A program made the translations under genes and the position numbers. The notes beneath the pieces are model-generated. The model was not told the DNA's origin, searched no databases, and saw only the letters and a program-made list of their open reading frames with translations. 64,000 nucleotides of DNA from Candolleomyces eurysporus (taxonomy: Eukaryota; Basidiomycota; Agaricomycetes; Agaricales; Psathyrellaceae): assembly GCA_027579435.1 (NCBI GenBank), contig JANBPK010000758.1, positions 56,368-120,367 of the forward strand, in the 5' to 3' direction. Positions 1 to 64,000 of the stretch are shown here, one piece after another. Each line of letters opens with the position of its first letter. Positions within the stretch are counted from its first letter, which is position 1.

Positions 1-140
1 TACTTATGACCGACCTAATTAATATTCTTTACAAGGTTCTAATGCAATTGCGCGGAGGAAATACGACGATCATTCAGGACAATTATCGCAAGGAGCAACT
101 CGCGTTCTTCCGTGAGAATGCTGCGGTTTTCCAGAAATGA
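1..140 (+). pseudogene. Carboxylesterase C-terminal relic (upstream duplicate)
   Basis: The first 140 bases are nearly the same as the last exon of the esterase gene ending at 6281: the same tail about a GGNTT(V/I)IQD(D/N)YRKE segment, ending in a TGA. The relic has a 4-bp insertion (TAAT near base 20) that creates a stop and a frameshift, so this copy is broken unless an unseen splice removes it. The rest of the gene lies outside the window. Homology with the second copy continues into the 3' flank, which shows a segmental duplication rather than a processed copy. Confidence 0.8.
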
Positions 141-229
141 TTGATTCACATACGCCTTTTTATTCCCCATGACTTCAAACTCTTTATGTAGCAATCTGCA
201 CTTACTGTGGTTTCGTCCGCAGGGGCAGA

Positions 230-870
230 ACGGTCCCTGTGTAACATAAACACGTCTTTTAACTTGGCAATTGATGTCGGTTCGTTGGCGGACCTGCGTT
301 GTCAGGTGGTCGCCGGTTTGGGCAGAAGTCCCAGCTCAGGGGAAAGCGACTTTCGCCCAAAATCGATAGGGGTGCAAACGCTCCTTTGTCAGTTTCCAGA
401 TATCTCTCTCAGAGGCGCGCTAATTTTAAATTTGGCAATCTTCCGGCCCCAGGTCCTGGCAGTTCGAACTTTACTATGCACTACGTCCCTCAGCGTCCTA
501 TATTGCATTCAATTGCCTTGTGCCCATCTTGGATTGTATTGATTCGAAAATTAATCCTGGTCAGCTGCCGTATCACCAGAAATCGTGTCGAACCCAAATA
601 GTCTTCCACAGGCGAGATCTTATCTCTTCGAGTGTATTGGCCTCCGACCGCCAGTATGATCTCATCAGGCGTCTACTACTATGGGCGAATATTGAACTGC
701 GGATTACCTCAAGCTGAGTAACGAATGACACCAGCTTCCTCATCTCGAAACCGTTCATAGCGCCCATGGCCTTGCTATACTGTCGTGCAATACTATCCTT
801 GACGGAAGCTTGGGTGTCCCAACCATGATGACTGCAGTCCGAGTCAGCATCTGTGTAACACAAACCGCCT
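230..870 (+). repeat. Duplicated esterase 3' flank, copy 1
   Basis: This flank is collinear with about 6330-6985 downstream of the intact esterase. Matching landmarks are the GCTC(A/G)GGGGAAA block near 335, the TTGTATTGATTC block near 533 and the GATGACTGCAGTC block near 826. Divergence and small indels are heavy, so the duplication is old. I see no convincing coding region in it. Confidence 0.65.
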
Positions 871-1139
871 TGTCTAAGAGCCTGAACGGAAACACAGAAC
901 CTATACTAGGGTCCACATTGGTATAAAAGAGAATGTAGAGGGAATGGCCTCGGCACATGGTCAAATATGAAGTCGGTAGCCTGCCTTCTTTTCCCGTACT
1001 CATTACTGTCTACGCCCAACCAGAGCAAAAGGCTGGAAGAACAACCTTCCATGGACGGGACATCAACACTAACGTTGAGTCTTTCGGTGGTGAGAGTGCT
1101 TCCTTGAGTTCTTCATAATAAAGGTGCTTATATCTGATT

Positions 1140-1310
1140 TGGGGTATTCCATGGCTCTTTAAGCGCTTTGTGGCGCTTCCTGCACTCATGCAACTTCATC
1201 TAGTGATAGGGCCGGTCACCACATTTGCTGCAGCGCGAGCGATGCTCGGGGGAAGGTGATTGTCACCCAAAGTCTCTAGGACCTTCCGCGTATTTCTTCT
1301 GTCAGAAACA
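1140..1310 (+). repeat. Third partial copy of the esterase-flank repeat
   Basis: The block GGCTCTTTAAGCGCTTTGTG at about 1152, the GCGAGCGATGCTCGGGG block near 1236 and the GACCTTCCGCGTA block near 1280 match 6330-6475 in the same order. It is an additional copy of one part of the duplicated flank, so the repeat is not a simple two-copy duplication. Confidence 0.6.
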
Positions 1311-1572
1311 AGACCTGTATGAAGTGAGAACCAAGATTACGAGTCTGGGAAGAGGGTTTTCACTAGGACTCCATTCCAATTTGGTACCCAAGGGAGCCAG
1401 AAAAACCGATAACTATGCCGACGGACCGATCGGCGCGGGTTGTGAAAGCTCAGGAGTGGCGATAGTAAGTTGACAGTACGAAGAGAGGGATGAGAAGGTG
1501 GAAATGGCTATAGAGAAATGAGAACCGACGTGGGTTATATTTTTTCGGGAAACAGAGGCGCGGCAAGGTGAA

Positions 1573-2210
1573 ATGATGAAGACGGAAAACAGAAACTGCT
1601 CGCCAGCAACGGGACAACCGAATGCGAAGCAACCATTACAGAAGGCTGCAGTATTCAAATGGTTGCAAGATGCGAAGATAGGGACAGCCTACGCAGACGT
1701 GACGGTCGACAAACGGACACTGGACCTGTTCGTCAGGTTGCTGGGGTCAGGGCAGAACGAATGCGTAAATGAAAGAGAGAAAGATTACTTCAAATCCAAA
1801 CGCTATCAGGCAGCGCTATTATTTGTAGACGGGATGGTGAATGGGAAAAAATACACGAGACGCTGATTGACACCAAGGATCACTCCTGGCGACCGGTACA
1901 GCTGCTCCATCGATTTCGGGCAGTTGTCACGTTCAACCTTAAACAAGTTGAAAACGATGGCAGATGTTGATAACGGGGACAAACTGAGTATGTTTGACTT
2001 TGGCCCATCCGTGTCTACCGTTCCATGGAAGCTCGCGAAGTATTCAGCAACTACAGCACTACTGGGATGTTGACTACCCGAGAGCTAGAAGGAGACAGCG
2101 ATTGCCTATTACTTCATACAGAGAGGCAAGAATTTTCAATACACCCTTGGACACCAATAACCAGGCTAACTCACCAAACTCTCACCTACGAAATTCCAGT
2201 ACGGCGGTGA
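1573..2210 (+). CDS. Hypothetical gene or relic with a frame shift
   Basis: I do not recognise this product. An open frame of 97 codons starts at 1573 and stops at 1866. If one base is added to the A6 run at about 1847-1852, the frame continues through a charged, protein-like stretch (HETLIDTKDHSWRPVQLL) to about 1975. Another coding-like stretch, SMEAREVFSNYSTTGML, follows at about 2022-2210 in a third frame, which would fit an intron at the GTATGT near 1989. It is either a short multi-exon gene with a homopolymer miscall, or a decaying gene. There is no signal peptide, membrane segment or domain that I can name. Confidence 0.3.
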
Positions 2211-2279
2211 GATCATCGCTTTTCGAGCCAGGATCACGAGAGCTACATTAACAACCGAACGTACCTGCTCGATCAGCCT

Positions 2280-3880
2280 CAAATGCAGGCCATGCTCCGT
2301 CGGAGAGGGATTGCATGGCGTTTATCTATCGGAAGTATGGGTTGTGAAAGAACCCATAAAGTGGGGCCGCTGATGCACCCCGATCGAAGGGTTCATTGAA
2401 AGTACAGTCACCACGCGTGGCCGAGTCCTTCTCATTTTCGGCACTTATCACTCCACTTGAAAAAGATTGTGATTCCCTTGACCCCATGCAACTCAGTGCT
2501 TTTCCGCAGTTTTCCGCTGCGTGTGCGACAGCGGTTGCCCGGGATTCTCCGAACCAANGGGGGTGCAGGCCGGAAAAAAAACGGACCGGATGTCAAACTT
2601 TTCTGTTAAGCAGACCTGGGGGGGGGCTCCCTCCCTACGTAATCAGGGGTATTACCAAATATAGTACTGTTATGATGTCACTGTCTACGGATTCTCTTGG
2701 CTCTCCCTTCCCCAGCCCTACAAGGATCGCAAATCCAGTTTCTCGTCGAAGGGTCTGCATCCATGCAGCTAGAGTGATATTAAAGCAAGTTTTTAGTCAC
2801 TGCATACTCACATAGTAAGCAACCATTACTTACCCATTCTGTTTCACAGCCTTTTCGTGTGCAACGGATAGCATCGAGAGTGCGCAATGCGACTATCTCG
2901 CCACAATAGCAAGCATTGAGAACGCCGTCCGTCGCATTATCGCTATCATCACGCAGGGTACACCACGGTTTGTTCATCAGCAGGTCCTGTAGGTCGAGAT
3001 TAGATTAGTTCTCCTCAGACAGCTGCCTCAAGATTCTGGAGATTATTACCTCTTCTTCGTCATGATTAGAACGGTCAAATTGTAGTTAGCTTTGGGCTAC
3101 AGCACTCGTGCCCGATCTTGGCCAAATCATGCCCATGTTACGACTTTGCTCATTTTCGTGTGATTTTTGCCAAATACAAGTTTGATATACCATGAAAAAA
3201 CAAAATCTGCCCGAAACCTCTCCCTAGACCTGCCAAAAAAGGCAGGTAAAAAAAATTCTGAACTCAAAGAGGGGACCCCCCCTCCCTCCCCTATGATCCG
3301 GTCCGGGATTTCCGGTCCGGAGCCCCCTTGCTCCGAACTATCGCCATGCGTTTGGTGTACGTACCATGTCAGTCTCACTTCGATCCGTTCAGTGGCCTGG
3401 ATTGTCCCCACATTCTTCTTTTTCGTAGTAACGAACGAGTGGCCACCACAACTCAAGTGCATGCCTCTTTCCATCATCTTTGACTTGTCAGTGTCCAATC
3501 GTTATACGAGTAACTTACCTGAAACGCATGCATATGCACCACATCACAAATCCAGTACCGACTTCCCTGAGCGGCGCAGGCTGTCATTTCTTGTGAGAAA
3601 TCCAACTTGGCCCCCTTTACTGGAATCAATCACGTCCTTGCAGGATTCTGTTGTTCTTTCAGTTGCTGCGCAGTAGTAAAAACAGTATAATCAGACGTCT
3701 ATATCATGAAGAGATGCTAATCGGAGCCTATCACGGTAAGCAAAGTCACGGGTCGACCAACCAACCGGCATCTCGGGCACGAAATAGAGGCTCTCGCCGA
3801 GTCCGAGTCGCGAGTTCCACGATGAAGCTCTGTTGGTAAAAAGAGGAGTGCGAGTTTGGTATCACTCCACCTACCCACTG
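2280..3880. other. Gene-poor stretch
   Basis: Open frames here on both strands are low in coding character and mostly overlap one another. The stretch holds G and A runs (about 2571-2640) and one N at 2558. I see no gene, RNA gene or repeat that I can support. Confidence 0.5.
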
Positions 3881-3888
3881 CCGCCCAC

Positions 3889-6281
<2,393 letters not shown>

Positions 6282-6329
6282 TCCATCCATTTTTTCGTTT
6301 GAAATGGTGTTTATATTGCAGTAATGGCT

Positions 6330-6985
6330 CTTCAAGCGCTTTGTGGCGCTTCCTGGAAATATGTCTAGTAATAGGATCAGTGTAATCCACAACATTTGCT
6401 GTAGTGCGAGTGATGCTCGGGGAAAATTGATTGTCAAACACAGCCTATGGGACCTTCCGCGTACTCTTCCGTGATATCTTTCGGGCCGAGGCACTGAGAG
6501 GCGAGGTGCTAACTTAAGTATCCTCCAGTCCCGACAGACCCTCCGAGTTGGTTGCTCACCAGCGATTTGAAGTTTGACTTCCATCGTCATGTCGACTTCA
6601 TTCAATGGCCCTGCGCTCATCTCCTTGGATTTGTATTGATTCTATAATACGTCCAGTTCTTGAGCCCTGTAACCAGAAGTATGATTTCTTGCTTAGAGCG
6701 TCGTTTGCGATGGGTGACATTGCCTCCTGCAAGCCAAGGGGGTCGTGTCGAGGTGCCCCAGGCCCAAACAATCTTTCTCTACATCTCATACAGATCACTA
6801 TATTGGCCTAGAACTCTCTCCGCTCATTTACGAAAAATCCCAACCAATGAATGACATTAGCTTCCTCGTTACGAGACATTTCATGGCGTTTCATGTAGTC
6901 ATGCGGCTCAATCTTTGACGAAAGCTTGGGCCCCGGGAACGATGACTGCAGTCAGCAGCTGTGCAACGAACACTGCTTTGTTTAA
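6330..6985 (+). repeat. Duplicated esterase 3' flank, copy 2
   Basis: This matches about 230-870 and, in its first part, 1140-1310. The Tc1 element begins just after it, so the transposon landed at or near the end of the duplicated flank. Confidence 0.65.
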
Positions 6986-6996
6986 AGGCTTGGTAC

Positions 6997-8657
6997 AGTG
7001 GCGTGCAAAAAGAATGCACGTGACCCATATTTCTGACCGCGACATCTTTTCCTCCTCGTACTGCTTAAATCTGGTATACCCTGTATACAAAAAGGTATTC
7101 ATCAGAATCAGTATATAAATTGGTATTAGCACATTACAGAATTTGTACTTATAAGCATCACTGAAAATGAGTGCAGACTGTACAGTAAAGAGATCAAAAT
7201 TGCAAAAATACATGAAAATGTCGATAGCAACACAGATACAAGGAGCAAGCATGAGGTCAAAATTGAGGTTGGAGTAATTAGTACTTTGTATAGGCTCCCC
7301 TTGCATGGTAAAGGCGATTAACACGCCGTGGCATTGAGTCATACAACCTGCGAATGTATTTGATATTGAGTTTTGACCACTCCTCCTGTAATGCCACCCA
7401 TAACTCCTCCAAATTCCGTGGTTGGACCTCGCGTTTGCGAATTTGACAGTCCACATGATCCCAGGCATGTTCAATAATGTTCATGTCTGGTGATGACGGA
7501 GCCCAGGGGAGAACATGGATACGGTTGTCACGGAACCATTTGGTGGCAAGCTTTGACGTGTGTTTAGAATCGTGATCTTGTTGAAAAACTATCCTCTGAG
7601 GCTGGATTTTTCGGTCTTGAAGGGATCCTAAAAAGGATTCGGAAAGGATGTCCACATATTGCTGGGCATTCATGCGACCTTTGACACGGTGTAGCCTCCC
7701 GGGACCGCGGTATGACAAACATCCCCACACTTGAATATTCCCCCCGCCATGTTTGACTGTCTTCTTCACATTCCATTCGTTAAACTCCTCTCCAACACGA
7801 CGACGGCAGTAGGACTTCCCATCTGAGCCAAATAAATTAAATTTTGACTCGTCAGTGAACCAAACTTTGCGCCAGAAATACTCGCGCCGTTTCAAGAAAG
7901 TCTGTGCCCATGAAAACCGTTGAGAAATGTGCCGTTTGGACAGCCATGGCTTCTTTCGGCGGACTCTGCCATGCAGCCCCTTGCGTATGAACATGCGCCT
8001 GATTGTGGTAGCATGATACTGCGGGAATAGCCTTCTCTGGACATCGGTAGCATCACGACACTCCTGAGAAGTGATCGCGCGAAGTGCACGCCGTTCGCCG
8101 TGAGGTGTAATTACGCGTGGCCGACCTGGGATTTCTGCCTTGGCATAAAAGTTTGGCCTAGATCCTTGCCTCTCCAACTTCCTGAAGTTCCTAGAAACAA
8201 CAGAAGTGTCAAGTCCAAGGGTTTTGCCGATTTCAGGGAAGGATTTCCCATCATTCACTCGCAGGTGCCAGATACGAGCTTTCTTTGTGGGTGTACAGGT
8301 GACCATTGGCAAGGACGTGTAGAACGCGTAGGAGAGTGAGTATGGGAAGTTTGAGAGGAAGAAAATAAGAAGAACATGAGATATCGCGTTGACAATCCAA
8401 GGGGCATTTGGGACATCAACCACCACACCGTATTTCTCACGACGTCATATTGTGCACGTCATAACTCATGAACCATTGCTCTGTTCCCTCCTTTCTTTGG
8501 GGACACCAGATAACATTTTAATAAGTATATTACAGCAAGATATGAGCAAGATTGGGTAGAGGAAGAAGTCGAAATGATCTTTTTGTTACAAGGGTAAGTT
8601 AAGCTCTATCTAATAATAGCAAAATCTGTGGCGGTGCATTCTTTCTGCACGCCACTG
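6997..8657 (-). mobile_element. Tc1/mariner-type DNA transposon (complete)
   Basis: The element is 1,661 bp long with 24-bp terminal inverted repeats that begin CAGTGGCGTGCA at 6997 and end TGCACGCCACTG at 8657. They differ at one position. A TA dinucleotide flanks each side (6995-6996 and 8658-8659), the signature target-site duplication of Tc1/mariner insertion. One open transposase frame fills most of it on the minus strand. Near-identical ends, an intact target duplication and an uninterrupted transposase suggest a fairly recent insertion. Confidence 0.95.
7278..8306 (-). CDS. Tc1-family DD34E transposase
   Basis: Cuts and pastes the surrounding element; acts in the nucleus on the terminal inverted repeats. 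I chose the ATG at 8306 (MVTCTPTKKARIW), which gives 342 aa, the usual Tc1 length; the frame stays open upstream but without another ATG that fits. Residues about 1-110 hold the paired-like helix-turn-helix DNA-binding region with a GRPR hinge (PGRPRVI). The catalytic triad is visible: Asp in WFTDESKFN, Asp in FQQDHDSKHTS, and Glu in SPDMNIIEHAW, with exactly 34 residues between the last two (DD34E). No stop or frameshift is present, so the protein is probably functional. Confidence 0.95.
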   Translation of the reverse strand: MVTCTPTKKARIWHLRVNDGKSFPEIGKTLGLDTSVVSRNFRKLERQGSRPNFYAKAEIPGRPRVITPHGERRALRAITSQECRDATDVQRRLFPQYHATTIRRMFIRKGLHGRVRRKKPWLSKRHISQRFSWAQTFLKRREYFWRKVWFTDESKFNLFGSDGKSYCRRRVGEEFNEWNVKKTVKHGGGNIQVWGCLSYRGPGRLHRVKGRMNAQQYVDILSESFLGSLQDRKIQPQRIVFQQDHDSKHTSKLATKWFRDNRIHVLPWAPSSPDMNIIEHAWDHVDCQIRKREVQPRNLEELWVALQEEWSKLNIKYIRRLYDSMPRRVNRLYHARGAYTKY

Positions 8658-9024
8658 TAACAGTGAGAATGGCTGGGATCACTGCGTTAGGATTGCGCAT
8701 ATCCTGGCTCAAGCATGGCCTTCCTTGTCAGTTATTGCTGCATAGAGATTTTAAACATTGTTCTATTAATGAATATCCTCAGTAGAATACAATTTCTCCA
8801 TAATTTAATTGCGTATAAGCACCTGCAATGGAGCAGATCGAATTGTCACGGCCCCACGGCAATCATCACACAGTGATAACGGGGACGCCTGTGATGACCC
8901 GGCACGGAAATCTCCGACAAAACACGCGCGCATCAGAGATCACTCGAAGGCTAACTTGTCATACGATTCGTCGGGCCGCACGCTACGCTCTACTATAACT
9001 AATCTACGCATCACGACAAGGAGC

Positions 9025-9236
9025 GTAAGCCTTACCGGGTCAGCATCTTTTCACTGCCAAATAGCTGTATCAAGCTGACGAAGATCTATCGGCCTCGTTT
9101 CATTGAAACGGCCATCGTGTCTGCCTGTGCGGTGAAGGCCTAAGCCCTCGCCAAGTCGTTCGGGAACGGTAGTGTTGGCGACCAGATTGCTGCCTTTGCC
9201 AAGAACTTCGTCGGCGACTCCATGCATACTTTCTAG
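9025..9236 (+). pseudogene. Unidentified gene relic with one in-frame stop
   Basis: A single frame reads through a coding-like stretch (KLTKIYRPRFIETAIVSAC ... SFGNGSVGDQIAAFAKNF) to a TAG at 9234. It is interrupted by one TAA at about 9138, inside VKA-stop-ALAK. GC-rich third positions set it apart from the surrounding DNA. I do not recognise the family. It could also be the last exon of a small gene whose stop is a sequencing error. Confidence 0.35.
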
Positions 9237-9889
9237 GCGGTAGATCTTACTCCTTCCTTTTTTGAGTATAATAATGGCTCAGCGTCGATCAAGAACAGAC
9301 CGTTTTCAATTTCTTTCCTTTTATCTGCCTTGTACTGTATATTGTAGCCTTATTGCCATGCTGTACTGGATTATACAGTGATACATTGCCAATGATTCTC
9401 CGACTCGGCTGTCCATCGTTCTTTGTGAGCATAGCGCCGTACTGGTGCAATGCATATGACAACTCCAACAAAAGTCGAAAGCCTTGATATTAGTTGTGTA
9501 AAGAGAGAAAATTGTCGTTACCTCTTGCATATCTCAAGATTGCAGGCCATGTCAGAGACGAGGTGTGGCAACTTAGACAGTTTGAATTTGATGAACTAGT
9601 GTGGCCTGCTACTAGGTGGTGAAGTGATGAGGTATCCGAATTTCTGTGCAGGACGTCATCCTAGCCCACCAAGAACCAGAGGCTTCCTCCACTCCAAGAC
9701 TTCGGAAGCTATCTTTTCGATTCAACATACTTTCCTTGCGGGTCATAAATTGGGGAGGATTAGCGCATCTTCGCGTTAAAAGAAACGTGAAGCAGGGCTA
9801 CCCTTCGGGGCTTGTATGAGTTTTGGTGAACGAATTTTCACACAGCGCGTCGTCTATCAAGATTGCGAGAGGACTGTCAAAGAGGAATC

Positions 9890-10095
9890 ATCGCGTTTGA
9901 TAGGCCTTGTGCCGCGCTGCGGTTGTCCATCATTATTCCCGTCTCGAGGTCCTCTCCTTTGCGTGGAAGAGAGTACATCGCGCTAGACAGCCCACCCGGG
10001 ATTGTACGTTTGAAGGCCAAGTCTGCTGAAACAGGGTTCGCCATTGCTTTGCCAGCGGTCGATGCCCGGCTACGATCGGCCAAGTATGGCTCGGA
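9890..10095 (-). pseudogene. Fragment of the seven-helix membrane-protein gene (C-terminal tail)
   Basis: Read on the minus strand, this segment closely matches the tail of the seven-helix gene at 21549-22890. It runs from the GGCCGATCGT block through DLAFKRTIPGGLSS (DMAFKHTVPGESSS in the intact gene) to MDNRSAA (IDNRSAV). The body of the gene is absent, so this is an inverted, truncated copy. Confidence 0.75.
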
Positions 10096-10099
10096 CTCT

Positions 10100-11900
10100 C
10101 ACATGTGCGACACTCTGATTAAAGATCAGTGGTTGGACCACACCAACAAAGGATTATGAGGGGTATATTAAGGCCATAGAACAGTACGCAAAAAGGTCTA
10201 GCATCACATACATGAATATATGTCCAGCGGTCGCCTCCCTCGGCTCACCCAAGACCACGCGGGGTCCATGATCCCGAACACGTTCAGCGGTAAGGTTGAC
10301 TCGATTAGGATAGCCTTGACGTCAATGTATTGTCTTTCTTTGAGGTAGAGCTTAGCTTATGCGAGGGAGAATCAAAAGTCGGAGCAAGCTTTGAGATTGG
10401 TTGGCGTTGTAAAGATTTGAGAGACGCCGGTGATCGCGGATGAAATAGAGGGAGATTAGGGGCGTCTCCATGAAGTTTGTGGTGACGGTACAGAGGGCAA
10501 ACGCTGCCTCAAAAAGGAGAGTTGCGTCTCGATCTCCTTTTATGAAAGACGGTTGTGATGACTCTCGGGGCTATTCACTGGTTAGTATGGGCGTTGGATT
10601 GTAAGCCAAGAGCTCGAGGTTGACCAAAAGACCGGGAGGCATAAAAAGAATGAAGGATGTCAAGAAGAAAATTTGAACATATTAGGGGGTACATTAGGAG
10701 CGAGAGGATGGGTACCCATATAGGAAATGGCCAGGAGAAGCGCAAAAGAACGGATGCGTTTTGTTGGTTTCCTGATGTCACTATAGCATCGGTTTCCCTG
10801 GGGGTAAAATTCCCCGAGTAAGGAATCTTTGTAGTCAAAGTCAAATTGACATCGTGGACAGACCCAGGATTTTGATCTAACTTTGAAAGTACTGTCATTG
10901 AACTTGATAAAATTGATCAACAACGCATCTTTGCAGCAGAGAGTACATTCCCGCAGGTGATGGCCTGACCAATATCGAAGGAAGGATAAGGAACAAAAAA
11001 GAATCATCCCCAATTTGAACTTGAGTTCATCAGTTTAGCACGCAGCGGAATGTGACCGAACAGTGACTGAAGGCGGTTGCAAAACACTGATCCTTTTTTN
11101 AAAATCATCAACTCGTTCAATGCACCTTCGCGGGCTACGGCAATCGTACGAGGCGAGATACATCGAGCACCAAATATAGACCCTACTTCCCAGCTCACTG
11201 GCTTACATAGCTATCTACGCACGTCCGAGTTGTATACTCATCCATACCACCACCCCTCGGTCTTCTTCTTCCTCCTCCTCCTCCTCCTCCTCCTCCTCCT
11301 CCTCCTCCTCATCCGTAGGCTCCACTTCTATTCAGGTTGATTTTGTGTCCAAACTGCTCTGCAGACCCTACTAGCGACTACTAGAGCCTTTCGTCACAAC
11401 TACACACGAAATTACTTGAACTCCGCCCTCATCCTCTAGCTGGTATATCCACGGAGTGTCATGCATTGCGTACCAAAAACGTGCTGACCTAAGGGTCCAA
11501 AACTAGCCGACACTGAAAATGATTGTTGGACATGTCACATGTGCAATGGACCCTGCAGAATGTTACGTCCGATATGACATTCCAACGCAGACCCTTATAT
11601 TGGCCATGGAAGGGATTATGGCACCGAAATCCCCGCCCATCACAAGTCGATTCTATCTCAAGTCAAAGCAGGCATGCTCCAAATCTTCTACGGTGCACGG
11701 CAGGCTCTTTTGTAGACGCTCCTGTAGTTATTGAAGTACTCAGATCCACCCCTGGTTCCATAGTCTGCGGTGAATTGAACCGCACGACGGCTCAACAACG
11801 GCCGTTCTTCCTAACTCGATTCCTACCAGCTTCTGCACGTTCACGGAACCTTTAAGTACCCAGAGGATCTCAATTTGACCTAGGAAGATTGCAACACTCT
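10100..11900. other. Intergenic stretch with a microsatellite
   Basis: No gene that I can support. It contains one N (11100, after a T run) and the TCC microsatellite at 11261-11310. The last ~150 bases serve as upstream region of the dehydrogenase gene. Confidence 0.5.
11261..11310 (+). repeat. (TTC/TCC)n microsatellite
   Basis: About 50 bases of uninterrupted TTC then TCC triplets, an AG-poor pyrimidine tract. Confidence 0.9.
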
Positions 11901-11904
11901 CGAA

Positions 11905-13040
11905 ATGTCTGCTCAGAAGGTCGCTCTGGTCACTGGCTCCGCCAACGGCATTGGGAAGGTCATCGTCAAGCAGCTGGCTGAAGATGGTTTCGCCGTAGTG
12001 ATCAACGACCTTGAACTGAACAGGGAGAAGGCTGAGGTGTTTGCAGAAGAATTGAAGCAGAAGGGGCACACTGCTTCTGTGAAGCTCGCTGATGTGTCTG
12101 ACTTGGACCAAGTCAAGGGGATGGTTGAGTCTCTGGATCGTCTTGACGTCGTAGGTTCCCTCATGCTAGCATCTTCAAACTTTTCCAATCTATTTCTGCA
12201 GATGGTCGCCAACGCTGCTTACACGGGTTCACCTATGGACTTTATCACTGACGGTTAGCAATTTCTCTGCTCTAGCCTGCCATGCTGATGTTCAGTACTA
12301 GATCACATCAATGGTTGGCAAAAGTCCTTCGACGTCAACGTCAAGGGCCATCTCCTCTGCTACAAGTAAGTTGTTTAGTACCTTTCCCGTAATCCTTGTC
12401 CTGATCAGAAATTAGATTTGCTGCAATCAAGATGATCGCTCAGGGCTGGGGTGGACGAATCATCGGCGCTTCCTCGATGGTTGCACACAAACGTATGTGT
12501 TTCACTGTGACTTCGCTGCATCTTATTCCTCATCTTTCATACTCTACTTCAGCTGAACTTGGCAGGATGTCCTACATCGCAACAAAGTGGGCCATTCGTG
12601 GCTTAACTCAGACCGCAGGTGCGTCTTCGCTGGTCCAATAGGCATACTTAAGATTAATTCTTCTGTCCCAGCTTACGAGCTCGGCAAACATGGTATCACA
12701 GTCAATTGCTACGCTCCTGGTTGGGTCATCGACATCGTCCATTGTCTTCTCCTATCTGATATAAGCGTTGTAGGTCTCATCAAAACGGAGATTGCTCAGC
12801 AATACTTTGCCGCGTCGCCTCAAGCAAAAGAAATGGTGAACCGTTTTGTCAAATCAAGCGCAGTTGGACGTCTTGGTGAGTCAGAGGACGTTGCAAATCT
12901 TGTATCCTTCCTGGCTTCGGAGAAGTCTGGCTTCATCACAGGTAAACCGGCGTCTTCGGTTCCTTTGCCCAGGCTTCTCTGACTCAATCGTATTTGCAGG
13001 TCAAACACTCTTGGTTGATGGTGGCATTTTTTACACTTAA
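11905..13040 (+). CDS. Short-chain dehydrogenase/reductase, acetoin/diacetyl-reductase-like
   Basis: NAD(P)-dependent oxidoreductase of the classical SDR family; probably cytosolic. The ATG at 11905 starts MSAQKVALVTGSANGIG, which contains the cofactor-binding TGxxxGIG. Eight exons and seven short introns give about 260 aa, the family's usual size. Further landmarks are NDLE (cofactor ribose region), LADVSD, VANAAY (the NAG motif reads NAA), the catalytic Ser in GASSMVAHK, the YIATK active-site motif, APGLIKTEI after the active site and GQTLLVDGG at the end. The overall pattern most resembles acetoin/diacetyl reductases (butanediol dehydrogenase type), but substrate assignment within SDRs from motifs alone is weak. 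Confidence 0.85.
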
Positions 13041-13422
13041 GATCTTAGCTGAATTTTCATAACCCCTTCGTTTCCTCATTCTGTATATCACGCAAAGTTC
13101 ACATCGTTAACCAACGAAATCTATTTTCTCCTCCCTTAGTCGCCCGAAGTGTACTTCAGATGCTACTCAACACGGGTTATGCGCCGTGCTGAAGATGTTC
13201 GGGCATCTGATGTTGAATTCATAGGTGCCTCACTCATCTCAAATCCGGGCTCCCATCTTGGGGATGCTGGCTGCCTTGGGATGTGACACGCCTCACCGAA
13301 CGGTCTGACCGGACTCGGTTATGGCCTCGGACACCCAACGCGGTAGTTCGGAGAATTCAAACTTGGGAGGAACAAAGGGACTATGATACATTGGCACTGA
13401 AAACGACTAGATAAGTGACGCC

Positions 13423-15207
13423 CTAAACTCCCAATTCCACTTGAAACTTCTCGAGAGCTTCCTCAGCAACCCTTTTCTTTGCCTCTTCACATAGATCCTT
13501 CCAATCCCCTTCAAAGAACTCCAACCAGGACGTTTTACCTACCGCGGCGACCCACTCCTTTGCATACGGATGACCCGGACTTCCAGCGTAGCCCCACGGT
13601 TTGGATGTGTATGGCTGGACATACGGATTCAAGACCTCCACCAAACTCGGATGAACCGGACCCGTAAAGTGAACGATAGATGGATTGGACATAGACTGAC
13701 GGTCAATCCAATGCCTCCCCGGAGCCTCGTAATTTGCATACGTCCCCAATCCTTGTGCGTTCCACTGCAAATTGAGTTCCTTCCACTTCCCGGCGAAATG
13801 AGCGTTCAGCGCGTCCTGATCAGCGTATTTGGAGTCCTTCTTCGCATGGCATTGTGCTACAAGCTCGTCGAATTCGGCGCGGTGTTTGGTGAGGTCCATA
13901 AGCAGAACACCAGCATTGAAGTATTTGCCGCTGCAGCACTCGGGAGTGGTGGTGTATCCGGCATGGCCCATAGGATTCCCGACGTCGAGTGCAGCCCCAA
14001 TTGGGTTACCCTCGAGGTCGATATCCCAAAGCGACCAAACGTCACCTCTAACCAATATATCCCCATCGAGGTAGAGGATCCGCTCGACAGGGGCAACCTT
14101 GACCAAATCAACTTTAGCCCAAACCGGACTCCCGAGTCGAGTAGTGAGGCTGTCGGAGGGGAGTGAGAGGAAGTTGAGGGTAGTATTAGAAGAGGATGTG
14201 GGAATGGATCGTTGGATTCGAATCTTGTCGAGCTCAGAGAGACCGCAATCCAGGAGGTAGATGCTAATCTTCCTTCCTGGCGTGTGTTCAATCAAAGTCG
14301 ACAAGAGGACGGAGGTGGGCATCGCGTATGCAGAGTCGCAGGCTACGCCGATGTTCATACCGTACCCGAACGCACTCGAAGTGAGGATATCTGAGCGGTT
14401 GCTCTTAGAGGAGTTGGAAACTGTGTCGTAGTTTGACGGGAGAAGGTACCCAATCCGCATATCCACCGTCTTCCTCAGCACGACTTGATACTCTTTCCCT
14501 TCGTCTTTATCACCTCCGAGTCCCTCTTTCCCTGAAAGCCGCTCGTACTCCCCTCGATGAAGTGCTAGAAACCCATCTATTCCCCTCTTAGGGTGCTCGA
14601 TGGAGGTCTCAGGCTCGACATTCCAGAGGTAGTCATCGAAAATCATGAGTCCACCTTTCCTCGTCAACCTCCAAGCTAATTCACCGTCGAGAAGGGTATC
14701 GTCGGAACGATGGGATCCATCGATATACGTCCAGTCGAAACCTTGCTCCACTACAGGGTCCTGATCCTCGGCAACAACAGCTTCGTTCAAGAGCCTCATA
14801 AGGCCAGTAACACTGAACTCTGGGATGATGCGAAAGTTCTTGTTGGTGAGAGAAAGATTATGATTGATACGCTTGTAGCGCTCTTTCCCTGCTTCGGACT
14901 TGAACATGTCGAAGTGGTCGATACATACCACTTCGCTGTGCACGTGAGACGGTGTCAAAGAGACCGATGTGGATGAAAGAGCGGCAGGAGCAGGGGTGGG
15001 AGCTCGAGCCTTACAAAGCTCGTTCGCAAGGAAGACAGCCGAACGACCTTCCCAAGACCCAATCTCCAGAATCCTCGCTCCGTTACTCTTCACGTGGTAC
15101 GACTCGGTACGGATGTGAGGGAAAAGGGACTTCCAGTGAGGGATGTTATGACTGAACCAGTCTTGTGTCGGCGTGAAATCGTACTGCTCGGCAGTGGGGA
15201 TCGACAT
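13423..15207 (-). CDS. Bidomain methyltransferase-GT8 glycosyltransferase
   Basis: Single-exon gene of 594 aa from the ATG at 15207; the frame is open further up but lacks an ATG. The N-terminal half, about residues 1-250, is a class I SAM-dependent methyltransferase of the Methyltransf_24 type: RILEIGSWEGRSAVFL is the SAM-binding glycine motif, followed by VVCIDHFDM, WTYIDGSHRSDDTLLDGE and GGLMIFDDYLW. The C-terminal half, about 285-590, is a GT8 (glycogenin/LPS glycosyltransferase type) domain: start NIGVACDSAYAMPTSVLLSTL, metal-binding DGDILVRGD (DxD), KYFNAGVLLMDL and HFTGPVHPS. It would transfer a sugar and possibly O-methylate the product. It is divergent from the epimerase-glycosyltransferase gene at 16165, with 957 bp between start codons, so co-regulation is plausible. 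No signal peptide is evident. Confidence 0.85.
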   Translation of the reverse strand: MSIPTAEQYDFTPTQDWFSHNIPHWKSLFPHIRTESYHVKSNGARILEIGSWEGRSAVFLANELCKARAPTPAPAALSSTSVSLTPSHVHSEVVCIDHFDMFKSEAGKERYKRINHNLSLTNKNFRIIPEFSVTGLMRLLNEAVVAEDQDPVVEQGFDWTYIDGSHRSDDTLLDGELAWRLTRKGGLMIFDDYLWNVEPETSIEHPKRGIDGFLALHRGEYERLSGKEGLGGDKDEGKEYQVVLRKTVDMRIGYLLPSNYDTVSNSSKSNRSDILTSSAFGYGMNIGVACDSAYAMPTSVLLSTLIEHTPGRKISIYLLDCGLSELDKIRIQRSIPTSSSNTTLNFLSLPSDSLTTRLGSPVWAKVDLVKVAPVERILYLDGDILVRGDVWSLWDIDLEGNPIGAALDVGNPMGHAGYTTTPECCSGKYFNAGVLLMDLTKHRAEFDELVAQCHAKKDSKYADQDALNAHFAGKWKELNLQWNAQGLGTYANYEAPGRHWIDRQSMSNPSIVHFTGPVHPSLVEVLNPYVQPYTSKPWGYAGSPGHPYAKEWVAAVGKTSWLEFFEGDWKDLCEEAKKRVAEEALEKFQVELGV

Positions 15208-16164
15208 TGTGATCAAGGGCTGATAGTAGAGAGCAAGCTGAAGCGAGTTTACAGAAGTTTGAAGGAGAGAGTGCGGGGCCAATGAGAATTTGTATGCGAC
15301 GAGAGTTCAAAGCTGAATCTTCTAGGGACAATGGTCATCTAGAGAAACTCAATCAGAAAGGTACTGACTCCAGTAGCCCCTATCAGCCTTCCAGACGTAC
15401 CACCCCGAGTCACAAGAATTTGCTTCTAACAGGGTATCAAAGAAATGGACCCTCTTTTCAAACGTCTATTGTGTTCAATTCTATTCGTTTGATAGGCATG
15501 GCCTTATGATCAGACGATTGCAGCCGCAAAGCATATGCTTCGGTCAAGTAAAGTTCATTCTATGACATTCCAGCCGCACCATAACCTATCCGTCGTCCAC
15601 ATTGGCGTCATCCGCAGTGCGTATGTTCCTTCTAGATAACGGAGCACAGGCGCTTAATGAGCTTCTTCCCCCAATTGTGGGTCCTTAAAACTTCAGGCCC
15701 TGACTTAACGGCGCCATAGGTGTGCTAAATGAGCGAACTATTGTCGTCATCCGCAGTAAAGAATACACTACACCAGATAACGGTGGAAGGTGACGTCAGC
15801 ACCTGACTGAGTAACTGAATAAGATGAGCGCTAAACCCCTGGTCATGGGTTTCGATGACGACTTTGCAATTCAAAGTTAACCAACTTTAATGCTCGAAGT
15901 AGGCTTATTCCGACGGTATCAAATTAATGAACTCTTCTTGGGACTAATCGCTCTTCCAATGAACACAGTACGATGTTGACCTTCGGGATGACGAAGTATT
16001 GATGATTCCAAGCATCCCTCCTCGCATCTTATTGGCCGATATCCAGATAGAAGCGACTGCGGGTCACAAACATCCCAAGTACACAATCAAAATTATAAGG
16101 GTCTGGTCTGGATGAGACACACCAGCGAACGCGTTTGTACCACCCGCCGTTCTTCCTCTCATCA
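15208..16164. promoter_or_regulatory. Shared divergent promoter region of the two glycan genes
   Basis: This 957-bp spacer separates the two outward-reading start codons. A short motif, GTCATCCGCAGT, occurs twice (about 15608 and 15749), followed in both cases by a CAGATAACGG/TAGATAACGG block; the pair could be a regulatory repeat. I see no gene here. Confidence 0.4.
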
Positions 16165-19100
16165 ATGAATCTCATTCCTACTACTCGAAAGACTGTGTTG
16201 ATAACTGGTGGGCATGGTTTTATCGTCAGTATCCTCGCCTATCTGTTCATAGATCCCTGCGAAGACTAACGCCGCTCGTTGATACTAGGGATCCTACGTC
16301 GCCAAGGCGCTGTACCGCTCTGGCACATATACCCTCGTACGGATTGCAGATACCGCTCCCAAGCCATCAATCTTCAAAGAAGAGGTAATCTGCCATGACG
16401 CAATCATTGGGGATCTCCACGACCCCTACACGCTCAACTCTGCTCTAGATGGTATCGAAGTAGTCCTCCACTTCGCTGCTAATATGGGCGGAATGGGAAC
16501 CATCCACTCCCTTAACGACTTCACCATCTACTCCGACAACCACACCATCACTCTTGAGCTCGTCAAGGCGAGTATTGCTGCAGGTGTCAAGCGATTCATG
16601 TACGCTTCCACTGCGTGCGTGTATCCAGAGCATTTGCAGCAAAATTCGTCGGGCGACGTTGGCGACGTATCGCTGAGTGAGGACGATGCATTCGCATGTG
16701 CCGATGCAGAACTTCTCCCTCGACCGCAAGGTCTATACGGTCTGGAAAAGTTGAATACAGAACTTCTTCTGAACCAGTTTTCTTCCCCCCNGACTCGAGA
16801 TCCAAATTGCTCGTTTTCATAACGTCTACGGTCCGGGTGGGACTTACGGTAACGGACGCGAGAAGGCTCCCGCTGCGCTACTGCGAAAGGCCATCGCGCT
16901 GTCGTTACTGGAACCTGCCGAGCCGCGGAAGATGGAGATATGGGGCGATGGAAACCAGCGCCGCAGTTTCCTATACATCGACGATGCCGTCTCCGCCATC
17001 CTGAAGCTCCTGAACACTGGTTACACGTCCCCATTGAACATCGGCTCCGATGAGTCTATCACGATTCGCGACCTCGCACGTATTGCTCTCGACTGCGTTG
17101 GCTTTCCGCGGGAGGACGTCGAGTTCGAGTACCGTCGTGATGACAGACCTATTGGAGTAGGTTCCAGGAACTCTAACAACGAACGCGTCGGCGATGTCCT
17201 CACCTGGAAGCCTACTACGTCCATCGAGCAAGGGATGAAGCTCACCTGCGATTGGATCAAGAGCCAAATTCAGTCCGACCTCCCCACCGATCCCAACTCT
17301 AAATCTCTCTTCCTCCGTCGCCTTCTGGAAAGCAAGATAGTCGATTTGGCCACGGAAACTATAACTTTCGCCATCCTCCTCCCCATCACTTCTCGAGGAG
17401 GATCGCAGCCATCAGCTTGTTTGGAGAATTTGGAGACCTTCGCGCAGTCGTTGGTCAAGACGACGGTCGGTGATCAAGTTATTTCTCGAAACCTAAGCGG
17501 AAGTTGCTACGCCATAAAGATATACCTCGCCATAGACCACGACGACGATTTTCTCCTTGTCGACGGGTCCCTCAACAAGGCCGAACATCTCCTTCGCAAA
17601 CTCGGTTTTGCCGATGTCACAACCATTATCTGTAACCAGCCGAAGGGGCATGTGTGCGCTCTCTGGAGAGATTGTGCTCGTATGGCCTGGAAGGACAAGT
17701 GTGACTACTATGTCCTCTTCGGAGACGACGTCACTGTCCTCGACGATGGTTGGATGAAGAAGGTCGACGACGAGTTTCATGCAATCTCCTCTCGACGCCA
17801 AGTCCCACTCGGCGTTGGCTGTGTCGCATTCACCGATACGTCCTTCCCAGGCATGCCTACGTTCCCTGTCATCCACCGTCGACACATGGATCTCTTCGAT
17901 GGGGAAGTCATCCCCGATATCTTCATTAACCAAGACGGGGACCCCTTCCTCTTCCAGCTCTACCGCAGATGGGGTAGTTCAACGATGATTGATGCCAGGG
18001 TGAAGAATGCCATCGGTGGGAGTGACGACGCACGATACGAGAAGAAACATACCCCCAATTGGTCGTTCGACACACTCAAGCACGCAGTCGAGAAGGTTTA
18101 CCAGTCCCTGCCTCCATCCATTCCGCAAACCATAACTCTCGACATCGTCATTCCATGCTACCGCGTTGATCTGTCTATTCTGTCTCCAATTCTCAACCTC
18201 CATTCTCCACCCAACCTCTCAGTCATGTTCGTTATCATTGTCGACAACCCTGCATCTCCTAATACTCCTCATCTAGAGAAGTTGTTCAGTCATCGCGTCG
18301 ATGTTCGGATCCGAGCAAACAAATCGAACCTTGGCGCCTCGGCCTCTCGCAACAGGGGTTTGAGCCAAGAGTCCTCCGCAGACTGGGTTTATTTTCTCGA
18401 CGACGACATCGTACCCTCCCAGGACCTTCTGTTCGAGGCTGACAAGGTTATCCGAAGGTATCCGAACGCCGCAGGATTCGTAGGCAACTGCAAGTTCCCT
18501 GTTGCTTCAACGATCTTTCAAGCAGCGGTTCACCTGGCCGGTGTAACCTACTTCTGGGATATTGCCGAGAAGATAGAGTCGGACGTTCCGTGGGGTGTTA
18601 CAGCCAATCTAATTGCGCGTCGTACCTTCAACGACGGCGTCACCTTCGATACTCGGTACCCCAAGACAGGTGGAGGGGAAGATATCGACTTTTGTAGGCT
18701 TAAGCGTGCAGCAACTCTGGAGCGACTGGGAAACGGAAAGGGGGAGGCTGAAGGTGTGTTCCAGCCAGCGAAAGACGTTGTTGTAACCCATCCATGGTGG
18801 AAGGATGGGAAGAGGTCGTATTGGAGGTTTTATATGTGGGCCTACGGGGACGGTCTGCTCGTCAGTCGTTTCCCGCAGCTGTCATACACGGATTACGCAC
18901 CCAACAGCGCTGAGCTGACCTCTCTGTGTCTTCTCCTCAGCTCCATCGCAGGGCCTCTACTCGGCCTCCCCACCAACACCTCAAATCCGTTGGTGTTCAT
19001 GGTGACACTCGCACTCCGCTCCCTCGCCTGCTTGCTGGCAGCCAACATTACACACGACCTTTACCGACACCTCTACCTTCATCCTGAGAGGAATGAAGTC

Positions 19101-19358
19101 TTGAATCTAAGTACCAGCATCAAGAAGGTTCCGTGGTTTTGGTTGGCCGTCATCGAGAGCACCTTCATCCGGATGTTCAGCGAATTCGGTCGTCTGAAGG
19201 GCGTTGTTGATCGAAGAGAGTTGGGGGCTCTCGGGCGAAGATTTGATTGGTTTACGGGGCGTGCAGGGAAAGGACCAATTCTGGAGGAAAGGGCGAATAA
19301 CATTCAGCGAATGCTTCTGACTGTTTTCTTATTAGCTTCGAGTTATCTATATGTCTGA
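16165..19358 (+). CDS. GDP-mannose-3,5-epimerase-like domain fused to two glycosyltransferase domains
   Basis: Two exons (16165-16224 and 16289-19358), about 1,042 aa once one surplus base at the CCCCCCN run (16791) is discounted. Residues about 1-340 are an extended SDR: TGGHGFIGS (cofactor), LHFAANMGGMGTIHS, the YGLEK active site, RFHNVYGPGGT, GREKAPAA and EIWGDGNQRRSFLYIDD. This series follows GDP-mannose 3,5-epimerase closely, including the MGGMG block. Residues about 360-640 look like a GT-A fold domain with FGDDVTVLDD and QDGDPFLFQLYRRWG. Residues about 650-860 are a GT2 domain with DIVIPCYRV, GASASRNRG, FLDDDIVPS (metal site) and GGGEDIDF. Two hydrophobic stretches close the protein, suggesting membrane attachment. 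It probably makes or edits a GDP-sugar and passes it to a glycan. Epimerase homology is firm; substrates are not known. Confidence 0.85.
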
Positions 19359-19359
19359 A

Positions 19360-20083
19360 AGTCGTTTATAGCTCGGGGTAGTATAATATGTTGTACTAGT
19401 TCAGATTCAGAGTTCGTATTGCTATCTGAGAGACTCAAATGGCTCCTTGAGAACTGACAAGGCCGGGAGCGGGGAGAGCGTTCAGGCCTCAGAAATCAGG
19501 AAATGAAGCGAGAAGCACGCGGAGTTTCAACAGGCCCCACCGATAAGACTCTTATCGCGGCTTGCGATCAGCAGGGTCGATGCTTGGCAGAGTCTGGGTC
19601 CACCTGAACAAAGTCTTGTCTGAGAATTATCCTGGAGTAGAGATACTTGAGCTGCGTCGTAGGTCTCCACATTCGGCACCCGTGATCCGAGTCGGTGGCT
19701 CGACTCTCCAAATCGGGCCCCATCAAACAAAACGCTGCTCGTAATGTCGTTGTTGAGGCACCCCTGCAAAAAATCCAGGTACACTGAGCTCAAGCCTCCC
19801 GTTGTCCAATTAATTGACATCCTTTCCGCAGCTGATTGTGAGTGACAGATTTCGAATGAATAGGTATCGCGGTGACAATTCCACCAAAACATACCATATT
19901 TTGGATGAAACACGTTCGGGATGAATATGTGTTCACATTAGGGATTTTGTAAACTACTAAGGCATTGAAGCCGTCGTGGTATAATGATGGAAGTGCTCAA
20001 GTTTGATCAAGGCACTTTGCTCCGGACACAGGGTCCGATGAAGGGTGTGGGGACTTGGTAGGTTCACCAAGCTTCATGAAAGG
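19360..20083. other. Intergenic stretch
   Basis: No gene that I can support between the glycan gene and the TATA box of the zinc-finger gene. Open frames on the minus strand at 19527-19913 have no domain or coding bias that I can defend. Confidence 0.4.
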
Positions 20084-20090
20084 TATAAAA
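20084..20090 (+). promoter_or_regulatory. TATA box of the secreted zinc-finger gene
   Basis: TATAAAA 103 bp before the ATG at 20187; the leader between is rich in CT and A, as usual for well-expressed fungal genes. Confidence 0.7.
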
Positions 20091-20186
20091 ACCTTCACTC
20101 AGCTCTCGAAATCCACACTGAACCAAATCCTCTCTTTTCTACTCAGCTCTCTCAAGCTCACGTTTTTGCCTATCCAATTGCCAAAC

Positions 20187-20729
20187 ATGCGATTTGCTGT
20201 CATCACCGCTGTTCTCGCTTCTTTCTTTGCCATGTGCGCACTCCCATTCACGCTATTTTTCAATACCGAGTACAATGTTGCTGACTGGAGCCTTTAACAG
20301 GAGCCTTGCTCACTCTGGCGAGTCGCAAGACCTTCAAGCCCGTAGTCCCGATGACTTTGTCCTCGACGCCCGTGAGCTACTCGAAGACTTGGGGATGCAC
20401 GCTAGAGCCCTTAAGGGTGCCGCGTTATCTGCTAGACGTCTTGACCAGCTCGAGGCCAGAATGCTTGATCTCGAGGCGGACCTAGATGAGCTCGTCGTGC
20501 GAGGACCAAAGGCAAAGCCAAAAGCAAAGCCCAAGAGTGATCCATATGTTTGCCCTACTTGCGACGCCACATTTGCGGACTCGGGCGCCCTTAGGGTATG
20601 TACAGCTATGTTTCTATGCCGCCTTCGCTGTCGCTGACTGTCATTGTTTAGTCTCATAGGGATTTGATGGGACACTGGCCGAATATTGCGCCCGCACAAG
20701 GACGCGCTTCACCCCGCCGACGTGGTTAG
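20187..20729 (+). CDS. Signal-peptide protein with a C-terminal C2H2 zinc finger
   Basis: Three exons (20187-20233, 20301-20595, 20652-20729) encode 139 aa. The first 16 residues (MRFAVITAVLASFFAM) form a signal peptide. The middle, about 20-100, is an Arg/Glu/Leu-rich, helix-forming stretch (DARELLEDLG, LDQLEARMLDLEADLDEL) with dibasic or RR sites. It is followed by a lysine-proline linker, KPKAKPKSDPY, and a finger of the form C-x2-C-x12-H-x5-H (CPTCDATFADSGALRSHRDL, last His three residues on). The second intron falls inside the finger. A secretion signal joined to a nucleic-acid-binding-type finger is unusual. It could be a secreted effector-like protein, or the hydrophobic start could be a membrane anchor. 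I do not know a named family for it. Confidence 0.75.
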
Positions 20730-21548
20730 ATGAGCGACCAAGCTCAAAGATCTTTGTTTTTGATTCCATACTTCCTTCTGGATCGTCAAGTGTTTGCTTA
20801 TTTATGATCAACTGATCGCGCCACCACTTTCCAACCGTTCGTCACTCTTTTTTTTTATTTAGTAGTACAGTTTTGGCTACCAGTTTGTACCTTATTAGCG
20901 CGTTTAATTCATACTAGCGTGCTCTCTCCCTCAATCCTGCAATCGTCAAGTATCTCAAAGTTCCCCAGGCTACGAGAGAATCGATGACGTCAACACGCAT
21001 CACACATCAAATCCATGGCATGATTGAGAGAGTAAACACTTACGGGCGCCGAAAAGAACGTGAAGGCTGAGATTGAAAAGCTCAAAGAAATCCCCTCTTC
21101 GTACCAACCGACACTCCTCCGCTCGGAGGTCAGCGAAAAGAACGCAGATCCTTGTCTTTCCATTCCATTCAGCTGATTAGAAGTCTTAGCCGTTACTATC
21201 AATGCAAGGGAATCCGAAGCGTTCACATCTTATCAAAGATAAGGTGGATACAAAGCCGAACAGCGGCTTCCACAGTGTGGGAGGGAAATCACTGGATTCT
21301 CGGGTTCTTATGCTAAGGCTGAGCGACGCTTATCGACGTTATGTCAAAGCAAACAGCTCTTGAACTTCTATATCCCTCCGAAGATGCGCTTAATCTATTA
21401 CAACAGACTTCGTGACATCGTTCATCTAGCCGATTCATATCACAGGTAGATAAATGTAATCGTGAACAAGCATAATTCTCCCTTTAAAACCAGAGTTAAA
21501 GCCTGGCTATAGTACCAGCAAACGATACGTAGTCGATCAGCTGCTGCT
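20730..21548. other. Intergenic stretch
   Basis: Terminator-side AT-rich sequence with a T9 run near 20850, then the upstream region of the seven-helix gene. I see no gene. Confidence 0.4.
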
Positions 21549-22890
21549 ATGTCACAAGACGGCGACAGCCTTGACTTCCCGTACCTGGCTCGCGTCACAG
21601 CCCAATCTATGTTCGCCAATATCGGCCTCACTCTGATCGAAATAGGTGAGTCCAGCGTGCCCCTTCACAGACAGGAGCCAGCTCATGCCCCGGTATCCAT
21701 AGGCATCCACCTTTTCATGGCCATCTATGGACTCTCGGTCTACCTTGAAACATCTAAAGCTCAGCGAGAGGGCCGAGGCCCTTGGATCATGGTCAGCTTT
21801 CTCATCACCGGTTTAACCGCCCTTACTGGGTGTCTCGAAACGTCTTGGGGTTTTCGTATTCTGTTTGAGACCCCGTACGACGAAGCATTTTACGATATCC
21901 GCGAGAAATACCTTCAGAGTTGGATCAAATTTCTCAGTATGTCTGCGCTCTCAGTCGGCGTGGTCATTGGTGACGGATTGCTGGTAGCTATTGCATCAAT
22001 CTGACTATAATGAAACGATTTCTAACTCAAGGAATTTCACTCATAGGTGTACCGGTGCTATATAGTGTGGTCTCATCGTGTATGGGTGCCAGTGCTACCG
22101 TTCCTGACGTACCTAGCTTCCTGTGGTACGTCCGAAATTCCTTCCCAGTGTTCGTTCAATTACTCTCACTGCCGCATACTAACGATCACATAGGTTTTGG
22201 AGTCGCTTCGATTGTCGTTTACAAAAGCGATCCATACGCAACACTTCCGTACGAGGCAGCATTTGTCTTCTGCACCGTCGCCACCAACTTCATGGTGACG
22301 TGCTTCATCTCCTTCTACCTCATCCGGGAGCGTCGGCGTCTCTCCAAGCTTCTGTCTTCATACAATGCCAACCAATATTTGACCCCTTCCCCGGGCTCTG
22401 ATCCCCCCCCAAAGGAGTTGAAATCTCACTCTAGCCAAGCGTTCGGGAGAGTATATGTAGGCGCGGTGGCTATTCTAATCGAATCGGCTCTACCGCTGAC
22501 GATGTCCGGGATAGCCTACGCTGTAGTCGTCTTACTTGAGCCACAGGAGACGAACCTTGGGTATGCCTCAATGTACGTTATGCTGGACCTGTGTGCGTAT
22601 TTATTCTATGGTTTCAGTGTATGCTCTCATCACCTTTTGTCGACGTGGTTCGCCCGCTGATTTTCAATTAGGCTCTGGCGCCACATATGATCATTTTCCG
22701 AATCACAATTGGCCGATCGTGGCTGAAGCCTCCTGGCGTTGACCACTGGCAAAGTAGCGGCGCAGTTTCGGAAGACATGGCTTTCAAACATACAGTCCCC
22801 GGCGAGTCGTCTAGTGCGACGTGCTCTGCTAGACCCGAAGGAGAGGTACTGGAGATGGAAACAACAATCGATAACCGCAGCGCGGTGTAA
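21549..22890 (+). CDS. Seven-helix membrane protein of a basidiomycete family, paralogue 1
   Basis: Function unknown; a polytopic membrane protein, probably at the plasma membrane. The ATG at 21549 (MSQDGDSLDF) is followed by hydrophobic segments in the order IGLTLIEIGIHLFMAIYGL, IMVSFLITGLTALTGCL, a segment ending IGDGLL and VYRCYIVW, VPVLPFLTYLASCGFGVA, TNFMVTCFISFYLI, IESALPLTMSGIAYAVVVLL and MYVMLDLCAYLFYGFS, then the family-marking APHMIIFRITIGRSW and a hydrophilic tail to the TAA at 22888. Five exons are needed. The architecture is that of the abundant agaricomycete seven-helix proteins with a YRCYIIW-type motif in mid-protein; ligand or role is unassigned. A close paralogue is at 30758 and a tail fragment at 9890. 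Confidence 0.8.
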
Positions 22891-23435
22891 GCCCATAAAC
22901 TACATATATGATAGTCCTGTTCCAAACTTGATAGACACTTCGCTGTACGACAATTCATTCATGGAGATGTGCTACAGCTCATCTCCATTTCTTTCCATTT
23001 GGAGATATTCGATACTTAGTTGCGATTTTCTTGTTGGATATATCTAGTACGAGCGTTATCGACTTATGTGGGGATTATTATTGCACCAATACCGCGCCCG
23101 CCTCACAAATAGACAACTCAGCTGCTGATTCGGAAAGGATAGCCACTGTATAGAGAAGGTGGTCGAATTCGGTACTGGGTGGCAGGAATCCATAATACAC
23201 TACAGGGCGAAGAAAAGGAAAAAATGAAAATGGTGTGTTCTTCCATTGAGCCATAACACACCCTAAAAATGTGAGAGAGTCAGGTTTACTGCTGAGAAAG
23301 TACGCAAATAGTCGCTGATGAAGTTCCTAGCGAGACTGACTGCTTAATCTGGACGGAAAACTCCGTTGAGTGCATTGACGTGACGCTTTCGGGCGCCTTT
23401 TGCTCAATCTGTTGGCGAGGCGGCGTTAGAACCCT
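22891..23435. other. Intergenic stretch
   Basis: AT-rich 3' flank of the membrane-protein gene; no gene that I can support. Confidence 0.4.
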
Positions 23436-24350
23436 TTAGTGCGTTTCCATCGATTCACGGTGAACATCGCGTACTGTGATTGCTGAGGGAATGGGTGATG
23501 GCTTCGCGAAATGGAGACGAAGCGAATGATGTACAAGCGAAAGGTAAGAAGTTCTATATTGGACGAACAGACAATACAAATGCATGGCATAGGCCACGAC
23601 GAGTGCGCAACGACTCGACACCTCATATCTCAGGACATTGGGCCCGAATATTATCTCTATTAACCACCCGCCTCCGAGTTGGCCTTCGAACACGTTCTGG
23701 TGATGTCGATATATAGCCTTCCTTCTCCGTAATGTCTTCATCCGTTCCAAGGCTAATGACGGACAATTCCCGATGTAAAGGAAGAAACTGTGGTCTCTGG
23801 CAAAGAGGATGCGTCGTAAACGATCGTTCGATATCAATCTAGATGAGGAACACACCTGGATGGAGTCGTAAGCCGGTGCTATCGTCAAGAATACAGCGAA
23901 AACCAGCAGGATGAGCAAGGATGGCAATAGTGCTGCACACGCAAAGCACGAGACCAGCAGCACCAATGCAGGGTACGCCGTGCTGGAAAAGCTTGCACTC
24001 TCGTCGCTCACGGTGGTTGTACGGATACTAGTTGGATGCAACGAGCTACCCGATGAATCCGTCGTATCGGTACGTCGACTGGCACCACGCTTGGGTTCCT
24101 TCGTTCCCGACACCTGGTTGTTGACGGATTTGGATGAGCTTGGGCGACGAGATGGGATAGGAGGTGCTGCGGACGACAACGCAAGGCGTCTGTGCCTATG
24201 AGAAGCCTGCTGATATTGGGGAAGAACTGGGTCAGAAGAGAACGATGAGTGAGCGCTCGTCTCGCTGATCCACATAGCCACCCGATTGCGTCGTGGATCA
24301 GGGGAGAACACTTGATGAGGGGGTTCAAAGCTAGCGGTCGTTGTCGCCAT
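23436..24350 (-). CDS. Hypothetical single-pass membrane protein
   Basis: I do not recognise this family. The first ATG that fits is at 24350 (MATTTASFEPPHQ), giving 304 aa without introns. Residues about 1-135 are a low-complexity, Ser/Thr/Arg/Pro-rich stretch (probably disordered). One strong hydrophobic segment, about 138-165 (ALVLLVSCFACAALLPSLL and onward), is followed by a basic, hydrophilic C-terminal part. The part after about residue 165 has weaker coding character; an intron there may change the true C-terminus. Confidence 0.5.
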   Translation of the reverse strand: MATTTASFEPPHQVFSPDPRRNRVAMWISETSAHSSFSSDPVLPQYQQASHRHRRLALSSAAPPIPSRRPSSSKSVNNQVSGTKEPKRGASRRTDTTDSSGSSLHPTSIRTTTVSDESASFSSTAYPALVLLVSCFACAALLPSLLILLVFAVFLTIAPAYDSIQVCSSSRLISNDRLRRILFARDHSFFLYIGNCPSLALERMKTLRRRKAIYRHHQNVFEGQLGGGWLIEIIFGPNVLRYEVSSRCALVVAYAMHLYCLFVQYRTSYLSLVHHSLRLHFAKPSPIPSAITVRDVHRESMETH

Positions 24351-25339
24351 GGTGGAAAGGGATAGTGATAGATCTAAAAGAGAGGACAATCTATATATGC
24401 ATGCTGCGTCGTAGAGACGTATGGAAGTCATGAGGCAACGAGCACTGTCCCCGTCAAGGTAATGCACGAGTATCGGCCTGGTCTGGACAAGGCATCGTGT
24501 TAGAAGATTAAGGCATGGATATGTTCCGAGTACGCACCGGTTGTCAGGCTCATACTTTCCTCAATCGAGGGTAATATAGTTCCACCATCACTCAAAACAA
24601 CGTGGCAAAGACAAAGTCGAGGATCGAGGATGTCTTCCACTCACTCCGAAATCGGACCCAGATGTGAGTCAAACCAGGAAGAAGAGCGATTAGGGCAGTC
24701 TAGAAAGACATGAATCTTTCATCGCTCCGTTACTCTGTTAACTGCAGGGAACGGTTGCAGAGTGCAGCCTCAAGGCTGCGTCGATGATGAAGCAAATTTC
24801 AATCTCCGCTCCAGAACACAACACCGGCGGTGGAGCTCGCCGAAGCACTCTGTAGAGGTTGGAGGTTCGACTCTGGTGCCTTGCACACTTTTTGAAGCAC
24901 TGTGATTCAAAGACGAAGTGAGGTCGGCTCGTAAGCAGCAATGAGTCGCGCGCGAGACGTGGGGAATTTATTTTCTGCAATCGTTGCGCTCTTCGGATGA
25001 TGGCGACCATAGGTCTTTGACGAACGAACCCCGTTCTGCGCGAGGCTCCCGGTCTGCGCTTTGGATCACCCGCTGCACTTTCACCGTTGTCTCTGACTTT
25101 GGTTCTAGTCGGCGTAAAGCTCCGTCGACTGTGTTTTATCTTCAGGCTATGTCTCTGTACCTCAGGAAAGCACAGCCTGTGCGCCATTTAGGCGGCGTTT
25201 CGGGACTCGAGCGCTCCAGATCCAGTGTACTGTGCTTCTCTTGCAGGTCGTATTGGCGGAGCTCAAGACATACGTGAGGCTTTCAGCTTCGTCATGGTTA
25301 TCGTGTGATGAGAGAAGGGGGGTGTCAACGGGTTGGGCG
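24351..25339. other. Intergenic stretch
   Basis: Overlapping open frames on both strands without domains. I see no gene that I can support. Confidence 0.35.
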
Positions 25340-26560
25340 ATGACTCCGTTCAAATACATATCCTGGCATACCGTTATCGAAACTTCTGGCTTTGTGCTTG
25401 AAACACTGGCAAGCGCCGCTTCACTGTCTACGATACCCCTGCTCGCAGAGGCTACAGATTTGGTGCTGTCTTTCGTCAACATAGTTCAGGTGTGTCTCGA
25501 CTCATTGCTCTCTTTGAATCGTAGATTTTACCAGGGTATCCTGTACATAGGATATGTACGGGACAACAAAGACCAGCAAGCAACTTGCGGGCCACGCCGC
25601 CAACCTGTGCCACCATGCTATCTATGCGTGCTCTCCCGCATGGAAGATGTGCCCACCACGTTACAGAATGACCTTGAGACCTTTATTCGGTGAGGATTTC
25701 AACTATGTACATGATCTGGCTGGTCGAATTTGACTCACTTCTCATTAGATCGCTGAGCCCTGTGAAAGGCTACGCCATCAAAAAGCTCAGGCGAGAGGAG
25801 AATTGTGTACCGCCGTCATGACGCCCAAGTCATTCGCCAATACTACAGCGAAATGCAAAATAGCTTGGATTGCCTCAACGTATGTCCCAATCTTTTACCT
25901 TATGGTCCTCTGACCTCATATGTTGATTCGGATGTTTATCCCACGACCGGCCTCTGTTAATGACCTAAGGACTGGACAGGCAGAGATTATCAAGCGACTG
26001 GATCACCGGGAAGCCTGTTGGCGCACAGCGCAACGTACTGGTTCTCAAAATCGACCTCATCCACAATATGGTTCACCAACCATGCATTTATCCCCTTCAT
26101 CCGAGTCGCGATATCTTCCTGTCAAAAACACTCTGCGGAGCTCCGAAAGTCCTTTTGGGCCAGGATTTCCATTCGGCCCTGGCAAGAATTCATTTGACTA
26201 AGGATTCCCGTTCAATCACATTACTAACAGCTCCTACGAGGAACCGGAGACGGACACGGCACTTCCGCCCTCCCCTTTTGGCATCCCTGCGCGCAATGTG
26301 CATGCTTTTAACGTTTTTGGCGATCTTCGTATGTTCAACAATTTTAGCCCGTCAAACAATATTCATTACTCCCCACCCAACGTGTTCGACCTACACGATC
26401 AAGCCCGGGGACATTATGGTGCGCTGGATTGTCTTTTTTTTCAGTCAGCTTCGACTAATTCAGCGGTGCTTCTTATGGCTTGGGTCATACATAGGTTGAA
26501 CGATAATACCCCATTTGCCCATGTAATGTACGTACAACATGCTATCTTGCTTTGACACCA
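25340..26560 (+). pseudogene. STAND-type N-terminal-domain gene, probably degraded
   Basis: A helical stretch near the ATG at 25340 (ETLASAASLSTIPLLAEATD and LVLSFVNIVQ) matches the pattern of the N-terminal domain found in agaricomycete NACHT/STAND proteins, where AS.L..IP.LK.AA..... LG I..IVQ is typical. After a short intron, KTSKQLAGHAANLCHHAIYA continues the pattern, then LQNDLETFIR and RRHDAQVIRQYYSEMQNSLD. These stretches lie in different frames that I cannot join cleanly by introns. A last coding-like segment (26216-26430, with FGIPARNVHAFNVFGDL) follows. No NACHT P-loop is visible. It is either a short gene of this type with an unclear exon structure or a remnant. Confidence 0.4.
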
Positions 26561-26611
26561 ATCCGTCAACATACGACGACGGTCCTACGGTATTACACAG
26601 TTTGCCGGACT

Positions 26612-28268
26612 CTACTTTGACTCCATGGTCTGATGGTAATGATAATCGTCGACGGAAAACGCCCCTGTGTCACGGAACTTACAGATACACCGTCCGGACG
26701 GCGCACAAAGCAAAATCTGTCCTTGACTGATCGGATGAAGGACGGTCAACCGAGAGGTGCTAGGAGAGCTAAGAGGTCCACCACATTCCATCTGAACCAA
26801 CAGACTACTCCACAAAGGATAATCTTTTTGTTTTGCCCAAACGATGCTGCCTTCACTGTATGGTATGGATACATACCGTCTTGGGAGAGCGTATGACGAA
26901 CGCATCTCCAATCCCAACTCAAGTCGGTTTTCCCCCGGACGTCTGATGTTGACTCGATACTGCACGCCAACAGGCTGGCGATCAGTTGTGCTGTCGTCAC
27001 CGTCAGACAGTACCACGTCAAAGAGAATGGGAGAATGAATATGGTGAGGGTCGTGAGAGTGTACGGAGAATGTGAGCTTTGGGCGAACAGGGATCGGGAA
27101 TGAGAGGGGAAGGATTAGATCGGGAGATGTTGTTGGAAGTTCGCCCCATGGCGGCAGATTGATAGGCTCATCAGGCCTGAGACGCAATGAATCCTCTCCA
27201 AACGGCGGGATGAACCATACCAGCAGGCCTTGGACGGTACAATGAGCCACGAAATCTCCTGTGAAGATGACCTGAGGGCTCGCTGTTAGCTCGATGGTAT
27301 CCGTCGAACCTTGAAAGGTTACTCACTTGCACGCCATCTGCTTCCACACCACTGATTGGTGCTAATACGTAGCGTTTTGTTTTCAGATCCCAGATAACCC
27401 CACTTCCTTTGTTGAGTCGCACATATACGCGATTCCCTGTTCCGATAAGGGGCTGAAGTCGATAGAATGGGTACATTGTACGAATAGCGATCGTTCCAAC
27501 TTCGAGAAATGAGGGTGTGGGATCAGTCGGTTGGATGTCAAATACCGTGACCCTTCATTTAGCAGTTGAGCTAGAGAACTGGATCTGAGACAAATGGGCT
27601 TGGCTCACCTAACCCTGACCAATGGGCCCTCCGTAAACAGGGCGGCGACGCGAAGCTTATCGGGTTCTATCGCGCTCACGGCAAGGTTCCAGAGCCCCAT
27701 CTCCTGCGTTACAAGCACACTGGCTACATGTAAAGGTCCCGGCACATGTGGAGGGCGATTGGTTGGTCCTAAGTCCCACAGATCGAGATGGTTCTTGACG
27801 CTGAGCAGGTAGCGCCCGCCGGGAACCAAGCAGAACCTGCAAGGTATTCCCGGGTCGGATAACAAAGGCAGCGCCGTGGTAGAGATGGCGCTGAGCTTTT
27901 CTGGACTCCCATCTGAGTCGTACTTGAGGTGATGCTTCTCAATGCGTTTACACCAACGGTCGGGACCAAGAGCGGCATGTTGAAGCTCCGCGAGAGACAT
28001 GTCGTCCACTTGATACGACGGCTGGAATAGACCGTGGTCGTCGCACATTGAGCGTAGAATGCTGACCCAGACGCTTCTGACTGAGAATGCTCCGTGAAGC
28101 TCTTGAGATACCTGAGGGATTTAATCAGCAGCGAAGGGTCTGCACGAGGTCCACAGATGTCTGTTTACTGACCTGAGATAGGGCCATCACATCTGGAGGC
28201 GTCAGATAGTCAATCATATGCAACCAGATATCGGTGGGGAGTACAGCTGTTTCGTGGAGAGAGAGCAT
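26612..28268 (-). CDS. F-box protein with beta-propeller-like C-terminus
   Basis: Probable substrate adaptor of an SCF ubiquitin ligase. The ATG at 28268 gives MLSLHETAVLPTDIWLHMID, and YLTPPDVMALSQVSQELH completes an F-box motif (residues about 9-45). Three introns separate four exons; the protein is about 495 aa. The remainder shows repeated strands with W-D-L-type ends (LDLWDLGP, GVIWDLKTKRY, GLLVWFIPPF), suggesting a WD-like propeller, as in many agaricomycete F-box proteins. The TAG is at 26612. No partner can be named. Confidence 0.75.
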
Positions 28269-28299
28269 CGTGGACTCCTGTCAACGTCGAGTTGGACAA

Positions 28300-28860
28300 C
28301 GGTGAAGGCAGGAGGAACCAAACATAAGCATCGCCGCCACCAACAAGGTGCGACGTTCGGCAAGGTACCGTGGGAAGGTTATATTGTGTCTGGGTCGACC
28401 TTGACACTTTCTGCAGCCTTCATTCAGCAAAAACCAATAGATAGCAGGAAACCATAAGCCTGGAAATATAAGATCAATGGAGGCCGGTTAATCTAAATAT
28501 ATGTTTCTACTCGTCTTGTGAGTCTTTAACACCGAACTGACCATAAGACACTCATATATATATTCATGGTCCGTTTTCTGTGGCCGTCTTTCGACTTTCA
28601 CCCGTCCCTACCCACCTCAACTTGCCGCTGTTACCCCATCTTTTGAAATAACTCTAGAACTCTAGGCTACCCCTCACTCTACCGCCCTCTTTTAGTTAGT
28701 CGCTCGGATAGTGGATGAAAAGAACATTCCGTTCAAGCTTCATTCGATCAGTCGAAAGGAAGTTTGGATAGGCTCATTATATCGTGTCTTTTTGTCGAGG
28801 TTCCCCCCCNTGCAGCTGGCGCACATCTGAAGCTCACAATTACATCTGTCTAATACTCGC
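28300..28860. other. Intergenic stretch
   Basis: Upstream region of the F-box gene and spacer before the GST relic; one N after a C9 run at 28810. No gene seen. Confidence 0.4.
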
Positions 28861-28861
28861 T

Positions 28862-29904
28862 CAGGACGAGGACTGCTTCATTGTCTACGAATTCCGCGCT
28901 ATCGGTCGCAACATCACACTAAAGCATGTCAATCAAGTCTCGTTCCATTCGAGGCAGTTTGAATGCCATAATTCCCCTCGAGCAACCTGGCACTGCGAGC
29001 AACTTGAATGACTTCGCGAAATTGGAGGTTCATGCAGCGAAGTTGGGTATGAGAAGTTTAGAGTGTACGTACTGCTTCATCTCCTTTCCCTCTCTCGTCT
29101 GCGATACCCTTTCCCATCTCATTATTTGTCTCTTTTCTGTCACTCTTGCTTCAATTGTTGTTTATGCTCCTTTCCATATTTCTATACTCGGTCACCTGTT
29201 CGCGGTCTATTCTCAACACACTCCATCCGCGCATCCCAGCCCTTCTGTTCATTATCCATCTTTCAACCAGCTTTGACCCATTCCCTAACATTCTACACCC
29301 ACATCTAGGCGGCTTATACTTAGGACGAGGGGGTCGTTGAATCTGTTACTCAGCAGCTCAGCATCAAGCTGGACGCGTATGTGGGGATTCTGGGAAATCA
29401 GGCATAATTTTATGGAGACGCGAGTTCTTCGTTGTCTCTTCCTACTTTTTGATACCCGTCTCCCGACAAACCTTTCTTATTCATTCCTTCCTCTTGATTT
29501 TGATCCCATCTTCCTATACCTCTTCCGTTCTCATTTTCATTTTGTCTCTGATGTTTTTAAGTTGCTCCCCACTGGACTTCGTTCCACTTGTTGTGCCCCA
29601 CTCTTTGACTACTGTTTTTCTACGTTCTCTTCCTCCGCCTTTCTCTCTCCTCACTTTCTTTTTTCGTTCTCGCTCATTGCTCTGGATTGTTGGCATACCC
29701 TTCCGTCCCCTCTTCCAGAACATAGCCCTCGCAGACCTCTATCACACCCGCTTAGCCACTCGTCTCCACCTCACCAGCCTTGGCTCCCTCATCGATAGCG
29801 ATATAACGTCTCCGGGTGGCTCAACGGCCTTTCGGAGCGGCCGAGCTGGTGACCGATCAGCCTCATCCTTGGAGAAAATTTTTATAAATACTGGATTGGA
29901 TTGA
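28862..29904 (+). pseudogene. Glutathione S-transferase relic
   Basis: Pieces of a GST (phi/EF1B-gamma-like order) follow each other in different frames. The N-terminal glutathione-site end reads DEDCFIVYEFRAIGRNITLK, where GSTs have DDGFxLYESRAIxRYIA. Later comes DEGVVESVTQQLSIKLDAYV (EAVVEEALKKLDAKLDVYE in active enzymes) at about 29321-29395, then NIALADLYHTRLATRL (TLADLYH in active enzymes) at about 29722. The frame changes at the G5 run near 29330 and a 330-bp pyrimidine-rich stretch separates the last two. I read this as a decayed gene, although a miscalled homopolymer and long introns could explain part of it. Confidence 0.5.
29080..29720 (+). repeat. Pyrimidine-rich tract
   Basis: More than 600 bases with a strong C/T excess on the plus strand (interrupted near 29320-29410 by the GST piece). 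It produces long but meaningless open frames in several phases. Confidence 0.6.
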
Positions 29905-30757
29905 ACGGAACAGCACTCACGCTTTCAACCGCCTCAGAACTGGTTCTGTACTATAACCCCCTGCGTTCTGGACAGAGTAATAAGATCGCAAGACCTGCAA
30001 ATTCATCTCGCCCATATCGTTTACATGTGCCTAATCCAAGCCCCACTCGTCGAGCGCCACGGGGACCGACCTACGTCTCATTCAATGTTGTGCACAGTAT
30101 CTATATCCGGGATCGGTTCCTGAGACTTATGGGAATAAGAATGGTTCAGGTACTTCGATTGATGCTGTCGTTTGCCCGAGACCCTCGGAAAGCCTAGATT
30201 AAGCAGGGTGTTGTGACGGGGCTTATTGATGTTCAGAAATGTGCGAGTGCGCATGTCAACGGATTGAGAAATGATGCGTTTCGATTTCGCGACTGAAGTC
30301 CGTCAGAAGTAGATTTTATGTTTCTATCCCAGATGGCCGTATGCATCTACATCTTTTTCTTTCATCCAGCTGATTCTAGAAGTTGATTGTCTCTCCCACA
30401 TGATCTTTCAGTTTGACAGTGGTATTCATCTCTCGGAGGTTCCTCACTGATTATCGCTCATAATGTGCTGTAACAGAGGTGGACTTTGAGAAATAGGCTT
30501 GTCATATTACTTCTTTATCACCAAAGGTCGGTGATTATCAGGAAGCAGTAGAAGTTCACTCAATTGAGCCTGACGTTTCCTGGGAAAGCAGTCATTGGAG
30601 GCCATGCTTCTATCTACTTCGAAGTAATCCCAGATGCCTACCGTGTTTCCTGTGAAATTCGAGGGCGACAGCCTCCTAGTGAGCTTGATCGCTTAAAAGA
30701 AGACCGTCAAGGATAAGTTAACAGTAAATACTGCTTGATTGCCCCTCTAGCTTCCCA

Positions 30758-32023
30758 ATGTCTCAGCAAGTCGTGAGCGAACTCGATCCTGCGTATCTTG
30801 CGACAGTTGCTGCACGTTCGTTGTTTGCAAACGTGAGTCTTACCCTAATCGAAATAGGTTAGTAATTTCGCCGCTTCCAAGTCGGCTTGTGACTCACAAA
30901 AGCGCCCTGTTCAAACCGATAGGGGTGCATCTGTTCATGGCCTTGTATGGCTTATCGGTCTACTTAGAGACTCCAAACAACTCGAAGAATCCTGGGAGAA
31001 GAATCTTTCTCCTCATCAGCTTCCTTATAACTGGACTAACCATTCTCACTGGTGCGCTGGAGGCATCATGGTCCTTCCGTATGATATTCGAGGCCACTGT
31101 CCCCGAAGATTTCTACGAGTTACGAGAGAAATACGATCGAGGGTGGGATCGATTCCTCAGTATGTCGGCTATGACTTTGACTGTGGTGATTGGAGATGGG
31201 CTTCTGGTGGGTTTGACTCTCGTCCTGAGCGTGCGTTTTACACTGATTAACCTACATCTCTATCTACGGTAGGTTTACCGATGCTATATTTTGTGGGGTC
31301 ACCGTCGGTTGGTGGCTATTTTACCTACACTGACATATCTGGCCTCAATCGGTGCGTTGTGACGCTGCTCATTCTACGGTTGATTAAATCCTTGCAATAG
31401 CGCTCGGTATTGTCACAATCACGGGACAGAGATATGCCATCGAGGAAATGCTGAAATTTGAAGCTGCGTGCACTTTCCTCACGGTTGCGACGAACTTCAT
31501 GGTCACCGCCTCGATCCTATTCTTCCTCATTCGTGAACGGCTACGATTGTCTCAAGTCCTCCCATCGGACAAATTGAGAATTTACACAGGCGTGGCCTCA
31601 ATGTTGATCGAGTCTGCGTTACCTCTGACAGTGTTCGGCATCATGTACGCAGCCGTGGTTCTCATCGAGCCAGAGAACACGAACACAGGGTGGGCATCCA
31701 TGTTTGTCATCATGGATGTGTTTGCGTATCTATTCTATGCCTTCACGGTGTGTGCTATAGATCTTCTAATTTGCCCTGGATTCGAAGACTAATTGCTGAC
31801 TCGATCTTCTCGATACCAGGCGCTCTCCCCTCATATGATCATCTTTCGCATAACAATTGGGCGGTCCTGGACCAAATCGCCGCTCAGTGAAACCATCTCA
31901 ACCGGCATCGAGTTTGAAAATCAAGTTGGGTCATCAAACGGAGAGTCGATTGTGATGGATAATATCGAGGGGAAGCCGGGCACGAAGTCAACGAAGGACA
32001 CAGCAGAGGCTCAAACTCCCTAG
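30758..32023 (+). CDS. Seven-helix membrane protein, paralogue 2
   Basis: Same family as 21549-22890 and in the same orientation. The ATG at 30758 gives MSQQVVSELDPAYLATVAAR; helices follow in the same order (LTLIEIGVHLFMALYGLSV, LLISFLITGLTILTGALE, the IGDGLL-VYRCYILW junction across an intron, VAILPTLTYLASI, TNFMVTASILFFLI, LIESALPLTVFGIMYAAVV, MFVIMDVFAYLFYAFT) and then SPHMIIFRITIGRSW. Intron positions correspond to those of paralogue 1. The loop between the fifth and sixth helices is shorter and the C-terminal tail differs in sequence. It ends with a TAG at 32021. Function unknown. Confidence 0.8.
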
Positions 32024-32149
32024 ACCAGATGTTAAAGTTGAAGTCCTGAGAGACCCTATTGCGCTTTGACAGCTCTAAGCTATTTTTTTTTTTTCAACAA
32101 CTAAACGAGTGAGGCCTTGCCCAATAGAGACTGATATATGTACGAAAAC

Positions 32150-32806
32150 AGAGAATCCATGCAAATGCAGGTCTATAAAGTTTGCAATCGGCCTACAACA
32201 ACTCAATTTCTTGCTCATCAGTTCTGCAGAGCTCACTCCTGCACCGGATAAACCCCAAGGTACGTCACTCCTCTTCTTTTTCTACCCTCCTCTTCAACCT
32301 TTGATTACAGAGCGCAAGGTGAATTATACCGACAGCGGTAGACACGGGAAGACTCGCATCTAGAGCGGCGAAGTCTCAGCGATGTCATATAAGGTAGTGG
32401 GTGAATTTGGCGTCTTGGAGCGATTGGGAGGAACGCGGATGCATACCATGCTTAATCGTAATTCTATATCACTGACCCTTTCTCTACACTGGACAGGTGA
32501 TCGTGTCTATTGTCTCCGCGCCGAGGCTGAGATGGAGCTTCTGAGGGATTCAAAGCAGTGGAGGATTAAACTCATCGAGTTCCTCTGCTGTGTCGGTAGC
32601 TTCAGCATGATGGGCGACACCTGGATCACTCTCGCAACATATCCCAACACATCCTGATCAACGATATTGATCCCAGCCCACGTCTCTTTGATAGGTCATC
32701 CCAGAGATCTCTGCGGCCGAGAATGAGACGAGGGACCGGTTCGTGAGACTGCCTAACGATGGGCGTGGGGACGTGAGCTTGGATACTCTGGAAGAGACGC
32801 TTTGAC
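32150..32806 (+). CDS. Unassigned coding-like fragments
   Basis: Two stretches look like exons. The first, about 32217-32362, reads SSAELTPAPDKPQ, a probable intron, then ERKVNYTDSGRHGKTRI and a stop. The second, about 32497-32806, reads YCLRAEAEMELLRDSKQWR, LIEFLCCVGSFSMMGDTW and, after an intron ending at about 32693, VIPEISAAENETRDRFVRL with a TGA at about 32806. The second part could be a gene C-terminus. I cannot name either family, and no start codon is convincing. Confidence 0.3.
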
Positions 32807-33181
32807 GAGGGCTCTTAAATTGGACTCAAACACTTACACGAGCTGTGTCACGTCATTGGTTTCGATGAACCTTATTCGTGCAACCTTACCTTATGCTAAG
32901 TCGACAAAAAATACCAGTGAGAGTGTATTTACTCATACCGATATCCTGAACGATACCCCTGCATTTCTACCTCTGAACTGATCTTTTATCGTGAGTCTAA
33001 GGTGCGACTAACATATACACGGAATGATATACAATGAAAGAAACGGGGATTTCTCCCAGGAGACGCTGGTATGATATACAGAGAATCCAAGATACTAAGG
33101 TTAACTAGAGCATGATTACTAGCAATAGACGAACCGAGAGAGAGAGATGAGGCAATACGAGCCAGGCGACGCATCACCCGC

Positions 33182-34892
33182 TTAGTAACGCACATCCAAC
33201 GGGGACCACTCCACCGTCTTCGAAACCAGCTTCTTCGTCCACTTCATCTGAGCACCCGTTTCGAGTTTCGGAGATAGATCCCCTGCGACGACCAACTCGT
33301 CAAGTGGAGCGCTCGAGTTCACGCTGAGCCTTGAGCTCGAGTCACCCCCGGTTGTAGAGCGGGCTCGTCGAAGTTGTAATAAGAAGAATATCAGAGAATC
33401 TGGGTGGACGTTTGGACAGTCGATCACCTTGAGTGACTTTAGGCGACCTAAAAACGGTTCGTGTTGGTTTCCCCGCGTCCGTCCCTGAGTCTGTTCTGGT
33501 ATGTTCCCGCGACCGTCTTCCGGCCCTTGTCCGCCTTCGAGCGACAACAGTCGAACGAGTTCAGTCCAGAAGTCATCGTCTAGGCACGTACATCTGATCA
33601 GCTCAAGATACTCCCCGTCCCACTGAGCGATCAGACCTGGTAGACTTCGGTCAACGTCGCATGTGATATTGGCTAGAACTAGCCGCGAACAGCTCACGAC
33701 GGTTTTGAGCAGGGGGGNATGGGGAAGACGACGAAGACGGAGTTGAAGGGGAGAGGAAACATCCGTCCAGGATAATGGTATGGGGACGCGCTACATATCT
33801 TAACAAGCACCCGATCGATTCGCGTTTGGTGTCTTTGATGATTAGACGAGATAGGGAAAGAGATACGAGAGGTGTGTGTGCCGTGTCGAGGATAGCCTCC
33901 TCCGACGTAAAAGACGATGAGGCCGGATGCTGAGGTGGTCCTAAATCAAAGTTCTCCAAAAGAAGAGTTGAGAGTCGTTGGAAAGAAGGTAGAATATCGA
34001 GGAAGAAGTGGAAGATAAGCCCCTCCGAGAATCCGTCCACACAACAGGTGAGGTTATTAACGCCTATCGCCTCCAACATAGGCATACAGCCGAACACATT
34101 CTCCGACTCCACGCTCCGCCCGTTCCAACCTGCGAGCGAGGAGCTGAGCATCTTCAACAGATTCCTTCCATCGAGGTAGAGGGTCGCCAAAGATCGACGC
34201 AGTGGGAGCGACCGCTGGAGAAGCTGAGGAGGGAGAGGGTTAGAAAGTGGTTGGAGGATCGAGTCATCGGCATTGCATTTCAACGCCAGCATCCTCAATC
34301 TGGACAATGGCCGGCGGAAAATCTCCGAACCATCCCCCAACAGGTCGAGAGCGTTGGGCAGAGACGACGCGACGTTCTCCTCGATCACGAGTACCTCTAC
34401 CCTCGCGAAGTGATCCTTCACCGCGTGTAAGAGGGTCGTGATCGAGTCTTGTTTCTCCAGGTCGAGGCCGCTCGGTATCTTGACCTTCCTACGAAGATAA
34501 ATACTGATCGGGAGGGGGAAGGAAAGCTGGAGGTGGGTTTGGAGAGGCGACGAAGCCAGACTCTCAACGGTGTGGGGTGTATCGACGAACACTGGTATAT
34601 GCGTCCAAAGAGATGGCGTGCTGACTGCGACGTCGTGCCACTGTCGACAGACCTGTCCCAGGTAGGAAGCGTAGGAGCGTACGTTGTCTTCGCGCCCAAG
34701 GTGGGCCGTGGTAGGGTCGTCGAAATAGTCGATATCTAGAGCAGTTGCGTACTGCAGAATTTGGCGAATAGTCTCTGGCGCCAGTATGGTGGCGAATGAG
34801 CTAAGGGTCCTGGTAGTCAACGGAAAGGAAGGAGATGGCCTGTGCTCATCTGCCGGCGGTCGGTGGACGGCGCTTGATCCTGGAGAAGCCAT
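33182..34892 (-). CDS. F-box protein with leucine-rich-like tail
   Basis: Single-exon gene of about 569 aa starting at the ATG at 34892 (MASPGSSAVHRPPADEHR). The span is 3n+1 bases long and contains one N after a G6 run at 33718; dropping that base joins the two half-frames, so the break is almost certainly a sequencing artefact. The F-box-like region is LAPETIRQILQYATALDI with LGQVCRQWHDVAVSTPSLWT (about residues 35-105). The remainder has leucine-rich, strand-helix periodicity ending VVSCSRLVLANIT, LIRCTCLDDDFWTELVRLL and LKSLKVIDCPNVHPDSLIF, like LRR-type substrate-binding tails. Probable SCF ubiquitin-ligase adaptor; the substrate is unknown. Confidence 0.8.
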
Positions 34893-34899
34893 GCCTGAT

Positions 34900-37800
34900 G
34901 GTGCTAAGAGCTGATAGGTGAGACCTTGGCCTCGGAGACCGATGGATGAACCATGGACAGCTCACCAGAGTATCGCTGGAAGTCGATCCAGAAGAGAGGC
35001 GGGAAAACTTATCGAATGGCGATGCCTGACGTCTTAGAGAGAGGGCAAAGGGAAGAAAATGAGCGGGCAGAGAGCGACTAGGGAACGGCCACAGGGCCAT
35101 TCTTCAGGTCATACCTACTAGATAGCCCATCCCCGTGTTTCCCACCGGCAGGCCGAGTTTATCCAATCTGAGCAACAACCATTCACCTCCCCCTCCGGGA
35201 ATGACAGTATTACTCAAAATTTTCGCCATGAGGCGGGATACTGGAGGCCCGATGATCGAGTCACTTTCTCAAATCGTCGCTTTGATTTCTTAAGAAGCTC
35301 CTATGGTACTGTGAGTGTACTGCGGATGACACGAGCTCCCATGAGGACGTCCCGAGCAGTAAACTTTGACCAATCTCAATCAAGCACTTGGACCTGCACG
35401 AAAATTTCAGCTCACAGCGCCGGTCGGCAGGTGATCATACTCACTGAGACGGAGTTTACGAGGCTTCAAGACTGGCAAGACTGGGGTTCGTTCGGTGGGA
35501 TAGAGTTCCCTGGTTCAGATCGCATGAGTCACTGAGCGGAGAGGCTTTGACGGCGCGGGGATACGACAGACGTCATAATTGCTTGGGGTCATAACGCTTC
35601 GAGGAGTATCACTAGGAGAGAGGTATTCATGCAGAAAGTGAGGAGAAATAAGGTCCACATCGCACCGACCGTTCTAGCGAAGGCAGAGTTCCAAGTCGTA
35701 TCGCGGACTGGATTAGTCTTGTTGAGCATTGTGATCTGATCTGATCTGATCACTTAGCATCGTGTGAAGATGGGACCACAAATACGCGTCTGCCTCGAGT
35801 ACTGGTTTCTCTTGCACGGGATGGGCGACCGAGTATCAGCCGGTTGTTGCATTTTCAGCTCACACTCCATTGACCCACCCGCCATGCCTTTTTCCTATAG
35901 TCTGGGTTGGCAATCGCTGGTCGGTGCACCTAAGTTTGTATCGCTGCATCGAGGTGAAAATCTCAGTGTTTTGGGTACGTAAAACGAGACCCGTGAAGAT
36001 CGAGCCTTGGACCCGAGGGCTGCCGCGGCGTATCACGACACGCTGCCTACCTGAATAGGTGTGAAAAATGCGATAGTTGGGAGCAGTGCGGGCCCCAAGT
36101 CACATTGGGGAAACTCTATTGACTGCTGCTTTTGGCTGGATCTTTGAGCTCGATTAGCGCCCGGAACGCAATGGCGGTTGACTCCCTGCTGTCGACGTTC
36201 TGAGTCATGGGCCATTTTTGATTATTGTTCATTGGCTTATCTTCATCCGGTGTGCTTTAAATAGTACTCTTTGACGGAGCTAGAATACAACCCGTGAGCG
36301 ATTGAGACTGTCACGGCTACACGAAAAGGGCTTCCTGATGTAGGACTATGCGTGAGTGATGATCGGTCGTTCGAGACATTCTGTCCAAGCTTAATCGATA
36401 GCGCTATTACTCTTTAATGCGATAGCAGAATCGATGTCACTTGGAACGAACAGCCCGGCGCTCTTCATAACCTTGTCGGCCAGGCGTTTAAGGACCTCTT
36501 CGACGACCTGCGTATTGCGGACTGACATTGGGACCACCGACCTCCAGCAACAAGAGATTTATGTCGTTATATAGGCAGAGACGCGAAGGAGGTTTTGCTT
36601 TCTCATACTGAGATGTAGGAGATTTACAACAAGGGAATTCGATCTTCCCAAGATTGTACTCTTAAATTATCGTTGATCAATCTTGCGTTAATTTAATTAC
36701 AATGTCTCACTCGTTCATTTCTCTCCAGCAGCATCGCTTAAAATTTCTCTACATACGCCGCCTTTTTCTGCATCCTTTGCATTCCCGCCTCCTCTCACAC
36801 GTTGCACACGAAAGACGTACATGAGAAGCCTATGATATTCGTGGTGCAGTCGTCGGTAGCAGTTCTTCGATAGAGGGCTTTGCGACGAATTCTCGTCACT
36901 GGCCCTCTTATGTGCTAGAACGTCTTCCGACACCGTGCATCAGTCGACAAACTTGATGCTGGTATTCAGCAACCGCAGCATCCAACGAGGCCTTCAGTCC
37001 GCCAAGGTGAAAGTTAATCAGGTGTGGAGGTACAATGTTGACAATATATGACTAGATTCCAATTGGCCTGATCGATTTGCTTCATGGAGCGGTCAGAGAA
37101 GCGAATGCAATCCCAACCCCCCGGACCAGCTCGGGGGTATCGGTGTTTCCGTCCGGCACATACGAAGTTCGCCTTCGTTTCTCTGTTCTTCTAATCTCAG
37201 ATTTTGACGCAGTAATTTCATCTGCCAGAAACTAGTTCAACTTTCTGGAAGGAATGCCGGTACGCAAGCGTAATCTGGAATCGGTGAAGGAAGCCTCCGA
37301 AGCCAGGTGCAGCGCTCCGAATGTGCCTGAGCTGATCGGCCGCCAGTTGTATCCACATGAGGTTCTCGCTCAAACGTACATGAGCCGATTGGTTGGAGGA
37401 AAGGAATGGGGTTTCAGCGGTTCGAGGATGGGAGCTACGAAGTCTGCGAGACTGGCTTTTTACTCTAGAAGATAGATCCAACGAATCCATGCACGCTCCA
37501 TCTTTCGTTACAGGATATCTGTGATCTAATATCCCGTCGCACCTGTCGCACTCCAACCACCCGCCTGCCGACGGAGACAAGACCTCCATGGTACGCCTGC
37601 TCAACTGTAGCGCACAGCCTTCAGGTTCTCTGGCTGACCAATTGGGACTTCTGGCGTCCTCAAATTCCGTCCAAGCGGAAATTGTGCGGCTTACAGTCAG
37701 GCACAGCACTGCATTTTTGTTTCGTTGCGTGTGGCAAAATCACATCACGTTTGCACATTACACCGTGTTCAGCGATTGGTTGGAGGCAAAAATATGCCGT

Positions 37801-37937
37801 CTATGGCACTGTACGCTTCTTGCAATCGACCGAGTTTTGTGGGACGACCCGGTAGTCCAGGTCACCGGAGGCGACCTCGCACAGAGAGAAACAGTGAAAA
37901 GTGCTCTGCAAACGGCTATGAGAGAGGTGTCGCCATC
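34900..37937. other. Long gene-poor stretch
   Basis: Three kilobases in which I see only one short coding-like frame (36391-36528, listed separately) and a small tandem GATCT repeat near 35730-35750. A phrase CAGCGNTTNGTTGGAGG-like occurs near 37389 and 37770, hinting at old local duplication. Nothing else can be supported. Confidence 0.45.
36391..36528 (-). CDS. Short coding-like frame, unknown
   Basis: On the minus strand an ATG at 36528 opens 45 codons (MSVRNTQVVEEVLKRLADKV ... LFVPSDIDSAIALKSNS) with strongly protein-like composition and codon use, ending in a TAA. It lies alone in a gene-poor area. It could be a small helical protein or the last exon of a lost gene. Its frame is open for a few more codons upstream. 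Confidence 0.3.
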   Translation of the reverse strand: MSVRNTQVVEEVLKRLADKVMKSAGLFVPSDIDSAIALKSNSAID

Positions 37938-38042
37938 GACATAAAAGCAGACCCTCTACAGCCAGCTTTTTTTCCTCATCCGGCTTACAGCCAGTCACAG
38001 ATCCACACCCGTCTAATCGCCTTCACGCCTTTGAGACAAAAA

Positions 38043-39215
38043 ATGTCTTATAACAGTATTCCCGTTAACACCTCTCATCTCCCCTACTGCTTCACCCGTC
38101 TTCCTGTTCGTATTCACAAGGACAAGGAAGAGATTCAGCGGTTTACCCTCGAGTTAATTCATGCTACCAAGAAGGAGGTGCGTAGACAATTTCAGATTCG
38201 GAGTTAGTACGACTCCCTAAGATTCTCGATGTATAGGACTCCAAGGCCTACAAGCACGCTCTCTACAGATACGCTTTTGGCCCTGACATGAACATCTACT
38301 CTCTTTCCTGGTGTGAAGCCGATTTGAACAAGATGAAACTCTTGATTGACTTTATCGAGTTGACCTGGGCTCACGATGGTAGGCGACACTCGTTGGAACT
38401 CGGTTGATAGCAGTACTAACGACAACAATTTGTCCGCTTTAATAGACGTTGCTGAGGAAGAGCCCCTTGAAAAAGCCGTCGCTGAGTCTGAGCGGCTTTG
38501 CCGTGCGATGTACGAAGAGTACGACGACGAGCCCATTGGCGACAACGGATATGGCCTGCGGATCAGAAGGTTCCGTGACATCCGTAACAAGATGAAGGCT
38601 ATCGACGCGGTCGGATGGGTCGAGGTCCGAGATGCCACAGAGGAGTGGTTCCATATCGATAAAAAGTTGAAAGACTTTGAGAGCTTGGAGGAGTACCTGA
38701 GTATCCGCAAGGTTCACGTTGGTAATAAGTGCGTCACCTTCATTCCCACTAATAAAACACTTTTGACATTGTGACTTGTTGTTTTATCTCATAGGATCAT
38801 GACGTCGTTCATCCGGTGGACAATGGGAATCCACCTCAGCGAGGCCGAGTTGGCGTTCATCGAACCATACACCGACTGCATCGGAGTCTGGCTCGGTTTA
38901 ATGAACGATTACATGTCCTGGAAGCGTGAGCGGACTCAGCCCACCGACCGTGTTGTGAACTCGGTCCATGTAGTCATGAATAGATACAACCTCCCCGAGG
39001 AAGCCGCTGTCGATATGGTACGTGGTATTCTGGTCAGGCAGGAGGGCAAGGTCCTCGAGATGAGTAAAGACTTGCACGGCAGGACGGGGTTGAGCACCGG
39101 TATGCGGATGTATATCCAAAATTTGGAGTACTACGCCGGTGGGTTGTTTTACTGGCACTTTTTGGCGCCAAGGTATACGAAGCCCCAGTCATTCGATCCT
39201 GAGAGGGCGGATTAA
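38043..39215 (+). CDS. Class I terpene cyclase
   Basis: Cyclises a prenyl diphosphate (farnesyl or geranylgeranyl diphosphate) to a terpene; cytosolic, Mg-dependent. Exons 38043-38177, 38237-38378, 38446-38728 and 38795-39215 give 326 aa, the normal size of fungal single-domain cyclases. The aspartate-rich motif is LTWAHDDVAEEE (Asp-Asp at about residue 92, created across intron 2). The second metal site is NDYMSWKRE, which fits the NSE consensus. A C-terminal Arg-Tyr pair (APRYTKP) also fits. All three catalytic signatures are thus intact. A TATA-like CATAAAAG lies about 100 bp upstream (37940). There are no P450 or other tailoring genes next to it in this window, so it is not an evident cluster. 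The product cannot be predicted. Confidence 0.85.
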
Positions 39216-40678
39216 GGGTGGGGGTGTCATTTCGTCTAGATCAAATCTTCATTATTTAGAGCAATCAGCATATCGTAATAGATAGTAGACACGAATCAAA
39301 GCCATTGAACTCTCATGTGTCCCCCCTTCCCTCCTGGCCCAGGTTGAAGATAGCCCGCAGGCGTAAGAACACGTTTACCTGGGGGCTGCACAGCGACCGT
39401 ATGATTTTTTGAGCGTTAGGGACCGAGACTTACAAACAGAAGGAATGAGGGAAGGCTGCTAACTCGATAACCTATTTGTGGCAGGCTGCCGAAATGGAGG
39501 AAGCAACTTGTGGGTGTCGTTGTGTGCGCTCAAACAGGCCGACTCGGTTTCCATCATAAACGCTTTGCGCAGTATAATACGTACGCGTCTTTCTATGTAA
39601 GGTCGAACTTTGCCTATCGTCTCTTGTGCGGACGTTGAGGGATACAAGCATCCTCACATCGATGTACGTCCGTGTAGATCCCACTCCACAGTTGAGCTGA
39701 AACGTTGACGTCTGGCATCTGTCTGTTCAGAGAAGGGTGCTCATCATCTTGGCGATGCTCATTGTAGATATGTATACGACGCTCAATAGGAGATTTCGGG
39801 CAAGGGCAATCGTGAGGTGAGCGAGAAAAAGGGCCCTCCGTGTTCATCGTCACTGAGAGTAGTCGAGGCGATAATTCGGTATGCACATTTTCGCTCGGAG
39901 AACGCGAATGCGCGAGCGCCGAGGGCCGGAGTTGAGGCGGTCGGTGGGAAGCGCGCACACTAAATCTTCGGGAACTATTCGGGTGCAGTGGGCACGTTCG
40001 CAGGTGCCCTCGTTTCTTTCCAGAGTCCGGAACTAGATACTCATGCATCTCTCCGTGCTGGCTGTCAATACCACGGGAGCGTTAAAGCGGGATAAGGAGA
40101 CCGGCGATAGGGGCAGAGACATCTCTGCCTTCCTTATCCGAAGGATGCACGTGGAGGAGAGCGGAGGGACTGGTTGCCACGGCGCCCTCTCTTCCTTCCT
40201 TCTTCTCACCTGTGTTGTAATCAAGAAATCAAACTGTACCATTAGTCCCTCCATTCGTTGATCTCCTTACTCTTCTCTCTTTTTTTTNGTTGTACTCTGG
40301 CTCGTTCGCGGTGGAAGGACAAAGGATGCAAAGGGTATGGTCGACGTACCTTGACAATGGCGGCCATCGACGAGAGCGGTCTAGTAGCCCGAAAATAGCT
40401 GTAAGTGTCTGATTTGTTGGCATCAGTGAGAAATTTCATTTCGAGCTTACTTTGTTACGTCTTGCCCTTCAACCCCATCGTTCGTTTGTCCTTCCACCGT
40501 CCCTCGTTGTCGTCGTCCCTCGTTCGTCTGCTGTCGTGCGCCTCCCCGAACCTCGCCATCGCCGTCGTCGCTCGACAATCAACAAATCATCAAAACCAAA
40601 ACCGCGGGCCCACAATCCTGACGACCCGCGCCCGCCCTTCCTTCGCCTCCTCTCGGTGTGCTGGCAATATCGACTACC
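39216..40678. other. Intergenic stretch
   Basis: A 144-codon frame on the minus strand (39614-40048) starts with ATG but is basic, His/Pro/Arg-rich and has no recognisable domain; I do not call it. The segment 40440-40678 is a CT-rich leader before the tetraspanin gene; one N follows a T run at 40288. Confidence 0.4.
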
Positions 40679-42129
40679 ATGGATAACTCGTTTGTAATCC
40701 AGGACTCGCCGTAAGTCTTGTCGTCTCGTTTTCGGATGCCAGGCATTCTTGGCTCTGGGCGGCCTAGCCGAGGGTGACGACAACCCGTGCCAGCGCACCG
40801 CAGCACCCTCCATCTCTCCTTTCTTCTACACTCTCGTCTTTTGTCTTCGTCGTCGTCGTCGTCGGCGCCCACCACCACCACACTCGTTTACTAACCCCCC
40901 CCTTCCCATAGACGCTCCTCTCGCCGAGCCTCCATCGCCGGCTCAGCCTACTCTGCCGCTGGCTCAACACGACACATGCTCGCCGAATACAACGAAAACT
41001 CTTCTGGTGGCGGCAATGGAGGCAAGCTCCACCTCGACGTCCCCCGCTACCACCGGTCTCTCGACCAGCAGCGGTCCCTCGAGCCCTACCTCCGCCTCTG
41101 GCCTCTCTCTCTCCGTCAACTACCTCCCATCCAAGTTCAGCTCCAACATCTTGAAGAGTCGGACGGGGAAGAAGGGTGCCGATGCTGCGTTTGCGATGCC
41201 CAAGCAGGGTGGTGGCCTGGCCGCGTTCAAGGCCGGGGAGCAGAGGATTGGGGGCAAGAAGCTCAAGTGGACCAAATTCAAGTGGATTTTGTTCGTTGCG
41301 AATCTCGCTGTGAGTATCCTTGACGTCTCCCTCTTACTCCTTACCGACGCCCGCCACAGCTCTCCCTCTACTCCCTCGGCGCCATGATCATCATCCTCCT
41401 CACCTGGTTCGACGCATGGCAGAACGCCGACGTCCTCCGCGTCGCCAACCGCCCCGAGCTCATCGTCAGCACCATTGCCGCCTCCCTCGGTATGCTCACC
41501 TCCGTCATCGGGTGGGCCGGTATCCTCCTCAACAACCGCATGTTCCTCGCCATCTACACCCTTCTCACCTGGATCACCTTCGCTTTCCTCGTCACCCCAG
41601 GCTATATCACCTATCGCAAGAACACCTACAATCTCGAGGGCAAGATCAACGCTCAGTGGTCCAGGAACCTCGGTGCCCTGGGTCGCATGCGTATCCAAGA
41701 CCAGCTGCAGTGCTGCGGGTACTATTCGCCGTACGTCGAAGCCACCGTATCCCAAACCTGCTATGCCCGCTCCATCCTCCCCGGCTGCAAGAAGCCGTTC
41801 TTGGAATACGAGGAGAAGATCCTGACCAGATGGTTTACGGTCGCCTTTGCTATCGTGCCAGCCCATTTGCTCGTCATGCTGGCCGCCTTGTTGTGCAGTA
41901 ATCATGTTACGTATAGGTTCGGAAAGGGAATGATGCCCGAGGCGTACAGGATGAATATGGGGAGTATGGCCGTTATTATGGATCAGTATGCAAAGTGCGT
42001 AGGCCTCTCATTTTCAGTCATTTCCCTTGCTGACTTTTTCCCAGTCAACTCGCGGAACAGTACGGAAGCGAAGTTGCTGCGAGGGTGTTGGAGAGGTCGA
42101 AATCCAACTTGAACATTTCTGGACGATGA
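40679..42129 (+). CDS. Tetraspanin (basidiomycete Tsp2-like)
   Basis: Four-helix membrane organiser, plasma membrane or endomembranes. The ATG at 40679 gives MDNSFVIQDSP, an intron, then a Ser/Arg/Gly-rich cytosolic N-terminus. Helices: FKWILFVANLA-LSLYSLGAMIIILLTW (across an intron), IAASLGMLTSVIGWAGILL, MFLAIYTLLTWITFAFLV and WFTVAFAIVPAHLLVMLAALL. The large extracellular loop has the diagnostic CCG (LQCCGYYSP) plus QTCYA and PGCKKP cysteines. The C-terminus reads AEQYGSEVAARVLERSKSN with a TGA at 42127. Frame oddity: RRASIAGSAYSAAGSTRHML follows exon 1 in one frame, whereas the helices lie in another; dropping one C from the C5 run near 41040 would join them. This looks like one more homopolymer miscall, as no intron I can find does it. 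Confidence 0.8.
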
Positions 42130-42886
42130 TCTCGCCTCTCCTCTCCGTTACGCCCTCATCACGTTCGACAGTCATCTACATTTTAATTGACGCTATCGAT
42201 CGACGTCCAAGATGTACAACATTGCTACGATTGGCTTCACTGCACGCACGCCTACCCTTTCCTCCGCCGTCTCCATCCCCCGATGACGTCTTGGATACCC
42301 TCCACACACACTCACTCGCTTGGTTGGACGCTGTCGCACGCATCGCATTATACAATTATCGATCTATCTATCCGTATATCCCGATTTACTCGTTTTACTT
42401 ACCCCGCATACTAGGCCTCATTAGAAGCTGTCCGTTCGTTTTATGTTTTCGTAGTCGATTTGGAATTGGAACTCAACTCTAGTCCATCCGTTCCTCGGTC
42501 CCATACTGTCGTCAGGGTGGCTGGAATTCGTTTGAAGGGGTTTTTCCAGGACACAAGACCTTGTTAACGTTAACCCCTGCTTCGACATGGGTCAAGTCTC
42601 CGAGACTTGACCGAGTTCATTAGGTATGTACCAGAGCGTAAAGATAATGTGCTTGACTCTCTGCTTGACGATACGACAAAGGGTTTCTCATCATCTCGCA
42701 ACGTCAACCTTCGTACTAATGCGGTCCTTGGTGTACAGACAAGTGCGGACTCCACTCCTCATCCGAGGATCGCGCCGAGAGTCTTTGAGAAGAGAATCCA
42801 AGAGGCTTCTGCCTTCTCGGTGAAATTGTACTGGTATATCTCGCAGTCGGTTTTCCTCCCTTCATCCTTCGTCCCTTCGTATCAAC

Positions 42887-43511
42887 ATGCGTCTCTCCAT
42901 CTTGACCATCCTCTCGATTGTCTCTGGGCTCGTCGTTGCTTCTCCGTCCTCCGTCGAGAAACCCACAAAGCCTCTCATCCCAGGTCAGAAATGCGACCCC
43001 AACGCTAAAGGACCTGGTTTGCAAAGGAGGCAACAAGCCGCGATCAAGGATTTTGCAAAGATCTTTTTGGTGGAAAAGGATGCGAAGAAGGCGTTTGATG
43101 CGTATATACCTGGGTGAGCTCGAGTGCTAATCCTGTTCTGTCAACGAAATGAACGTACTCACCTCCACATAGAGAGTATATCCAACACAACCCCGATGCA
43201 CTCTCAGGCCGTCAACCCGCTATCGACTTCTTGACCGTTTTATGGGGTACGCCTAGTATGGTCTTTACGAATATCACTGCGTGGGCTGGGGAGGGGATTG
43301 GGATGATACATTACAGGTCCGTCATGGGGCTGACCGTTACTCTTCTCCTTTGCTCTCTGACGACTGTATCAATAGGATGCGAGCTCCTGAAGCAGATATA
43401 CACATGGCTGTGATGGATAGGCTACGGTTTGAAGGAACGTGTTTTGTGGAACATTGGGATGTCCTGCAGAGAATTACAGGCAACGAGACGAATCCGTTGG
43501 CGTTCTTCTAG
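42887..43511 (+). CDS. Secreted SnoaL-like (NTF2-fold) protein
   Basis: Three exons encode about 160 aa. The ATG at 42887 opens a clear signal peptide (MRLSILTILSIVSGLVVASP). The mature part shows the SnoaL-like/NTF2 fold signature: FLVEKDAKKAFDAYI, EYIQHNPDALSGRQPAIDFL, and near the end MDRLRFEGTCFVEHWDVLQR. Introns join YIPG-EYIQ and IHYR-MRAP. Secreted fungal members of this group have no generally known reaction; SnoaL itself is a polyketide cyclase, but that activity should not be assumed. Confidence 0.75.
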
Positions 43512-43609
43512 TCGCTTGATGTAAATAGGGAGTGCCATTGTCTCCGTCTAGCTTGCGTCAACCGGGATTGGATTCAACTGAAACTACGTAGGAATCCGTT
43601 CGATGAGCG

Positions 43610-45427
43610 TCAATGCTCATGTATCAGGCTAAACGAGAAATTCTCCATATCGACACCCCTCCGGTTGAGCTCTTGAACGACATCTATTTCAAACTGATAT
43701 GGCTCGAGGAAAGCGAAACCTCTGCAATCCACAAAAGCCTTCTGGAGCCGCGAGACTTGGACGTTGGATGCTGCCACCCTCCTCCTTCCTACGATGAAAT
43801 CTACGAATGCGACTTCGTCAACCATCCCTTGATTTGGCCGACACCCGAATTCTTGAATCCTTGGACAAAGACAGCTGTCGGTGATGCAGACGCCAGATTC
43901 ATCAAATTGAGGCGTCATCTTGGTCAGAAGCTCTCGCGATAGAGAGGCTTGCTCCGGATACTTTCTGCCACTGTCCTTGTATAGCAACCCTAAAAGGTTG
44001 AGCCGAACTATGTTTGGCAATTGTTGGAGGCAGTCGTAAAGTGCAGATTGAGTGAGAGGAACATAGCAGAACGTGACGTCGGTAAGGGTGGCGCCGTATT
44101 GGTGAATGCACTCGACGAGCCCGTTGTGAATACTCGGTATGTTGTGGCCGTATCCGTCGGTCATTGTGTATTTGCGAAGTGAAGGTAGGATGAGTGATGG
44201 GGCAAAACCAACGGGCAGGGAAAATGGACTCGTGGTCGGTTGGAGGATGATTTCCTCGAGGAATTGTAACGATATCGGTTCCAGGGACCAATTAGTTTGT
44301 CCATCTACTACATGCAGATCGGCGCGTTGAAGGTTGGGGCATTTGCGCAAGACTTCCAACACTTGATGACCTCCGAATGGAGCCGCAGTGAAAAGTGCCT
44401 CGTCCGATCTCTCTGCCATTGGATACCCCCCAAAGGTCAAGTTCGTCAAACTCGACCAATTGATGGGAATGGTCGAGATGTCTTGTAACAGCCAAGGAAT
44501 CTCCAACGAGCGCAATGACTCCGTCATGAGGAGCCGTGCAGATGACATAAAGTCCTTTTCCCACCCTTCCCAAGAACAAATCCCAAATGCGATTCGCGCC
44601 CTGCAAAGTACGCGACTAGGTTGAGTGGGATTGAGGAGGAGACGAGTGTGCGGTGTGACGGTGCAGGAAAAGGTGATATCTCTCCACCGTGGCGATGCTT
44701 CACACAAGAGGTCGACTATCTTGTCCAAGTACACCAGTCCCTCACCCATCTTGTCTTCAGGCCAACCTTCCTCCCCAACTAGGTGTGATTCCTCTACCTC
44801 GCCAATGTTCACTGACAAGGGACAGTCTCCAGACCGGGACAGCCAGATCTCCGTCACTTTCTGAAGTCGTTCGAGCGCGGTCTTCCAAAAATCTTCGGCC
44901 TGTTTCTGGTCCATTCCTGTGAAGGATTTCGCCCTGGCACACATGATTTCGAATAGACAAAAAGGGTAAGGAGGGAGGATAAGGTGGATATGGCTCCATA
45001 AGGCCGCCGTACCGAGCGTAATCTCTCGCCACTCGCGGCAGACATGACTCGCAACCACTGCCGGATGTGTACGTGACATTGTCAGGGTACCATCTTGAAG
45101 CTTGGTGTTCACAGCAGCGAGGAAAATGGTTATGAGGACGTCGACTGGGAAGCTTTGGATAGGGAAAAACGATTTTGAATCTGATTTCTCGATTGAGGAG
45201 CGTTGGATGGGGAGAACTGATCTTGACGCTGATTCGTCGATTGGGGAACATTGGACGGGAAAAGCTGACTTGGAGTCTGATTCGCGCATACAGATGTCCC
45301 AGGGATCGTCTGATAGTTGTCGAACCGGTTCCTCTTCATTTAGATCATCAGGTTCTACGGTTTCAACGTCAAAGTTGATAAGGTTTACTGAGACTTCTGG
45401 ACGCGAGTTCAAGTTGAGGTGTTCCAT
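43610..45427 (-). CDS. F-box protein with an N-terminal 16-residue repeat
   Basis: Intronless, 605 aa from the ATG at 45427 (MEHLNLNSRPEVSVNL). An acidic start leads into three tandem copies of a 16-residue unit (SDSKSAFPVQCSPIDE, SASRSVLPIQRSSIEK, SDSKSFFPIQSFPVDV). The F-box-like region follows: FPVDVLITIFLAAV and VVASHVCREWREITLGTAAL with WSHIHL, the usual agaricomycete pattern. The rest is leucine-rich (LRSLEIPWLLQDIST, VLEVLRKCPNLQRADLHVV, LQFLEEIILQPTTS), typical of substrate-binding tails. The repeat runs into the F-box itself, so it looks like an expansion of the pre-F-box segment. Probable SCF adaptor. Confidence 0.8.
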   Translation of the reverse strand: MEHLNLNSRPEVSVNLINFDVETVEPDDLNEEEPVRQLSDDPWDICMRESDSKSAFPVQCSPIDESASRSVLPIQRSSIEKSDSKSFFPIQSFPVDVLITIFLAAVNTKLQDGTLTMSRTHPAVVASHVCREWREITLGTAALWSHIHLILPPYPFCLFEIMCARAKSFTGMDQKQAEDFWKTALERLQKVTEIWLSRSGDCPLSVNIGEVEESHLVGEEGWPEDKMGEGLVYLDKIVDLLCEASPRWRDITFSCTVTPHTRLLLNPTQPSRVLCRARIAFGICSWEGWEKDFMSSARLLMTESLRSLEIPWLLQDISTIPINWSSLTNLTFGGYPMAERSDEALFTAAPFGGHQVLEVLRKCPNLQRADLHVVDGQTNWSLEPISLQFLEEIILQPTTSPFSLPVGFAPSLILPSLRKYTMTDGYGHNIPSIHNGLVECIHQYGATLTDVTFCYVPLTQSALYDCLQQLPNIVRLNLLGLLYKDSGRKYPEQASLSRELLTKMTPQFDESGVCITDSCLCPRIQEFGCRPNQGMVDEVAFVDFIVGRRRVAASNVQVSRLQKAFVDCRGFAFLEPYQFEIDVVQELNRRGVDMENFSFSLIHEH

Positions 45428-46490
45428 ATTGACGGGGTCGTGAGTTGGAGAAGGAATTCTAACGCTGGAAGAGGTGGAGAACGGCAAAGGATAAGGCAAC
45501 GACGAGGGGTTTAAAGGAACCTCAGAAGCGCAGTTGGTATTCAATACCCGACTGCGGGATCTTGATTGATGCGGAGAAATCCCTCTCACTGTACATGAGG
45601 ATTGGGTGTCACGGATACGAAATTACGGCACATTTGATATACTATATCCAGGGCGGGAGAAGCAGATTCATGGAGTCGGACTGGAGGGTAGTCCTGTCAA
45701 AAAAGATTAGCCTTGGGGCACTGGGTTATATCGCCAAGCTTCGCTAAATGTATCGCGAGAAGCTACCTGATTCATAACGACAAGCCTACCTTTCCCTTCG
45801 TAGTACGAGTCCATCCTCGTGCTATCGTAGACCTTTGCTTCGATTAATTAACTCAAGATGACCCTTTGAAGAACGCTCACGATTATTCAGCACAATGTAT
45901 GAAGAAGTGCGTTAGTAGTACCGTAGAGGTTCGGCCCCAAAATGCTTCACACACGCTGCCTATCAACGAAAAACCCTTCGACGGCGTCGTATCACACAAA
46001 ACTGATCTAGAGTGAACACAGTCAGCGCCTCGGTCGGACACACTCCTAGCACGAGTACGCCCACGATATCCCCCCACTGGTCTACACCGGTGGGCTGGTG
46101 ATATACGACCTCGGCTGCGGTTCAAGGTGATGGAGCAAAAGGGATTCAGAATGTAACGAAATGTTGATATAATTGTCCTTACCTTCATCTCTAAAATTTC
46201 CACACATTATCATTCTGCGCCAAAACGGAGACGGTCTGTGGCAGCGAGCATTTTGCCAGTCATAACGACGAAGACCGGGACTCAAGGTCAATATTCGACG
46301 TCGATAGCGAGCTGGATGTTTGAGAAACCGACCAGCGCGTGGCGCAACCCGACGACGATGCCGAGTCCTACGAACTCAACCCACGACCCCGTCCCGCACC
46401 GCTAAACACTTCAAAATTTACTCAGGAGAGTCGGTCCCCAACCCCTCGCGATCTCTACGACCTCTTTCCCTTAGGGTTAAGAGTGATATT
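45428..46490. other. Intergenic stretch left of the repeat-rich region
   Basis: No gene that I can support. Towards its right end the sequence TTAGGGTTAAG occurs at about 46470, followed by a G-rich TAGGGT/GAGGGA stretch to 46590. Confidence 0.4.
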
Positions 46491-46724
46491 TTTTTTGGCG
46501 TAGGGTGAGAGTAGGGTTGAGCCATAGGTTGGGCTAGGGTGAGTGAGGGAGGGATATTGAGGGAGAGCCAGGGAGAGCTAGGGTGGGTGAACTAGAGAGG
46601 AAGGGCCAGAGAGGCATTTAATTTACAGACAGATGAGATAGACAGACACAGGATAGTGTGATAATAAAAGACAGAACAAAGACTTTGCAATATCTTGACG
46701 AGGAAGCGTCTGTTTCCTTCCCTT

Positions 46725-46965
46725 AAGGCAACGTCTGGAAGCGTTTTTTGAAAGCTTTCGAACGCGCTCTCATACGTGGTGAACGGCGCGAAAAGTGTAG
46801 TCGAAGACTCCCATGTGAGAGATTGCGGAAAAGCGCGATATCTCGATGGATAGCGAGCCGTTTGTTTCGCCAAAGATATCGTCCGCGAGCGTTTTCTGAA
46901 CGCTTTCTAACGCGCCCTCATATGTGAGAAACGGTGCGAAAACCGTAGTCTTCGACTCCCGCATT
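46725..46965 (+). repeat. Two-copy direct repeat (about 160 bp apart)
   Basis: A block of about 75 bp, GCGTTTT(T/C)TGAA(A/C)GCTTTC...GCGAAAA(G/C)(T/C)GTAGTC, occurs at about 46740 and 46900. Each copy ends with a variant of the near-palindrome, AGTCGAAGACTCC and AGTCTTCGACTCC. Confidence 0.75.
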
Positions 46966-46984
46966 TCCCAAGTCCCTTTGATGG

Positions 46985-47160
46985 CATTGATGGGAGTCGG
47001 CGACTACAACATTGCGACGGGCTAGTGCCGTGTCACAATTGGTAGTCGACGACTACAACATTGCGACGGGCTAGCGCCGCATCACAATTGGTAGTCGATG
47101 ACTACAACATTGAGACAGGCTAGTGCCATGTCACAATTGGTAGTCGACGACTACACTATT
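46985..47160 (+). repeat. Tandem array, about 50-bp unit with GTAGTCGACGACTAC
   Basis: Three to four units, each holding GTAGTCG-A-CGACTAC (47041 and 47140; variants at 46992 and 47092) followed by an AACATTG(C/A)GAC(G/A)GGCTAG(T/C)GCC block and TCACAATTG. Confidence 0.85.
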
Positions 47161-47460
47161 GGGACAGCCATGCGTGAACGGATTTAACGGAGCCGAACAC
47201 CCTAACCCTTACATAGAGAGGGTCCTATTAAGCCACGTCAAAACGGAGTCGACGACTCCAATGTTGGGACAGCCGTGTGTGAACGGAATTAACGGAGCCG
47301 AGCTCCCTAACCCTTACATTGAGAGGTGGTATCAAGCCGCGTCAAAACGGAGTCGACGACTCCGATGTTTGGACGGCCTTGTGCCACGTCACCAGAGGAG
47401 TCAACGACTCCGGTGTTTGGACAGCCGTGCACCACATCACGAATGGAGTCAACAAGCTCA
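47160..47460 (+). repeat. Tandem array, about 100-bp unit with GGAGTCGACGACTCC
   Basis: Units carry GTGAACGGA(A/T)TTAACGGAGCCGA, CCCTAACCCTTACAT and the 15-mer GGAGTCGACGACTCC (47248, 47350), with shorter degenerate units at 47396 and 47446. Confidence 0.8.
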
Positions 47461-47764
47461 TTCAGTAAGGCTCATAATTGTGAACGTACATCAACGGTAT
47501 ATAAGAGTGAATTTGGTGGTGACTAGAAGGGTGAGTGGAGGTGGGTTCAACGGCTTGAAACTTAGTCGGTTAGTCGTTGGGTCAGCAGAGCACTCGGGGG
47601 CAAGTGAGTATTTGTGGATGATTTAAGGTGAAAACAAGGGCGAGGATGACGACAAGGGGTAAATTATACCGAAACAAAAACAGCTGAAAAATGATTTCTC
47701 AAGTGAATGGGAACCAAGGAGGAAAGGTAAGATCTACCAGTAAATATAGTGAATGTTCGCTGAA

Positions 47765-48075
47765 AGGAGTCGACGACTCCATTCGGTGATGCTCTCACAT
47801 GTGAGTGCCNACCGAGGAGTCGTCGACTCCGTTCTGTGATGCTCGTACATGTGAGCGCCCACCGAGGAGTCGACGACTCCGTTCAGTGATGCTCGTACAT
47901 GTGAGTGCCCACCAAGGAGTCAACGACTCCATTCCATGAGGCTCACAGATGTGAACTTTCACCGAGGAGTCGACGACTCCATTCGGTGCTGCTCACACAT
48001 GTGAACGTTCACTGTGGAGTTGACCTCTTTGGTGATGCTCACACATGTGAACATCCACCGAAAGGAGTCGTTGAA
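47765..48075 (+). repeat. Tandem array, about 50-bp unit with GGAGTCGWCGACTCC
   Basis: Six to seven units. Each holds the near-palindrome (both the A-centre form, for example 47768, and the T-centre form at 47815), then a GTGATGCTC block and CACATGTGA, itself palindromic. One N lies at 47810. Confidence 0.9.
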
Positions 48076-48326
48076 TCCTCGATTCCGTTCATACAAGGAC
48101 ACCCTCTGTACACGAAGAAGCTCTTAGGAAGACATGTAATAATGGCTACATTTACATCTGTACCTGTACAAAGTGCTGTAGTGATAAGAAATATACTTCA
48201 AAATCCAAAATAAGCGAACCGAGACACGAGTAATTAGACAGAAGTCATATACAGAGAGAAGTCAAAAAAANGAGACAAGAGGTAGAAGAATGGTTTCATA
48301 CAATTACAGACAGGTCAAAGTAAACC

Positions 48327-48760
48327 AATTGAGAGCTGAACGGATTGAAGGGAGTTGATTGAGAACTGAAAAAATGAAAGGGAGTCGATTGAGAGCTGAA
48401 TGGATTGAAGGGAGTCGATTGAGACTGGAACGGATCAAAGGGAGTCGATTGAGAGTGGAACGGATCGAAGNGAGTCGATTGTGAACTGAACAAATCAAAG
48501 GGAGTCGATTGAGAACTGAACGGATCAAAGGGATTCAATTGAGAGTGGAACAGATCAAAGGGATTCAATTGTGAACTGAACAAATCAAAGGGAGTCGATT
48601 GAGAGTGGAACAGATCGAAGGGAGTCAATTGTGAACTGAAGAAATGAAATGGAGTCGATTGAGAGCTGAACGGATCGAAGGGAGTCGATTGAGAGTGGAA
48701 CAGATCGAAGGGAGTCGATTGAGAGCTGAATGGATCAAAGGGAGTTGATTGAGATAGGAG
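48327..48760 (+). repeat. 30-bp minisatellite, about 14 exact-length units
   Basis: The unit reads GGAGTCGATTGAGAGCTGAA plus CGGATCGAAG, with the GGAGTCGATT part recurring every 30 bases at 48351, 48381, 48411 and on to 48741. No unit has gained or lost a base, although substitutions are common. The length being a multiple of three, the minus strand reads as a repeated 10-residue peptide, but it has no start and lies downstream of the RDYD gene's stop. Confidence 0.95.
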
Positions 48761-48890
48761 GGTGAACAGATCCAATGGTGCCGGTCGATACACAGACATG
48801 TGCAATGGGATCTGACAAGAATGTAATATCTGGATTTAGTTCTGACTACACTGTAGAATGGAGAACTTACAGAATGAAACCAGAAGACGT

Positions 48891-51678
48891 CTAGGGAGAC
48901 GGGGCGTCTACAGGGATAGATTCGTTCTAAGTCTGGTATAAGTTGCTGTAATGTCATAGAAATGTAGAACTCACCCAAGTTGGCCTCCTGTTGCGCATGA
49001 GGACTTGTGGAGCTGGAGTACCCTTGGAGATGCCCGTCGTGTGCTTGAACCGAGGATCTTTTGACCTTGTTGCCCAAATCCGATCACAGAGGGCATTCGG
49101 CGCCCACTCTAGAGTGTTGAACAATTCCCAGAGGGATTTTCGAGCTGCCTTTGCAGTGTCGTCCGTCATTCTCTCCGTCATTGCCTCCCACAATTTGTAG
49201 TACGCCGCATTACCATAGTTCTGAACCGTTCCTTCTTTCTTCACACCTTTTGCTGGCCAGAGATGGTCAAAGCACTGCTTCCATTCTTCACCTGTAGCGA
49301 CAAGCCACTGAACATCGTTGAAGATGTCACAAAGATTGGCATTCTGGAAGGTAGCGATGGTCGTGTTCTCGAGTTGATCCCTTGGGATGGCGCAGTATGT
49401 GCCATCTCTCGCATGTCTGCGATTCGGCACGAGCTTGATCACGTCGCGGAAGAACTGTCGAAAACACCGTTCCATTTGATTGTCCAAGCCGGTCCCCAGT
49501 GGGTCGTCTCTCGAATCCTCATCGGACATTACGATGTCGGAGCCGTCATCACGAAGTGGAGGATCCAGCTCGTGTCCGTTTGTCTCTAGGATGAAACTCG
49601 AGCCTTCAGCAGGATCAGGAGCGTCCATAAGTTCCTGGTGAGTACGATTGTGAAGTCGGGTGGAGTCCCGGGGGATGCTGACTTGGGAGGAACGAAAGTG
49701 CATCAGGATGTCGGTCTTCGATTTGCCGAAAAGGAAACGGACCGCCTTATCGCTCATAGTGATGTTCTTCGCTACCAGTCGAGGAACTGGGACACCTGAG
49801 CGGAGTGGTCGCAAGAAAAACAATCCGTAAGGAACACAAGGCACTAATGATCGACCTCTGGCAAGTGATTCAAGCTGAGTGGCGTCCTCCGCATCAGCCG
49901 CTGAACGAGTTATGAATGCCCCGCCAACTTCTTCGTAGTCCTCGTCCTCGTCCTCGTCATCCATCATCTCTTCATCTTCATAGAGGGATATGGGGAAAGG
50001 AAGTTGGTGAGGCTCTACTTCGCTGCGCCGAACTCGAGGGAGGATGGCGTTCATCAACTCCCGAGCAGACGGTCCGGTATCGGGGGTAGAGTGGATGCCG
50101 TTAAGGAGCCAGGCTAACCCAGCAGTAAGATAGAGTGCCGAGTCAGTCATTCGAAGGTCCGTAGGTCCTCCCCGCTGCCAGTCATCGGTGAACTTGCAGG
50201 CCTGCGCTCTCCAAGCCTTTGTGCCCCTGTTAAATAGGTTATCAGTCCCAATTCGACAAAATGAGCTTTGTAACTCACCACCAAACCCATCTAGGAAAGC
50301 TCAGCAGGCACCGTCGTAGTTCATCCAGGTCGACATCAACGAGAACATTGGCAGCATGCTCGATCGGTACACGAAGCTCAATACGAGCTGTGGAGAAGTT
50401 CTGGTCTGCCCCCTGGCGGTATACGTCGTAGAGCCCTGATATATAAGCCTCCCCTTTGCCGTTTAGAAGCTGTCCAGCGGTGATATATTTGCTGACTTTC
50501 CCATTGTCGAGAGCATAGGTAAGCGCCTTGTCCGTAGTATAGGCTTGCACGTATTGAGCTTCGAACTCGCCCTCGGCTTGAACTCCAGGGGTGATGCGGA
50601 ATCCAGAGGCTCCAACAAGGTGCGAGGCAGGATCGCGATAGTATTTTGAGCTGCCTAGATCGGTGATTCGCCGAGCATGGCAGGCTGGGATTTTGAGAAC
50701 GAGTTGGGCAAGGGAAGCGTGCTTATCCGTTCTCCAAGCAAGGCATCGTTGTTGCAACGAACTGATCTCGGCGCCCACATCGACCCACCACTCTCCAGAT
50801 GCTCTGAGCATTCCGAGCCGAAGACCGATTCTATCGAGAAACTCGTCAAGAGCTGCCTCCCCGTTAGCCGCATCCAAGACGAAATGGTGAGTAGCGTTCT
50901 TCATGCCCCGAATTTGGTGCAGANAAAACGATGTTGGCGCCCCAGTTAATGCCGTTGGAAACAAGAACTCGTCGGAGAGTATCACCGAACCATTGAACTT
51001 GCCAGTCCGGGAGAACTCGAGTCGTAAAGGAAAGCTTTCCCGATTGCTGTCGGGCGCGGAACATCTCGGCATCATAGGTAGGCGGCAGATCACCTCCTCT
51101 GTGCTCGAGAAGAAGCTGCATGGTAGGGAGGAGACCTTTCTCATAGAAGTCCACCTGCTCTTCTCTCTTAAGGTGGAACGACCGTCGATCGGGACCATAG
51201 AGATCGAGAAAGAGAACCCGAATGAGGTTGTGCGACTCCCATTTGCCGATTCCAAGGTTAGGTATGTGGTGAAGAGGAGCCGTGTAGTCTCCCTGTACGA
51301 GCTCAGCGAGATTCAAACACGCTTCAGAAAAATAAGACTCACAGAAGAATTGGTGAAGCTATACTTGAGATGAACGTTGGTTTTCAACGTATCCTCGTAC
51401 TTTGCCACCGGTGTAATAGTGATCGGCCGCTCTTGGACACAGATTTGCCTGTCGATACCAAGGATGGAGTCGTAGTCTCGAGAGATTTGGAGAGTAGGAG
51501 CTTCATCAGCAGTAACGCGGTTATGGATAACGTCGATACTGGCCTGTCGTCCTTCATTGATACCACAGAGGACGAATTGAACGAATTGTTCTGTCTCCTC
51601 ACGAACATATAAGTCGTGGGCCTTTTCACAGAACTGGGTAAGAGTATATGGTTGGATGTCGAGAACTGGGTCTGCCAT
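48891..51678 (-). CDS. RDYD protein A, unrecognised family (module 1)
   Basis: I do not recognise this family. Exons (minus strand) 51678-51343, 51292-50279, 50226-48975 and 48926-48891 have GT-AG ends; the sum is 3n+1 with one N at 50924, so dropping that base leaves 878 aa. Start: ATG at 51678 (MADPVLDIQPYTLTQFCEKA). Exon 1 carries EQFVQFVLCGINEGRQASID and ISRDYDSILGID, shared with the gene at 63265. Exon 2 has GKWESHNLIRVLFLDLYGPD, LPDWQVQWFGDTLRRVLVSN and RCLAWRTDKHASLAQLVLKI. Exon 3 holds an acidic run (DEEMMDDEDEDEDYEE) and a tryptophan-rich end, YYKLWEAMTERMTDDTAKAA ... LFNTLEWAPNALCDRIW. No signal peptide or membrane helix is visible; nuclear action would fit the acidic tract and its SNF2 partner, but that is inference. 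It is divergent from the SNF2-like gene at 54793 across a 3.1-kb repeat-filled spacer. Confidence 0.8.
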
Positions 51679-51879
51679 AGCGGGGAAAGACAAGGGAGAA
51701 GGGAGGATATTCTAGCGGATGACGTTGAGTGGGGTGGGGCAGCTCTATGGATTGAATCCACCTTGGGTATGCTTTTATCAACGAATCGACTTATCCGATT
51801 CCATGCCAGACCCGGATCCGGTGTGCGACGGAAGTTGGCTGTCACTTCTGGACATTTCAGTGCATCTTGCTTAGCTCAC

Positions 51880-54110
51880 AAGGAGTCGACGATTCGAACT
51901 CGCGTTTGAAAGGTCATAAGACTTCAAACTGAATTCAAAAACACGTTCAAGGGATCACAAGCTCCCTAGACGGAGCCCTGAGGCACGTAGTAGCACTGAG
52001 GCTATGTCTCTCAAAGCAATTTTGGGCAAATGAGCAGAGTTGCCGAAATTGTGAAACAGAGTCATTGCCTCATTTTCGGAATGATTCTCTACAGTCTCCG
52101 AGGTTGAGGAGTGAAAAGGCAAGTAGGCATTTCCGAACCGAACCTGCACTTGAACGAGGCTTTGAAACTCTATTTGAAAGCATGTTGGGTTCGTCACAAG
52201 GTCCCGAAAGCAACCATGAGGCGTATTTGACCATTGTAGCTACCTCTCTCAACACGATATTGGAACACATAAGTAGATTCGTTGACTCCTTGACGTGATT
52301 CTCTACAGTCTCCGAAAGTGTCAAGTTGCCGACTCCGTAAAATAACACTCTTTCTAAGGAAAACTGAATTGGTCACATAGTCCCTACATTGAACCACGAG
52401 GCGTACTTTAGCATTGTGGCTGTCTCTCAATACAAGATTTGGAAAAAAGAGCAGTCGTCAACTGCTTCTTGACGTGATCCTCCGCAGTCTCTGGAATTGT
52501 AAAGTAACCGACTCCCTGAATGAATCTATTTCAAAGGCACGTTGGATTGATCACAAGGTTTCTGAGAGGAGCCACAAGACGTATTTTAGCGTCATGATTC
52601 ACAAATGAACAGAGCTGTTGGCGCTTTGACATGATCCTCTACAGTCTCCGAGAGTGTGAAGACGCCGACTCCGAAATGACATTCTTTCTAAGGCAAATTG
52701 AATTCGTCACAAGGTCCTTTCATGGAGACACGAGGCGCACCTTGGCATTGTGGCTGTCTCTGAATACAAGATTTGGAAAAAAGAGCAGAGTTGTCGACTG
52801 CTTCTTGACGTGATCCTCTACAGTGTCCGGGATTGTGAAATAACCGACTCCCAAGGGATCCTATTTCAAAACCATGTTGGATTGGTCACAAGGTTCCCGA
52901 AAGGAGCCACAAGACGTATTTGAGCATCATGGTTCAGTCTCAACGCACAAATGAACAGGCGCTTTGACGTTATCTTCTACAGTTCCCGGAGTGTCGAAGT
53001 CACCGACTCCGTGGAATAGCACTCTTTCAAGAGTGCATTGCATTGGTCACAAGGTCCCTGGATGGAACCACGAGGCATATTTCAGCATTCTGGCTGTCTC
53101 CCAACACAGAATTCGGACAAATGGGCAGAGTCGTCGTCCAATTTGACGTGATTTTCTAGAGTCGTTGGAATAGTAAGTCGGAGTCGTCGACTCCTTGAAT
53201 TGATTCTGTACAGTCTTCATAGTTGGGAAGCGAAGGCACATAGTGCCATTTCTAAGCCAAACATGTGTCTGAACAAGGTTTGGAAACCATTTTGAAAGGC
53301 ACGTTGAAACGGTCACAAGGTCTCTAAATGGAATCATGAGACGTTTCATGGCATTGTGGCGATGACTATGATTTTTGGTTAAATGAACGGAGTCGTTGAC
53401 TCCTTTTTGGAGGGATTCTCTATAGTTTCCGAAGCTGTAAAATGGAGCCATCGACTCCTTGAAACGGTTCCTGTCGTCTCCAGAGTTGGTAAATGAAAAG
53501 ACAGAGTGCCATTTTCGAACCAAACATGTGTTGGAGCTGGGTGTTTAAACGGCATTCAAAGGTAGGTGGAGTTGATCACAAGATTACTGAATAGTGCCAT
53601 GAGGTATTTTATAGCATTGTGGCAACGCCTCAACACGATTTTGGTCAAACGAACAGAGTCGTCGACTCCCGAGTCCCTTTTGGAGGGATTCTCTATGGTT
53701 GCCGAAGCTGTAAAACGGAATCATCGACGCCTCAAAACTGCTTCTATACAGTCTCCAGAATTGGTAAGTGGAGACGGAGTGCTATTTTTGAACTAAACAT
53801 GTGTTTGAATTGGGCGTCTCGCTGTATTCAAAGGCACATTGAATTGATTACAAAGTCCCTAAATCAAGCCGTGAGGCGCTTCAGAGCATTGTGCCAACGC
53901 CTCTTACCATGACGTTTGGACAAATGAGCGGAGTCGTCGACTCCTTTTGGGAGTAACTCTTTGCGTTTGTCGAAATCCCAAAGATTAACTCTCTCAAACT
54001 GGTTGTCTCCTGCACTGGGGGAAAGAATAAGGTATTCTCTATCTGATCGGGTTGGAATCTATGAGCAGATCTCGAGCCAAGTCGTCAACTCAAACTGGCT
54101 CTCAACAGTC
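51880..54110 (+). repeat. Degenerate satellite, about 160-180-bp unit, in the divergent spacer of module 1
   Basis: About ten or more units. The marker TGA(C/T)(G/A)TGATNCTCTACAGTCTCCG recurs at about 52293, 52467, 52627, 52803, 52962 and 53140, then with larger and less regular spacing to 53990. Many units end with a GGAGTCGTCGACTCC-type site (clear at about 53180, 53930; variants at 51882, 52283, 52457, 52790, 53392, 53647). It fills most of the sequence between the two start codons, so it is the promoter region of both genes or has invaded it. Confidence 0.8.
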
Positions 54111-54269
54111 ACATGCGAGCAAGCCCTGCACTCCCGACCCATTCTGATTCTGGGTGGGACTTGTACTTTGTTTGCTCTACTCAACAGGTCCCTTGCTCCG
54201 TAAACATCCCATCATGCTCCAGAGCCTCATCCCTATAAGTAGCTGAGGTTTTTGTGAACCCTCCTCACA

Positions 54270-54540
54270 CAACCGCCCCCAGATCTTGTTCAATATCTCT
54301 TGTAGCTCGATGACACTACCACCCCCAGATCTCGTTCAACACACATCGTAGCTCGTTGTAACTACTTCCTCCCGCTTTCACTCAGCATTCACCATAGCTC
54401 ACTGTTACTATCTCGTTTAACATTGATTGTAGCTCGTTGTCACTACTGCCTCCAGTTCTCATTCAGCATTCATCATATCTCGGCGACACCACCACACCCA
54501 GGGCTCGTTCAACATCTATAGCTCATCGTGAGTAATGACC
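54270..54540 (+). repeat. Short tandem array, about 60-bp unit
   Basis: About five units built on (C/A)ATCTCGTTCAACA, CATCGTAGCTCGTTGT(A/C)ACTAC and a C-rich piece, just upstream of the truncated SNF2-like gene. Confidence 0.7.
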
Positions 54541-54792
54541 TGTTTATCTTGATACATTGTTCACGCCTCTGGTTACTTGATGTATCCTGATATCATGACG
54601 ATTGGATCTGTTCTCTGCTTCCTTGATCTTGCATCCCACTCGTATGCATCATAGGTCTATCATCTGCTATCCAAGGTATGTCTTAAATGCTTTCCCGCAC
54701 TCAACAACTTCTGATAGAACCACTGGCAGTTCCATTTGCTCAAGCCACGCGCCGTAAGTTATATTTCCAGATTATGAGTTCCACGCTGAAGC

Positions 54793-56298
54793 ATGGATGT
54801 CATACCTCGCTTAGGGCACAGGGCTACCATGCCATCACATACGCCTGCTAGTGCTCTCGTGAAGCTCTATTTTGCCCTCCGAGGTGCTCCCTGGAATTTC
54901 ATGCGATGGCAAGAAATTACCAACATTCATCACGGCCTCAATCCCAAGAAGGACAAGCACCTGCCACCTCCCCTCACAAGGGAGGAAGTTTCTTCAATCC
55001 TCTCTTACTTCAATCAGTATGACGCATTAGGTACTGAAGATGCGAAGATCAAATTCGCCTCCAAGGCAAAGAAGAAAGGAAAAGATACCGTTCCCGGACG
55101 TGGATTCTGGACGACCTGGGTCAACAAACACTATTCGACTAAATGGAAGATCAACGGTCGCATCGCGAAGATTTTCTCCTTGCTAGGCATTCATCCTGAA
55201 CAAATTATGGCTGCGACCGGCGAGTGCACTCCACCATCTAGCGCTAGCTATCTTCCTGTTGCTCTCGACATCATCGGCCGAGAAATCTTTGGCCCTGAGG
55301 CTCTTGATTCACACCAAATGCTGCTCACAAGGCTATGGGAACCTGCGTTGATTCTCGCTCAACGTACCTGGTTTCTCGAAACCAAGTCGATCGGTCCAAG
55401 GAGGGCTAAGGTGGAGAAGATGAAACAAAAGGCTGAGACTCTACTGTCAGGTTTGTTGTTATAATTGCTGTAGCTCTGCGCAGTCTGACAAACAGCGTTG
55501 ACAGAGCTCGATCAGGGGAACGTTACGATCCGAGGGATCAATCAAGCAATTCGGGCTGTGGCCAACTTTGAGAAGGCAGTCACAGCATTATTCACCGAGG
55601 ATCACGCTGCGACTCTTGATGCCTTCAAGGCACTCCTTGAGCGTTTCATCCCAGAAGATTTCTCAAAATCGAAGTCGGGTGCAAGGAGGGTACAGAAGAT
55701 GTCAGGTGCGCTCACTCCGTTCCCTTTTCTCTTTGTGTGCCTAACTGGCTGTACAGCGAAACGAAAGGTCACCACCGAAAGTCTCTCCAAGCTCGCAACT
55801 CCTGAGGAAGTCTCTCAGCTGCTTGAGATGTACGATCAATTCTTTGGAGCAGAGTCAGACTCTAACGAAGAACTGGACGCTGAGGAGCACCAATTCGTTT
55901 CATTCGGTGAGCCTGTTCAGGGAGCAGATCCTGGCGTGGAGATCGAAGCGAAGATGTCGGCCTCAGACCTTGCCGCCAATCTCGGTTTCCAGAACGGGAT
56001 GCCGTTCCTGTTCAACACCAAACGACTTTCAAGTGGAGGGACTGCATGGTCGCAAGAGTTCGAAGATGCCTGTAACTCAAAACCAGACGCTCTTGAACCT
56101 TTCTCCCTGCAATGGCACCAACTCGCAGGTGTTCATGCCGCTTTACGGAAAGTACTCAGTCCAACCTCCAATCCTCACCACTGTACTGGTATATTATTTG
56201 CTGATGACGTTGGACTTGGAAAGACGATACAGGCGTCGGCAATCATGGCGTCTCTCTCAGGGCTGAGCGTTCATATATCAAAGCGAGTAGACAAGTGA
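54793..56298 (+). pseudogene. SNF2-like ATPase copy 1, truncated after Walker A (module 1)
   Basis: Reads right, divergent from RDYD protein A. Exons about 54793-55450, 55505-55704 and 55757 onward. The N-terminal region (LYFALRGAPWNFMRWQEITN, GRGFWTTWVNKHYSTKWKIN) matches the start of copy 2 (GAPWSWPRWKEITGIQHGL; GRTLWRTWIVNNWPRWKIQ). The ATPase part begins PVQGADPGVEIEAKMSASDL, LQWHQLAGVHAA and FADDVGLGKTIQA, a sound SNF2 motif I. About 15 residues later the frame enters the ACCATCGACGATGGT array and stops. Motifs Ia-VI are missing and the opposite strand beyond the array belongs to copy 2, so this ATPase cannot be functional as it stands. It has no internal stops before the break, so the loss may be recent. 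The true start codon may lie further upstream. Confidence 0.8.
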
Positions 56299-57185
56299 GA
56301 TAACATATGACCATTGTCACAATCATATGTGAGTAGCATTCCCATATCAAAAATAAATGGACGAGCAAGTGAGCACAGATGACCATCGACGATGGTCGCA
56401 TGTGGGTAACATTCCCATTAAAAAATAGGTGGGTGTAGGAGGGAGTACATATGACCACCGTCGGTGGTTGTATGTGGATGCCATTCATATATCAAAGTGA
56501 GTAGACGAGTGAGATAACATATGACCATTGTCACAATCATATGTGAGTAGCATTCCCATATNAAAAATAAATGGGCAAGTGNGTGAGCACAGACAACCAT
56601 CGATGATGGTCGCATGTGGGTAGCATTCCTGTTAAAAAATAGGTGGGTGTAGGAGGGAGTCCATACAACCATCGACGATGGTCGTATGTGGGCAGCATTC
56701 GCATATCGAAGTAAGTAGACGAGTGAGATAACATCTGACCATCGTCATAATTGTATGCGAGTAGCATTCCCATATCAAAAATAAATGGGTGAATGAGAGA
56801 GCACAGACGACCATCGGCAATGGTCGCATGTGGGTAGCCTTGCCATGATGAAACGAGTCAATGGGTGAGGGAGTCTATACGACCATCGACGATGGCCGTA
56901 TGTGGGTAGCATTCACACATTGGAACAAGTTGGCGAGTGGGCACAGACATATCAACATGAGTGGACCTGTGAGGGTGCCCATACGACCATCGGCAATGGT
57001 CGCATGTGGGTAGCAAGTACAAACAACAATTGCTGATGGTTGCCTACATGCATCGCTTGTACCTGACCATCGGCGATGGTCGCCTGGGGGCATCACTCGG
57101 TCTGAAGCATCTTGTGCCTGAGTATCACTGATGGCTGTATGAGTGCATCACTCATAGCCGACCATCATCGATGGTCGACTAGGTG
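56270..57185 (+). repeat. Tandem array, about 70-bp unit with ACCATCGWCGATGGT
   Basis: About thirteen units. Each starts with a near-palindrome, best form ACCATCG-A-CGATGGT (56383, 56668, 56883) with variants such as ACCATCGATGATGGT and ACCATCGGCAATGGT, followed by CG(C/T)ATGTGGGTAGCATTC and CATATCAAA. Units alternate between strict and degenerate forms. The array begins inside the truncated SNF2-like gene and ends about 200 bp before the 3' end of the opposite SNF2-like gene. Ns lie at 56562 and 56582. Confidence 0.9.
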
Positions 57186-57386
57186 CATCACTGCACCAAC
57201 AGCTGCAATGATCCATGCCTAAGTCGTGAATCTGTACCAATCTTCCCATTGCACCCACCCACAATTGGGTTCTCTACTAACATTCCGAGTTCATGAGAGG
57301 CATGCAAATCTGGTGTCATAAACAAGCAAGGTGAAACGACAACGACTATAATACTTGAAAAACGACTGAGGGATTCCAGGCCTATC

Positions 57387-60300
57387 TCACTTTCTCTTGC
57401 TCTCCTTTGGCACAGCGAATGGATTCTTCAGTTGTGGAACCTGCCCCTGCGATGCTGGATTCGGTGCAAAGTGGGCTGGGGTCCTGCGAGGAATTGCATC
57501 TATAAAAGTAATATGTCAAAGTCGTACATATAGAGAGCCCAAGGTGACTAACCAGATCTACTCGTGCTTGACCCCGAGGCTTGTGGCTGGTGAGGTGCCG
57601 ATGAGGAAGGAGGCTGGGTAGGTCGATACCGAGATTCCAGGGCCATTCTTTGCTCAAGCAGATTTCTATCAATCTGAGCTCGCATGTCTAAGGCCGACGA
57701 CGAGTGGGTCAAGGTTGGATGTGGGATATGAGAGGCTGAGGGTTGGGCTTGAGCTCGTATGTTTGAGGTTGAGGACGAGTGGGTCAAGGTCAGCTGAGGG
57801 ATACGAGAGGCTGAAGATTGGGCTTGGGCCAAAGGTGGGGCTTGAACGAAAGGAGGTGGACCACCTTGGGCAAATTGGGGTGCAGGAATACGATTAGCTG
57901 ACAAAGAGGATCCTGATGCCTGTTTTGCTTGGCGGAGGGATTCACTTGAAAACAACTTTTTTGGTAAAGGGCGATTCAGTTTGTTTGACTGTGGCAAGGG
58001 AGGAGTTACTTCGAGATCGGAGTCGCCAAGTCTACGATGTTGACTTTGAGCTGGGGCTTTCCCTTTGCGATTCTGATGAGGTGGTGGAGATGGGGTTCGG
58101 GGTGGACGATTGTTGGGAAGAAGGCGAGAGAAACCAGGATGTAGTGAAGGAATTGAACCAGTCGGTGGATGAGGCTGGCTACTTGCTGCCACCTGTCGCC
58201 TTTGTCGCTGGGGGGGGACTCTGGTATGGCTTCGGCTTCTTGGTTGCAGTTTCTACAGACCGAGAAGTCGGGTCAATGGCTGAATCTGATCGCAATCGCT
58301 TCTTGGGCTCGTCCGATGGGCCAGGTTGAGGAACATCTACAAATTGGTGAGATAAAAAAAAATGCATGTACAAGGAAGAGCACTTACGAGGTTCCATATC
58401 TTCATCAGAAGATGGATAGCTGATCGGCGAAAATAAGCCATCTGAAGAATTTGATTCAGGTGTTTGTGCTCGTTGATTGGGAGGAGGGGGAGATAGATGT
58501 TCAATATCCTCGCTGTCGGAGGATGCACGAGTTGAAGGTGGTCCAAACGATTCAATATCAGAGGGACCTTCCCGATCAGAGGCTGTAAACGATAAAGTTA
58601 CATCAAGAAGTCGGACTGGCAAGCAGAGAGGACTAAACATGGCCATACCTGACGACATTCCACTCATATCAACATCCGACACTCCATCTTGACCTATGAC
58701 AGCTGATGGCTGATCGTCGACCTCATCTTCCTCAATAATAATAGGCTTTGACTTGACCCTTTGCCTCTTTGATTTAGCGACCTGCTTCTTTCGTGGTTTT
58801 TCGTGAAGACTAGGCTCGTTGGGTGCAGCAGAGGAGCTTGCAATATTTTGACGAGAGCTCTTGCCTTTGTGACGACCAGTACTGCTGCCTTCAATCTCCT
58901 CGTCTTGGCCGAAACTGAAGTCGTTCCCAGTCAAAATATCCCCAAGCCCTGCAAACGAAACAATTGAGCCACAAGCTCAGTTGGTAGAGTGCATATTTTA
59001 CTTACTTCTCTGTGTACTGCTGGTCAGGAAGGCCTCCGACACAATCTCTTTCCCCCGAGACAGACTCGCAATGAAGTAGTCCACAGTTCCAGCTGCGAGG
59101 ATGTGGTAGGCAGTAACAGGGCAAGTTTGGCCTTGGTGATAGATACGACCAATAGCCTGGCGATCATCAGCATACGACCACTGCTGATCCTGCATATATG
59201 TCAGAAAAAACGAGAGAGATAGCTGGTGCAAGAACCGACTCACAAGGATGATAATCGTGTCAGCTTCGGTGAGATTCAAACCAGTTGTACCGACTTTTGA
59301 AAAGATTAAAACCCGAGTTGTAGGATCAGTTCTAAATCGCTCGACAACCTTCGCTCTCTGGTCATAGGTCATAGATCCATTAATGGCCAAGGCTGGAACC
59401 TTGTACACTGAGAGGACCTAGAAAGAAGAATTAGCGACTCGACTAATGAATTAGAAACATGGAACTTGCATCAATAAGGAGTTGGAGGAAGATCGCCCAT
59501 TCCTGATAGATCAGGATTTTGCGAGTGCGAGGGCCAGCCTGGGTCAGATCGATCTCTGGTAGGACAAGGGCTCCATCGACAACTGTGGGTCGAGGTGCTG
59601 CATCGGAAGATAGAAGGTAGGCTGCAAGTCGGGCAGTTGTGTCCACTTTTGTTGTCTTCTTTGGTTCCCACATGCGATAGGATGTGAAACGAGGAATTGG
59701 GGCAGACATGTCCTCACGAGGGAAGGTGACACTCATCCTCTCGTTTGACCAGAAACTCTCTGTAGCGACACCTAAGGCAGCAGCCTGTGATAATCTGAGA
59801 TATCAACGAGTTAGCCAGTAAAGCGATAAAAATGTCGAGGCTCCCACCTTTCTATCGCTTCTTCAGGAATGCTGTTGTCAACAAACTCCAGCTCCCATTC
59901 CTGCAACTGAAGAGTGACATCGATGATCTTGCAAGGAGGAAGAACGAGCAGAGGCTTCTTGTCGAAATCCAAGCTGGCTGCCTTTCGTCGGATAAGGCGG
60001 TTCTCAAACTGGCTTTGCATTCGCACAGATGCTTCAACTTGAAGAGCGACAACAGGATTAGGTTTTGAGTCACTGGAGTCCCCAGAACCTAGTTCCTGTT
60101 TCGCTCTGCGAATTGCAGCAGCATCCTGGGTGATCTCGTCCAGATACTCCTGGGTTGAGAAATAGGGTATCCCGACCATCCGACCTATCGCACCAGTATC
60201 CTGTTATACAAGTCGTAAGCCAGTAGATCATTTCTGAAACTCAAAGATCACATACCTCAACCCTCGTTTGAAGTGGAGTCGCTGTTAGAATAAGCCAAGT

Positions 60301-62358
60301 GTGACTCTTTGCGAGAATCAGAAGTGCAGCAGAGTGTGTGGACCCATAGTTCCGAGCAGCCTGGGCTTCGTCAAAGATGACAGTGAGGTACTGCTGACCA
60401 TACAGAGTTTTTCCTCGTCGCGAGTCTGCCCCAAGTCGTTCAGGGGGATGCTCAAAGGGGAGTCGCTCAGAGACAGGCACCCTGCTATTTGGCTCCCAGA
60501 GCAGCCGATACTCCTGCAATAGTGTCTGCAGACCATCAGCCGATTGGGATGGACAAGTAAATAATTAAGAACTCACCGAATGTGAGGCGACAATAATACG
60601 ATTGCACCTTTCGTGTTGACTTTTGTTGTAAGGGCTATCGTCAGCCCAGAAGCGATCACGAGCAGCTTTGGAACTGGGGTAGCAGAAGATATCGACAGCA
60701 TGGAGCTTGAATAACACCTGGAGCTCGCCCAGCCACTGTCGCTGGAGAGTTCCTGGAGCGAGAATGAGAGTTGGGCGATTGGGAATCTTTTTCACCGTCC
60801 CAAGGTATGGAAAGGTGTCTGCTCGGCAATTCAGAGAGTCATCGAAGCTGAATTAAAATCATGTACTCACTAATAAGAGGGGGAAGAGGAAGCTTCTTCT
60901 TCTGCTTCACTCCAAGTTCGATCAAGAACCCAGCAAAGAGAAGAGCGAGGAAGCTCTTTCCAAGGCCGACATCATCAGCGATAAGCATGCCAAGGATATT
61001 GGTGACACTTCGCTCCTTTGTGAAGAACCTGCAAGCGATGGCATGAGCACCAGCAAGTTGGTGCCAGTGCATCTTAATCGGCTTGAAGAGCTTGGCATTC
61101 TCCTGTCTGAGATGGAAGGCCTGGAATACTCGTTCACCAGTGGCAGACCAAGATGTGATACGACCAACATGGCGGTGCTGGTTGAAGAGAAGGAGTCGGC
61201 CATGGTCGTCGAGCTGGAGATTGGCACAAAGCTCGTCATATGACATGGAGGCTTCCACTTCCACACCAGGGTCGGCCCCATCAACAGGTTCAGCAAAGGG
61301 AATAGAGCTTGTGGCACAGAGTTCAGGAAGTTGCTCGTCGGGGGCGAAGTGAGCATCAAAAAGAGCAAGAATTTCCTGAACATCTTCGCTCCTAGCCAAA
61401 GTCTTGAATGCCTGGGGCTTGAATTTGGTCCCTGAAAGAACCATTTTAGAGTCATAAAAAAGGTGAAAAGATAAACACACCTCTCTTCCTGACGACTACA
61501 GGATTGAAAAGATCCTCTTCAACCCTACCACCTAAAGCCTTCCTGATATCGCCGAGCTCAAGCTCCATGTGGGCAAGCTTGAGTAAGTTCTCCTCCGAGT
61601 TCCAGAGCATAACATCCTTTCGCCAGTTTGCAACCATCTTAACAAGTGAGGTGACCTTGTGCTTTGTAGGAGCCTCTTTCTCGAGTTCTATTGGGCAATT
61701 GTATCAGTCATACCACAGGGAAGCACGAACAAGGAGCCATACCCTGAAAGGCAGCATCGATTGCCCCCTCATTTCGCACAACACGATCAATGAGTCGTTG
61801 GGCTGTCTTCCGAAGATTGTTGGAAGCCGACAAGGCGAAAATGTGGACTGACTTGCAAAGCAAATATCGAATTTTCCCATTGCTATCTAAGCCATCGTCG
61901 CCAAAGAGAGTATAGGCAATTCGATCGAGGGCATCGCCTATCGGAATGTCTTTGGGGAGGCCTTGGAGGTTGTTGGCGACCATAATCTGCATCCAGAGGC
62001 AGTTTGAGTCCTCGAAGGCATTGTGGATTTTGAGCTGGATCTTCCACCGAGGCCAGTTGTTAACGATCCAGGTTCGCCACAGAGTTCGACCAGAGTAGTC
62101 TTCAATATTGGCCTTTTTGGTGACCGAAGCAAAGGCATGCTTCGCATCTTCAGTCGGAAGAGCTCGGTATGCCTCAAAGTAAGAGTGAATAGCTTTGGCC
62201 TCTTCGCGAGTCCAGCCAGGAGGAAGGTGGGCATCGTCGGCAGGGAATAGGCCATGCTGGATCCCAGTTATTTCCTTCCAGCGAGGCCAACTCCAAGGAG
62301 CACCTGGAATATTGTAGTAGAGTCAGAGAAGACCACTATGGTTGAGATGGACGACCAT
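57387..62358 (-). CDS. SNF2-like ATPase copy 2, both helicase lobes present (module 2)
   Basis: DNA-dependent ATPase/translocase of the SNF2 class (Rad5/Rad16-like lobe order), probably nuclear. More than ten exons. From the amino end: a Trp-rich unrecognised domain shared with copy 1 (GAPWSWPRWKEITGIQHGL; TLWRTWIVNNWPRWKIQ), then PVDGADPGVEVEASMSYDEL, motif I IADDVGLGKSF (about 60970), Ia TLILAPGTLQRQWLGEL, II VIFDEAQAARNYGS, III LILTATPLQT, then lobe 2 VPALAINGSMTYDQRAKVVE, IFSKVGTTGLNLTEADTIII and VI RQAIGRIYHQGQ. Oddities: motif II is DEAQ rather than DEAH/DEGH, and the arginine finger of motif VI is His. The C-terminal ~400 residues are Ser/Pro/Lys-rich with basic clusters (RKKQVAKSKRQRVKSK; end PKESKRK). 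The reading frame changes near a G8 run at 58210, by an intron or a miscall. The start is uncertain; I chose ATG 62358, 81 bp after a TATAAAA. Confidence 0.8.
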
Positions 62359-62438
62359 TTCAAAAGTTACAAAAGGCGAAGTGCGAAGATGCTGAGTGCA
62401 GCGACGAATGTGAAGAAGGTGTTCGGTGTGCAGCATCC

Positions 62439-62445
62439 TTTTATA
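62439..62445 (-). promoter_or_regulatory. TATA box of SNF2-like ATPase copy 2
   Basis: TATAAAA on the minus strand, 81 bp upstream of the chosen ATG; it argues that the coding region starts below 62410 and that open frames at 62441-62900 are upstream sequence. Confidence 0.55.
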
Positions 62446-62594
62446 GTTTGCCAGTTACCCTCATCAACCAGCTCGACTTTGCGAAATCTGAAGTCCAATG
62501 GCGACAATACAGCCAGGTGTTCAAACAACTGGCCGATATATCTCTGCATTCTCTTGTCATTCTCCTTGGTATCATGCCCAAGGCCAACATTGAA

Positions 62595-62850
62595 CCAATC
62601 GGTGGGTAGGAGATATTGCTTACAGTCAGCAAAGGCTTGGGCGAGAGTCAGAAGGGCCAAAAATGTGGATGAATCGTCCAATCGGTGGCCAGAAGGTATT
62701 GCTCACAGACAGCAAAAATCTTGGACTAGAGTCAGAAGACCCAACAGTGTGAACGAATCGTCCAATCGGTGGCCAGATGGCATCGCTCTTAGTGAGCAAA
62801 AGTCTTGGGCTAGAGTCAGGCGGCCCAAAGGTGCAACAGAATCGTGCCAA
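62595..62850 (+). repeat. Three-unit tandem repeat in the divergent spacer of module 2
   Basis: Units of about 84 bp start CCAATCGGTGG (62596, 62680, 62762) and include CTTGGNC(G/T)AGAGTCAG(A/G) and ATCGT. They lie between the two start codons of module 2, the same place as the satellite in module 1 but of unrelated sequence. Confidence 0.8.
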
Positions 62851-63186
62851 ATGATAGCTTTCGGTCGGAACATGGCCCCGAAGACCTTGTTATTGTGCTG
62901 AATGAGGCTTGTAGATTGAGATAAGGCAGGACTTGGCATAGCCTCATGTCCCCGAAAATATCGTCATCGTTGTAAACGAGGCTCAGAGCTCAAAACGAGG
63001 CAAGCCTCATGTCCGAGGATAGAGTCACTTGGACGAGAGCCTGACCCCCGGCGAATAAGGCACCAATCATAACCCAGCATCATTTCTCCGAGGAATTGGC
63101 CTCCAATGGTCGGCATGTGGATGAAGTCGGCCGATGTGCCCAAGACAGTGTGGCAGGTATTACTCGCTTGCAACTCGTCCAATGCC

Positions 63187-63193
63187 TTAAATA
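63187..63193 (+). promoter_or_regulatory. TATA-like element of RDYD protein B
   Basis: TTAAATA 78 bp before the ATG at 63265, followed by a CT-rich leader (CCCCCCTTCTCTCTC) typical of fungal promoters. Confidence 0.45.
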
Positions 63194-63264
63194 CTCCCCC
63201 CTTCTCTCTCAACTCCACGACTCAGACGAGCCAGTTTCTGCCCCACTTCTCGCTCTACTTCGCG

Positions 63265-64000
63265 ATGCCACCTCTACCAACCACTCAGTTCTCCCTAGAG
63301 GAGTTCGTCGCCCATATGCAGGACCTGCTCACCAGCAACCAGCCTGCTGAATTCATCAAGTTCGCTCTCACTGGCCAGCACCAAGGTCACCAGGCTGTCA
63401 TAGATGCTCTCCAGAACCAAATATATGACCTCGGCGAAGATGAGGCAGCCCACCCATATACTGTAACTCGTGACTACGACTCAGTTCTCGGAGTGTCCCC
63501 CAACATATGCATCTACAACCATTCCATTGTCGTCAACATTCTTCCCAAGTTTCAGGACTCGCTCTCAAAGGATGTCGGTATTACCCACAAAGTCAAGTAC
63601 CGAGGTGTAAGTCGCCCTTTATAGCAGATTAGGGTTAAGGGGGACTCTAGGGACCAATCCCTAGAAATTTCCGATCCTTAGGACCAATCCCTAGAGCTCC
63701 AGAGCTTGACCCTGGACCCAATCCCTAGGAACAATCCCTAGAGCTCTAGAGCAACCCTAGCACCAATCCCTGGGACAATCTCTATCTCTATAGCTCTATA
63801 ACTCAACTCTCTAACTCAACTCTCTAGCTCAACTCTCTAGACAAAACCTTGCACCCATCCCTATATCCAAGATAACTGCATGCACCATTCACTACAGCTA
63901 AGCATCCACAAGTTCTATCCTTCACAGTGTTAGATACTAATCTATTTCTTGACTTCACAGATCCAGTGCTCACTTCATCCAGAGATGCATGCAAGTGGGA
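63265..64000 (+). CDS. RDYD protein B, N-terminal part (module 2; runs off the window)
   Basis: Diverged paralogue of the gene at 48891-51678. The ATG at 63265 gives MPPLPTTQFSLEEFVAHMQD; EFIKFALTGQHQGHQAVIDA and VTRDYDSVLGVSPNICIYNH match exon 1 of copy A residue for residue in the key places. Exon 1 ends at 63606 after 114 codons (112 in A), with a GTAAGT donor at the same place in the protein. The intron (63607-63960) is 354 nt against 50 nt in A, because it is filled with tandem repeats. Exon 2 begins at 63961 with CSLHPEMHASG, comparable to PLHHIPNLGIG in A. It is divergent from SNF2-like ATPase copy 2, with 907 bp between the start codons. Function unknown. Confidence 0.8.
63637..63845 (+). 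repeat. Tandem repeats inside intron 1 of RDYD protein B
   Basis: About six imperfect copies of ACCAATCCCTAG followed by AGCTCTAGAG, then CTCAACTCTCTA units. AGCTCTAGAGCT-like parts are palindromic. Confidence 0.8.

Follow-up and report, generated by a model that had tools for sequence, protein, structure and literature searches.

A divergent gene pair of agarics, encoding an SNF2-type ATPase and a protein of no known fold, with a possible link to chromosome ends

The right end of contig C1037 (120,367 bases) of Candolleomyces eurysporus, analyzed here as a window of 64,000 nucleotides from an assembly of 1296 contigs, contains two divergent gene pairs, each combining an SNF2-type ATPase with a protein of no known fold, termed RDYD. 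The best explanation, to which we give a probability of about one half, is that these genes represent a chromosome-end-linked, co-duplicating gene pair of agarics that works in a manner similar to the telomere-linked helicases (TLH). Pairing in several genera, joint duplication and co-divergence of the partners, and purifying selection are observed, as are a telomere inside one copy of the pair and a telomere-abutting satellite beside another.

An earlier note on this DNA had described two head-to-head modules in the window, and both divergent pairs are indeed present (Table 1); a third head-to-head copy is found in the same genome on contig C1231. The first ATPase gene does begin on the plus strand at the proposed position, but it is truncated just past the Walker A region, with a minisatellite 3' of the truncation point. 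The second, proposed to be SNF2-like and on the minus strand, has Walker A, DEAQ, and helicase-C motifs in a maintained frame; the correction here is an in-frame stop at codon 12, where the relative P0040 reads through. RDYD A is identical to the annotated protein H1R20_g4263 (100% over the 69% covered) and contains a single ambiguous base N at 50924, where the frame changes; the C1231 copy, like RDYD A, has a single-base N with a frame change. For RDYD B, no match to the part past exon 1 was found elsewhere in the C. eurysporus assembly. The reported agreement of the first RDYD exons holds: that of A measures 336 bp and that of B 342 bp, and each is in phase 0. These exons are just 31% identical, and thus the duplication is old, as the note had also stated. 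The start-to-start distances are 3151 bp in pair A, 907 bp in pair B, and 2141 bp in the C1231 copy.

Table 1. Genes and repeats of the two divergent pairs, in window coordinates
Feature	Position	Strand	Description
Minisatellites	46991..48050	.	units of 49, 105, 48, and 50 bp with palindrome GGAGTCGWCGACTCC; includes the repeat that abuts the telomere on C1007
RDYD A (H1R20_g4263)	48975..51678	-	three exons: 51678-51343, 51292-50279, 50226-48975
Divergent spacer of pair A	51800..54000	.	diverged repeats at ~160-270 bp spacing and two exact palindromes
ATPase 1	54829..56271	+	truncated after the family N-terminal part and the Walker A region
Array between both modules	56266..57220	.	carries a different palindrome, CGACCATCGWCGATGGTCG
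ATPase 2 (H1R20_g4266)	58179..62358	-	SNF2-type, ten exons, frame kept from 62322; 3' end approximate
Tandem repeat of pair B	62595..62850	.	three copies of 84 bp within the divergent spacer
RDYD B exon 1	63265..63606	+	only exon 1 present; the contig stops at the window's end

Several other features of the window were observed. A 30-bp minisatellite of 14 copies (48328-48754), without the palindrome, lies just downstream of RDYD A. A CCCTAG-rich minisatellite (63620-63860), which starts near TTAGGGTTAAGGG, follows exon 1 of RDYD B and either belongs to a long intron or marks a broken end. Proximally, the window contains adjoining glycosyltransferase, methyltransferase, and epimerase frames (13426-15306, 16773-19355), and a Tc/mariner-type transposase frame (DDE_3, HTH_Tnp_Tc3_2) occupies 7278-8441 on the minus strand.

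Two combined searches yielded 35 different relatives of the ATPase, of which 34 were aligned (P0054 was omitted). The helicase-C region matches SNF2/Rad54-family remodelers including LSH, INO80, and others (best E 2.3e-20); the Pfam helicase C domain is detected in the ATPase (E 1.8e-12), and PF00176 is precomputed for its relatives. ATPase 2 carries ADDVGLGKS, DEAQ, TATPLQT, GLNL, and Q..GR, which we take to be SNF2 motifs I, II, III, V, and VI, respectively, and by these motifs it belongs to the SNF2 family. The helicase-C region and the SNF2 motifs are common to this protein and the LSH and INO80 remodelers, whereas its N-terminal region, with about 400 family-specific residues, has no Pfam match. 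The best PDB stretches (best 60 of 77) all fall in the C-terminal part.

The RDYD family is large and has no functional annotation. Of 7998 candidates scored, 36 are relatives at E <= 0.01, coming from Candolleomyces, Coprinopsis, Coprinellus, Gymnopilus, Pholiota, Flammula, Phlegmacium, Galerina, Termitomyces, Lyophyllum, Macrolepiota, Leucocoprinus, and Suillus, with some on metagenome contigs. The named relatives are annotated as "hypothetical", and none of the 36 has a precomputed Pfam domain. Comparisons with Pfam, PDB sequences, and PDB folds gave no sign of a known domain. The first RDYD model had no Pfam match at E <= 1; in the scan of all 36 members none matched at E <= 0.01, and four families appeared at E <= 0.1 (best 0.034). 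The PDB sequences gave one chance match (E 1.5). The AlphaFold model of P0001, built from 36 sequences, has a mean pLDDT of 84.9 and a pTM of 0.68; Foldseek comparison of the whole chain with 350,542 PDB chains produced no match at E <= 0.001, the best E being 1.1 among the best 50 of 61 matches up to E 10. A nuclease or transposase fold, which the earlier note had suggested looking for, thus finds no matching Pfam family, PDB sequence, or PDB fold. Six columns of the alignment are invariant (D283, T300, H303, Y329, R344, and T365) and may form an active or binding site.

The two families tend to be linked. In the eight species with matches to both, 8 of 17 RDYD proteins share a contig with an ATPase relative among the matches listed, linkage being scored by shared contig and locus number; the same eight make up 8 of the 36 RDYD relatives overall. 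The linked pairs come from C. eurysporus (g4263/g4266), C. aberdarensis (g13406/g13407 and g8477/g8476), C. efflorescens (g6374/g6375), Coprinopsis sp. MPI-PUGE-AT-0042 (contigs of 453,799 and 538,227 bases), C. marcescibilis (601072/601103), and Lyophyllum atratum (a contig of 698,287 bases). Three of the pairs among the matches listed have consecutive gene numbers. On the three largest contigs linkage means a shared contig rather than adjacency, and the divergent orientation is known from C. eurysporus alone. Unpaired homologs, which the note had named as evidence against a functional unit, do occur to some extent: among the matches listed, 9 of the 17 RDYD proteins have no ATPase match on their own contig, several of these contigs being short, and no linkage is seen for the three proteins of Gymnopilus dilepis or the two of Macrolepiota fuliginosa. 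The recurrence of the pair in other species argues that the pairing is not due to chance.

The partners also diverge together. RDYD B is 69% identical to P0022 over 101 residues, and ATPase 2 is 69% identical to P0040; P0022 and P0040 are the products of consecutive genes in C. aberdarensis, so that both partners match as orthologs. For the eight linked pairs, the RDYD and ATPase distance matrices correlate with r = 0.89 (p 0.0001, 20,000 permutations), in a set that omits RDYD B/ATPase 2 and C1231, where one partner is incomplete, and in which ATPase 1 is represented by 206 residues. When the two C. aberdarensis pairs exchange partners, r falls to 0.12; the same exchange between the two Coprinopsis sp. 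pairs leaves it at 0.87. Recurrence in Candolleomyces, Coprinopsis, and Lyophyllum, duplication as a block, and co-divergence of the partners bear out the proposal that the pair is a conserved unit.

The block duplication is evident in C. eurysporus, where we found at least five loci, three of them head-to-head pairs (A, B, and C1231). For RDYD and ATPase exon 1, comparison of pair A with C1231 gives dS values of 0.763 and 0.754 and dN/dS values of 0.15 and 0.12, respectively. The equal dS of the two partners, together with the low dN/dS, indicates a single duplication of the block followed by purifying selection. ATPase 2 and the C81 copy yield dN/dS of 0.14 with dS near saturation, and the C81 copy has a stop in its first exon.

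Several copies are broken, being truncated, solitary, or decayed. On C81, the 9.7 kb upstream of an ATPase gene lack RDYD; on C1137, the 19.8 kb examined contain an RDYD remnant but no ATPase. The CpG observed/expected ratio of these solo copies is 0.32 (C81) and 0.20 (C1137), with an excess of TpG/CpA; it is 0.95-1.03 for RDYD A and the C1231 copy and 0.65 for ATPase 2. Such depletion at the solo copies would fit silencing by methylation. However, the surroundings are also low in CpG (0.17 for C1137, 0.64 for C81), so the depletion marks regions and not genes alone. In the C1137 region (152000-161900; ratio about 0.2), a RecQ-like open frame (154528-155346) lies near the RDYD remnant.

The placement at chromosome ends, like the palindromic arrays described below, is a new point that goes beyond the earlier note, and it is observed in one genome, that of C. 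eurysporus. TTAGGG arrays of at least four units occur on ten contigs, at contig ends in nine cases (100 of 103 matches listed); the array at C1142:130575-130652, 8.7 kb inside its contig, is an interstitial telomere repeat or a misassembly. On C1231, the TTAGGG array directly follows the codons of exon 2 of the ATPase 1 counterpart and extends as far as the end of the contig. The repeat that immediately precedes TTAGGG on C1007 (7131-7318 of the extracted locus L037) has 81% identity to window positions 47234-47432 in the same orientation, and hence a repeat beside RDYD A is of a kind that borders a telomere. Other relatives of the 46.7-48.1 kb segment are found no more than 0.9 kb from the ends of C207, C82, and C590, at 4 kb from an end of C516, and at about 8 kb from the C1231 telomere. 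Several facts count against the chromosome-end reading: one relative of this segment is situated at 10.6 kb in the 26.0-kb contig C588, among the matches listed, none to RDYD or the ATPase falls at eight of the nine contig ends that carry TTAGGG, and contig ends gather repeats anyway.

The minisatellites are rich in palindromes. Perfect palindromes with arms of at least 7 number 5.7 per kb between 46.7 and 48.1 kb and 4.2 per kb between 56.27 and 57.22 kb, against a background of 0.09 per kb in the first 44 kb of the window. The 15-bp palindrome GGAGTCGWCGACTCC has 10 exact sites in the genome, and its reversed pattern has none. Eight of these flank RDYD A on C1037, six downstream and two in the divergent spacer; one is within 0.4 kb of the C590 end, and one is about 0.1 kb before the C1007 telomere. 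The palindrome recurs in units that are otherwise not clearly alike (lowest shuffle p 0.03) and measure 49, 105, and 50 bp in the window, 149 bp on C590, and 81 bp on C1007. In some variants both arms are altered (GTAGTC...GACTAC; ACCACCG...CGGTGGT), which may mean that the symmetry of the palindrome matters. Two observations are less favorable: the C1231 units, related to the 50-bp unit, contain the palindrome with 2-5 mismatches and in no perfect copy, and at up to two mismatches the genome has 253 sites versus 149 for the reversed control, an excess of 1.7 times.

Three other explanations have to be weighed against a chromosome-end-linked gene pair. The foremost of them, though unlikely, is that these are two ordinary host genes, for example of chromatin or repair, that share a divergent promoter and occupy a chromosome end in this genome incidentally. 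SNF2 ATPases are mostly host genes, and purifying selection, relatives across many genera, and the presence of the pair at only one of the nine TTAGGG contig ends among the matches listed would all be expected; ordinary host genes agree poorly, however, with a copy number that varies widely (four RDYD proteins and at least nine ATPase relatives in C. aberdarensis) and with the broken copies of C. eurysporus. An assembly artefact, in which repeat-rich contigs break at the modules and the C1231 telomere junction is a chimera, is very improbable: despite the 1296 contigs and the single ambiguous bases at which RDYD A and the C1231 copy change frame, two separate facts concur, namely the gene-telomere junction on C1231 and the telomere-abutting repeat of C1007 beside RDYD A.

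Next after the host-gene explanation we rank, as improbable, a transposon or another mobile element that prefers chromosome ends, in which RDYD would act as a transposase or nuclease of unknown fold, assisted by the ATPase, and the palindromes would be its binding sites. It remains a live rival because near-identical RDYD proteins are encoded on two contigs of Coprinopsis sp. MPI-PUGE-AT-0042 (25 of the 36 RDYD proteins compared). The multi-copy, patchy occurrence, the invariant D, H, Y, R, and T columns, and the repeat arrays on both sides of RDYD A would also be in line with mobility. However, the copies within C. eurysporus are old and diverged, and the inverted repeats around the modules consist only of palindromic arrays and gene-gene matches, with no terminal inverted repeats among the 25 of 43 inverted pairs listed. 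RDYD also lacks the transposase domain that characterizes DNA transposons (Pfam, 0 of 36 members; no PDB fold at E <= 0.001). The mobile or selfish nature suggested by the note is therefore not borne out. Viral contigs were considered as well and rejected, as none of 38 pattern matches was confirmed.

The closest parallels to a chromosome-end-linked pair are found among known subtelomeric genes. According to the respective papers, 19 RecQ gene models of Agaricus bisporus var. burnettii are all subtelomeric (PMC7473861), RecQ genes of Ganoderma lie near some telomeres (PMC10817607), and the chromosome ends of Ustilago maydis carry the RecQ-like helicase element UTASa and, nearby, a different element, UTASb, composed of a core and an OrsD domain (PMC10532341). 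The present pair resembles TLH genes in comprising multi-copy helicase-superfamily genes, some complete and some truncated, whose presence varies by lineage, and, at C1231, in lying next to telomere repeats. It differs in that the motor is of the SNF2 and not the RecQ type, matching SNF2 and helicase-C models, in that it is paired with RDYD, and in that its place is known from one genome. Since the ATPase core is not RecQ, the pair is not a member of the telomere-linked helicases. With the Ustilago elements it shares the combination of a helicase element and a second, different element at chromosome ends; in contrast to UTASb, no OrsD domain was found by Pfam in the 36 RDYD members. A RecQ model produced 36 matches in C. 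eurysporus, none above the cut-off, none on the ten TTAGGG contigs, and none on C1037; one match below the cut-off is at 154.5 kb of C1137, near the RDYD remnant. Among the listed open-licence articles on helicase/SNF2 and subtelomeric or telomere-linked genes, titles and abstract beginnings contain no description of the pair.

How a chromosome-end-linked pair of this kind would function can be outlined. Ectopic recombination or break-induced replication may spread the pair from one chromosome end to another, a route also proposed for telomere-linked helicase genes. RDYD and the ATPase, which are linked and co-diverge, may be partners in a complex, and the two proteins might act jointly on subtelomeric chromatin. 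RDYD could serve as the recognizer, with the repeated palindromes as its candidate site, and the ATPase would move or strip proteins there. The outcome may be a benefit to end maintenance or recombination, with copies born and lost fast, and the proteins would either serve or exploit their place at the chromosome end. A bolder version, which we regard as doubtful and place after the transposon, is an element of chromosome ends that consists of two genes and brings its own cis site: the SNF2 motor and its new-fold partner would recognize dyad-symmetric sites in dissimilar subtelomeric satellites and copy or protect those ends, each pair having its own palindrome, as a selfish or domesticated end-maintenance system.

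The RDYD proteins constitute a large conserved family without annotation, for which the confident structural model provides a starting point. The purpose of the RecQ helicase genes that expand at the chromosome ends of fungi is unsettled. If the chromosome-end reading is true, the pair would be a second chromosome-end module, unrelated to RecQ and equipped with a candidate DNA site, and would offer a direct route to asking whether such genes serve telomeres or their own propagation, and how.
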